DNA from: Anaspis maculata
Lineage: Eukaryota; Arthropoda; Insecta; Coleoptera; Scraptiidae
Direction of reading: 5' to 3'
Assembly: GCA_949128115.1 (NCBI GenBank)
Contig: OX421964.1
Span: 2,790,001 to 2,854,000, forward strand
DNA length: 64,000 bases
The notes below the pieces were generated by a model. It was given only the letters and a program-made list of their open reading frames with translations, was not told where the DNA came from and made no database searches. The position numbers were made by a program, and so were the translations under genes. Positions 1 through 64,000 of this stretch are shown here, piece by piece (position 1 is the stretch's first letter; each line of letters opens with the position of its first letter).

Positions 1-1715
1 GGTTTGGAAGCTGCCAATGTGATGGGATAGATTTGTGCCTACAGCTAGAGCTGGTTAATAAGAATAGCTGAAGAAATTGTATCTAATAGGGTTTAGGTTA
101 GTGTCAGTTCGTTTTGAAGCTTGCAAGTGCGTTTTGATGGACTTTTACCCGAATCTAGTGATTTTGTGTGACAGTTGGCCGCCTGGTTCGGAAGCTGTCA
201 ATGTAATGGGATAAATTTGTGCTCACAGCTGAAGCTGGTTGATAAGAATAGTTGAAGAAATTGTAGCTAATAGAGTTTAGGTTAGTGTCAGTGCGTTTTG
301 TAGCTTGTAAGTGCGTTTTGATGGATTTTTACCTGAATCTAGTGATTTTGTGTGGCAGTTGGGCACCTGGTTCGGAAGCTGTCAATGTAATGGGATAGAT
401 TTGTGTCTACAGCTAGAGCTGGTTAATGAGAATAGCTGAAGAATCTGTATCTTATAGGGTTTAGGTTGATGTCATTGCGTTTTGAAGCTTGTGAGTGTGC
501 TTTGATGGATTTTTACCCGAATCTAGTGATTTTGTGTGACAGTTGGCCGCCTGGTTTGGAAGCTGCCAATGTAATGGGATAGATTTGTGCCTGCAGCTAG
601 AGCTGGTTAATAAGAATAGCTGAAGAAATTGTATCTAATAGGGTTTAGGTTAGTGTCAGTGCGTTTTGTAGCTTGTAAGTGCGTTTTGATGGATTTTTAC
701 CTGAATCTAGCGATTTTGTGTGACAGTTGGCCGCCTGGTTCGGAAGCTGGCAATGTAATGGGATAGATTCGTGCTTACAGCTAGAGCTGGTTAACAAGAA
801 TAGCTGAAGAAACTGTATCTTATAGGGTTTAGGCTAGTGTCAGTGCGTTTTGAAGCTTGTAAGTGCGTTTTGATGGATTTTTACCTGAATCTAGCGATTT
901 TGTGTGACAGTTGGCCGCCTGGTTCGGAAGCTGGCAATGTAATGGGATAGATTCGTGCTTACAGCTAGAGCTGGTTAACAAGAATAGCTGAAGAAACTGT
1001 ATCTTATAGGGTTTAGGCTAGTGTCAGTGCGTTTTGAAGCTTGTAAGTGCGTTTTGATGGATTTTTACCTGAATCTAGTGATTTTGTGTGGCAGTTGGCC
1101 ACCTGGTTCGGAAGCTGTCGATGTAATGGGATAGATTTGCGTCTACAGCTAGAGCTGGTTAACAAGAATAGCTGAAGAAACTGTATCTTATAGGGTTTAG
1201 GCTAGTGTCAGTGCGTTTTGAAGCTTGTAAGTGCGTTTTGATGGATTTTTACCTGAATCTAGTGATTTTGTGTGGCAGTTGGCCACCTGGTTCGGAAGCT
1301 GTCGATGTAATGGGATAGATTTGTGTCTACAGCTAGAGCTGGTTAACAAGAATAGCTGAAGAAACTGTATCTTATAGGGTTTAGGCTAGTGTCAGTGCGT
1401 TTTGAAGCTTGTAAGTGCGTTTTGATGGATTTTTACCTGAATCTAGTGATTTTGTGTGGCAGTTGGCCACCTGGTTCGGAAGCTGTCGATGTAATGGGAT
1501 AGATTCGTGCTTACAGCTAGAGCTGGTTAACAAGAATAGCTGAAGAAACTGTATCTTATAGGGTTTAGGCTAGTGTCAGTGCGTTTTGAAGCATGTAAGT
1601 GCGTTTTGATGGATTTTGACCTGAATCTAATGATTTTGTGTGGCAGTTGGCCGCCTGGTTCGGGAGCTGTCAATGTAATGGGATAGATTTGTGTCTACAT
1701 CTAGAGCTGGTTAAT
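1..1715. repeat. 184-bp tandem satellite, about 9.3 copies
   Basis: The starting motif GGTTYGGAAGCTG recurs at 1, 185, 369, 553, 737, 921, 1105, 1289, 1473 and 1657, an exact 184-bp step. The array runs off the left edge of the window and breaks off inside a unit near 1715. The units from about 740 to 1560 are nearly identical to one another, which suggests recent local amplification, while the first and last units carry more substitutions. No long open frame is shared by the units. The edge lies only about 260 bp beyond the polyadenylation signals of the gene on the - strand. Confidence 0.97.
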
Positions 1716-2053
1716 ATTGATCAAAGTGAAATACGCAGCTTACTCCATGCACCAACTTTTTTATAAATAGCTGAGTATACATCGATGTTGAGCAATATTT
1801 ATTAAGCAAAAACCTTAAGTCTTCAACACCTACTTGAAATGTGTCTTTATCATTATAGCTTTTAGTTCAAACATCACTGTTAACAGCTTAGCTTTCTTCA
1901 GAAAGCCTTTATGTCGTTCAGCTGTTGAGAAATGTTGGATAGGCTCAATCAACTAGAAATAACGATTCTCAAGATTTATTCAGTAGATTGATTATATTAT
2001 ACATTTTATTTTTAATAAACCCCGATACCTATAATCACATACATTTTCTTCGC
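1716..2053 (-). terminator. 3' UTR with two AATAAA signals, then unique spacer
   Basis: Downstream of the stop codon at 2054-2056 (read on the - strand) there are two AATAAA hexamers, at 2010-2005 and 1980-1975. Either could direct cleavage, so the 3' UTR would be only about 60-110 nt long. From about 1960 to 1716 the sequence is unique and I see no gene in it before the satellite begins. Confidence 0.6.
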
Positions 2054-5051
2054 TCAACTGGCGACTTCGTACGGTTCAAATTCCATCTCGTCCATCGCCT
2101 GTTTCTTCTTGTCGATCTTGCGAAAATCGTACTTTATCGACTTGTCGCTGTAGCTGATCCCGTTGAACGTCTTCGTCTTGTTCACGTCGCCCCACTGCGT
2201 CATCTTCCGCTCCTCGCCGATTATCTTCGGCTTCGGCTGCATGTTCTTTATGTTCTCGTTCACGACGTGCTTGCCGTTCTTCTCGCTCGTCGGTTCCTCC
2301 TTTACGTTCCTCAAATTGTTCTGGTGCTGTCGCATTTTGTTGTACTTTTGCTTCGCCTCCTGCAAGTTGTTCGTTCCGACCAGCTGCAGCCGGCTGTTGC
2401 ACGAGTTCGACTTGACCAGCTTGAACTTGACGCCCTGGTAGTTGGCCTTGTTGTTGTCTTCGCAGGTGCAGTCGCGCTTTTCGTTATCCGCGATTTCTTC
2501 CATGATCACTTTGGTCAGGCCGAGCTGGTTGTGCTGTTTCTTCACCACCTGACCGCCGTAGTAGGTGACCGTGCTGCCGCAATCGCGTATCTTCTTCAGT
2601 ATGTCTTCCGAAACGTATTCGCAGCAGTAGTCTTCGGTATCGTACAAGTTTTCTTGGGAATCAAAATCTGAAACGTGACTCGAGTTTGAGTCGTCAGTGG
2701 CCGAACAGTGGTCTTTGTCTGGGTCAGTTTTTTGCGGCGTCATGATCCCTTTTTCAACTCCGTTGAACTCCTGCGAGCTCTGGCTGCGACGTGTCAGACC
2801 GCATTCGAAAAATTGCCGTACTTGCTTCACGGTATCCGGATTGGGCAGCTCGTCGTCGTTTACTTCTTTGTTCACGCGTATCGGATGGTAGAAAAAGTGG
2901 CGTCGCAACGAGCTGTCGTCGTCCGGTTTTATATCGCGATGTACCATCGGCGTGATGTTTTTGGCATTCTTAGCTATGCTCGAAGCTTCATGCGGTATCT
3001 TGGAACGTATCGGTTCGATGATCACGATATTGTTGTCGATCAACAGCTCCTGGAAGCTGTAATCTTGCAGGTATTGCATCAACCCGTCGAATTGGCTTTC
3101 CTTCTCGCAGTTTGCAAAGATCTTCTTTTGGAACAGATCCGATTTGACTACTCTGTACCGGACGTGGTCGAATTCCGGCTCGGTGCTGTTCGCTTTCGTT
3201 ATTGCTTTATGCTCTTTGCTTTTCGCTTCTTTTCTTTTGGTGCTTGCACCGTTTTTGCTTTGCTTCACTTTCGTTGTTGTCGTTGATTTCGAGCTTTGCA
3301 CTTGCTGTTGCGCTTGTTCTTTGGTAATGATTTCAACCACGCTGGGGCTCAAGCTTTCGAATTGGTTGCTTTGTTCGAAATAGCTGCAGCTTTCTTTGAT
3401 AAACGCTGAAGTTTTCTCGCGTTTATCGGCTTTAGCCGGCGGTTCAAACAGCTGCTTGGCCATTTGAACCTTGCTCGGTTTCTCAGGTTCTTTGTTCTCA
3501 TCAGGCGGTTCGAACTTTTTCTTCACGTCTTCGACTTTAGTTTGCACATCCACGATTTTGCACTTTGGCGAAGCTTCGTCCATCGCTTCGCCGGTCATTT
3601 TACCCCAGTAGTTTTTCATTGCGCCCAGCTTCTCTTGGTATTCTTCAGGAAGCTCCATCACTTCCACTTTATCAAAACCGCCGCCTGTGACTTGAACCTC
3701 CAGGTTGTTATTCAAATCTTGATTGTCTTTCTTCTTCTTGCTACCAGCTCGGTTTTTCTTGACTTTGGCGATTTTGACTTCGAAATCCACCGGAACGTTA
3801 TTGGCTGCTATGTCAAAATGCTTGCCTATGTTCACTATAAACCGGTTCTCAGTGCTCGTTTCTTTCAAATTAGTTATCTTCTCGCACTTTCGCAGTTTCC
3901 GATCAATCTTCTCGCACTTCTTCAAGCTCTTGCTGATGCTTATATCAGGAAGCGAATGGAATTGATTCTCAACCAAATTAGTTTCTTTCGAATTCTTGCG
4001 CGATATATTCGAAAGCTTCTTGGTAATAAAATTCTGTAGCGGAGTTTTGGAGCCTTTTTGCGTCTCCAAGATGTCTCTCAAATAGTTATGACTGTGCTGT
4101 TTATCTGTGCTGTTATCGTCCGAATCACCGGATACCGTAACGATTGTTTTGAACTCGTCGCTTTGTTCTTGCTCGACTTCAATCGTTGTTTTAATCGGTT
4201 CTTTGACCACCGTATCCAAGCTTTCGTTGCTCTCACTCCCTTCGATTATTTCCAAACACACCGGGCTGTCTTTTTGCAATTCATCAGTTTCAACTTGAGA
4301 CTTGGTGGCGTTATTCAGGTTGATCTCGTCGAAATTGCTGTCCGTTTCGAAGTAATCCAAGCTGATCTTGTCTTCGTCCTCTTTGATCTCTTTCTCTTCG
4401 GAAGAATCGGAAGAATAGCTCCGCTTGTCTTTGTTGAAGTAGATGTTGCGTTCTCTGTTGTTGTACGGCGTCGGTCCTCGGATCGTCCTCGGCTTGGCGT
4501 AGTGGTTTTCGCGTAGCGAATTGTACAGAGGCCTGTTGGTGCTCAGCACTATGTTTTCGTCGTAGGATATGCTTTCGGATTCGGTAACCGTCCACTTGCT
4601 GGTCGATATGTTGTCGCAAGACGAGTACTTCTTCGTGCTGAAGTTGAACGAGTCGCTCAGCGACACGTTGTCTGTGTTATCGGTGCTGTCGTACTTCGAA
4701 TCCGGATAGTAGTTGGGCAAGCTGAGACCAGGTAAGTCGTCGCAAGAAACCGGATTGTTTCTGGAGGCGTGCTGTTGAACGTCGCCGATGATAAACTTTG
4801 GCAAGTATTGCTGGAGGTTTCCCAGCGATGAATAAGGCTGGTGTTGGAGCGGCCTGTGGCTTCGCGAGGGTTTGTGGTAGGGCTGTTGTTGGGGGTGGTG
4901 CTGGGGTGGCGGTGGTGAGTAGTCGAGAGGCGGTGTGTTGCTGTTGTTGGATTTTCGCTTGATTACGGCACGGTGGTGGTTGTGCGGTTCGATGTGCTGC
5001 TGCTGCTGCTGCTGCTGCAAGTTTTCCACGCTGGAGCCTCGCAGGATTTGT
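2054..5051 (-). CDS. Terminal coding exon of a large disordered, low-complexity protein
   Basis: An open frame of 998 codons ends with TGA at 2056-2054. It does not start here: the first ATG-like position is a GTG, and the frame continues upstream to a clear acceptor (TTTTCTTTCAG, exon starts at 5051) in phase 2. I do not recognise the protein. Residues are numbered from that GTG codon (5029). The sequence shows a Gln run (about 5-12), a Pro/His/Gln-rich stretch (about 35-55), an acidic Ser/Glu patch (about 208-222) and Lys-rich, NLS-like clusters near 425-437 and 598-612. More ordered-looking blocks lie at about 615-685 (YRVVKSDLFQKKIF...) and in the last 150 residues, with Cys and Tyr. A short motif V-x-x-[VA]-[KR]-[KQ]-x-F-E occurs three times (near 505, 523 and 738). 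There is no membrane segment or signal peptide. It may be a scaffold or cytoskeletal adaptor, but that is a guess. Confidence 0.9.
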
Positions 5052-5399
5052 CTGAAAGAAAATCAGATTCGTATTATAACAGAGCTTTGTTGCGAATTGA
5101 CGGTCTGGGGAGGGTTTTCGCGAACGGAAATGGATTTGTAAATTCGATATAGTGCGAATGAAAAGAAAGCGCTTTCAACAATTCTCAAAGTAACATGAAA
5201 GCTACAAAAGTGCCTCAATGCACTTTACGTAGTAGTTCCCTCAATAAAAAAAAATCCCAACTTGTTTATTACTTACATCAGAAGTCCGATACTCGAATTG
5301 ACAAAAAAAGTACAAAGAACTTGATTCTCTACAGCTCATTTTTCTGATACAAATCAGTGATGATCAGGCAATGGCAATGGATTGGATATCGAAAGAAAG

Positions 5400-5786
5400 T
5401 TCAAGAAATCCCTCGAATTTCTTGTAATCTTGTAATAATGTCCAGAAATCCTATAGAAATTTCTAGAACATTCTATGAATTCCCAGTAGTTCCAATAAAA
5501 TTATTTGGAGATTTCCACGTATCCTGTATGCTTTAGGAATCCCCGAAGTAAATATTAAGTACTAAATAAAAACGTAATCTTGGAAATCCCTAGAAATCTG
5601 GAAAACACTGGAATTCCAGGAAATTTTCCACTCTAGCCCATAAATCTATTGAAATCTTTAATCCCAGAACTGCATAAAAGTTCTCAAAAATAACTGGAAA
5701 TCCCTAGAAACCCTGTGAAAAATCTTTAGAAAACCTTAAAAATCTTGTAGAAATCTCTAGAAATCCTTGGACATTCCATAGAAATA
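5400..5786 (+). repeat. Family A degenerate repeat, forward, first part
   Basis: Dense variants of AGAAATCCYTAGAAATTTC with CCCGTAGAAATT-like words. The sequence stops at the foldback element (5787) and resumes at 8864 in the middle of the same phrase. Compared with the sister unit near 10885-10920, the foldback sits between GAAATA and TTTGGAAA. Confidence 0.85.
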
Positions 5787-6640
5787 AACTACGCACAAAT
5801 CAATACGTCGTTCAAAAATTTTTTGCCTTTTTTCAATTTGATGTAAATTTGAATTACTACAATTAATTTGCATTTTGTTTGAAATGTCTGTTGACTATAA
5901 ATTTTGTAGAGGGTGTTCAATAAAACAGTGCAAAATTTCTGAATCGTCAAGAAGCTCCCATTCGAAAAAGTATTTTTTTCTCTTGAATTTTTATCACAAA
6001 CAAGACGAGGTAGGCCTTAAAGTTCAGAGTGGTGTTTGAATTCTCTGCTTATCTCCTTTATTTACAGAGTGAGCACAAAGAAATCATCTTTTTGGTTTTG
6101 CATCGATAACTTTTTTCGCCGTTGATCGATTTTGAAAATTTGCGGCTCATATTGAAGCTGAAACTTGAGGTAAAAAGACCTGAGGATCAGAATTGACTCA
6201 AGACAAACATTCAGAATCAAGTGTTCAATAAAAGTCGGCCCAAATCTTAAACGCCGTCTACAGCTCGTTTGACAGGAAGATTAGCTAAAAGTCACTTTTC
6301 TTTCGAAGAAATCATTTTATTCTGAATACATTGAGGTTTTTCTTGCTTGTCCTAGTCAAAAATTGTAGGTGAAGGAATCCAATTACAACTGCATATCCAA
6401 GAAGGAGAAACAGCCCCCTGATCACCTTGAGTGGGTCGTATCCAAGACTACGAAAATCAAAACAATGAGTAATGGACAAACCAGTTTAGGTGATTCATTG
6501 TTTTTATTTTCGTCGTGTTGGTTACGATCAATTTCAGGTGAACAAGGGACTGTTTCTCCTTCTTGAACATGCAGTTGTGAATGAATTTGTTCACCCACAC
6601 AATTCTTGGCTAGGTCATGAACGAAAGACCTTAATGTATT

Positions 6641-8041
6641 AATTTAATTATTTTATAATTTATTGTTCACAGAAGAATTACATCTTCATAACAAAAGAAA
6701 AAACAGAAAATCCCAATGAACAGAAAAAATAAATATGAAAATAAAAATATAATATAAAACAATACTTGACCAGCTCAATCACAAAAAACTAGAAAAAACA
6801 GAGTACATTTGAACAAAGAAATCATCATTCATTGAAAATAAATGACCTCATTTTGAGAAAACTTGCAACGAAATTACCAACCCTCTTGATGGATTCCATG
6901 TCAACACCATTTAAGCAGTTTATGAGATCATCATAGGACTTGACTGAAGTTGGAAGCAAACATCTGTTATGTTTGTAAATAGGGCAGCTAAAAAAGATGT
7001 GGCGAAGGTTTTCTGGCTCATTTAAATTGCAGACCGTACATAGTTCTTGAGGGTTGATTCGGTACGAGCAGCCATTGTAGCTGAATTTTATTATAAATTT
7101 GTTGGCTAATCGTAACTGAGCGATGAATCTAGTGAGATACATGTTGGTCCGCAGCATAAGGTAACTCTGAGGCTGCAAGCTGGTCAAGTTGTAAAAGATT
7201 TTGTGGTCAGATGCATGAATACAGCGCAAATCTTCCTCAAACAATTTGTGTTCGAGAGCCGAGATTAGGGCCAGCCTATTATGACGTAAGCTCTCAAGTG
7301 TGAGATGTTTCCACAGATCCCCGCGGTTGATAGACTGGAACAGATCACCCACCTGACTTGTCCAACTATATCTAGAATCCGTTGTTTCCAGAGACCTCAA
7401 ACGATCAAAGCAAATTCTTGGGTACCGTACCTTTCTCCGGTCATAATCAGAATATTAGACAACCAGTTTAAACATGATTTAAAAATGAACAAAAGCAACC
7501 TGCTTGATCCCGTTTCCGTTCTTATCAAATAATCCGCTGTTGTCTTAGGTACGCTTAGAAGCCTCTTGAAGAACTCCAGCTGCACTCTTTCGATTACATT
7601 TTTATATCTCAGGCCCCAGATGGGTAGACAATGGGAAAGAACGCTGAGTGCGACTGATTCGAACATTTTGATTCTAGATGGCCAAGAGTTCATTTTAGAG
7701 TTGACCATGAGTGAAAAAATAGAATTGAGTGACTGCTTAGCTCTGCAAACCGATCTTTTACTCATCTCTAAGAACAAGGAAGAGGCGCTGAAAGTCACTC
7801 CGAGGTACTGATAGCTATTCACAATTTCTATCAATTCCCCGCCAAACCGAAAGGACAAATCTCTCAAGAATGAGTTGTTACCTCTATGAAAACATAATAT
7901 CTTGGTCTTAGAAGTATTGACAATTAAATCGTTATTCCGCGAATATCTCTCTAGTATAACAAGTTTACGTTTTAAATCGACGGGTGAGTCCGACAAAATA
8001 ACTAAATCGTCCGCATACAAGAGCAACAAAACGTCATTGAA
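6641..8041 (-). mobile_element. 5'-truncated LINE insertion with 21-bp target-site duplication
   Basis: A 21-bp direct repeat beginning AACGAAAGACC and ending TTAATGTATT flanks this segment (6620-6640 and 8041-8061). It contains only the 3' end of a non-LTR retrotransposon, starting just before the RT YADD motif, and ends in an AT-rich tail with AATAAA at 6664-6659 (-). Long target duplications and 5' truncation are the usual signature of target-primed reverse transcription. Confidence 0.92.
6825..8041 (-). pseudogene. LINE reverse transcriptase C-terminal half, frameshifted
   Basis: Two overlapping frames (8029-7397 and 7400-6825) together encode the end of a LINE ORF2. The first begins LLLYADDLVILSDS, the catalytic YADD motif of reverse transcriptase, and continues with the usual thumb motif YQYLGVTF. 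The second ends with a Cys/His cluster, C-x2-C-x10-H-x4-C (CTVCNLNEPENLRHIFFSC), common at the C-terminus of APE-type LINEs. A frameshift near 7400 separates them. No endonuclease or N-terminal RT remains. The exact clade was not determined. Confidence 0.88.
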
Positions 8042-8599
8042 ACGAAAGACCTTAATGTATTCAGAATAAATGATTTATTCGAAAGGGACGTGGCTATTTA
8101 GCAAATCCTTCTCCTAAACGGACTGTCGACGGCGTTGAAAATTTGTGCCACATTTCATTGAACCCTTGTCTCTGAATGTTTGTCTTGAGCCAATTCTGAT
8201 CCTTAGGTTTTTTTACCTATAGTTTTAGCTTCAATATGAGCCGCAAATTGTTTAAATCGGTCGACGAGGAAAAAAGTTATCCATGCAAAACCAAAAGGAT
8301 TATTTTTTTGTGCTCACCCTGTAAGTAAAGGAGTTGAGCAGAGAATTCAAACACCACCCTGTACTTTAAGGCCTACCTCGTCTTGTTTGTGATGAAAATT
8401 CAAGAGAAAAAATTCTTTTTCGGAAGGGAGCTTCTTGACGATTCAGAAATTTTGCACTGTCTTAGTGAACACCCTGTACAAGATTTATGTGGATTGTCTA
8501 GAGTCTTGCAAAACCACGGACTGATAGTCAAAAGATCAAGTCAACGGACAGCTTCAAACAGAATGCAAATGAATTGTAAAACATTTATTAGAAGGTAAA

Positions 8600-8778
8600 T
8601 TTTACAAAGATATTATAGTAATAAAAAAAAGAAGTATAAATAAATAAAAACATCTATGTAACAATATACGATATTTTTTCCATTTTTTGGAATGAAATTG
8701 AGCGCAATGTGCCCAATATGCTAGCAGCATTTCCACGTTGAATGGCAAGTGAAATTTTTTGTTTGAGAAATCTACCCT
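8600..8778 (-). mobile_element. Short 3' fragment of the RLE-type LINE found at 19.3-22.5 kb
   Basis: Read on the - strand, the sequence encodes IAIQRGNAAS-like residues followed by YIVT and a stop (8657-8655), closely matching the C-terminus of the larger element at 19.4 kb, and then a short AT-rich 3' UTR. It interrupts the right foldback arm: on the left arm the words ATTAATTGTAGTAATTC are continuous, while here they are split across the insertion. Confidence 0.8.
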
Positions 8779-8943
8779 GCAAATTTATTGTAGTAATCCA
8801 AATTTACATCAAAATGGAAAAAAACAAAAATTTTTGGAACGACGTATTGATTTGTGCGTAGTTCATTTGGAAATTCCCAGAAATTCTGAACGAATTTTAA
8901 GAAATCCTTAGATTTCCGGTAGAAATCTTCAGAAATTCCTATA

Positions 8944-9530
8944 TACAAGGTGTTTTAGTTTTAATCGATCAAACTTTGGGATAAGATTTTCCTCATCCTC
9001 TTGATTCATAAAAATATAACTTACGTGCCTGTCACTCGCTTCCTAAGAAAGATACAGGGTGTCAAAGTTCACTTTTTTCGATTTTTAAAAATTGGTAACT
9101 TGCTAACCATTCAAGCAAATTAGCCTTAATTCAGCATAGACTGATATGTCGGGCATATCTACCTACCTGCTGACTTTCGAAAGAATCTGATCAGTGACGT
9201 AAGAGTTATGGGGAATCATTAATTTGGAAACATCTGAAGAACCTTTCAAAATTATGACCCCTCCCCATAACTCACGCCACTAAACAGATTCTCTCAAAAA
9301 TTGGCAGGTAGGTAGATATTTTTAAAAAACCAGCCTCCGCTGAATTTGAGCTAATTTGGTTGAGTAGTTAGCAAGTTACCAACTTTTAAAGTCGAAAAAA
9401 GTGAACTTTGACACCTTGTATTTTTCTTAGGAAGTGAGTGACAGGCTTGTATGTTATATTTTTCTGAATCAAGAGGATGAGGAGAATCTGATCCCAAAGT
9501 TTGATCGATTAAACCTGAAACACCCTGTAT
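8944..9530. mobile_element. Palindromic element ending in ACAGGGTGTT, copy 1
   Basis: The left end ACAAGGTGTTTTAGTTTTAA (8945) pairs with the right end ...AAACCTGAAACACCCTGTA (9529). The arms of about 280 bp pair throughout, including TCGATCAAACTTTGGGAT, CAGGGTGTCAAAGTTCAC and CTACCTACCTGC. There is no coding capacity, so it is a foldback or MITE-like element. The second copy is at 11021. Confidence 0.88.
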
Positions 9531-11020
9531 TTCTACAGGAATCTTCAGCAGTCTTATGAACACCTCATGAAATATTTGGGAATCCTCAACATTATTTGAA
9601 AACTCTTACAAAATCTAGTAGACATTTTTGTAAACTTCTGGAAATCCCGTAGAAATTTCCAAAAATTCATACGTCCTCAACAGCTTCAAGAAATCCAGTC
9701 AATGAGAAATCTCTTCAAAATTTTCCAGAAATATCTTTGAAATCCGTGAAAATCCAGTAGAAATCTGCAAAAATCAATAGAAATTCGAATAAATACCGAG
9801 CAATTTTCAGAAATCTCATACGAATCATCAAGAGTTCCTAAATATCCCGCAGAAAAAAATCTTCAGGAATACCTACAGAATCTTTGAAAAACACTCAGAA
9901 ATCCCGTAAAAGTCTCCGAAAATCGATAGAAATTGTCAGAACATTTATAGAAATGCCATACAAATTTCCAGGATCCCGTGAAAATTTCCTAAAACTCCTA
10001 GAAATTCTCACAAAAATCCTCAGAAATCCTGTAGAAATCCCTAGAAATTCTTGAAAATCTCATGTAAATCCCAGAGAATTCTTGAAAATTCTTAGTAATA
10101 TCCTCGGAAAAATCGTAGAAAACTCTAAAAATCTCCAGAAATTTTCTAGAAATCTCAAAAAGTAATCCAGTAGAGACGTAAAGAAATCCCTTGAATTTTC
10201 GTAGAAATTTTGAGCAATCTCCTGCAATTTTTGAAAATCAATACGATTTCGTTGGAAATTCCTAGAAATTCCTGAAAATCTTGTAATATAATTCAGAAGT
10301 TTCTAGAAATCCTGAACAAATTTTTAGAAATCCTATAGAAATTTTAAGAAGTCCCTATAAATTCCCAATAATTCCATAAAAATCTTTGAAGATTCCCACG
10401 AATTTTGTAGAATCCTTCAGGAATCCCAAAGTAAATATGTACCCAGTACTAAATAGAAAAATAATTTCAAAAATCCCTAGAAATTTTGAAAACACTGAAA
10501 ATTTCATGAAATTCTTCACTCTACCCATAGATCTATTGCAATCTTCAATTCCAGAACTGCATAAAAATTCTCATCAATAACTGGAAATCTTTGGAAACCC
10601 CATGAACAATCTTTCGAAAACCTCAAAAATCTTGAAGAAATCCCTAGAAATCCATGAACATTCCGTAGAAATATTCAGAAATTCCTATGAATTTCCACAG
10701 GAATCCTCAAAAATCTCATAGAATTATTTCGAAATCATTAGAATTTCATACAAATTGTCATAAATTCCTAGAAACCCCGTAGAAATGTCGAGGAATCCAT
10801 GGACATTTTTGGGAATCCCCAACATTTTTTGAAAATTCTTACAAAATCTCGTAGACAAAACACTTGTTCAGATCTTATTCGCCATTCCGTAGAAATATTT
10901 GGAAATCCTCAGAAATTCTGAACGAATTTTAAGAAATCCTTAGATTTTTGGTGGCTATCTCCAGAAATTCCTATATATTTCTACAGGAATCTTCAGAAAT
11001 CTTATGAACACCTTTGGGTA

Positions 11021-11747
11021 TTATACAGGGTGTTTCAGTTTTAATCGATCAAACTTTGGGATAAGATTCTCCTCATTCTCTTGATTCATAAAAATATAAC
11101 ATACGTGCCTGTCACTCGCTTCCCAAGAAAGATACAGGGTGTGAAAGTTCACTTTTTTCGATTTTTTAGAAATTGGCAACTTGCTAACCATTCAAGCAAA
11201 TCAGCCTAAACTCAACATAGACTGTTTTGTCAGAAATATCTACATACCTGCTGAATTTCAAAAGAGTCTGATCAGTGGTGTAAGAGTAAAGGCCACTCTA
11301 TGAAATTACGCAACGCAACCGCAACGCAGACCGCAACTTTTCTGATTGGCTCGCAAGCCTTTCGCATCGTTGCGATGGCTTTGCGAATACCTTGCGAGCC
11401 AATCAGAAACGTTGCGCTCTGCGTTACGGCTGCGTTGCGATTGTTGCGAATTTTCATAGAGCGGGCATTATGAGGGATCATCAATTTGGAAACATCTGGA
11501 AGAAGCTTTAAAAATTATGACCCCCCATAACTCATTCGCCACTAAACAGATTCTTGCAAAATTTGGCAGGTAGGTAGATATTTCCAAAAAACCAGCCTTC
11601 GCTAAATTTGAGCTCATTTGGTTAGATAGTTAACCAGTTACCGACTTTTAAAATCGAAAAAAGTGAACTTTGACACCCTGTATTTTTGTTAGGAAGTGAG
11701 TGACAGGCATGTATGTTATATTTTCCTGAATCAAGAGGATGGGGAGA
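11021..11747. mobile_element. Palindromic element, copy 2, right end missing and carrying a nested MITE
   Basis: It begins ACAGGGTGTTTCAGTTTTAA (11025) and matches copy 1 along its length, but stops after TCAAGAGGATGGGGAGAA, about 50 bp short of the expected right terminus. Its centre is interrupted at 11287-11470 by a different palindrome. Confidence 0.85.
11287..11470. mobile_element. About 180-bp MITE nested in the palindromic element
   Basis: Near-perfect palindrome. The left end GGCCACTCTATGAAA mirrors the right end TTTTCATAGAGCGGGC. The stem carries ACGCAACGCAACCGCAACG and GATTGGCTCGCAAG. GC content is clearly above its surroundings. Copy 1 of the host element reads AAGAGTTATGG at the empty site; here AAGAGTA and TTATGAGG flank the insert, so the target was probably TA or TTA. 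Confidence 0.85.
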
Positions 11748-13125
11748 AAATTCATACGTCCTCAACAGTTTCAGGAAATCCAGTCATTGTGAAATCCCTC
11801 CAAAATCTTCCAGAAATCCGTGAAAATCCAGTAGAAATCTGCAAAAATCAATAGAGATTCAAAGAAATACCGAGCAATTTTCACAAATCTCATACGAATC
11901 ATCAAGAGTCCCTAAATATCCCGCAGAATTGTTGACCAATACATAATTTTTTTTCAGAAATCTTGAAAAATCATTAGAAATACCTACAGAATCTTTGAAA
12001 AACGCTCGGAAATCCCGTAGAAGTCTCCAAAAATCGATAGAAATTATCAGAACATTTTCAGAATTACCATACAAATTATCAGGATCCCGTGAAAATTTTA
12101 CAAAACTCCTAGAAACCCCTAGAAATTTTCGGAAATCTCGTGTAAATCCCTGAAAATATAATTGTTTATTGGGTATATCGAGATTACAATAATATGCGTT
12201 TCAACTTATATATAGTCTGGTTCAATCCCTGAAAATTGTTGAAAATCCTCAGAAATATCGTAGAAAACTCTAGAAATCTCAAAATTAATCCTGTAGAGAC
12301 CTGAAGAAATCCCTGGAATTTTCGTAGAAATCTTAAGAAATCTTCAGCAATTTTTGAAATTCAGTACGAATTCGTTAGGAATTCCTTGAAATCCCTGAAA
12401 ATCTTGTAATAATATCCAGAAGTTCCTAAAAATCCGAAACAAATTCTCAGAAATTCTGTAGAAATTTTGAGAAGGCCCTATAAATTCCCAGTAATTCCAT
12501 AAAAAATTTTGAAAATTCCCACGAATCTTTAGAAATCCTCCAAAGTAAATATGTTGTACTAAATAGAAAAGTAATCTCAAAAATCTCTAGAAATCTTGAA
12601 AACACTGAAAATTCCATGAAGTTCTTCACTCTACTTATAGATCTATTTCAATCTTCAATTCCAGAACTGCATGAAAATTTTCATAATCAACTGGAAATCC
12701 CTAACAACCCCGTGAACAATGTTTGGAAAACATCAAAAATCTTGTAGAAATCTCTAGGAATCCTTGGACATTCCGTAGAAATATCCGGAAATTTTCCAGA
12801 AATTCTGAACAAATCTTGAGGAATCCTTACATTCTCGGTAGAAATCTTGAGAAATTCCTATAAATTTTACAGGAATCCTCAGAAATCTCATGAACACCTC
12901 TGGGAATTATGTAGGAATCTTTAGAAATTCCTCAAAAATCTCAAAATTATTTCGAAACCACTAGAATTCCATACAAATTTTCATAAATTCCCAGAAACTC
13001 TGTAGAACTGTTGACAAATCCATGGACATTTTTGAGAATCCTCAACATCACTTGAAAATTCCCACAAAATCTCGTAGACATTTTTGGAAATCCCGTAGAA
13101 ATTTCCAAACATTCATACGTTCCGA

Positions 13126-14480
13126 AAACATTCTTGAACCAAGATCTGAGATCACTAGTCGCCTCAAATTCCTTTTAAACAACAAGCCCTTAAGATTATG
13201 TTTCTTTGCGTCAAATTTCTATTGATTCCACTCGTCATTGAACGCTGAAGTCGGTCGAAACAGAACGATGTAGCATCTTATGAAAATGCTACAGCCAAGA
13301 TTCACTGGTTGCAATAAAAATGCTCCCAAAGCCTGGCCTCCAAACTATATTCAGTTTTTTTTAAGCTTGATTGATTGATTGATTGGTTGGTTGACGTCAT
13401 TATTCGCTCAAATCAACAAATTACATCTCCTGTTACATGAGCGAAGTATATTTCAACAAAAAATTGAGACAGATTGAATGGCCCTGTAAAGTCTGATTTC
13501 GGTTGATTCGAATCGTCATATTTATCGCTAGAGTCAATCAATCAACTCGTTATTCGTCAATTTTGTAGCCAATATTCACTGATCGACTTGAAAAATACAA
13601 TCAATTTAACCTGGAAGCCACCTTTATGGTCCTTCGGGGCATCGGGCCTGCTTTAGTCCTAGAGAAATTCTGGTGGAAATAACTGCTACTCATGAGCAAC
13701 TTCCTTGCCAAAATGAGCCTCAGAAGCAAAATTATTCGTCAATTCGTCATCCGTCGCCGAAGCCAATGAGACCAATCATTCTCATGTCTCATTTGTATCT
13801 TTTTTTTATTGTATCATATTATTTGTCATGATATTCGTCATGAAAGAGCAATCAAAATTATTTTTTCAAGAGCCTGATTCTGGTGGATTACATTTTCCAT
13901 AATATATATAGCTAGAGCTGATCAAACCATTCATCAACATTTCATTTTTCGTCGTATTTGTTCCAAACCAATTTCAGAGCAAAAATCTGCTGATCATGAA
14001 AAATTTTCTTTTGAAAAGAAGCTCTCAGACCAAAATTGTCTACTGAGGTCTGACTGAGGTTAATTTTATTCGTCACACATAGCCAAAGCCAATCGAACCA
14101 TCATTATTTAACATATTTTTTCATCATATTCATCCTAAAACCATTCCAGAGCAGTGATATGCTGATCGTGAGAATTTTCCTCTAGAAATTAAGCTCTTAG
14201 ATTAAAACTGAGCTCTATGAGGTTTGATTTTGGTCGTGAGAAATTTTTCTTTCAAAAATCAACATTTAGGCCACAATTAGGTTTTTAGGCCACATTTCGG
14301 TTGATTTCACTCGTCAATCAACGCTTAAGTCAATTGGCCACCCCTTGTGAAGGTTTCATTCACCTTTCATCAATCCTCTAGCCAGGATCGACATAAAAAT
14401 GCTTCAAAGCAAATCTGAAGACGATTTCCATGGTCCTTCGAGCCTGATTTTTCAGAATCAAAAGCACCCGCTTTCCGTGT
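13126..14480. repeat. Degenerate tandem repeat of roughly 270 bp
   Basis: Phrases such as ATTCGTCA(A/T), TAGAGTCAATC, CAGCCAAGATTCACTG, AAAATGCTYCAAAGC and ATGGTCCTTCG recur with strong divergence at about 13.23, 13.5, 13.74, 14.1 and 14.3 kb. There is no ORF worth calling. A run of GATT units lies at 13372-13392. Confidence 0.6.
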
Positions 14481-14514
14481 TAGTTCTGTACCGATTATAC
14501 AATGATTTGATATC

Positions 14515-15110
14515 TTGTTTTGCTATTGAAATGACGACCTGAAAGCACCCTGTATATCGGACGTACGCAATCAAAGGACTCTATCCAAATCACATCCGGG
14601 ATTTTGCCTCGTAAAACACGGGACGCGCACACAAAGCTCGACGGGTATAGTGCTTTATTTCCCGAGAAGATTTTCCGCGGATTATAAAGACTCGCGTATA
14701 TGGAGCAGCGAAAGGCCAGAGCTATACAGGACAAGAGAGCTATAGAAAGTATCCCGCGCATCGGGCAAGGATTTGTGAAACATTTCGGTATTTTACTGTT
14801 CTCGTCCGTCCGCATACAAGCTAGTGTGTAGTAAGGAGAACCGAAACGCGAAGACAGGGTTCCGCAATATGACGCTACAAAGGCATTGTCCTAGCAAATG
14901 GAAGTTTGATTTGATCGATTCCATGGGCTTTTATAGGCCCGAAAGAAACAATCGGAAATCGCTCAGATACTCGGCAGCATTGCGTTTGTTCACTTCTTCG
15001 TATTCTCGTCAAGATTTCGATATTATGCCTAGCTTCGCTTCTGCAAAAGCACGGCTGTTACCTAAGCTTCAATTGAGCGATCTCTTATCCTAGTTAGGTC
15101 TACTAAATAA
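14515..15110 (+). other. Unidentified open stretch with a 3'-end-like polyadenylation signal
   Basis: A region of higher GC than its surroundings. An 89-codon + strand frame (14824-15093) ends at a TAG followed by AATAAATAAT at 15105-15114, and an antisense frame of 106 codons overlaps on the other side (14815-14495). I recognise no domain. It may be the 3' tail of an unknown element or of a transcript. A partial gene is possible but cannot be shown. Confidence 0.3.
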
Positions 15111-16002
15111 ATAATTCATAAAGAGTTATGCACAACCCACAACGAGAGTAGTTTTTCGTTTCAGTATTAATTTCTATCTCAAGTTTGAGGTTATCTAAGC
15201 AGTGAATCTGTAATCTCGGCGAAAGAATGAATAATGCATAAAGTAAACAAACAAACAGTAGTTGTTATACACAAATATAATTGGGTTAAGTACACCAGCC
15301 AATGATTATGAATTCAGCGAAATGTGTGCGTCTATACATACACGAAGAAAGATCCCATTGTTTTACAGTTGTATTTATATAATTATGCTATTTATATCTT
15401 AAGAATAGCGTCTGTGCTAAAAGGTTGTGTTCAAGAACAGCAATTTCGTTTTTATCAGTGGATCTGATTGAACTGAGTCTGTAAAACGAGTAAAATCGAT
15501 GAGAATTTGGCTCGAAGGACCATCAATTTCTACATTTCAAGATTTATTCCAGAGTTTTTTATGCCGTGTAGCAAGCAGTAGATCATTGATCTTGCATCTA
15601 GAATCTATGGGAAAACATAACATTATAGACTGATAAAAAGTCCAATTAAACGATATTAACAATAATACAAAAACATAGTTTTGGACTAGCTTAGCTCTAG
15701 AAGGTTTGGGAAAAAATATCACGAAACATGAAATGTTGATTGTTGATCTGGGTAACTTTAGAGATCTGAATTCTGGATTCCCTTCTGGAGAGTGGGTGGA
15801 ACAGAGCTTTACCTGGCACGTAGGCCTCATTATTGGGCCCATTGTACCTCTCTCTCAGACCAGCCGGACTACATTGAGGTTACTTTTTTTTACCCCTGTT
15901 CATCACCTGCTGATTGATTTTACCTCATTCTTTTAAGTCGGCACCCAGGTTTTATATTTGTTGATTCATTTATTAACCTTTTTGTTTTTTTTATTGTTAC
16001 AG
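15111..16002. other. Unique non-coding sequence
   Basis: No convincing gene. Frames of about 76 and 101 codons overlap on opposite strands around 15540-15940. Neither shows a known domain. The right end is the branch-point and pyrimidine tract of the exon at 16003. Confidence 0.5.
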
Positions 16003-16083
16003 CCCTTCAATTGGCTCGTTCGGAGAGAACGTTCGCTCGAACCTTGAATCGCTTATCTTCAAAAACTGGCTCGACAGATTCAG
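16003..16083 (+). CDS. Candidate 81-nt internal exon, + strand
   Basis: A strong acceptor (TATTAAC branch-like sequence, then CTTTTTGTTTTTTTTATTGTTACAG) precedes 16003. The donor after 16083 is CAG|GTTTGT. In the frame beginning at the second base it is fully open: PSIGSFGENVRSNLESLIF, then KNWLDRF and a split codon. Both ends are in phase 2, so it is a symmetric cassette-type exon. Base composition is richer in GC than the flanks. I cannot assign a protein. It lies inside the intron of the gene on the - strand, so the two genes would be interleaved antisense. A chance match is possible at this length. Confidence 0.45.
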
Positions 16084-16682
16084 GTTTGTGCAAAAGACTT
16101 GCTGGCGCTTGTCGTTTGCCTAATTATCGCACCCGATGCTTGGTGACCAGATTCTGGACTACGTAGTCTTTAACAACAAACTAACGTCTTTATAGACAGT
16201 GTCATAGTCCGTCCTGACTCGGAAATAACCCATAGTTTTCTCCTGTTTTGTGTGGTTATTGCTTTTGTTTTGTGTCGTTGCATGGTGCCATGTTACCGTG
16301 TTCTCTGGAGGTGTAACGTCGTGTTTGTACCATGGTTATGTGTGTGTTATTATTCATGTCATTTTACAACAAAAAATGAGTATCCCGCTGAAACCATTCG
16401 CGCCAAGTTGACATTTTTGCTGGTTTCTCAGCCTCCAATTTTGTTACTTTATCTATCAACTCTCTCGATAGATCCATTTCATTGTTGAAAGGGACTCTGA
16501 AGTATCTAGGCAACTATGTTAAAGTCTACTGCGCGTGCGCTGTTTCATCCCCATACACAAAGTGGCAACCCTTCCATAAATTTCCAGTTACACATTTTAG
16601 ACTTGAATGGAACGTCATTTTGAAGGTTTCTCAGTTATCTTCACAAGTATGTCTTTCATTCTTCCAATACCAATCCTTCTGA
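16084..16682. other. Unique intronic-looking sequence
   Basis: No gene is visible. Two frames of 78 and 66 codons (16252-16488, 16482-16682) show no recognisable motif. Family A begins at about 16683. Confidence 0.5.
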
Positions 16683-17340
16683 GGATTTCCGAGGATTTCT
16701 AGAATTTGCTATGGGATTTCCAGAGATTTCTACGAGAGTCCTAAGGTTTCGAAGATTTCTGAAGATTACCAATAATTTTCAAGGATCCCTTAATTTTACT
16801 AAAGTTTCCGGAGATGACGACAAAGCTTCTACGAGATATTCAAGGATTTCTGAGAATTTCGAAGCAGTTCTAAAGAATCTGCGGAATATCTAGAAATTTT
16901 TAAGGAATTTCTAGATATTTCTACGACATTTCTCAAAAACTTTTAGTGATTATTAGGATTTATACGGGATATCTAGGAATCTTCAACGATTCGTACGGGA
17001 TTTTGAAAATATTTAACGATTTCTAAGAATTTCAATAAATTTTTGGAAACTTCTACGGGCTTTCCCGAAATTCCCAAAATAGTCTAGGAGCTTTTCTAGG
17101 AATTTTTGAATAATGTTGAGGATTCCCAAAAACTCATGAATCATGAAGATTTGTTATACTTTCTAGGGATTCTTGAAGATTCTCACCAGATTTTTGACGA
17201 CTTTTCAGAGATTTCTGAAGATTTCTACAGGATTACCAAAGATATTCACGAAATTTCTGAGAACTCCTGTTAGAATTTCTAGGAATCTCTGATGTACATT
17301 TCTACAGCCATAGTTGTAAAACTCAAAGGCAATAAAGTTA

Positions 17341-17374
<34 letters not shown>

Positions 17375-18530
17375 ACAAGATCTCTACGGATTCCTAAAGA
17401 TTCGCTCTGGAGTTTAGAGGTTTCTGAATTTTTCTACGGAATTTGTAGGGTTTTTTGAAGATTTCTACAAGATTTCTACTGATTTCCAGAAATTTTTTAC
17501 AGGGCTACTAGGGATTTATAAGGATTTCTGGAAATGTGTAGGGAGCTCTGGGATTGGAAATGTGTATGTATTTTTCTATTGTGTTCAGGTTTTCTACGGT
17601 CAGAATGAGGACTTATAATGAATTGCTTGGTTTTCAAGATTCCTGGATGGAAGATGGAATTTTCAGAGACTTCTGGAGATTTATAGAAATTTCTTTTTCT
17701 ACGAAGTTTCCAAGGATTCCAGGAAATTTAATGGAGTTCCAAAAATTTCTGCAAGATTCTTCGGGAGTTCTGAAGATTTTCACGGTTTATTACACATTTC
17801 TGGATATTTCTACAAGATTTTCGAGGACTTCTGGAGATTTCTACGAGATAACTGAGGATTTTCTTCCAGCTTCCGACTTTCTTTTCCAACTGAGCCTATT
17901 TTCAAGAAGGCTCAGTTGAATTTTTGCCGAAAACCTTCAGAATATTTCTAGGGATTTTCGAAGATTTCTCAGTTGTCCTTCAGAATTCACGATGATTGTA
18001 TGAGATTCCTTGAATTGCTCAGTATTTTTGAAAACCTCTATTGATTTTTACAGATCTCCACGGAATTTGCAGGGATCTCCGAGATATTTCTGCAAGATTT
18101 TGAAGGGATTTTTTGAGATTCTTGAGGACGCTCAAAAATTTTCATGAGTTTTTGAAGATTTATACAGGATTTCTAGGAATTTATAAAGATTTGTATGAAA
18201 TTGTATGAGTTTTTGAAGAACTCTACCAGATTTTTGAGGAATTTCCAGACATTTTCAAAGATTTCTTCATGATTCACAAAGATATGTCCACGAGGTTTTT
18301 GAGGATTTCTGTGTGAATTTCCAGGGATTTCCAAATATTTTCACGGGAAATCTAAGGATTCCTAAAAATTCGTTTAGAAATTCTAGGGATTTTAGATTAT
18401 TTCGACGGAATTTCCAAGGATTTCTAGTGATTTCTACATGATTTTTAAGGTTTTCTAAAGATCATCACGGGGCTCCTAGGGATTTCCAAGGAGAACTCCG
18501 CTGCATCTCTGGTACTAAAGATTCCAACAG
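16683..18530 (-). repeat. Family A repeat, reverse orientation, unit 1
   Basis: Words such as GGATTTCTAGGAATTTC are the reverse complement of the 5.4-13.1 kb block. Long phrases match unit 2: GGAAATGTGTATGTATTTTT at 17546 and 23176, and CCAACTGAGCCTATTTTCAAG at 17887 and 23509. It contains a (TTGA)n run at 17340-17373. Confidence 0.85.
17340..17373. repeat. (GATT)n microsatellite
   Basis: About eight uninterrupted TTGA/GATT units inside family A, absent from the matching place in unit 2 (about 22990). Confidence 0.95.
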
Positions 18531-19027
18531 ATCTATGATAATAATAATAATCTTTATTAATGTTTTTACACACATAAGTATGTTTACACACGTCAAATTG
18601 TAGGTACATATAAGTATAAGATAAAATATTATTCAAAACTAGAAACATATTAACAAACATCATTACAAACAAACCAAGCAAACGAAAAACAAGATCACTG
18701 TCGTGGGGTGAAGCTACATGTCATGAATTCATTTATTGAATAAAATGCACCGTCGATGAGGTACTCTCTTATAATTTTTTTAAACGTTTGACGTTCTAGT
18801 GTTCTGACTGTGGATGGAATAGAATTAAAGAACTTCACTCCATAATAGCTGACACCATCGCGGGTTTTGCTCAACCTCAAAAATTTTAGGTGGATGTCTT
18901 CCCTGTTCCTGATCTCGTAGCGGTGGGTCTCACCCCTGGACACGCTACTCTCGAGTTGATGGTCCCTCACGTAGAGCAAGCATTCCAAGATATACATAGA
19001 CGGTAATGTCAATAGTTTGCTTGTCAT
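18531..19027 (-). mobile_element. 5'-truncated LINE 3' end with an (ATT)n tail
   Basis: The - strand frame 19027-18695 encodes a typical insect LINE C-terminus: LTLPSMYILECLLYVRDH, then RLSKTRDGVSYYGVKFFNSI and a terminal YLID-x-AFYSINEF. It ends with a tail of ATT repeats (18535-18550 on the + strand). Unit 2 of family A lacks it: the corresponding phrase TGGTACTAAAGATT runs on uninterrupted at 24125. Confidence 0.85.
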
Positions 19028-19340
19028 TTCTAGTGTTTTTAAGATTTCTACGGTAGTTTAAACAAATCTCAGAGGATTTTTGAAACTTCTTTTACTCATT
19101 ACCATTTACTTTAGGAATTTCTGAAGGATTCTACAAGATTCGTGGGAATTTCCAAAGGTTCTTATGGAATAACTGGGATTCTTATGGAATTTCTGAAGAT
19201 TCTTTGTGGGATTCTTAAGAATTTATAGGGAGCTATCAAAATTTCTATAAAATATTTATCATATTTATTTTCGTCCGTGATTTTACGGTAAGTGTAAAAA
19301 ATTAATCACCTAATTCAAAATGTAGGATTTTTGGAAATAT
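19028..19340 (-). repeat. Family A repeat, end of reverse unit 1
   Basis: Matches 24140-24200 and 24660-24880, including AAGGATTCTACAAGATTCGTG and AGGGAGCTATCAAAATTTC. It breaks off at the LINE 3' end. Confidence 0.85.
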
Positions 19341-22300
19341 ATAAAGTTTTTATTGCAGGAATGAAGTTTTAAAAATATATAAAATGATATAATAAAATTT
19401 AAAAGTTAGGTAAGTGCTACGTAACAATATAAAAAATTTCTTCTAGTTTAGTAGAAGGAATGGAACGAAGAGAACCTAAAACACTAGCTGCATTCCCACG
19501 TTGTATTGCAATTGAGATTTTTTGTTTGAGGTATCTCGCAGAACGAGGATCACCAGTGGTAAACTTTAATTTTGAACCTAAAATATCAATGAAATCAGAA
19601 GCTTCTCTACTCCAAGGACCGAATGTTTCTACTGAGAATGCTAAAAAGGTATAAGAATTTTTGATGATTGAATATTTGCGGTGTTTCTTTTGTGCAGCTG
19701 TCTTTGCTGCTGAACCTGCCTTAATAAAGGTTGAATGTACATAAGATGCTGCCAAAGTGTCCACACATGTAGCGTCCCACACAAGGGACCGGCCCTTGGA
19801 CCATGGAGTCAGTGTTAGACCATCTGGACTTTTACCATCGTCTCTAAAGAGACCTGAAGGTTCTCGAAGGCAAGGGATGTCGATGGAGTTGAGCGTTCTC
19901 TTAATTATATCATTCAACATGGAATGTCGCAAAAATCTGCCAGCGCTTTTAACACAGCTCAAGCCATGACGTCCTTAGTCCACAGGACTCCCACAAAGAC
20001 AGATATGTTCTTGACAAATGTCGCAGCCCAATCGAAGAGCAGCAGCGACCCGTAGACATGAGTTGTCAAAAAGAGTTCCTGTATTAGGAGATGGGATAAC
20101 ATGAAGCCAATGGCCGGACTCTTGTGCGGACACTGCATGTATTCTGGCCAAATCGGGTAACGGAGCTGAAGCAATAAAAGCGTCAAGGAAGTGTTTTATT
20201 AATGCTACGTCCCAGCTTTTTTGGCATTCTTTATGCTTAGGCAGAGTTTCTTCAGAACAAAGAAGCTTCCAAGCAGTAATAGCCTCATCTAAATGGCATA
20301 TCTCAGAAATGTCACTATTTATGGGTAATATGGAAGAGACAAGATCTAAGACGCCAAAAGATGAAGCCAGAAATGCTGGCAGACCAACTGCAGAAACACA
20401 ACGTATACCAAGACCACCGAATTTTATAGGTAGAGAAGCTTGAGACCATTGCACACTATCTAATTTTACATTCAAAATACTTTCCAATGTGTTTTCAATT
20501 GCACTATCAATCTCTAGGATCTGATCTCGAAGTAACCATGTTGGTGTCGTTCTGGAAAGATAAGTCAATTTAGGCATACCGAAACAATATTTTAAAAGAA
20601 CAAGAGCAACGTGAGAATGCAGGCTAGGCAAAAGATTAAAAATTCTATTCATTTCTATCAACTTATTCTCCAAAAATGTGGCTGTTCCTTCGAGAGAAAT
20701 TGGAGCTCCCAGCAACGAAAATTCATTTTTCTGGATTACTTTAATCCCTGGTAGGACTTTCTCAAACTTCTCTGAAACTTCAATGCTCTTCTCTGATAAG
20801 AAAAGAAGTTCGCATTTTGCTGGGTTGAAGTCTAGGCCAATTGATTTAAATTCTTCTACCAAAAGCTTTAAATCTTCCAAAACCAACTCTGGGTTGCCGC
20901 CCAGTGTGCCATCATCCAAATACCAGACGTTTAGTTCAGATAATAATTTTTTGATCACAGGGTGTATGGTCAGACTGAAAATTAGAGGTCCCAATGGGTC
21001 TCCTTGCTGTGCTCCAACTTGAGATTTTATGATATTTTCGCCAAAAAATAGAAGTGAGGCGGAGGAATAACATTGTGAAAGGTAGGGTGGTAGTTCCGGA
21101 ACAATGTTGTTAACTGCTGTGAGCATTGAGTCTCGTTCAACACAATTGAAGGCGTTTTTCAAATCGATTTTGATGAGAATTTTGTTTTTTTTTCTGTTTT
21201 TAAACATATAGTTGTTGCATGAATTGCTGCCTCACTTCCGTTTCGTATTGCAAAACCCATCTGTTTCGGTTTGAAGTATTCAGATACAGCTTGTCTTGAG
21301 ATTGTACAGCAAAGCTTGCTAACAAGACGTCGAATCGTGTTACCGACTGCAGTTGGGCGAAGACCTCCGTCTTTCTTGTGAAGGGCACAAAGGGAGGCGC
21401 CGTACAGGAACTCCAAAATACTTGTGTTTACTGATCCTGACAACATGAAGTTACATAATTTAGTAAGAGACTCCAGGAGACGAAGGCCAGAATCCCCCGA
21501 TCTATGAGACAGCAAATCCTTCAAGTGTTGGGGTCTTGAGCCATCAACACCAGAAGCTGATCCATTGGGAAAGCTGAAAACTGCTGTAGAAACCATATCC
21601 TCGGTTACTGTTGGACCAGGAATGGGAGAATGAGGAAAATTCAAATCTCTAGAAGGCGAAGGATGTTTGAGTTTCAATTCATCAAGGACTCTGGAGTTTT
21701 GTGGAGCCAGAACATCAGTCGATGAAAGTAATCTCACAGCTCCCCTTAAATCACCGTCGGCAACCTTTGCTTCGGCTCTCTTTGACACATCCATGCGTTT
21801 GGAGGAGGTTGGGGAGGGTCTAAGTGAAGAGCTCAGAAGTGAGATGTCAAAGTTTTGGATGTTCAATTTCATAGTTCCAGAAAGGGATTTTTGTTTGAAT
21901 TTTTCAGCTGGTATTTTAAGAGCAACATAAGAAAAGAGTAGTAGTTTCTTCCAAGATTCAAAGTTATTTAGTGAGACACAGTCTTCCAGTATAGATCTTA
22001 GTTTTTCAGCGGCTAACATTCGAGCAGCGTTAGGGATTCTCCTTACAACCCTGATGGATGATTTACACATCGAGATTTTCTCCTGAAATAAAGATTTGCA
22101 GTCATCGATATCCAATTCGACTGGAATAGCAGCAGGACCAAGATCTTGATGCTTTTCGTTCACATTTTTTGACTGACTTTGAACGCTGTCAATTTTTTTT
22201 CTGGATGAATCCTTGAGCAGTGTATTTTGAGCCCTCTGTTTTCCTTGTATTTCTTGTATGAAAGATCTTCGGGACAATAAGGGCAAGATACAACACCTTG

Positions 22301-22530
22301 ATCGCTTGAAGAGGAAGACTGTGAAGTGACATTCACGGACTTATGAATTTCTTCTTGGATCACTTTTGACGGGCCAGCTTCATCTCCGTCCTTCTTACTG
22401 ATAATCCATGATGAAATCTTCTTATTGGATTGACCACTATTGGGATATTTAGGTGGTAAATAATCGTCATCAGAGGAATCATCGAAAGACACTGACATGA
22501 TGATCTGACGTTATTTGTTGAGTAAATAAA
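19341..22530 (-). mobile_element. Nearly complete LINE with restriction-like endonuclease (R2-superfamily type)
   Basis: About 3.2 kb, inserted at the junction between two family A units. It reads 5' to 3' on the - strand from about 22530. The 5' UTR is only about 30 bp. The domains in order are a C2H2 zinc finger, reverse transcriptase, a Cys/His cluster and a PD-type endonuclease. It ends with a 3' UTR of about 70 bp and AATAAA at 19353-19348 (-). A sister unit of family A (24.84-24.92 kb) shows the empty site. Confidence 0.85.
19417..22498 (-). pseudogene. Broken polyprotein of the RLE-type LINE: zinc finger, RT, endonuclease
   Basis: The frame starts at ATG 22498. The first piece (22498-22160) carries a C2H2 finger, C-x2-C-x17-H-x4-H (CPYCPEDLSYKKYKENRGLK then IHCSRIH). 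The second (22286-21159) and third (21207-19975) pieces hold RT: IKIDLKNAFNCV (motif A), GAQQGDPLGPLIFSL (motif B), VWYLDDGTLGG (motif C) and FSLLGAPI. The fourth (19962-19417) has HGLSC, then DDGKSPDGLTLTPW and SLVWDATCVDTLA, a PD...D pattern of the restriction-like endonuclease seen in R2-related LINEs. It is inactivated by at least two frameshifts (22.16-22.29 kb and 21.16-21.21 kb) and one in-frame stop near 19973. The clade (R2, NeSL, Hero or other) is uncertain. Confidence 0.87.
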
Positions 22531-24206
22531 TTTATGATTAAGGATTCCTAGGGGTTTCTAAGAAATTTGTGTTAATTCTCAAAAATTCTCAGAGATTTCT
22601 CGAGGTTTCTAAGGAAATTCGAGAAATTTTCGAAGATGTTTGAAAGTTTCTTCATGATTTCTAGGGAACCATGAAAATTTCTAGAAAAAAAAATTCTAAA
22701 CATTTGTATGGGATATCAAGGAATTTCTTGATATTTTATGAGATTTTTGGAAAACTTTAAGAGATCTGGAGATTTCTGAAATCTACAGAAATTAAAAGGT
22801 TTTTCAAGATTTCTACGGAAATTTGAGGGATATCTCAGGGTCTCTGCGAGATTACTTTCAATACTCCTTGAAGATTTGTGGGGATTTTTGAAGATTTTTA
22901 CGAGACTTCTAAGGACTTGCAAGATTGTTTAGTGATTTTTACGAGATTTCTGAGAATTCCTGTTAGAATCTCTAGGAATCTCTGTACATTTCTACAAGAT
23001 CTCTACGGATTCCTGAATATTCGCTTTGGAGTTATAGAGATTTCAGAATTTTTCTACGGAATCTGTAAGGATTTTTGAAGATTTTTACAAGATTTTGACT
23101 AATTCCCAAAGATTTTTACGGGGCTACTAGGTTTTTTTTGAGGATTTCTGAAAACGTGCAGGGAGTTCTGAGATTGGAAATGTGTATGTATTTTTCTATT
23201 GTGTTCACGTTCTCTACGGTCAGAATGAGGATTTTCAATGAATTGCTATGGTTTTCAAGATTCCTGGATGGAATATGGAATTTTCAAATACTTCTAGAGA
23301 TTTCTAGAAATTTCTATTTCTACGAAGTTTCCAAGGATTTCAGGAAATTGAGGGGAGTTTCAAAAATTTCTGCAAGATTCTTCGGGAGTTCTGAAGATTT
23401 TCGCGGTTTATTACACATTTCTGAATATTTCTTCAAGATTTTTGAGGGCTTCTAGAGATTTCTACGAGATAACTGAGGATTTTCTTCCAGTTTCCGACCT
23501 TCTTTTCCAACTGAGCCTATTTTCAAGAATTTAGGAATTTTTGCCGAAAACCTTCAGAATATTTCTAGGGATTTTCGAAGATTTCTCAGGTATCCTTTAG
23601 AATTCACGATGATCGTATGAGATTCCTTAAATTGCTCAGTATTTTTGAAAATCTCTATTGATTTTCACAGATCTCTACGGAATTTCCCGGGATCTCCAAG
23701 ATATTTCTGCAAGATTTTGAAGGGATTTCTTGAGATTCTCGAGGACGCCCAAAAATTTCCATGAGTTTCTGAAGATTTTTACGGGATTTCTAGGAATTTA
23801 TGATCATTTGTGTGAAATTGTATGGGTTTCTGAAGAACTCTACCAGATTTTTGAGGAATTTCTAGACATTTCTAAAGATTTCTTCATAATTCACAAAGAT
23901 GTTTACAAGATTTTTTAGGATTCCTGTGAAAATTTCCAGGGATTTCCAAAGATTTCTACGGGAAATCTAAGGATTCCTGAAAAACGTTTTGAAATTTCAG
24001 GGATCTTGGATTATTTCAACGGAATTTCCAAGGATTTCTAGAGATTTTTACAAGATTTTCGAGGTTTTCTAAAGATAATCACGGGGCTCCCAGCGATTTC
24101 CAAGGAGAACTTCTCTGCAATTCTGGTACTAAAGATTTTCAAGATTTTTACGGTATTTTAAACAAATCTCAGATGATTTTTGAGACTTTTTTCACTTATT
24201 ACTATT
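22531..24206 (-). repeat. Family A repeat, reverse orientation, unit 2
   Basis: Starts with phrases also found at the start of unit 3 (24900): CATTTGTATGGGATATCAAGG at 22702 and 25039, and AGGGTCTCTGCGAGATTACTT at 22837 and 25178. The distance of about 2.34 kb between these phrases defines the unit. Divergence between units is visible in every line. Confidence 0.87.
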
Positions 24207-24659
24207 CACATAGATAGATAGATAGATAATGTTTATTCATATACCATTACTGGTGTCGAATACATAACAATTAGGTATATAGGTAACATACAAGAATAAT
24301 AGAAAACAATAACAATTATACATTAATAAAATGTCATAAAATGATAACAGAAAATGTAATTGTATAAAAGTTTACTTATTCCCACTTTGAAGTGTCATTA
24401 ATATATTCCTCCATTGAATAATATACTTTTGATTTTAACATTGTTTTTAAATTTTGATTGAAAAATTTTGAGTTGAGATTTCTGATATCGATTGGAATTT
24501 TGTTATATAATACTATTGATTGATGTACAAAAGATCTTAGAAAAATGTCATTCTTTGGGATTTCCCCCCTAATTTCGTTATTTTTTCTAGTTTGATGATT
24601 ATGGAGAGAAGTTCCTACACTAAATTCCCCTTTATGTTTATGCATGTAACTAAAATCCC
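24207..24659 (-). mobile_element. 5'-truncated LINE 3' end with an (ATCT)n tail
   Basis: A - strand frame ending at 24376 encodes LINE-like C-terminal residues (SFVHQSIVLYNKIPIDIRNL and YSMEEYINDTSKWE), followed by an AT-rich 3' UTR and a run of ATCT (24211-24228 on the + strand as ATAGATAG...). Unit 1 of family A lacks this insertion at the corresponding place (about 19100). The family differs from that of the insertion at 18.53 kb. Confidence 0.82.
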
Positions 24660-25708
24660 ATAAGGAATTTCTGAAGGATTCTACAAGATTCGTGTGAATT
24701 TCCAAAGGTTCTTATGGAATATCCTGGGATTTCTGATGATTCTTCATGGGATTTTTGAGATTTTATAGGGAGCTATCAAAATTTCTATAAAATATTTATA
24801 ATATTTATTTATTTTCCCCTGTGATTTTACGGTAAGTGTGAATAATTATTCACTTAATTCAAAATATTGGATTTTTGGAAATTGGATTTCTAGGGATTTT
24901 TAAGAATATTGTATTTATTCTCAAGAATTCCTAGAGATTTCTCAAGATTCCCAAGAAAATTCGGGAACTTTTTGAAGATCTTTGAAAGTTTCTTAATGAT
25001 TTCCAGGGATCCATGAAAATTTCTAGAGAAGAAGGTCTGAACATTTGTATGGGATATCAAGGAATTTCTTGATATTTCACAAGATTTTCGGAAAACTTCA
25101 AAAGATCTGGAGATTTCTGGAATTTACAGAAATTCAAAGGTTTCTCAAGATTTCTACGGAAATTCTAGGGACTTCTCAGGGTCTCTGCGAGATTACTTTC
25201 ATTACTCCTTGAAATATTCTGGGGATTTTTAAAGATTTCTTCGAAATTTCTAAGGATTTTCAAGAATTTTTAGTGATTTCTACGAGATTTTTGAGAATTT
25301 GGGTAAAAATTTCCAGGTGTTGTGGAAAATTCCCCCGAGATCCTGAAAATTCGTATGGGATTTTTAAAAATGTCTGACAGTTTCTATGGATTTTTGGAAA
25401 TTTCTACGGGATTTCCGAGGGTTTTCAAAAGATTTCGTAGGTCATTTCTCAAGACTTTTGTGGAACATCCGGGAATTTTTGAAGATTTGTATGAGATTCC
25501 CAACTTTGGAAAATTGTGAGATTTTTGAATAATTTTTATGGGTTTTTAAAGATTTCTGAGGAATTTCTCAAACTATTTAAATATTTCCGAGGACTTCTGT
25601 GAGAATTTCTTATTTCGAGTGATCCATAATTCCGACGCTATGAGCTTTCGAGATCGAAAAATATGATTGTTAGCAAAAAAAATCACATAATACCTACGAG
25701 TGGCAGTT
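24660..25708 (-). repeat. Family A repeat, reverse orientation, unit 3 with array terminus
   Basis: Continues unit 2 and starts a third, partial unit. It ends with a non-repetitive terminus at about 25605-25708 (GAGTGATCCATAATTCCGAC ... AATACCTACGAGTGGCAGTT). The same terminus in opposite orientation opens the array at 63776. Confidence 0.85.
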
Positions 25709-25923
25709 GGGAATTGGGAATTACGCCGGAACTGAAGGCAAGAAACTGATATACTACGTTCAGCCTTGATGTGAGCCTTGAACAATTCTACTGCGAGCTT
25801 TGATTTTCGGAATTTCCCATTTCCAAATGCTTGGCGTGAGGCGAGACCCCCGGCCAATCAGAATCACAACAGGGTTGACCGCACTACACTAGATACCATG
25901 TACAGTAATATTATTATTCTGAC

Positions 25924-26376
25924 CTCTGTTCGCGACTGAGGGTGCTGCGATCGATGAGCTTGGCCCTGGGTATCAGCTGCGACCTCCTCTTGTTGCTGCC
26001 ACCTTGACCTTGACCGACGGCGTGCTGCGTTGCCGTCGAACCGGCGGCGGGGCTCAGATCCGCAGACGACGCGAAGACGTCCTGTCGACTGATGGCCAGG
26101 CTCCTGCTCCTCCTCAGGCTCGACTGCTGCTGCTCAAAGTGCAAATCTCCCCAGGGATTGCTCGAGACGTTTTCCAGGCTGCCCCGTTTGAATTTTTCCG
26201 ACGGCTCCCGCGTCCTCCTCGAACTCCTCGTGTACGTGGAGTTGTCGATGACGATGGGCTTTCTTTGGCCGGTGCCGCTTCGGCTTCCTTCTCCTCTTAT
26301 TCCTGCCTGTTGGTGGAGGTGATGGTGGTCTTTGAGGGTCAACTTGACGTTGTTGATGCACGATTCCCGTTCTAAC
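25924..26376 (-). CDS. Internal coding exon of the - strand gene, basic Ser/Arg-rich
   Basis: The acceptor TTTTTCTATTCCAG ends at 26377 and the exon starts at 26376. The donor ACAGAG|GTCAGA follows 25924. It is 453 nt (151 codons' worth), phase 2 at both ends, and fully open. It encodes LERESCINNVKLTLKDHHHL, then a basic Ser/Arg-rich stretch with RRTREPSEKFKRGSLENVSS and SSLRRSRSLAISRQ, and ends TLSREQ. The RRSRSLAIS region resembles targets of basophilic kinases. It joins in frame to the terminal exon at 5051. There is no ATG at the start, so an upstream exon is required. The phrase RGS-(L/S)-x-EN occurs here and again just after the splice (RGSSVENLQ). Confidence 0.85.
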
Positions 26377-27229
26377 CTGGAATAGAAAAAAAAAGTTTTT
26401 AGTATCGATTTTTCTTTGTCAGTTGATTTAGTGGTTGTTCAAATAAATATCGTTCGATGATTCGTTTTACGGAGGCGAACCGAGGTAGACGAACATGAAG
26501 TATGGATCATGTAGATTTTCTGGAGAAGTCGCGAATTGATATCATATAACGTAAGCAATCCTTGGGTCTAGGAAAAGATTGATCAGACAGATTGTTCTAG
26601 ATGAGGTTTCCTGATGCGTTGGCATGACCCGAAAGTCTAGCATTGCTTTGGACACATCAAAGCGTCTCTATTTTTCTATTTTGTTCTCTATAGGCGAATA
26701 TACAAGACTTGTAGCGCGTTAATGGTAGAGTTTATCGTCAAAACTAATCCAAATGGTAACTTCAAATTTAGCATACCAACTTCTCGGCTAATGCATTGGT
26801 GAGATCCGGTGTGGCCAGTAAGCGCTCAAATTACAAAGCTTTGAAACTTTTTGGACGTAAGTTCTGAACTGTTGCAGCACAAGCCGAGCTTTTAATATCC
26901 TGTAGATCTCTAATGTTCATTACCATATGATGCGAGTTGTCCAGGTCCTGGGTCCTGCATTAAACTTGGTTTTGTTGTCATTAGATATAATTACCACCGG
27001 CATCCACCGTTTTTTGTTTGCTTCACTTGCAAGAAAGTAACTACAACATTACAAAGTTGAGTATAAACTTCATGTTGTTGGTGAAGAAAATGCGGTTTGA
27101 CGATTTTCGACTGATTTTATGGTCGTAAACGATACCTACGTTTGACGGATTTTCACGTGTCCAAAAAGTGATAACGTACGAAGCCGTAGAAAAGTTAACA
27201 ACAATCAGCATTCAATTTTCGCATAATTT
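26377..27229. other. Unique intronic sequence
   Basis: No ORF with recognisable content, no repeat. It contains the acceptor tract of the exon at 26376. Confidence 0.6.
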
Positions 27230-28660
27230 CATCTTGAACTGAGAAACTCGGACTTGAACTGAAAATTTCAGGTTTTATCCCGTTCAAAATGGAATCCAGA
27301 CTCTGAGCTCATCTCGTTATCCACATTTGAAACTCGGAAGTCCATACTTGAATCCAAAAATTGTCATTTGTTTGCACTTCGAAATTCAAACTGTTTTTCA
27401 GAAGCTCTGAGCTTCTTTGACCTAAACTCAGAAATGTTCACTTTATGTAAACTCGGAAGCTGTCTCAAATTTGGAACTCTCTATTTGGAGTCAGAAATCC
27501 AGATTTAACGTTATAAACTCAGACTTGGTCATGGCATTACGACCCAAACTCCGAAATTCAAACTTTACCTTGGAAATTCATATTATCGGAATTTCGAACT
27601 TCATTTGGAAATTTGGCATTTCGGAAATTTTGACCTGTTGTTTCATTATTCAGTTTTAAACTTCATGGATTTACATTTCAACTCTCAATTTCGGACTATA
27701 TCTCGAAACTTCCAGAGTTGCTCACAGAATTTTCATCCAAGTTCAAAAATTCTCACCTATGCAAATTCGAAAAATCGGTCCTGAATACGGAATTTTTTAT
27801 TTGAACTTCATAATTCTAATGTAATCACGGGAAAAATTGATAAAGTCGTCTTAAGACATAAAATCCGACTGGGTATAAATACTATGTCTCCCACTTCAGC
27901 TCAAGAATTCAGAGTTCCTAAAAAACCTCAGCTTTTCTCAGAATTGCTGAAATCACGGCAATTCAGAACTGAATTTGGAAATTCAGACTTCAAGGAGAAC
28001 AAACGCAGAATTTACTTGTGCAATATTTCGAAAATTCTGAGTTGCTCACAGAATTCCCACTCAAATGAAAAAATTCTCCCTTATGCAAATTTGGAAAATA
28101 CGCCCCAAATTCGGAATTTTGTATTCAAACTTGGAAAATTCAAATTTAATTCTGTAAATTCTAATTCAATCACGGAATTATTGACCTGAACTCAGAAATT
28201 TGCACTTACGTGAAATTCAAAATTGTTGACTTGGCTCAAAATTTCTCACTTCACCTCGGAAATTTAGATTCAAAAACTCTTGGTTTTTCTTGGAGTTGAA
28301 TTTCAAACGTCTAGGATTCAGACCTCAGATCTTGAAATCCAAAATTCTCAGTTCATTTCTGAATTGAGACTTGAGCTTCGAAAACTCGAACATCAACTTT
28401 GTATTTCTGATTTCATTCCAGAAATTCCCACTTACGTAGACTCAGAACTTCGAAAGTAAAACGATTTCAATATAAACCAGGAAATGCAGATTCAACCTCA
28501 AAGATTTCCTAATTTTACATCGGCAATTTCAACTTACGAGAGCTCTGAACTTCAGGCTTGAAATCGGATTTTTGGCTTTGAGCTCGGAATTTCAGATTCA
28601 ACTCCTGAAATTTTAGAAATGTGGAAAAAATCATGGAATTTGTATTCAACTCAAAAATTC
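27230..28660. repeat. Family B degenerate short-word repeat
   Basis: Built from variants of AACTCGGAAATTCAGACTTG and GAAACTTGAACTC. A phrase of about 300 bp is duplicated (CCGAGTTGCTCACAGAATTYY at about 27714 and 28033, followed by CAAATTYGAAAAATC-like words). It has no long frame. It resumes at 29640. Confidence 0.8.
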
Positions 28661-28680
28661 TCCCTTACCTATAATAGATG

Positions 28681-28890
28681 TAGTTGGGAACGAAATGATT
28701 CATACGGCTCCCGTAGGAAGTCAGCTGGATTTCAGAAATCTCAGCTGCTTGTATCGTTCTTGAATGCCAGAGTTGATTATAGATTAATCATGATCAAAAC
28801 TGGTATTCAAAAACGATCCAAGCAGCTAACATTCATAAAATCTAGCCGATTCCTATCGAATCCATATGAATGATTTCGCTCCCAACTGTA
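28681..28890. mobile_element. MITE with TA-CAGTTGGGAGCG ends, copy 1
   Basis: Palindrome of about 210 bp. The left arm AGTTGGGAACGAAATGATTC pairs with the right arm GAATGATTTCGCTCCCAACT. The second copy (54260-54472) has cleaner ends flanked by TA, as in Tc1/mariner-type MITEs. Its right end overlaps the start of the next palindrome. Confidence 0.85.
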
Positions 28891-29632
28891 CAGGGTGTTC
28901 ACGCGAGAGGGATACCCTCTATCAAAAACTTTCTTTTCATGATAATTCAAAAAGAAAAAACTTTCCCGGGACAATTTTTTGCGTAGTCTCTAAATACTTA
29001 TGTCAAGTATAATTTTCCATTTCGTGCCATATACAGGGTGTGGCATTTTTTGCATTTTTTCGAAACACCCTTTATATAATCACCACAATTATTGCACACT
29101 GTTATCTTGATTACAAAAATGCATGACACTTCTAAAAAAAATTCTGGAAAAATTGAATAATTTACAATGATTTCTTTTTTTTATTTCAATGATTGATCCA
29201 TTTCAGGATTCAAATATGTTCAGAGTATTCTGTTTTACTTCTAAATGGCATGGAATGGCATAGAATGATCTATAGAATATCCGGGACATATCTGATTTCT
29301 AAAATGAATCCTTCATTCTAAAAAAAAAGATTTTTGAAATGCCGTTGTGAATTTTTCAATTTTTTCAAAAAACTTCAGAAGTATCATGCATTTCTGCAAT
29401 CAGGTTAAGAATGTGAATCGGCTGTGATGCTGATGACGAAATACAGGGTGTTCCGAAAAAAAAGCAGAGATTATTGCGACACCCTGTATTTGGCACGAAA
29501 TGGAAAATAATAACCTTGACATTTTCAGAAACTACGGAAAAAATTGTCCCAGGAAAATTTTTTCTTTTTTTAAATATCACGAAGGGAAAGTTTTTAATGA
29601 GGGGTATCCGTCTCGCGTGAACACCCTGTACA
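28887..29632. mobile_element. Palindromic element, TGTACAGGGTGTTCACGCG ends
   Basis: The left end TGTACAGGGTGTTCACGCGA (28887) pairs with the right end CTCGCGTGAACACCCTGTACA (29632). The arms share CTTTCCCGGGACAATTTTT, CATTTCGTGCCATATACAGG and ACTTCTxxA. There is no coding capacity. A second ACAGGGTGT pair occurs inside (29033 and 29443). Confidence 0.88.
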
Positions 29633-29639
29633 ATGTACA

Positions 29640-30079
29640 TACCTACTCGTAAATACGTGAATTCAAGGATGTAGACTAAGCTCGAAATTTTCTGCTTCAA
29701 ATCAGGAATTCAAACTTCTACTCGAAATTCCATGTTCATCTCAGAATTCTGGCTCAAATTTCGGAAACTTGGACTCAAACTCGAAATTTTAAAGGTCAGT
29801 TTTGAAAATTCAACTGAATATCTTGGAAATTCCAAGTTCACGCTTGAATTCAGATTAGAAGTCAAAGAAATTCAAGCTTGAACTCTTAATTTCTGACTTT
29901 TATCTCGGAAATTCTGAGTTTGTCACAGAATTCCAACGGAAAAGTTCAGAAGTTTCCACTTATTTTTTGAAACGTATACGTCAACCCGATTTTTTTTTTA
30001 TCTAAACCCAAATTTCCTGGATTATTCTGACTATAATCACGGAACTCGGACTCAGTCTCAGTTAATCCGACATTCGACG
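29640..30079. repeat. Family B repeat, second part
   Basis: Same word set as 27230-28660 (AACTCGAAATT, CTCGGAAATTC). The palindrome and MITE at 28681-29632 lie between the two parts. Confidence 0.75.
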
Positions 30080-30325
30080 TATGATTCGGCCCGCAAGAAA
30101 CCCAGACATGAACCCTATTGAACATGTCTGAGATATTCTAGAGATGAAGGTCCGAGCGCATATTCCGGAATACAGAAACCTGGCAGAAATACGCGTGTAG
30201 CTCACTTTTGCAAGAATGGGCGGAACTGGATCAGGGGACCGTTTGGTACCTTTTCGAGGGTATGCCGTGGCGTATGGAAGTAATTCAAGCTCGGTGGGGT
30301 GACCGCCGATATCGACTTGTAGGAT
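30080..30325 (+). pseudogene. Tc1/mariner transposase C-terminal fragment
   Basis: Shifted frames encode RPARNPDMNPIEHV, the block around the third catalytic acidic residue (Glu in PIEH is kept), then LAEI, WAELDQGTVWYLFEGMPWR and MEVIQARWGDRRYR before a stop at about 30323. At least two stops or frameshifts interrupt it. There is no N-terminal DNA-binding domain nearby. Its TIRs are not visible. Confidence 0.82.
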
Positions 30326-30900
30326 AAAGTTTATTTCCTCAATCTCTGTACTCTTGTCAAGTATTTGTTCACATCGCCGTGTCTTTGATCAATCAACAAA
30401 TTAACAAAACTGGAACATGAAGATGCTATCGTCAATATCAGTTTGATTTACGAACTGAAATTTCATCTTTTGAGAATGACAAACCACAAAAAAGATCATA
30501 CGTCCTCTGAAAAATTAGTCGAGCTGGAAATTATAACAATAATAAACGGTCAAGATGTAAAACTTCATCATATTCATAAGAGACGAATGAAATGTACAGG
30601 ATGGTTCGTTTACACCCTGGAGATCTCCAAACTTGAACAAAAAATCACGACTTCATAAATCACTCTGTATAATTGATTGATTGAAATAGACTAATGATAC
30701 ATACCAGCGAATCGAATTTTGTGGAAGTGGATGTATGCGTCTGAGCTCGCTTTCCAAGGAGATTTAATAGGCGAAAACTGCATCTTAATATTCCTTTAAA
30801 CCATTTTAGTGTCTCTTTGTAAGAGTGTGACATTTTTTACGAATGTTCGTGGGCGGAGGGCTGGGGATTTGCATCATAGTGGCGAATGTTTTAATTTACT
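30326..30900. other. Unique sequence with a small terminal-repeat-like fragment
   Basis: 30596-30658 reads TACAGGATGGTTCGTTTAC ... CACTCTGTATA, resembling decayed ends of an ACAGGGTG palindrome. The open frames are short and unremarkable. Confidence 0.4.
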
Positions 30901-31026
30901 GGTTTGCAGTGTATTGTGACTTAAAAATTAATCGCAATTTTTCGTTGTTTCAGGTAAGCATGGATTTCTTCTGTCTGCAAAGGTATTATGCAGTCATGCC
31001 TACCCCTTCCGTACTGTTTTGTATGG
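30901..31026 (+). promoter_or_regulatory. Candidate ratchet point (recursive splice site) with short downstream exon
   Basis: An acceptor (ATTAATCGCAATTTTTCGTTGTTTCAG, CAG at 30951-30953) is joined directly to a donor-like GTAAGC at 30954. A second strong donor, GTAAGT, lies at 31027, which would define a 73-nt exon 30954-31026. This arrangement is what recursive splice sites look like in long Drosophila introns. The same layout recurs at 61461. Confidence 0.45.
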
Positions 31027-31539
31027 GTAAGTCATTATTAATAATGGGAGGAACGGTATTATAGGCTCCTGAAATTGATCAGCGTTATGTAAATTCACCA
31101 TATTTGGCTATTAGTAGTGAATTTCAATAATGACATGTAATTCGACACGGCGACAGCTGCTGTCAAGGTTTAGAGAAGCGTCGAATGATTAACTCTTGGT
31201 GTGGTGATATTCAACTGTGGCTCACACAGGAGTTTCTACAGTTTCAATTTTTAAGGGGACCTCCAGACCGCCCTTATAGTCAAAACCCGCCATTATGGCA
31301 CCATATTTAAAAAGAGGACCAGCTTCATTTCAAGGCTTTTCTTTTCCTTTCTTTCCTCACGGCACTGTTGAACAACCACAACAAAATTGATGTGACATTT
31401 CTCGTTCAATTAAGACTGAATTTCAGTACATGATAAAAAAATCCATCGGCATGCGAAACGGGCACCAGGAATCCTTCCTCCTTAACTGAATACCAATTGT
31501 ACTAAATTGAATTCCCCAAGGACTTTCACTTAGGTACAC

Positions 31540-31727
31540 CGCATACGCATCCATCTCCATCCCCGGCGCATCCTCTTCGCGCCCTCCTCTTGAATTCGGA
31601 ATAATTCACGCAGAGTGGATGCGGTTCGTTTAATGACGTCCCCATTATCAGAAATCTTCCTCTTCGATCTTGATAATGATGTTCGAGTGAGCATGTCTTG
31701 AGCATCGCAGGTCTTGATGGAGTCCAT
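31540..31727 (-). CDS. Candidate 5' coding exon of the - strand gene
   Basis: An ATG at 31727 opens 188 nt: MDSIKTCDAQDMLTRTSLSR, then SKRKISDNGD, ASTLRELFRIQEE and a Lys/Arg-rich end. Taking the donor CGG|TGTACC at 31539 (GTGTAC) the exon ends in phase 2, which matches the phase of the acceptor at 26377: the joined codon would be CGG, Arg, and the frame runs on into LERESC. A better-looking donor (GTATGC, 31546) gives a wrong phase, so the link is not secure. The flanks are unique, non-repetitive DNA and the composition looks coding. Confidence 0.4.
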
Positions 31728-33481
31728 TAGGTAGAAAATTCAATGTTATACATGGCGGAGACATTATTTCTCTGAATGCCCTTCAGACCCTCCGCAGCAA
31801 TTTTATCCCCAACCATTTCAGCCCTTTATCGATAACAGCTGTGGCAGATTTCGGATACGTTTCGGCATTTTTACGTAAAATAGTCGGTATAAAATATATT
31901 TGGTTCGAATGAATAGTAAAAATCGGTTGACAGCCCCAAAATTTTCCCGACTAGGAACCTATGGAAATTTTTGTCGGAAACGTCTCTTAGGGTGGGAAGT
32001 TAGAATTAGAGAGAAAGATTGAGAATAATTTGCAAGGAATTGGAAATTTTGTAAGGGAATTTAGAATGTTCCGGGAAAACCTCGAATTTTATTCTGAATC
32101 ATCCTATTGTAAAAATCGACAATTGAAGCTTTACTTCAAGCTCCAGCATTCAAGTCCAGTCTCAAAAACCTGGAAATATCGAAAAATAGTTGGAAAATGT
32201 AATGAACCAGTTACTTCTTTTAAAAAAAATGGTGAAATCTGTTCGCGTGATAAAAAGTTGAAAAATATGCAGTTTTTCCTTAGAGGAAAACTTGAATACC
32301 GTAGGTCCGATTTCGAGAGTTTTTCCACAAAAAATTGATTTGATAATTTCTCCAAATTTCATTATCAGCATGTCTGCATCTGAAATTAATATTTCGTGAG
32401 GATCGCCGCATATCGAAGTTTGCACTGAAGTTTTTTCAAATTCACGGAATGTGCCCATTTTATTTTGTAAAAATTCTCCTCGGAAAACCGGAACCGTATC
32501 GATTTTGTAAATGGGTCCACACGACGCCTAATCCAATCTACTTTCGATATCAGTGGGAATTTTTCGAAAAAAGTCGATCCCCGAGCAGGAACGAATTTTT
32601 GAGTGGAATCCTGCATCGAAAGAGAGTCGTCCTGATCAAAACACGGGCGAGAGGCCCTCTCGGGTGGCAACGGCCAGGAAATATTTCGAAAATTCATAAC
32701 TTCCGACTGGGAAATGGTGGAAAACTGCAACTGCAGACTTAACTTGACTCTTTTGTTTTGTTGCTTCCTGTCTAATTCGTTACTGAATAAATGATGGGAT
32801 ACCTCAAAAGTTCTTTCTTTACCCACCAAGCTGGAGCATAGGCGATCTTTATCTCCCTAGTAATAATAATTACTCCAGCTTCCTAAGCATTATTGCAGAG
32901 ATGTTCATGTTATTACAAGTCCATTTATCATAGCTTGAAACAAAAATAATGTTATTGCTCCAAGACCCGCGCTCTGATAATAATGCTAATACGCGACTTT
33001 GCGGTTTTCCGTATCTCATTAGCTTCAATTTTTTTTTCATTCCCATTCATTCTTCATCGGAATAACATTTTTATATAATAACTAAGTACGTATGAGTGAA
33101 ACGTAATGATATTGCCACGTATATAATAACAACGACAATATACAACAATGACTTCGACCGTTTATACCTAGGAACTAGGTAAAAAAAAAATAAAGTGTCT
33201 TTGATGAGGCACGAAACGTTTGTTTATCCAATTATTTATAAAAACCGGAGAGAAAAAGCAAACAATAGCTTCGTCTGCGTGTATATACAAATGCGCTAAA
33301 ATTTCAAGGCTGCATTTTTAATTTGCACCTTTATCATCTTCACGGTTATGTAGTTTATTTATTATACAAAATCACAATCGAGTGAGAATAATATTTTTGC
33401 TGGATACCTACGGTTTTGGTTCAACCAGACGTAAAAACGTGAAAATTAATCAACAACCATAACAGATGCAAATTACGGGTG
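31728..33481. other. Unique sequence, no gene supported
   Basis: Overlapping frames of 74-147 codons on both strands at 32.0-32.8 kb show no domain. Could contain promoter sequence of the - strand gene, but no TATA or initiator stands out. Confidence 0.45.
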
Positions 33482-33680
33482 GTACACTCGGCAGCAAAAA
33501 TAGCGTCCACTTAATTTATATGGAAGACGACTGTTTGTTCGGCCTGTTCTAGCGTAGTAGGTAGTAGTAGCACTCGAAATGGATAAAGCAAAGCTGCCCT
33601 TGTTATTATCATATTGCTCTTTTATGAACTATTCAAACGTTTAACAATGATCAACTGCCGACAGGAACCGGAATGAGCAA
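33482..33680 (+). mobile_element. Single arm of the foldback element also seen at 37.1 kb
   Basis: GTACACTCGGCAGCAAAAATAGCG ... TAGTAGGTAGTAGTAGCACT ... CTGCCCTTGTTATTATCA matches 37083-37255 closely. It stands directly in front of family C, whose other end lies just before the complete copy. Confidence 0.8.
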
Positions 33681-36600
33681 ATTCCAGTCACAGTTTAGCA
33701 ATTTTCCACTGCAATCCAGGAAGTTTCCTCATGAAAATCAGAATTGCTACCTTCTAGCAAAGAATCTAGCAATTTCAACGGAAATCTTCCATGTTACAGC
33801 GATTGCCAGCGACAATTTAGCCATTTTCAACCAAAATTGAACAAGTTTGAGCAACATAGTCTTTTTGGCGACAATTTAGCATCATTCAACATAATTCTAA
33901 AAACGTTTTGCATGAATTTAGCAAGTTTTAGCTGGAGCTTAGCAATTTGCAACAAATATTCAGCCAGTTTTAGCGAAATACAGCAATTGTTGGTAACAAT
34001 TCAAGAAACTAAAAACTTTCTAGTAAAATCCAGCAAATTTTAAATGAATTCGGCAGATGTTCAGGAAAAGTCAATGATTTCCACTATTTTCTGCTGGAAT
34101 AGTGAAATAGTGCGCTACTTGCAACAAAAATTTGGGAATCGCAGCAACATTTTGCCGCAATTCAGCAAATTTCAACAACAAATCGGCTGATTCTGCAAAA
34201 TTTAGCAAGTTTGAATATTAATCCAGCACTTTTTAGCAACAATTTACCGATTTTCAAGCAAACTTTGGGACGTTTCTGCAAAAATCAGCAATTTTCAGTT
34301 GCAATTGAGCAATTCTAAATGAAAATTCAGTCAGCATGAACAAAACTTCAGCAATTTCTTACAAAAGTTCAGTAGTTCTCAACAAAAATTAGCAAAGTTT
34401 ATCAAAACTCAGCAAGCTGTAGCAATAGCTCCGCAATTTTCAACCCAGATTTAGCAAGTTTCAACAGAATTCTGCCAGACCAATAACAGTCTCTTCGATT
34501 TCTCAGCAACAGATTACCCATTCTCAATTGAAGTTCCGCAAGCTTGAGCAAAATTCAGGAATAATAAGCAACAATTGACCATTTATTTTGAATCGACAGC
34601 CAGCAGCAACTTTTAGTGAAATTCAACATTTTGCAGCAATTTTTGGCAATAATTTAGCAAGTTTCAACAAAGTAATCGAACTCTAGCAACAACTTGGCAA
34701 TTTCCGATCACGAATTAGCAAGTTTCAGCAAATATTCAATAAAGCTCCAGCAAGGAATGATCCGTTTCGACAAAAATTCAGCAATTGTGCAGCACATACT
34801 TAGCAAGCTTAGTCTTGCAAATTCCAGCAAACAATCAACCGTTTCTAGCAACACATGACAAATGCACCAAAATCAATGAACAAAAGAATGGGTTATTTTT
34901 GTCACAAAGATGGAAAATTTTAGCAAATATGTAGTAAGTTTTAGCGAGAGTTTAGCAAGTTTCAGCATTAATGTAGCTATTTTAAATATAAATTTAGCAG
35001 GATTGTGCAAGAATTTAGCAATATTCAGAGCAGTTTCCAGCAGTTTTGGATAAAACTTCGCAAAGTGTCATCTACAATTCAGCAGCTTTCTCGGAAAATA
35101 TAATTTCAAACCAAAATATATAATTTTCAACCGAAATTCAGCAAGCTGTAGCAAACTTCAACAATTTTCAGCAAAATCCAGCAATTTTCAATCAAAACTT
35201 GACAAGTTTGAGCAAGATTCAGTTGGTAACGTTGACCAAAATTTAGCAAGCTCCATCATCAATACAGCAAGTTTGAGTAACTATTTACCAATTGCTAAGA
35301 AAAACTCAGCTAGCTTCAGCACTTCAGTAAGACTCTGCAAAATTTAGCGATTTTCAGCTACAATTGGTTGAGTTTTCAATCAAAATTCAACGAGCTCAGC
35401 AAATTTCAGCTCTCTTTAGCATTTTTCAACTGGCATAAAGTAATTTGTAGCAAGAACTTAGCAAGTTTTAGTGAATTTAAGACACTCTCAGCAACAATAA
35501 TTAGCGATTCTCTAGAATATTTTGCGTGTTTTAGCAAAAGTCGGCAATTTTCAACTTAAATGTAGCAATTTTCAATAATAACAATTCAGCGACTTCAAGG
35601 CAACAATAACTTAGCAATTTTCAACAAATTTGTTCGCAACTTCTAGCAATGGTTCACAAAGAGTCAACAATTCTCAGCAATCTTGCAAGGAAAAATTTAT
35701 TATGTTAGTTTTAGCAAAAGCTAGGCTGTTTTACCAACAATTTGCAGTTTTCCACAAAAATTCAGCAAGTCTTCTTCTTTAACTAAACATTGGCCATTTT
35801 CAGCAACAATTTAGCAATGTTTTTAAAATAATTTTCTGTAGCTGCTTGCGGTTCGGGAGTCCTGAGGTCGATTCCCAGTGAAAAATCAAAGTATTGTGTT
35901 GTCCGAAATCGCACTTTTTACTGTATGTAAAATCAATGAACTAACGGGCAAATTCTTACTGAAAAAACTGGAGCCAATCATGAGAAGATACAGAAAAGTT
36001 TCGATTCAGCAACATTTCAGCTATTTTCAACTGAAATTCACAACTAGAATTCAGCAAGCTTCAGCAAATATCAGTTGGTTTCAACCAAAAATTTTCAAGG
36101 TTCAACAAGCAAATTTTAACCAAAATTTAGCAAGTGTCAGCAAAATTTTGCTATTGGCAACAACTCACCAATACAATCAAAATTTGTAAGTGTAGCAAGT
36201 TTAAGCAAATATTTGGTAACTTTCAACTACAATTCGGCAAGCGTTAGCAACACTTGAGCAAGTTTCAACAAAAAATAGAGTAATTTTCGAAAATTCAACA
36301 ATTATCAACCAAAATCCTGCAAACTTTGGTCATATTTAGCAAAATTTGGCAATTTTCAACGAGATTTTGGCAATTTTCTAGCAAGAATGCACAATTTCCA
36401 GCAAAAGTTCACCTAAAAGTTTGCAAGCCCCAGCTATTGGCAAAAAATAGTCTTGTTCAAAAAAAATTTCGCAAGCTTCATCACCAATTTAGCAAGTTTC
36501 AGTTAATTGTTGGCAATTTCCAACAAAAATTAGCAAGTTCCGGCAATACTGTAGTAAGTTCGAGCAAAATTGCATCTTAAGCAACAGACAGCATTTTTCT

Positions 36601-37025
36601 AAAAAAAATCACATGTTTTGCAAAATTCAGCAATTTTCAACTCGAATGAAGCAATTTTCGATAACAGCAAACTAGCAGTTCCCTTAACAGCAATTCAGTC
36701 ATTCTCAATAACAAATATTTGGCAATTTTCAACAAAGAGTTTGCAAGTTCTAGCAATAACAATTTAGCATCATCTCGCAAATATTCAGTCATTTCGGCAA
36801 AAATTTAGCAAGCTTTAGCAAAACATTTGCAATTTTTGCCAATATTTTGCAGTTTTGGATAATATTTTGATGAGCTTTAGCTAAAATTCAACAAGTTTTA
36901 GGAACTATCTACCAATTCTAAACAAGGATTCAGAATTTTCAACAGAAGTTTAGCAAGTGTTGGCAAACATTCAGCCAGTTTTCATAAAAAAATCCAGCAG
37001 TTTTTGCAAGAAAAAAATAGCAATT
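33681..37025. repeat. Family C degenerate short-word repeat (CAGCAA / TTTAGCAAG)
   Basis: About 3.3 kb of variants of TTCAGCAATTTTCAACAAAAATTTAGCAAGTTTCAGC with an average word of about 25-35 bp. There is no exact higher-order period that I can see. It is bounded on both sides by copies of the same foldback arm (33482 and 37083) and interrupted once at 35825-36000. Confidence 0.85.
35825..36000 (+). other. tRNA-like/SINE-like insert in family C
   Basis: The insert contains GCGGTTCGGGAGTCCTGAGG and TCGATTCCC, resembling the T-arm half (B box GGTTCRANTCC) of a tRNA gene, followed by AT-rich tail sequence. No A box or complete cloverleaf could be built. It is probably a relic of a tRNA-derived SINE or tRNA fragment. 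Confidence 0.4.
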
Positions 37026-37082
37026 TACAACATCACTAAACATGTATAAATAAACCCTTCAGGCTCCTGCAACGTGACGCAG

Positions 37083-37556
37083 GTACAGTCAGCAGCAAAA
37101 ATAGCGCCCAACGACTGTTTGCTTGGCTTGCTCCACTGCAGTAGGTAGTAGTAGTACTCGAGATAAACAAAGCAATGCTGCCCTTGTTATCATTAGATCA
37201 CCCTTCAATAAACCATTCAAACGTTCAACAATTGTAAATGCCGACAAGGACCGGACTCGCCATTTTGCACGAGTATCATTGGACTTGAAACTGTCGTCGA
37301 GCATTTTAATTTTCCAGTAATCAAGCGTACACGCTGCAACCTGAACACAAAGTGTTTGAATATCGTTTCATTGTGGTGGTAGAAAGAACTTGAAATGCCG
37401 TCGACCCAACACCCGGTATGTTTGCTCAGTCTTTCACAAAAGCGGCATTGTTTATTCATCTCGAGTACTACCACTATCTGCTACGGTAGAGCAGGCCAAG
37501 CTAATAGTCGTCTTTGTCATGATTCAAATGGGCGCTATTTTTGCTACCGAGCGTAC
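37083..37556. mobile_element. Foldback element, complete copy
   Basis: The left arm GTACAGTCAGCAGCAAAAATAG ... GTAGTAGTACTCGAGATAAAC pairs with the right arm GTTTATTCATCTCGAGTACTAC ... CTATTTTTGCTACCGAGCGTAC (ends 37556). Each arm is about 120-130 bp; the centre is about 220 bp unpaired. No transposase. Confidence 0.82.
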
Positions 37557-38958
37557 CTCCATGCAGCTTTCGGGACAGACTTGAACAGTAAATATCTGTC
37601 AAGGAATAAGCCTGCTTGCTGGAATTACTTCCGCAACGGCTCATTCCACCCATCCAACTCCATCGTTAAATCAAAATTATATTAGACCAGCCATTAGTTC
37701 TCACGTTGAAACTAATATCAGCTTACTCGTATGTACCACCGTTAGTTACATCAGACTAATAACTCACCACACATTAAATGAGCGCTATGGTTTGGAGCCT
37801 CATGAATCATGATTCTTATTTCCATGCACCTTCAAATTGATAGATTTACGAGACGGTTATTTCTCGTGTGTGTGTGTGTGTGTGTGTGTTGGATCCTCGC
37901 GTAAAGTTTGCATAATGGATAATGTGATTCAGATAACCAACACCAATCGAATAAATGCTATAGCACAAACAAGTGCTCCTTGTTCGTTTTCGAGCTACTC
38001 AGCACGGATTTAGTTCCCTTGAAATGGGTTTTCAGCGATCATCATATCCGTTTCTATTGGCACTTTTTTATAAAAATAGACAATAACTTATTAAATTGCA
38101 ATCATAGTAGCATAATACGTTATTATTAGCGTCGTCATCAACGTCCGAAATTACTGACCTCAGATCGGTCGAGTCTTGTGCCTTTAATCATGGGATTCGC
38201 CTTGAGAAACTGCTGCTTACTTATGTAATTTTCGACTTGTTACGTCGCCCGTGTATAAATATACAAAAGAAAAACAAAAGTGATCCTTGTTTCGAACCGG
38301 TCGCAGTAATTCTGATGGCCGAAATGTTCTTGTTTTCGGCGTGTAAGGCGCTTGCGGTTTCGTTAGGAAAGTTAACATGCTTTACGTATTATTGCTTGAA
38401 AGGCATCATAAACAACACCCTATTAAGTAATAATCAACAGTTATACATATAACAAGTGCATAGTATTTTGTCAATGAAATCGTTCTAGCCTGAAGACAAT
38501 TGTCATTTACTAGAGAAAACTAGATCCAATATTATCTCAAGGAATTTTGTACAAAATAATATTGAGTCTATTACCCGAGTGATTGATAGTTGTTTGAGAA
38601 ATTCAAAACATTCAACTCGAATTTAACGCAAAACACAAGTTGTATTTTGCTGATTATTACTTGAATTCCTACTGCGCTGAAATAATTTATTTGAACTACC
38701 AAAGGCCAGTGTCAAAGTCAGCAATGTTTTTATTGGTTATTTTGTGGAATAGCTGAATTAAAACAGCTGGCTCCTTTGACCAGTATTATATTAATCGTTG
38801 CTTATGTTATTTTGGATGTAATTCGGTTTTGTATTAGGTAGTTAGGTACACTCGCCTAAACGAATCAGCTGCCTTGGACACTCGTGATAGTGGTGGAGCT
38901 CATGAGACTTTTGTCACTTGACAGACGGGTGACAGGTTGTGGAGTTGTGGAGAGGATC
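37557..38958. other. Unique AT-rich sequence with a (GT)n run
   Basis: (GT)12 occupies 37866-37889. TATAAATA at 38256 precedes a 71-codon frame (38237-38452) but nothing else supports a promoter or a gene. No repeat was noticed. Confidence 0.5.
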
Positions 38959-41900
38959 CGACACCAATAGGAAGCAGAATCTTTCTTCTCTATGGAGTGT
39001 CCGTTCACCTCGTGTTTCTTTTTGTTTCTTCTGTAATTTTTGAATGTTCCGTCAAATCAAAGGACGCTACATTATCTATTTGGAAAATTATAATTTGCCA
39101 AAAGTCTGTAATTTTTGAATTTCGCGTCAAATCAAAGAAGGCTACATTCTCTGTTTGGAAAATTATAATTTGCCAAAAAGGCAGAAATATGCAAATGAAA
39201 TTGACACCAATAGGAAGCAGAGTCTTCCTTCTCTATGAAGTGTCCGATCACTTCGTGTTTCTTTTTGTTTCTCGTCTGTAATTTTTGAATTCCGCGTCAA
39301 ATCAGAGGACGCTACATTCTTTATTTAGAAAATCATGATTTGCCAAAAAGGCAGAAATATGCAAATGAAATTGACGCCAATAGGAAGCAGAATCTTTCTT
39401 TTCTATGAAGTGTCCGATCACTTCGTGTTTCTTTTTGTTTCTCGTCTGTAATTTTTGAATTCCGCGTCAATTCAAAGTACGCTACATTCTTTATTTGGAA
39501 AATTATAATTTGCCAAAAAGGCAGAAATATGCAAGCAAAATTGACACCAATAGGGAGCAGAATCTTCCTTCTTCAGGGAATGTCCGATCACCTTGTGCTT
39601 CTTTTTGTTTCTCGTCTGTAATCTTTCATTTTCCCGTCAAATCAATGGACGTTACATTCTCTATTTGAAAAATTATAATTGGCCGAAAAGGCAGAAATAT
39701 GCGAGGAAAATTGACGTCAATAGGAAGCAAAACCTTTCTTTTCTATGAAGTGTCCGATCATTTCGTGTTTCTTTTTGTTTCTCGTCTGTAATTTTCGAAT
39801 TTTGCGTCAAATCAAAGTAGGCTACATTCTCTATTTAGAAAATTATAATTTGCCAAAAAGGCAGAAATATGCAAATGAAATTGACGCCAATAGGAAGCAG
39901 AATCTTTCTTCTCTATGAAGTGTCCGATCACTTCGTGTTTCTTTTTGTTTCTCGTCTGTTATTCTCGAATTTCGCGTCAAATCAAAGTAGGCTACATTCT
40001 CTATTTGAAAAATTATAATTTGCCAAAAAGGCAGAAATATGCAAATGACATTGACGCCAATAGGAAGCAAAATCTTTCTTCTCTATTATGTGTCCGATTA
40101 CTTCGTGTTTCTTTTTGTTTCTCGTCTGTAATTTTCGAATTTCGCGTCAAATCAAAGTACGCTACTTTCTCTATTTGGAAATATTTAATTTGCCAAAAAG
40201 GCAGAAATATGCAAATGAAATTGACGCCAATAGGAAGCAAAATCTTTCTTCTCTATTAAGTGTCCGATCACTTCGTGTTTCTTTCTGTTTCTCGTCTGTA
40301 ATTTTCGAATTTCGCGTCAAATCAAAGTACGCTACTTTCTCCATTTGGAAAATTTTAATTTGCCAAAAAAGCAGAAATATGCAAATGAAATTGACGCCAA
40401 TAGGAAGCAGAATCTTTCTTCTCTATGAAGTGTCCGATCACTTCGTGTTTCTTTCTGTTTCTCGTCTGTAATTTTCGAATTTCGCGTCAAATCAAAGTAC
40501 GCTACTTTCTCTATTTGGAAAATTATAATTTGCCAAAAAGGCAAAAATATGCAAATGAAATTGACGCCAATAGGAAGCAGAATCTTTCTTCTCTATTAAG
40601 TGTCCGATCACTTCGTGTTTCTTTCTGTTTCTCGTCTGTAATTTTCGAATTTTGCGTCAAATCAAAGTACGCTACTTTCTCTATTTGGAAAATTATAATT
40701 TGCAAAAAAGGCAGAAATTTGCAAATAAAATTGACGCCAATAGGAAGCAGAATCTTTCGTCTCTATGAAGTGTCTGATCACTTCGTGTTTCTTTTTGTTT
40801 CTCGTCTGTATATTTCGAATTTCGCGTCAAATCAAAGTACGCTACATTCTCTATTTGGAAAATTATAATTTGCCAAAAAGGCAGAAATATGCAAATGAAA
40901 TTGACGCCAATAGAAAGCAAAATCTTCCCTTTCTATGAATTGTCCGATCACTCCGTGTTTCTTTTTGTTTCTCGTCTGTAATTTTCGAATTTCGCGTCAA
41001 ATGAGAGTACGCTACATTCTCTATTTAGAAAATTATAATTTTCCAAAAAGGCAAAAATATGCAAATGAAATTAACGCCTATAGGAAGCAAAATCTTTCTT
41101 CGCTATGAGGTGTCCGATCACTTCGTGTTTCTTTTTGTTTCTCGTCTGTAATTTCCGAATTTCGCGTCAAATGAGAGTACGCTACATTCTCTATTTAGAA
41201 AATTAAATTTGCCAAAAAGGCAGGAATATGCAAAAAAAATTGACGCCAATAGGAAGCAGAATCTTTCTTCTCTATGAAGTGTCCGATCACTTCGTGTTTC
41301 TTTTTGTTTCTCGTCTGTAATTTTCGAATTTGGCGTCAAATTAAAGTACGCTACATTCTTTATTTGGAAAATTATAATTTGCCAAAAAGGCAGATATATG
41401 CAAATGAAATTAACGCCAATAGGAAGCAGAATCTTTCTTCTCTATGAGATGTCCGATCACTTCGTGTTTCTTTTTGTTTCTCGTCTGTAATTTTCGAGTT
41501 TCGCGTCAAATCAAAGTAGGCTACATCCTCTGTTTGGAAAATTATTATTTGCCAAAAAGGCAGAAACATGCAAATGAAATTGACGCCAATGGGAAGCAGA
41601 ATCTTTTTTCTCTATAAAGTGTCCGATCACTTCGTGTTTCTTTCTGTTTCTCGTCTGTAATTTTCGAATTTCGCGTCAAATCAAAGTACGCTACTTTCTC
41701 TATTTGGAAAATTTTAATTTGCCAAAAAAGCAGAAATATGCAAATGAAATTGACGCCAATAGGAAGCAGAATCTTTCTTCTCTATAAAGTGTCCGATCAC
41801 TTCGTGTTTCTTTTTGTTTCTCGTCTGTAGTTTTCGAATTTCGCGTCAAATGAGAGTACGCTACATTCTCTATTTGGAAAATTATAATTTGCCAAAAAGG

Positions 41901-43254
41901 CAGAAATATGCAAAAAAAATTGACGCCAATAGGAAGCAGAATCTTTCTTCTCTATGGAGGGTCCGATCACTTTGTGTTTCTTTTGGTTTCTCGTCTGTAA
42001 TTTTTGAGTTTCGCGTCAAATTAAAGTACGCTATTATCTTTATTTGGAAAATTATAATTTGCCAAAAAGGCAAAAATATGCAAATGAAATTGACGCCAAT
42101 AGGAAGCAGAATCTTTCTTCTCTATGAAGTGTCCGATCACTTCGTGCTTCTTTTTGTTTCTCGTCTGTAATTTTCGAATTTCGCGTCAAATGAGAGTACG
42201 CTACATTCTCTATTTGGAAAATTATAATTTGCCAAGAAGGCAGAAATATGCAAAAAAAATTGACGCCAATAGGAAGCAGAATCTTTCTTCTCTATGGAGG
42301 GTCCTATCACTTTGTGTTCCTTTTGGTTTCTCGTCTGTAATTTTTGAGTTTCGCGTCAAATTAAGTACGCTACATTCTTTATTTGGAAAATTATAATTTG
42401 CCAAAAAGATAGAAATATGCAAGAAAAATTGACGCCAATAGGAAGCAGAATCCCTCTTCTCTATAAAGTGTCCGATCACTTCGTGTATTTTTTTGTTTCC
42501 CGTCTGTAATTTTCGAATTTCGCGTAAAATCAAAGAACTCTACATTCTCTGTTTGGAAAATTAAAATTTGCCAAAAAGGCAGAAATATGCTAGAAAAATT
42601 AACGCCAATAGGAAGCAGAATCTTCCTTCTCTATGAAGTGTCCGATCACTTCGTGTTTCTTTTCGTTTCTCGTCTGTAATTTTTGAATTTCGCGTCAAAT
42701 CAAAGAACGCTGTATTCTCTATTTTGAAAATAATAATTTGCCAAAAAAGCGGAAATATGAAAATGAAATTGACGTCAATAGGAAGCAGAATCTTTCTTCT
42801 CTATGAAGTGTCCAATCACTTCGTGTTTCTTCTGGTTTCTCGTCTGTAATTTTCGAATTTCGCGTCAAATCAAAGTACGCTACATTCTCTATTTGGAAAA
42901 TTATAATTTGCCAAAAAGGCAGAAATATGCAAATGAAATTGACGCCAATAGGAAGCAGAATCTTTCTTCTCTATGAAGTGTCCGATCACTTCGTGTTTAT
43001 TTTTGTTTCTCGACTGTAATTTTCGAATTTCGCGTCAAATCAAAGTAGGCTACATTCTCTATTTGGAAAATTATAATTTGCCAATAAGGCAGAAATATGC
43101 AAATGAAATTGACACCAATAGAAAGCAGAATCGTTCTTTTCTATGGCGTGTCCGATCACCTCGTGTTTCTTTTTGTTTCTCGTCAGTAATTTTCGAATTT
43201 CGTGTCAAATCAAAAAACGCTACATTCTTTATTTGAAAATTGTAATTCGCCAAA
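38959..43254. repeat. 170-bp satellite, about 25 copies
   Basis: TGCCAAAAAGGCAG recurs at a 170-bp step (40021, 40191, 40361, 40531 and onwards). The consensus unit runs GACGCCAATAGGAAGCAGAATC ... GTCCGATCACTTCGTGTTTC ... CGTCAAATCAAAGTACGCTAC. Fifteen of the monomers carry a perfect ATGCAAAT. A local higher-order dimer of about 341 bp is visible at 41.85-42.36 kb (variants ATGAGAGTACGC and ATGGAGGGTCC alternate). Open frames spanning several monomers arise because 170 is not a multiple of 3 and each monomer lacks stops in two frames; they are not genes. Confidence 0.97.
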
Positions 43255-46200
43255 TACTGATACATACTCCGAGCAACCGGTAGGAAATTGTGATTCATGA
43301 AATAAAGCGGAAAACAGGGCCAAAAGGGCCTTTCCCATTTTCACGTTGTAAGAAAGTGTCGTAAAAGCCACGGACCAAAGCCTTTAACCTAAGGCATCGG
43401 GTACCCATAAAATCTCACACTTTCAGTCCTCAATCCCGCATGAACTCCAGAAATGGTTGCCATATTGGCGTTTAGCTTTGATTACCTAGTTATAGAAAGA
43501 CACAAGATCAACTTCCTGATAATATTGATGTGAATGAACTTGTGGGTTTGTTGAAACACTGAAGGAGGGCGCCACAGAAAAATCCAGCCATCACTCATAC
43601 TTTGACCTGTTTATGTATGTAATATGGTGGCACCAGATATCTCTTCTGGGGAAATGTCCTTCTTGCCCTGCATTTTCAGGAAGCCTTAACGGCTGTTCTC
43701 TATACAGCCGAGGAAAGTCTTAATCAATGCTTATTGAAAACAAAAACATAAAACTGGTAAAGTGAAGAGGCGCAAAACTAGAAATAGGTTCTTGTAGGTG
43801 TATGGGTATTAGTTCAGTGGCTTTGCTGCTGAATCAAAATCCTTTGTCAAATTTTGAGCTAGTTATTCAAGAAAAAACATGTTTTTTGGCACCTTATTCT
43901 TAGCATTCTTCAATTTGCCGAACAACCCTACACCTTTCGCTTGCATTAGGTATCAACGTTTTCTCGGAGCGGCGGCACCTCTACCAATTTGGGAGATGTC
44001 TCTTACTCGGCTGTTGAAGTTCCCAGTTTAAACAAAAAATGGTCTAAACCTTCGCGTATGTACTGGAATGCACTAGAACTTTACAACTTGTAACACTGCG
44101 ATCTGATGCAAACAGTCTATGAGGATCAGACATGCTTTTCGCACACAAGAATCGCCGCTTGTAACGTATTCACACCGGTTGAAAACGTGGTCAAGTTTGA
44201 CCAAATACAGCAGTCAAATTTTCCAGTATTGTGTCCGAATATCAACAATTATCATCATTATCGCATCAAAAAGCGTATTTATTTATCAGACAAAAACTTA
44301 CATTATTATGGTTGAATCGGCAATGATGAAGTAATCTGAACCCAAAACAGTATTCCTATCAACTACTGTCACTGCAATCCAACAAAAAATACCTCCACCA
44401 TCTAATCAGGCAACTTTTCAGAATAAAACCTGATTGATGCAATTGTTCTGTTTCAATTCTAAAACATTATTTCATTAGTAAGGTTTTCGAAAGGAATGTT
44501 TATAACAACGAAGTTGTATGTTCACTGAATCACAAACAGAGGGCGCCACAGTAACATCCGATCACTCTTCAGATTTCAACAAATGTATAAACGTAATATT
44601 CAAAGTTTGATTCACTGTGGTGCACGGTCACATGCCGATGCGCCCAATGGATTGGGGTCTTATCTCGTCAATTCCCCAAAATTTTTAGAAAGCCCCTGCA
44701 AGCTACAGTGTAGGGGCGCGTCAAGCAAATGAAGGTGAAGGATAAAATTAAAATTCATATTATCGATCGGTGCACACAGCACAGGGATCTGATTGCAAGT
44801 GGTCCAGATGGTCGGCGAAACCACCCTGCATTTAATAACGGTTGATACATGCCACTTGGCAAAGTTCTTGTAAAGACGATACTCTTTTGATTCAGAAACA
44901 CACTAAACACGGTCATCATCGGCGAAAACTCTGCAAGTTTTGGATACCAAGCGAAAAGAAGAACATCCACTCTTGATGATAAAAACCTTTTCTCACCATT
45001 TACCATGTGTAGCTGGCATCTATCGGGACATTCATGTAGGTGATCATGCTTTTTTCATGATTATTGAGACAGGTCAACTCAGTGACCATATTGGCTGAGT
45101 CAGAAGAGACGACGATGAAATAGTGAACGAAAGATCGGTACAGATTTGTAAACAAAGATTTTCTGTGAGCTCGGCAGATGGTTTCCGCAAAAATTCTTGA
45201 AATAAAGTTCTGATTGAACCTAACGGAACCGCGGAACCTCCACAAAATTGTTATTGACAAAAAAAATGTTTGTCTAAATTTCATTTATATTACAAAGATA
45301 TCACAACGATAATTTTTCAAGCTTTCGATGGGAAGCTGGTGATGAAAACCATCAGGAAAACGCGAATACTGCACGGCTCAAGTTTGAATCTCTAACCGCA
45401 GCAGCTTGCAATTCAAATGAATGAACCCGAGAGCAAAGCTGTATGTTCACTAAAATACCAACAGAGGGCGCCGCAGGAACATTTGACCACCGTTTAGATT
45501 CCAACCAACTTATAAGTGGAATGTTTGAGTTTGATTTTCTCACGGTGCACGGTCACAATGCACCTCATTAATTGAAGTACCAGTACATCACGCTTCAAAA
45601 TTTTTATGAAGCCCCTACTAGACCTCTCCAAAACAAGAGCTGTGAGCGGGCTCGCAGTAATAATCGTTATGAAAGAAATGCGCATTTCAACAACACAGTT
45701 GATTTGAACGCCAAGAGAGGGCGACTCATGAAAATCCAACCGTTCTTCAGCACTGCCATCTCGTTTATATGTTTGATGTTTGAGCCTCTTTTGCATGCTG
45801 TACGGTGGTGCCGCAATGTGCCCTATCAACCGAAGTACCGACACCTGAACACTTATTGCAAAGAAAAAGTATCAACAATCTTGATAAAAATATGTAGTAA
45901 AACTTCACTAAGCTGGGAATCTTCAATCTCCTATTCAAATCATATCCCATTCCAATTAAAAATGAAACCTGGAAAACTTCTGAAAACAGGGTCACAGGAA
46001 ACAATAACAGAGGGCGCCACAGAAACATCCGCTCACTCTTGATGTTTCACCTCGTTTATAAGTGTAATGTTTGAGTTCGGCTCCCCATGATGCACGGCAA
46101 TGTCAAATGTGCCGCCATAAACAGAGATGCATAGATCTGTAATTTTTCAGTGAGCCCCAACCACCGTATATATTTTCATTGATTTTCATTTTGAACACTC

Positions 46201-46929
46201 ACTCTCACTCTTCAAGTATAATTTTCATTCTGTTGTCAATCATGCTTGTTTTCAGCCTATTCTTCGGGCATGATCAACCATTGTCTGTTGTCTGTTTGTT
46301 CACTGAGACACCAACAGAGGGCGCAACAGGAACATTCGACCGCTCTTCAGGTTTCAACCAACTTTTAAGAATAATGTTCGAGTCTGATCGCGATGCACGG
46401 TGACAACCCCATGCATCCCATCAATTGGAGCGTTTAAAATGTTTCGCGTTCTAAAATTTTCAGAAAGCCCCCATTACAATAGGGGGCGCCAAGATAAGAG
46501 AATATATCCACACAGGCAGGTACCAGGGTACCAGTACCACCGCTTATTTCCGTTCATCCTCAGTCCCTCACACACTCTCCAAATTTGTTGTTGACCTGAA
46601 TTTCAAGTAAAACTTGCACAATGCACAATAAGTGAACGCAGGTCTTGCTGTAAGCCGGCTATGTGTCACAGAGGTCGAAACAATCTTCGAAGAATTCTTT
46701 CAAAACTCTTGAAACTGTTTTTTTTTTAAATAACAAGTCTTTGAAACCCTGATGCTTTCATTTGCAAAACCCTCATCATTTTGTGATCCGATTTTTTGCA
46801 ATTTTTGTTTGTTCTAAAACTATTCACTCTACTAACAAACGTTCAATTCCATAACAGAGCAGCCGGTGGGAAGCTGGCAGAGAACATTCCGGGGGAGCTG
46901 CAAATGCACAGTTTGAGTTCCAATATCTG

Positions 46930-48617
46930 ATCGCAACAACTTGGAATTGAAATGAATATCATTCTGACGAAACAAAGTTGTACTTTCGCTAGAACACCAA
47001 CAGAGGGCGCCACAGGAACATCGGACCGCTTTTCAGATTCCAAGGTGTTCATAAATGTAATGTTTCGGTTTTGATTCCTTACAAGTAACACGGGCGGATG
47101 CCCTAATTTTTGGAAAGCCTCTTCCACCGACTGCACAAAATTGCACAAGTCGGAATAGGGGCACTGAGGAAATTAAATACAAAATTCGCACAGCTATGCT
47201 GCACAGAAATCTTATTGCGATTAGACCGGGCATTAGATGGAGGTGCCATGAATAGAACTTGCCACTTGGCACAGTCACTGTGTGTAGAATGGGGCCATAC
47301 TCTCACGATTCAGAAGTGCAGCCATCGGTATCAACCCTGCAGGTTTTTCACAAAGGTAGCAAGTGAAAAAACAAGAAAAGCTCCAACTCATAAATCGAAA
47401 ATTAAGCAGAATCCCTGTCGACTGTTCTCTGCTTCACTTGTCACCATTATTCCGCAACATCACCCGATTACAAAATCTCCATCACTCAAGCAACCAATTA
47501 TTTGGTGATAAAATTTCACAAACCTCAAAAGTCTGTACAGTAGTATCTCTGATCTTCGGCTGGTAATGCCCGACTAATGATGATGAGGATGTGAGTACTG
47601 GACAGCTCTAGATCGGACCGCAACAACTTGGAATTGAAATAAATATCATTCTAACAAAACAAAGTTGTACTTCCGCTAGAACACGAACAGAGGGCGCCAC
47701 AGGAACATCTAACCGCTTTTCAGATTTCAAGTTGTTTATAAATGTAATGGATTGATTCCTTACGAGTCAAATGATGTAGTAGCTCATCAGCTGCTTCAAT
47801 TTTTGGAAAGCCTCTTCCACCGACTGCACAAAATTGCACAAATCGGAATAGGGGCACTGAGAAAATTCAAGATAAAATTCGCACAGCTATACTGCACAGA
47901 CATCTTATTGCAATTCGACCGGACATTAGACGAGGGTACCATGATTGAAACTTGCCACTTGACACGGTCACTGTATGTAGAATGGCATCATGCTCATACG
48001 ATTCAGAAGTGTAGCCATCGGTATCAACCCTGCAGGTTTTTTTTACAAAGATAGGAGGTTAAAAAAAACAGGAAAAGTTCCAACTCATAAATCGAAAATT
48101 TAGTAGAATCCCTGTCGACTGTTCTCTGCTTCACTTGTCACCATTATTCCGCAACATCACCCAATTATAAAATCTCCATCACTCGAGCAACCAATTATTT
48201 GGTGATAACATTTCACAAACCTCAATAGTCTGTACAGTATCTCTGATTTTTTTGCTGGTAATGCCCGACTAATGATGATGATGATGATGCGAGTACTGGA
48301 CAGATCTATATCGGATCGCAACAACTTGGAATTGAAATAAATATCATTCTAACAAAACAAAGTTGTACTTTCGCTAGAACACGAACAGAGGGCGCCACAG
48401 GAACATCCGACCGCTTTTCAGATTTCAAGTTGTTTATAAATGTGATGGATTGATTCCTTACGAGTTAAATGATGTAGTAGCCCATCGGCTGCTTCAATTT
48501 TTGGAAAGCCTCTTCCACCGACTGCACAAAATTGCACAAGTCGGAATAGGGGCACTGAGAAAATTCAAGATAAAATTCGCACAGCTATACTGCACAGACA
48601 TCTTATTGCAATTCGAC
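46930..48617 (+). repeat. Recent tandem duplication of the unit (about 690 bp)
   Basis: Units at 46930, 47618 and 48310 are almost identical, with motif starts at 46997, 47684 and 48382. The third is cut off at 48617 after ATTCGACCGA. The frame that begins ESLFHRLHKIAQ persists in all three copies. Confidence 0.9.
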
Positions 48618-49989
48618 CGAGACCCATTGTTTGATTGGATTCATTCGAATTCATTTTTCAGCTTGTCTCTGTGGAATGGGAGGGCTTGGTAGGAAGAAAA
48701 ATTCCATAGCCGGATTTTTCTTTTGACGACCAAATCGAGTCTAATTTTGGTTTTACTCTCGATTTTGTCATAAAAAAAATTGTCGGCTCTGGAATTTTTC
48801 TTTCAACCAAGCTCTTCTATTCAACAGAGACATGCCAAAAAATGAATTTTGATGAATTCTGTGTGGTCAGTGGTCACACAGTAGCCAATCGTTTTCTGCA
48901 GTGCTGAAAAATGTTTGAGTTTGTGACAAAAACTTCCGGAAACAGAATAGAAATGAACGTATCACTTGAGCGATCAATTCTTTGGTGATACGATTTTACA
49001 AATCTCAAAATTTCGATGAAAATGATCAAATATTCAAATACAAAATGAAATTGTGATGCCAAGCTGGTAAATGTGTGGGTATTGACGATGATGAAGGTGC
49101 AAATACCGAACAGCTCTAGCTTTAATCCGTGACCGCAGCAGCTTGGAATTAAAATAAATAATCGTAACAACGAAGTTGTATGTTAACTAAATTACCAACA
49201 GAAGGCGCCACAGGAACATCCGATCACTCTTTAGCTTACAACCAGTGTATAATTGTAATGTTTTGAGTGTGATTTCCTATGGTGCACGGTCAGTAGCCAC
49301 TCTCTGATGCATCTCATCAATTGGAGTTTTCGCTGATATTTAATATCCAAAATTTTTATGAAGTCCCTATTAGACATAGGGGCGCTGGAAAGATAAAATA
49401 TAATATCCGCAAAACGCGTGCACAACACGGTAGTGATGGGCAAAACTGTTATTTTCACGTAACAGATACAACCTGATACTGTTATTTTTAAATAACAGTT
49501 AAGAAATAACAGATACTGTCAATCTGTTACCCACTTTCCGATGCATCCAACCAATTGGGGTTCTTGAAGTTTCTAATCACCCCAAAATTTTTAGGAAGCC
49601 GCTATCACGCATAGGGGCGCTGAATAATTGAAATATAGTATCCGCAAAATGTGTGCAAACGGCTCTAATCGTAAGTAGTTACGAGTTATTCACCAGACGG
49701 TGGTCACATAAGCTGGGGAACTCACTCCGGACTTTCAGCTCCCTGATGCCGGCGATTTCACCCAAGTAAAGGCTGGTTTATATTGGATGTAACCGGTAAC
49801 TTATTCCCTTACCGTAAAGTTCAAAGGTAGCATTTGAATACAAACGTTTATATTGACAAGGAATAATCCAGTGAGTTATTCCCTTACCGTAGAAGTTCGC
49901 CAAGTTTCAAGTTTTACGGCATAGGGAATGCGGACAGCCAATCACATACAACCAGTTACACAATCATATCGTCGAACGTCACTGGCGAT

Positions 49990-50612
49990 CTGATGTTGGT
50001 TTGTTGGTTATTTTTGTTCTTACTACTTGTGCGAAAATGGAAGAAAAAATGGATCTCGACACCAAGTTGATCCAACTCGGTTGCTTCGTTTCACCAGTTC
50101 TGTCCAACATCGCCCCTCCTGAGATCCGTAGAAAACTTTTCACAAAAAAAGAATGGTTCAAATGCCACCACAATCATCAATTGCCAGTCCACCCGGACTG
50201 CACAAGACGAACGAGACTAAAAGAAAGCCAACGTGGAGTCTGACAAACGAGCTCTTGGAACAAAACTTCGACACAGAAACGGCCTGGATGAACGAATGGT
50301 CAAGAACAAATCGAGACAGACTGAATCTGATCGAAGACCCGAATAAATGCAACCTGCAGGATTCAAACTAGACAGGCATTTGTGGTGTAAACTGAACCAA
50401 ATCAAAACCTGCCATGGGAGGTGGGGGTTTTCAAGCATAAATGGGGACTTTCGGAAGAACCAGGATGTGACTGCGGACACCCAATCCAAACTATGGACCT
50501 TATCGTGTTAGATTGCCTCATTAGACGTTTTACGGAAACAAAATGGAAACACACCAAGCCTGTGAGGACGCAACTGACTGGATAGCGGCACTTGATGTTG
50601 AAATTTGATACT
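49990..50612 (+). pseudogene. LINE ORF2 C-terminal fragment
   Basis: The frame from ATG 50038 (MEEKMDLDTKLIQLGCFVSP) is continued in another frame (TWSLTNELLEQNFDTET, RLNLIEDPNKCNLQDS) and then a third (KLNQIKTCHGR ... CDCGHPIQTMDLIVLDCLIRRF), ending ATDWIAALDVEI and a stop at about 50610. The CxCGxxxQTxxH-like block with LxCxxRR and the terminal Trp-Ile motif are typical of LINE C-termini in arthropods. It has at least two frameshifts. It is followed by a pyrimidine-rich 3' end and an AT palindrome. Confidence 0.75.
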
Positions 50613-50660
50613 TTTTTCTTCTTTTATTTGCTGTATACCATTCTTGCTTTTGAACTCTAC

Positions 50661-50755
50661 GAAATATATATATATGCCTATATAGGCTATATATATATAG
50701 CCTATATATATGGCCTATATATATATAGCCTATGGTATATATATACCAGTTTATG
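50661..50755. repeat. AT-rich palindromic microsatellite
   Basis: Alternating TATATA blocks with GCCTATATAGGC-like palindromes. It may be the tail of the preceding LINE or a simple-repeat expansion. Confidence 0.8.
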
Positions 50756-51900
50756 GCACACCATGGTTTGAAATAAATTACGGAATGCCTTTTTTCAGTT
50801 CGTTCCGTAAATATTGGCCGGACGCTCCAGCGCCTCTTCCTTTGTGGTCTCTTCTTGTTTTGTTCTTCAGCTGCTGCACTGGCGGTACCGGCAGCTATAA
50901 TGAGTAACATGGCGGAATCGCAAATGGCAAAATCTTCGGTATCGGTATCGGCCACACCAGCTTTGAATTGAAAATGATAATCGGAACAACAAAGTTGTAT
51001 ATATGTTCACTTGATGACCAACAGAGGGCGCCAGGGGAACATCCGATCGCTCCTCATATCACAACCAATGTATAATTGTGATGTTTGAGTTTGATTTCAT
51101 ACGGTGCACGGCTGCATGCCGATGCCTCCATCATTTAGGGTCGAGAACAATAGAACAAAGGAACATTTTTACCCTAAATTTTTAGAAAGTCCCTATCGCC
51201 GAATTGGGGACGCTCAAGAAATTGAAGAATTAAATTGAAGAATCCACACAGCCGCATAGCAAAAAAAATTGAATAAATTTGAAATTAAACCCGCAAGAAC
51301 ATCAAGAAATGTTTGATGCGTTTGCGTTCAGTACTGATTACCAGGCATGAAAGACAGCTTGTGATTTTGAGAAACAGTGTTCGCGTTGCCGAAAAAACTA
51401 AATTTGTGCGTTCGTTACAACACTAACAGGGGGCGCCACGTAAAAATCCAGCTGCCACTTGAACCTCGACCTGGTGAGCTGTGTAATGTTTCCAGCTCAA
51501 TCTCAATATCTCTCGGGCGGCACGGAGGCCTGCAGAGTTGCAAGTTCGCTGGGGCTCTAGTAGAGGGCGCCACAGAAACATCCGACCTCTCTTCAGATTT
51601 CAGCTTGTTTATAGATGTAATGATTCAGTTCGCTTCCTCATGGTGCATGGCCATACCTATGTGCACCAACAAAGTGAGATATTTCTCGACCTCAAAATTT
51701 TCATGAAAATTCCCACCATTACACGATTGTTGATTGTTCATTCTCATTCATCCTTATTGCGAGCATCTTGTCACTGTCACTCATCTTGTAATCTTTATCT
51801 GGTGTTCTTTTATAGGTTATTTTCGGCATGATCAACCAGCAATCATAACGTAGTCGGAATAGGGGCGCTGAGAAAATAAGGATTAAACCCGCATCAGAGA

Positions 51901-52938
51901 CAGGACATATGGATCTTATTATTGTAAGCTAGACCAGTTGGTACGAGATATCTAACAGAAAAACAGCAAAATTATACGGGAGGGAAAACACTTGAACACT
52001 TATTAAGGGCTGATTCCTGTGAATCGGAGACTTTTTGGAAAAGAAAAATTCCAATTTCAGTTCTTTCATCCCCGGTTAAAATCAACTGAAGGGTACCCAA
52101 CCGCCATTCTCATAAACCCAGATCTAATTTGCCGGAAAAAAAATTGTTTCATTCGCTAAACGTTCCGTAAACCGTCCAATTTCCCATTATAAAACTAAAA
52201 TGGCAGGCCATTATGTCATAAGTATGCACTTACACAGCTCTGCACTCGGATGCGTTTTATTGCAGACCAGACGTCTTTTTAGCGCATAGTAAACCCCGAG
52301 CTTTATGTTCCGAACACGGGGTGTAATTCGAAATTCGCTTCATTCTCCGCCCCGTCATCATGCTGATGCGTCCCTCATCGTAAATTCCGAAGTGAGAAAA
52401 CTATATCAATTCAACTTGTGCAGACGAAAATCAGGCTACTTATACAGAGAGTTCTGAAGCCGCCGTAAAAATAGTCCAGGGTAGTTTGAAGAGATGCTCC
52501 AAGAGCGTCAGAAATATATTTTCGAAAGTGATTTTTCTTTCAATTTTTGGACATAGCCAAATATTTCCTGGTTTCACTGTTTCAGTGAATATTTTAGGAG
52601 ATCATGAAGCATTAAAAAATAAGTGGGCTTTTTTTTTCGAATTTTTCTTTGACGAGAGTTCCAATTTTTTTATGGTCTACCATCTCTTGAAATTATCACA
52701 AAAATAGTACAATACGCTGTATACTGATGATATTAATGAAGCAAAATGAACGGAACGATTTTTGTTCCAATATCCCACCGACTGAGCCAGTTGTCATCAG
52801 ATTCTCTCAAAATTTGCAAGAAGACAGCGGAAGGGGTTCTCTTGAAGTTCTCAGCGCTACAGTTCTGTAAACCTTAACATCACAGGGTAACATGACTTGC
52901 ACTAATTAAAGGATATTGAAACACTTAAATGATGCTCT
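51901..52938. other. Unique sequence, no gene supported
   Basis: Short frames only, the longest 73 codons at 52486-52707 in an AT-rich frame. No repeat was seen. Confidence 0.5.
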
Positions 52939-53130
52939 CAACCGGTTTCAGTTCACCGCTCAACGATTTGAAAATACCGGTCCAGAATCTTGAACCAATA
53001 ACCGGTTCAGAACCGGTCATAGTTGACTGGCTGACCAGTCACTATTCAATCACGCCTGAACAGGTAAAAACAGGTTACAATTAACCGGTCAAAAATCTGT
53101 CACGGCTAACCGGTCGAGAAGTGGTTACGT
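52939..53130. promoter_or_regulatory. Cluster of ACCGGTT motifs
   Basis: AACCGGTT at 52940 and 53000, and the variants TACCGGTC (52975), AACCGGTC (53011, 53083) and TAACCGGTC (53107). Six sites within 170 bp. AACCGGTT is the known Grainyhead-family consensus; the sites may alternatively be a small degenerate repeat. Confidence 0.5.
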
Positions 53131-53215
53131 CTAACCTCCTCACTTCACGATTGCTTCACCCCTCTTGTTCATCTGCTTATTCATTTTACCTCTTCGTTTA
53201 AATGTGACATGTCGA

Positions 53216-53404
53216 CGAACCCTGTGGTGAAACCCCGAACACTTCACAGTGTTGTCGATCTCGACAATTTCCCCTTTTCCCCTCTGCACCCTTCACCGTA
53301 AAGCTCTAGCAAGTGGAAGGGTGAAGGGTGAAGGGTGCAGAGTGGAATGGGGAAATTGTCGAGATCGACAACTGTCGAGTGTTCGTGGTTCCACCACAGG
53401 TTCG
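53216..53404. mobile_element. About 190-bp MITE with a long perfect stem
   Basis: The left end CGAACCCTGTGGTGAAACC pairs with the right end GGTTCCACCACAGGTTCG. Both arms carry GTTGTCGATCTCGACAATTT and the loop holds GTGAAGGGTGAAGGGT. GC content is above the flanks. Confidence 0.85.
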
Positions 53405-53649
53405 ATATGAGGGAGGGTCAATTGAAACCATTTCTACACAGAAACAATCATTTCACACCTCAATGGACTTCATTTCTTTATTACTGCACAGGTGACAGCC
53501 ACTGAAACTTGCTCAGTGGACTTTTTATCACAAGAATAAATAACAAAGCAGTAGACTGTCTATAAGATACTTTCAACGCAGTTTTGAGATTGAACCATTT
53601 TTCTAGCCAGTGAAAAAAATCGAAAAGTATCGCGTTACCAAAACCAGGC

Positions 53650-54259
53650 AAGAGTATTGACGACGGTACATGGCATCTTATCGACCAATAGACCAGTTTC
53701 CACTCTTCTTCAAGGTTTTTAAGAAGCCATTTCTGAAACGACTACTGCCTATATCTTGGAGAACGAGACTCATCCCAAACCATCAATTCGGGTCTAGAAA
53801 CAAGCATACTGAACAAGTGCACGAAGCCTTGAAGCCAAACCTTGAAGGGGAAATCATTCTGCTCACTGCTCAAAGTATTTCCTAGACATCAACCAAGTTT
53901 TGGATATGGTATGGCATGCCAGTTTGCGTTACATCCCCTGACGACAACTGCCATGCCAGTTTTTCTTTCTTCTGTAGTCCTATCTAACGCAGCGATTTTC
54001 CTAGTGAAATACAAAAATCAGTATACCAGGTTATTCCCCATCTTGTCCGGAGTACCGCAGGGAAGCGTCTTGGGGCCAGTGTTGTACTTTCTGTTCACCT
54101 CTAGGATTGCCGACGGCAAGCGAGACACGCGTCTCCCAGACATTCGAATGGTTACCAATAAAAGGAAGTAGATGAAGCAAAATCCCTGGGAATGCACCTG
54201 GACAAAAGGCTAACTCAGCAGAAACATAAACCATTGATGGCGATCCAACAGCTCAACGG
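53650..54259 (+). pseudogene. Jockey-like LINE RT fragments
   Basis: Frames encode ASYRPIDQFPLFFKVFKK (RT block 1), IPNHQFGSRNKHTEQVHEAL, SGVPQGSVLGPVLYFLF (motif B), and after a deletion of the YADD region LGMHLDKRLTQQKHK. It is strongly decayed, with several frameshifts, and cut at 54260 by a MITE. Confidence 0.8.
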
Positions 54260-54472
54260 TACAGTTGGGAGCGAAATGATTCATACGGCACCGCTAGGAA
54301 GTCGGCTGGATTTCAGAAATGTTAGCTGCTTGGATTGTTCTTGGATGTCAGTTTTGATTAGAGATTGGTTGTAATTAAAACTGGCGTTCAAAAACGATCC
54401 AAGCAGTTAACATTTCTGAAATCCAGCCGACTTCCTAGCGGTGCCGTATGAATCATTTCGCTCCCAACTGTA
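54260..54472. mobile_element. MITE with TACAGTTGGGAGCG ends, copy 2
   Basis: TACAGTTGGGAGCGAAATGA (54260) mirrors the right end at 54472. The arms pair over about 90 bp, including CGGCACCGCTAGGAAGTCGG. The element begins and ends with CAG/CTG next to TA, so a TA target is likely, which suggests Tc1/mariner mobilisation. It is closely related to 28681-28890. Confidence 0.9.
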
Positions 54473-54710
54473 CATTGACGGGATTCTACAGCCTCAAGCG
54501 GATCTTATTGGTAAGAATTTCATCTTCGTGCAAGGTTGTGCAAATCCTCGTTCCGCCCCAATCGTCACCGATCATTAGGTGATCAAAATAATCTTAAAAT
54601 GGATTGGCCCGCGTTCAGTCCAGACATGAATCCGATCGGACATGTTTGGGATCAGTTAGGAAGACGTCTTCGAAAACGTCCAAATCTTCCAGTTGGGAAC
54701 AATATTTGCT
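54473..54710 (+). pseudogene. Tc1/mariner transposase fragment
   Basis: Frames encode DGILQPQADLIGKNFIFVQ, then after a stop MDWPAFSPDMNPIGHVWDQL and RRLRKRPN. The SPDxNPIEH block is clear but its catalytic Glu is Gly here (PIGH), and the DNARPH block is altered (GCANPRS). It is dead. It abuts the MITE but is not flanked by recognisable TIRs. Confidence 0.82.
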
Positions 54711-55190
54711 TCTCGAAGGCTGACTCGCAGCATGAGAAGGCCACACTATGTATCAAGTTTGAAACCGTTCAAAATTAACCGGGTTAAGACACCATGTTTT
54801 GTTCTGAATTTATTTTCTGACTTATTAGTACTTGAAAATTATGAGGAAGTTTTTTGCGAGCCTGGTGATGAGACAGCGTCGAAATACGAGCAGATAGAAG
54901 GTCTCAAATCTAATATAAGAACCGAAGTGGGAGAGCTGAAGATCGTTAGGACAGATAGAGCAACAATCAAGCATCCCCCTGGCAAAAAAAGAGAGAAATC
55001 GGGTGAGAAATTGAAAGAATAAATTCCAAACCTGAAACCAAGGAAATTTTCTAGAGAGAACCAACGCATTTATAAACAAGACCGACAGCGACATCTAACG
55101 CCAAAATAAGCCAAAGAGGTGATGGCAGCCAGAGAAATAAAAGGGGATATAAAGGTTATGGAAAGAAGCATTAAATGAAACAACGATGAA

Positions 55191-55682
55191 ATGAGAAATT
55201 TAGGGAAAGAAATAAAAACCATGAGAGAAAACTGGAATGAAGAGAAGGAAGAAATGATGAAACAAATAAGGAACGCAAATGAGAGGATCGAAAAGATAGG
55301 AAAGGATAAAATACGCAACAACCTAGTGGTAACAGCCATAGGAAGGAATATGGACAACGAGGATCTCTTGACACAGACAATGGAGCGCATGATAGAGAAA
55401 GAACTGAATATAGAAATGAGAATCAAAGGAGCCTATAAAATAGGAGAAGGGAGAAGTATTGTGGAAATGGAGAAATGGACCTACAAGCTAAGAATTCTGA
55501 AAGCAAAAAGCAAGCTAAGAGGAATCGAAGTATTCATAGACTCCGTCATGACAGCCAAGGAAAGGGGAATTCAAAAGATCATCAGGGACTTAGCCAGAGC
55601 AGAAAAAGCCAAGGGAGCAAGCGTGAAAGTCAAATACCAAAAAATTGAAATCAATAATAAGACCGCGAAAGAGCACAAATGA
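55191..55682 (+). pseudogene. LINE ORF1 protein (coiled-coil type)
   Basis: 163 codons open: MRNLGKEIKTMRENWNEEKE is highly charged and coil-forming, then VTAIGRNMDN, GAYKIGEGRSIVEME, KSKLRGIEVFIDSVMTAKER and RAEKAKGASVKVKYQK. It resembles LINE ORF1 proteins (coiled coil, then an RRM-like RNA-binding domain). This is the longest intact piece of the element. The stop is at 55680. Confidence 0.75.
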
Positions 55683-55844
55683 CAGATGTACGGGAAGCCC
55701 CACACTGTTCCAAAAAAAGAAAGCGCGGGCACAACTATCAAGTATATAAAAATCGAAGAACACAATACGAAAGAAGTAACGACCCAGGCAATGAAAATGA
55801 CAGAAGAAAAAATAGTGGAAGATTCAGTAAGCGTCAAAGTAGAG

Positions 55845-58800
55845 AAAATTAAAGTTTTATTTTGGAATGTTTTTAGTTTATCAATGAAAGAGGATTGTTT
55901 TTGGGAACATAAAATGATTTGACGTGGTAGGACTGATGGGGACATGGGTGGAGGAGAAGAATTGAGAAAGGACGGAGAAAGCCTTGCCATGCGAGTATCG
56001 ATGAAAATGCCAATTCCATCGATCCTCCCAGCAAAGGGAGGAATAATTACAGGAGTGAGAAGAGAAATAGAGGAAAAAGTAAAACAAAACACAAGCACAA
56101 ACAATGTAATGGAAAGAACAGTGTATTTCAGCCAAAACAAATGGAAAATGATAACAGTTTACAGCACAAGTATCAAGAAACTGAAAGATCTGGAACGGGT
56201 AACAAAGAAAACTGAGGATGAACGGATATTAGTCGGCGGAGATTTCAATGCCAGGATAGGGGAAAGGGAAAGAGGTATGAAGAACTGGAGTAGGACAGGA
56301 ACAGACCAGCGAAAGATAAAGTAGAAAACAAAGAGGGGAGACTCCTACTTGAATATATAGAAGAAAAGGGATGGGAAATACTGAACGGAAATGAAATGGG
56401 AGACAAGGAGGGAGAATACACATATGTCACAGGAAAGGTGGCAACAACAATAGAATTCGCAATGGCGAACGAAATAGCACTAGAAAAAGTACTTACGTTC
56501 AAGATTGAAGGAAGAATGGAGGCAGACCACCTACCATTGGAAATAGAAATCGAACGGGAGGAAGAAATGGAGAGAGTCGGAAAAGAGAGAAATTGGAAGG
56601 GAATAGAAAAGTGCTGCTGGAAGGTGGAAGAAATTTTACGATACAGAAGCAGAAGAAACGAGATTGAGTGGAAGGCGGAAACAGTACAAGAAAAAATGGA
56701 AGAACTAAGCAAAATCATAATTAAGGCAGTAGAACGGAAAACGATAGTCATGCAAAAGAAAAAAAACGAGTAGTGGGACGTGGAATGTACAAAAAGGGAA
56801 AAAGAAGCACGAGAACGACTGAGAGAGTGGAGAAAAAATACAGAAACGAGAGATCACACCGAAGCAAGAAAGAAATACCGGGACTACTGTAAAAGAAGAA
56901 AATTGGAGAGAAGGGAAGATGAAGAAATGAGAATAAGAAAAATAAAACACGAACACGAAATATGGGCATACATCAATAGAGAAAGGAGAAATAGAAAGAA
57001 AGTCAGCAACAAAATAAAAATTGAAGAGTGGAAGGATTACTTCATGGAACTACTTGGAGGAACGGGTGAAAGAGACACAGCAGAGATAACAAAAGACAAG
57101 AAAACGGGACACTCGACTCTGGAGAAAGAAGAAATTATGAAACAAATTGAGAAGCTCAAGAAAAGAAAAACTCCATGTGAAGACGGAATCGAAAATGAAG
57201 CGTGAATATATGGCACAGAAGAAATACTAGAAACACTGAACGAAATACTGAATGAAATATGGCTAAACGAAATACGAATGAAATATGGAAAGGAGGAGGG
57301 TTTCCAGAACAATGGAGGGAAGTCATTATCTGCCCCATCTACAAGAAGAGAGGAAAGGAGGAGGTGACCAACTACAGGGGAATAACGCTGCTGAACACCC
57401 GCTTACAAGATATATGCAATGGTGATAGAAGAAAGACGGACAAAAGAGATAGAGGAAAAGAATATACTACCGGATGGACAAGCCGGCTTTCGAAAAGGAA
57501 GAGGCACCGCGGACAACATTATACATCCTCCACCATCTCATTGAAAAAGAAATAAACAAGAAAGCAGGACGGGTGTATGCGCTGTTCGTAGACTTGAAGG
57601 CAGCCTTTTTGATAGCATAGAAAGAGAGGAATCATGGAAGAACTTGAAAGAAAGAGGGATAAACGAAAAACTAGTAAACTAAATGAAAAATGTATACAAA
57701 GAGACAAGAAACAAAGTAAGAATTGATGGGAAAGAGAGTTATTGTTTTTACGCAAAAAAAGGGTGTGAGACAGGGATGCCCCATGAGCCCCACAGTATTC
57801 GCAGCATACTTGGGAGATATAGACGAAATGTTCCGGTAAGCGCAGGCGGGAGGACTTGTGGTGGGAAACGAGAAAGTATGGACACTGGCGTATGCGGATG
57901 ACTTGGTGGTGCTAGCTGAAGCTGAAAGAAATATGAGAGGAATGATAAAAACTTGGAAAGGTATTTGAGAAGGAAAAAGTTGGAAGTGAATATGAAGAAA
58001 ACAAAACTAATGATTTTTTGAACGGGAAACAGAAGGCAAAAAAGAAGTAGAATGGAAATGGCAAGAGAGATTCAAGATCGAAGAAGTGAACGAGTTCCGA
58101 TACCTCGGATATGTTTTCAACAGAGCTAACACCTCAGGAACCCATGTGAAAGAAATGATAAAGAAGGCGAATAAAATTCTAGAAAGCACGTGGGGAATAG
58201 GAGAAAGAAAATCCGAACATGACATAGGAAGAAGAATGATGATGTTCGACAGTTTGGTGGGCAGCACAGGAGCTGAAATGTGGGGATGAAAAGAGCACGA
58301 AGAGATGGAAAGAGTACAGGAGAGATATCTAAAATGGCTACTAGGATTGAACAGAGGAACACCGGGATATAATATATCACTCACTATATTATAGTGAGAG
58401 AAGAAACAAAGAGATGGAAGATAAGATTTGAAACAGGAAGAAAAGCGGTCAAGTACGAAGAAAAAATGGAAGACAGAAAACTGCAAAATTTTACAAGAAT
58501 GCTGGACAGAGAAACTGAAGGATGCAGAAAAAGGGACACTGAAAGGCAGATAGAATTTCTATAGAAGAAGCGGTTACTCGAGCGAAGAGGTCAGAAGAAT
58601 AAGAGAGAGTGGAGGACGGATGGCAGAGGAACTGAGAATGAGAAGTAGAGATGTGGAAAGCCAGGAAAGGAGAGAACGAATAAGAAATTCAAGATATAAT
58701 GAATTATACGAAAATCTGATAACAGTAGTGAAACCAAAATACTTGAAGAGAGAAAACATGAAGGAAAGAAACATGATAGCGAGATTCAGATGCAGAAATG

Positions 58801-59005
58801 AGGAGAGAGATAATAAATACTGGATGGAGGAGGAAGAAAGAACATGCAGAATGTGTGGAAATGGAAGCGAGACAATGGAGAACATGTTGAAGGAATGCAC
58901 AGAAATGCGAGAAAGTGATGGAGGAATCATGAAGACACTGAAAGAAGACGGAAGAGGGTTGAAATGGATGAAGGAGGTCATAAGGACAAGAAAAAAAAGA
59001 GTTTA
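55845..59005 (+). pseudogene. LINE ORF2: APE endonuclease and reverse transcriptase, many breaks
   Basis: KIKVLFWNVFSLSMK (EN block 1), GGDFNARIG at about 56240 and ADHLPLEIEI at 56525 mark the APE endonuclease. Then [13 protein letters not shown] and [16 protein letters not shown] (motif A, about 57595), GVRQGCPMSP (motif B, about 57770) and LAYADDLVVLAEA (motif C, 57890) mark RT, and FRYLGYVF follows at 58095. The end CRMCGNGSETMENMLKEC (58845) lacks the usual His of this zinc-like cluster (Asn instead). At least six frameshifts or stops lie in it, so it is inactive. The short open pieces are remnants, not genes. Confidence 0.88.
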
Positions 59006-59115
59006 ATTTTATTTCTGTAAATATGTAATGAGTAACTAATAGCTTAATTTATTGTGACAATGTGGGTCGAGAATTGTAAAACCGTATGGTTAATAAAGCT
59101 CACTACTACTTAAAA

Positions 59116-59797
59116 ATCATAACTGTAGCTTGTTATAACGTTTTCTGGTCACTTATGTGCCGAAATTGGATGAATCTAGAATGGTTCAACTAGTTACTCC
59201 AACTTTGGTTGGAATTTAGAAACTTATGATAGAAAAAATCGAATTCGAAAAAGTGACTACTTCAATTTTTTGAAGAGTGTATTCAAAAAATGCTTACAGT
59301 TGACAAATTGTGACAACCAAACCAATTGCACGACGCTAGTTTCGACAGATATTTTCAAATCCGCAGCACCCTTGACCAAGATTATATTATGATTTTTAAG
59401 GATTAAGGATTCTGAACAAAATTTCGTTCACGTTTTCCCCAGTTCTTAAATCTGCCTGCCGATAGATATCTACTGGTCACTTATTTTCGCCCTCGCCCCT
59501 TTTTCCCTTTTCGCGTCAGACTGGGCTTCCTAAATACTACCCTGGCACGTTCATGCTGCCTGCGAAACCTCATGGCGCAGAGCGCCTGGCTCTTTGAAAG
59601 AAAATCGAAATTATAAAGAACTCTTTGAGAAACCCTTCGGGACGTATTGAGTGAGATTTATGCCCTTGTTCCTTGCCTTGCCTTCTACCGGTGCGAATAT
59701 GCGTATACAAAGTAGTTCAAGAACGCGCCGCCGGTTTTGTCTTCTTGTTCATGCTCAAGTACCGGTAAATTCGTGCCAAAGTCGCGCATACACCTTA
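59116..59797. other. Unique sequence, no gene supported
   Basis: No ORF of note and no repeat. GC rises at 59480-59760. Confidence 0.5.
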
Positions 59798-61322
59798 TAG
59801 GCCAGGCGGTAGGTCATTCTGGATAGAAAAAATTCCGACCAAAGCTTTTATGGTGTCAAACTCTTCGTAAGGTCAGTAGGTATCTACCACTGAGTTTCCG
59901 CCCAAAAACGAGTTGTGCTGATTCCTCCACATCTGCCCAAAGGTAAAAGATGTCTTGAAGGTGCAAAAAGACCTATCAAACCCCCGTACTTTTTCATTTT
60001 ATTTACCTCAATGCAAACGTACAACTCTAACGCAAACATTGGAAGCATTTGTCATCATCTCTGTGCCAGTCTTACTGTTGAAAAAAAAGATCTCTTTGTG
60101 CGGGTCAGATAAATCACATTTAATTGTTTTTCCACACAAAAAAACGATGGAGCAACATGTATTTTGGATGTTTTCTAATAACTTGTACTTACTGAACCCA
60201 TTCATGGCGTTAAAATTTCAATAACAGCATTTTTGAAGATGTTGCCCGCTAAGAAGTGGATAATTTTTACCCGCCTGTTCAGCGGCAGTTTTTTCAATTT
60301 TGCCAAACACCGTTCTCGGAAATTTTATAGGGAATGACAAGCTGGAACTGTTTTCTAATGATATTATATCTGGCTTAACTGCGGCACGCTTTTTGAAAGT
60401 GTAGGAAACTGATTTCTTTCGAGCGGTTCTATTTTACCCGCGTGCGGCCATGCCTACTTGACATAGACCGGACTGATTACACAAGCTTGGAAATGTACTC
60501 TCTTCCAGCTTTGAATCACGACCATTAATGATAAAATAACGTATGATTTCTTCATGAATCAATGTACAAAGTCTCAATAATAATGGTCGCGTTTTAAAGA
60601 TGGAGAAGAGTACATTTCCAAGCTCGTGTAATCAGTCCGGTCTATGTCAAGTAGGCACGGCCGCACACGGGTGAAACAGGACCTCTCGAAAAGAAAACAG
60701 TTTTTTAGACTTTCAAGTGCGTGCCGCGGTTAAGCCAGGCACGATATCGTTGGAGGAGAGTTTGAGCTTTTCATTTCTTATAAAACTGCCGGAAACGGTG
60801 TTTGGTAAAATTGGAAAAATTGCTGCTGAACAGGCGGGTAAAAATTAGTAACTTTTTTGCTGGCAACATCTTCAAAAATGCTGTTATTGAAATTTTAGTG
60901 CCATAGATGGGCTCAGTGAGTACAAGTTATTAGAAAACATCCAAAATACATGTTGCGCCATCGTTTTCTTGTGTAAAAAAAACAATTAAATGTGATTTAT
61001 CTGATCCGCACAAAGAAATCTTTTTTTCAACAGTAAGACTGGCACAGAGATGATGACAGATGCTTTCAGTGGTTGCGTAAGAGTTGTATGTTTGCATTTA
61101 GGCAAATATAACAAAGAAGTAGGAAGGTTTAACAGGTCTTTTAGCACTTTCGAGGCATCCTTTACCTTCGCGCAGATGTGGAGGAATCAGCACAACTCGT
61201 TTTTGGGCGGAAACTCAGTGGTAGATAACTACTGACCTTACGAAGAGTTTGACATCATAAAAGCTTTGGTCGGAGTTTTTTCCAGATTGTAGTGATTTTA
61301 CCGACATACCGCCTGGCCTATT
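59798..61322. mobile_element. 1.5-kb foldback element
   Basis: TAGGCCAGGCGGTA at 59798 mirrors the right end TACCGCCTGGCCTA at 61322. The arms of about 735 bp pair with few mismatches over their whole length (for example ACAGCATTTTTGAAGATGTTG at 60222 and its mirror at 60867). The loop at about 60530-60600 is short. Flanks read ...TATA and TATT..., so a TA target is likely. No protein is encoded: the frames on the arms are mirror artefacts. Confidence 0.92.
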
Positions 61323-61399
61323 AATACGATAGTCTTTTGTATTATGTCACTAATATCATAATTATAGTAATACACGAAAAAGCTTTGTTTATATGTTAT

Positions 61400-61520
61400 T
61401 ATGTAAATTATTGCGGTTATTTCACACTTACTTTCATGTTGTTTTTTTTTTTTTGTTGCAGGTAAGCTTGCCCGGCTTCTGCGAAAACTGAAAGGAAAAG
61501 TATAGACGAAAACGCATGCG
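61400..61520 (+). promoter_or_regulatory. Candidate ratchet point (recursive splice site) with short downstream exon
   Basis: A pyrimidine run of more than 25 bases ending in GTTGCAG (CAG at 61459-61461) is joined to GTAAGC at 61462. A further donor GTAAGG at 61521 would close a 59-nt exon. This is the same arrangement as at 30953, 30.5 kb upstream on the same strand. Confidence 0.5.
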
Positions 61521-62929
61521 GTAAGGTAAATTGACGTACGGAAAAGTCGTATATAGCTTTATCTTTTGTTTGTAATAATAATTATTTGCAATTAAGTGAG
61601 TGCTTGGTAATGATTCACCACGAAAGCCGCACACGCGGAAAATTGTACCTGTAGGTACATTTACGATAATATTATGTGGGACTGCGTCCTTGAAGAATTT
61701 CACTTTTTTCAATTATTGCATAACGTTTGCATCGACCAAAGACTAACGTAGCAATTAAATGCGTTAGTTTTCCGAGTTATTAAAGGGAAATTTGATCGAT
61801 TGCGGTTTATAGTGTAAGGTGTAGATTTCCTGTACTGAATATAAAGAAAGTAAATATGAATAGATGTGTACCTGAGTACTTGTTACACTTTCTTGGCTTA
61901 TGTGTGGCTGGCATAGTGGCGCCCGGTAGCGCTGATGTTATAGCGAAGGGGTGATTTGCATTTAAATTTAAAATTCTAAACGGCATGGCTGCAGGCGAGG
62001 GAGTACTGGAAATTATTATTATTATCATTAAAATGGTAATAATTTTATTTTTGATGAAAATTTGAATATGGCGTGAAACTAGCTGCGTGAAAGAGCATTT
62101 AATAGTGATGGAAATATAATTTTTTTATGCTGTGGCTACTACACTGAATCCTAATAAAGATTCAAATATTGATTTTTATTTATTATAAGGCAGTTAGACT
62201 TTGAAAGTATAGGGAATACGCTGCAAGAGAAAGGATAAAATTAACACGAGATTTCAGCTACTCGGGCCTTAGACGAAAAGCTGCAAGAATTCTTTTCCCA
62301 CGACCACTCATAAAAGTGACATTTTCTACATGCTCTTGACTGTTTATAAGTACCAAATATCAAACAAGTGTCATACTCTCGCTACTTGATTATCTGGACA
62401 TTTTTCAAATCTATTACCTGCGAAACTGACATTTTCCAGCTTTAATGCCAGGTCAGATGACCGGATCATACCTGACCCAACCTGACCTGACCTGACCTGA
62501 CCTGACCTGACCAATTAATGACATTCCAAACATTATAGAAAATATCATTTCCTACAACTTTGAACCTAAAAATTTTTTGTATCTGAAACGATCCTCAGCG
62601 TTTAAAAGAAAAGGAAAAATGACCGGTTTTGGGGTTTTTTTTTCATCACTTTTCGTTTTCAATACACATTGTACCCACTATTTCGAAGAAATTCTGATTT
62701 TACACAACAATAATATCAATTAAAAAAATTGATTTTGAACAAACGAAACAATTTCTTCAGCTACTTCAACTGCAACTAGGTTTAGACTTCTTTTAGTCTG
62801 AAATTTTAACAAAGGATTTGAATTCAGAGTTGGAATTTGGTCGGAAATGACAAGGGAACTTGTTGTGTCACCTATGGACAAGTAAAGAAAAACATGCACC
62901 TTGTCGCTTTTCGCTGTCTTACGGTTCAA
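61521..62929. other. Unique sequence with a (CTGAC)n tract
   Basis: No gene is supported. A run of about six CTGAC units lies at 62480-62512 with looser copies just before. Confidence 0.5.
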
Positions 62930-63640
62930 ATGAAGCCCGGTTCACACAAAACAAGCAATAATTAACTGTCTAATGCTTTGCAAAATGTTTCAATAAAAAA
63001 TCCGCTTATTGCTTGCAATAAAGCTTAATTTAGAGGCGAGAAAATTGACATAACGCTTTCAACAAGTGCCGCTGAGATAATTTCACATTACAAATAAAGT
63101 TCAGTTTACACGACGGGACAAGTGATGACGAGCTGCTTGATGCTTTAAGCAATATGCCATTGGAAGATGCGCTTGTCGCTTGCAAGTATAAAGCTCAATT
63201 TAGATGCGAGAAAATGATGCAAACATAACGCTTCCAACAAGGGCCGCAGGGATGATCTTATAATACAGATGAAGCTCAGTTTACACGACAGGACAAGTAA
63301 TGACGAGCTGCTTGATGGTTCCAGCAATATGTCATTGGAAAACTCGCTTGTCACTTGCAAGTCGTGTGTAGCGCGTTCATCAGCAAGTCACCCAGTCAAA
63401 ATCTTGGACATAAATAAAGCTCAGTTTACACGAGACAAACGATGACGAAATGCCTGAAGTTCAAGGCGTAATGTTTTGAGGAATCAGTTTGTCGCTTGCA
63501 AGAATAAAGCTCAGTTTAGACGCGAGAAAGTTGATGTGATTATAACGCTTCCAACAAGTGTCATGGCAATGAAGTTTGATCGGTTGTAACTGAGACACCC
63601 TGTAGAAGTATAGATCAGTTTACACAAAACGAGTGATTAT
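62930..63640. repeat. Degenerate tandem repeat, 145-195 bp
   Basis: AGCTCAGTTTACACGA and variants recur at 63099, 63273, 63418 and 63611; AGCTCAATTTAGATGCGAGAAAA and GCTTGTCGCTTGCAAG recur between them. About four to five diverged copies. Confidence 0.8.
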
Positions 63641-63775
63641 AAATTGTCGTATCTATCTCAGTCGTTTCAGTAAAATAATATGAATTTAAGGATAATTCAA
63701 ATCCAATCATACAAATCCCAAGTTTTATTAGAATCAAAAAAGTCATTTATATCTGAAATTATCTCTTATGCAAAA

Positions 63776-64000
63776 AACTGCCACTCGTAGGTATTCTTCC
63801 TTTTTTTTTTTGGCCAACATTCATATTTTTTGGTCTCTGAAGTTTACAGCGTCGAAATTATGGATTACTCGAAATCAGAAATTCTCACAGGAATGCGCTC
63901 AGAAATTTTGTGAATATTTCGAGAAATCCAACAGGAATCTTCAAAAATCCTTAGAAATTCTCCAAAATACTCGTATCATCCAAAGTTCTCAGGAATCTAT
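63776..64000 (+). repeat. Family A array start with shared terminus, forward
   Basis: AACTGCCACTCGTAGGTATT ... ATTATGGATTACTCGAAATC is the mirror of the terminus at 25605-25708. Typical AGAAATYCC words follow and run off the right edge. Confidence 0.85.

Follow-up and report, generated by a model that had tools for sequence, protein, structure and literature searches.

A predicted ratchet point within a very long MCU intron of the beetle Anaspis maculata

Positions 61459-61526 of the stretch of DNA analysed here are predicted, with good confidence, to act as a ratchet point, or recursive splice site, in a giant + strand intron of MCU, the gene for the mitochondrial calcium uniporter. This stretch, called the window below, comprises 64,000 nucleotides (contig OX421964.1, positions 2,790,001-2,854,000) of the 757.8-Mb genome of Anaspis maculata, and its coordinates are extended beyond both ends. 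At this site, the spliceosome would define a 59-nt RS-exon by means of a strong 3' splice site and a GTAAGG donor, and the upstream MCU exon, or a preceding ratchet point, would be joined at 61461/61462. The joint would recreate a donor from GTAAGC, which would then be spliced on to the next ratchet point, at 146250, with the MCU exon at 228,050 as the last target and the RS-exon lost on the way. The order of these steps is modelled on Drosophila, for which PMC8605326 describes an RS-exon that is defined, joined to the upstream exon and then lost as the rebuilt donor is used; transcription through the region and use of the site are presumed. The wider picture is favoured with somewhat less assurance: MCU, a mitochondrial housekeeping gene, would be spread over >0.8 Mb, its giant intron would be removed stepwise (at -706, 30954, 61462 and 146250), and the gene javelin, antisense inside it, would be transcribed in the opposing direction, with two very long introns sharing DNA on opposite strands.

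All bit scores given here rest on approximate insect splice matrices. The earlier note, by a reader hunting for oddities, had singled out this site and described a T-rich tract, GTTGCAG|GTAAGC and, 59 nt further on, a GTAAGG donor; direct re-reading of the + strand confirms each of these elements and the spacing of exactly 59 nt (Table 1). Compared with the ratchet consensus (Y)nNCAG|GTAAGT, the site has one mismatch, a C at donor position +6, and its normalised score of 0.89-0.90 passes the 80% level. Five features of a ratchet point are found together here: 3' and 5' splice sites juxtaposed as AG|GT, a short RS-exon with a donor, an RS-exon that is out of frame, a position on the sense strand of a long intron (in an MCU model built from sequence, with its linker exon unplaced) and an excess over the complementary strand, in small numbers. 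The site is probably a member of the known ratchet-point class, and its host intron is probably real and much longer than the earlier note had guessed.

Table 1. Positions of the features discussed, in window coordinates (values below 1 or above 64,000 lie outside the window)
Feature	Position	Strand	Basis or remark
MCU start exon	about -575,859 (contig position 2,214,141)	+	Genome search; 576 kb left of window
Large 3' javelin coding exon	2054..4879	-	Homologues; 5' boundary approximate
javelin coding exon (ERESCINNVKL block), acceptor TTCCAG|GTTAGA	25923..26376	-	Homologues; exact ends deduced
Weaker dual site CAG|GTAAGC, junction 30953/30954	30951..30959	+	Matrix score
Putative RS-exon, 73 nt, then donor GTAAGT (9.6 bits)	30954..31026	+	Two frames open
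Palindromic element, 1.5 kb	59797..61321		Arms 85-96% complementary; ends 140 bp upstream of 61461/61462 junction
Branch-point-like CTTAC (YTNAY), putative function	61427..61431	+	Pattern match; A at 61430, 32 nt 5' of junction
T-rich tract including 13-T run 61442-61454	61433..61457	+	Acceptor 14.4 bits, top of 7304 AGs
Dual 3'/5' splice site CAG|GTAAGC, junction 61461/61462	61459..61467	+	Candidate ratchet point
Putative cryptic RS-exon, 59 nt	61462..61520	+	Not a multiple of 3; all three frames stopped
Donor GTAAGG of putative RS-exon, 9.0 bits	61521..61526	+	Matrix score
javelin upstream exon	146,493-146,639	-	Outside window; profile score 76 vs 60-74 among homologues
MCU exon	228,050-228,355	+	13 beetle MCU proteins
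MCU exon	233,114-233,254	+	13 beetle MCU proteins
MCU exon	260,488-260,703	+	Pfam MCU 2.2e-34; PDB MCU uniporter chains; 13 beetle MCU proteins

The + strand gene around the window is MCU, whose exons are found on both sides of the candidate sites. Its start exon (MAIPRVLCRVRLLI...INK|GTGAGT), the only genome match listed, encodes the peptide MAIPRVLCRVRLLINNDFSVISKYPALANSVSINK, is followed by a GTGAGT donor and lies 803.8 kb from the exon at 228,050. The acceptor of the latter ends in TTTTGTTGCAG, as those at 61462 and 146250 do. The phases at the two ends, 0 for the start exon and apparently another for that at 228,050, do not match, so a linker exon, encoding residues ~38-80, is expected between them. 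The 304 kb that consist of the window, 200 kb to its right and 40 kb to its left yielded no such exon (best score 24.9 vs 36.9-48.3); its absence there suggests that it probably sits further left, in the ~536 kb (contig positions 2,214,252-2,750,000) between the start exon and these 304 kb. If it does, the MCU intron over the window would measure at least 268 kb (from left of -40,000 to 228,050), and it would measure at most 803.8 kb. The two motifs in the window had earlier been taken to imply a + strand intron of more than 45 kb; the intron itself stands, with MCU exons on the + strand flanking both sites, but that figure is not derivable from motifs 30.5 kb apart (30954 and 61462). A three-frame Pfam scan of the + strand (5100-25100 and 26500-64000) found no host + strand exon; it returned a reverse transcriptase at 57.4-58.1 kb and, in tandem repeats, four families below curated cut-offs.

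Sister sites were sought on both strands of the same 304 kb, with a dual site defined as AG|GT having an acceptor of >=8 bits and a donor of >=7 bits. Five such sites lie on the + strand (-706, 30954, 61462, 146250 and 184811) and one on the - strand (111044). A donor of >=8.9 bits follows 30-100 nt on at the first four + strand sites (12.5 bits at +49 nt for -706, 9.6 at +73 for 30954, 9.0 at +59 for 61462 and 10.6 at +59 for 146250) and at no - strand site. Equal frequency of the motif on the other strand, which the earlier note had named as an observation that would count against it, is not what is seen (5 vs 1 dual sites, 4 vs 0 with a donor), and the scan of the flanking contig that it proposed adds -706, 146250 and 184811 on the + strand, together with the MCU exons. 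Among window AGs, 120 of 7288 (1.65%) have a donor of >=8.9 bits at 30-100 nt downstream, and at this background simple arithmetic gives a probability of ~4 in ten million for strong donors at four of five + strand dual sites.

The individual sites differ in strength and context. The sites at 61462 and 146250 have in common an exact 18-mer, TTTTTTGTTGCAGGTAAG, over the core; their other matches are only of chance length, so a single repeat copied twice does not account for them. At 30954 the score is 16.3 bits, about equal to that of the ordinary javelin acceptor at 26376 (16.2), and the normalised score of 0.73-0.77 fails the 80% level. An alternative view of 30954 takes 30910-30953 as a 44-nt exon, with its acceptor at 30910 and CAG|GTAAGC as an ordinary donor (11.7 bits). 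The fifth + strand dual site (184811, GACAG|GTGAGA), located between 146250 and the MCU exon at 228,050, has a downstream donor of just 2.1 bits. None of the four candidate ratchet donors has the T that the fly consensus places at +6; three read GTAAGC and one reads GTAAGA.

The RS-exons of the four sites (49, 73, 59 and 59 nt) would each shift the frame if retained, and those at 61462 and 146250 are stopped in all frames; for MCU to be made, therefore, they must be dropped. RS-exons in flies are ~50 nt long and generally out of frame, and the stronger of two competing donors tends to win (PMC8605326). An RS-exon donor GTAAGT beats the ratchet donor (GTAAGC or GTAAGA) at -706, 30954 and 146250, so inclusion would be predicted at these three; at 61462 the two are about equal (ratchet GTAAGC 7.9 bits, RS-exon GTAAGG 7.6 bits, the true value depending on the end of the upstream exon). 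Either beetle rules differ or some transcripts keep some RS-exons. Since the identical signals also define an exon, 61462-61520 could be read as an ordinary short exon of an MCU isoform or another + strand transcript, beginning with GTAAGC and included, perhaps as a poison exon, without recursion. This reading is helped by the exon donors, which are the stronger ones at three of the four sites, as a donor of that kind promotes inclusion in flies (PMC8605326), but the frame shifts at all four sites and the closed frames at two make it an unlikely account, as does the fact that all four exons start with GTAAG when a donor of >=10.5 bits follows only 9 of the 7304 window AGs.

Slightly less probable again is the explanation by chance, in which a splice-like sequence has arisen on a poly-T run and is unused. 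Counts of the simplest signals agree with it. The bare CAGGTAAG core occurs three times on the + strand and never on the - strand, against an expected total of 0.97, and three or more are reached in 7 of 100 shuffles, which is not significant. Ordinary acceptor-donor pairs in the window show no + strand excess (4 on +, 5 on -), and under stricter cut-offs there are none on either strand, 61462 and 30954 falling just under those cut-offs. In beetle introns >50 kb, moreover, the complement still carries 0.101 RP-like sites per 100 kb, vs 0.807 RP-sites on the sense strand (PMC2773006). The full signal behaves differently. The site at 61462 ranks first among the 322 AG|GT of the 64-kb window and among the 1741 of the 304 kb, its donor score being tied second in the window, and none of the sequences simulated at Markov orders 1, 3 and 5, 150 for each order, reached its score; the expected number of sites scoring like it is about 0.00013-0.00018 per strand of 64 kb. 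Shuffling within the window the labels of which AGs carry a donor of >=10.5 bits gives P=0.0012 for 61462 alone and P=0.0002 for 61462 jointly with 30954. The combination of signals at 61462, unlike the bare core, is significant. The strong donors downstream of most + strand dual sites and the location of 61462 between MCU exons, in sense orientation, likewise speak against chance.

The gene on the other strand is identified by a minus-strand 991-aa open reading frame with 61 homologues at up to 57% identity, several of which are named javelin; the minus-strand exon at about 25.9-26.4 kb is also matched by 27 of these 61. javelin lies inside MCU on the opposite strand, between the start exon and that at 228,050. 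A 120-kb intron interrupts it; on the javelin strand, the single dual site in this intron (111044) is not followed by a strong donor. An objection that the candidate sites are merely antisense to javelin is true as far as javelin goes, but MCU has been found as the sense gene, and the ratchet reading gained weight from that identification. The 141-aa minus-strand open reading frame at 50530-50955 (...QRKRR) was considered as the javelin upstream exon and rejected; it scores 27.0, vs 37.7-46.3 among homologues, and has neither a Pfam match nor a homologue, and the real exon lies at 146.5 kb. That a minus-strand exon over the same bases, such as a javelin 5' UTR exon, is the functional element and the + strand motif incidental is very improbable. 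The minus-strand acceptor at 61487 (11.7 bits) with a donor of 8.5 bits 56 nt on does fall inside the 120-kb javelin intron, but minus-strand pairs occur at three places in the window, which puts one here near chance level, and the dual site and its three sisters are left unexplained.

Repeats make up part of the surroundings. Elsewhere in the genome, the outer end of the palindrome upstream of the site recurs almost unchanged at least 39 more times, 40 of 1407 candidates having been scored. Tandem arrays occupy 1-1714 and 39104-43254, with units of 184 bp and 170 bp, the first ending ~340 bp past the javelin stop codon. Remains of non-LTR retrotransposons, with reverse transcriptase recognised by Pfam, are located at 6825-8029 and 19417-22286 on the minus strand and at 54800-59100 on the + strand. 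No Rfam family was found in the window.

For recursive splicing there is ample evidence in flies, and the beetle literature found consists of motif counts only (PMC2773006); a literature search found no report of a ratchet point in MCU. The prediction can be tested directly, as it specifies the gene, four positions and an antisense gene nested inside. If true, it would show how an insect handles an intron of several hundred kilobases in a gene that most cells need, and it would provide a natural example in which two long transcription units oppose each other.

The neighbourhood of the two genes has counterparts elsewhere. javelin neighbours MCU in Drosophila (PMC6506686), and by hand count the two are on contigs of equal listed size in 15 of 21 beetle species, with the other six differing; two of the 15 have consecutive locus numbers (Abscondita LT08373/LT08374 and Lamprigera LY13555/LY13556). 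In the beetle studied here, javelin is placed inside MCU on the opposite strand. The site itself belongs with the beetle RP-sites predicted in PMC2773006 in its motif class, sense-strand excess and beetle host; that survey counts motifs over annotated introns >50 kb, and its section 6 names neither MCU nor any individual site. There is also a close likeness to the Drosophila ratchet points with cryptic RS-exons (PMC8605326, PMC6110457), which share the AG|GT juxtaposition, the T-rich tract, the short out-of-frame exon with a donor and the occurrence of several sense-strand sites in one very long intron. The beetle candidates are unlike those of Drosophila in that their ratchet donors are GTAAGC or GTAAGA and not GTAAGT, that the RS-exon donor is the stronger at three of the four sites, and that they are predictions from sequence.
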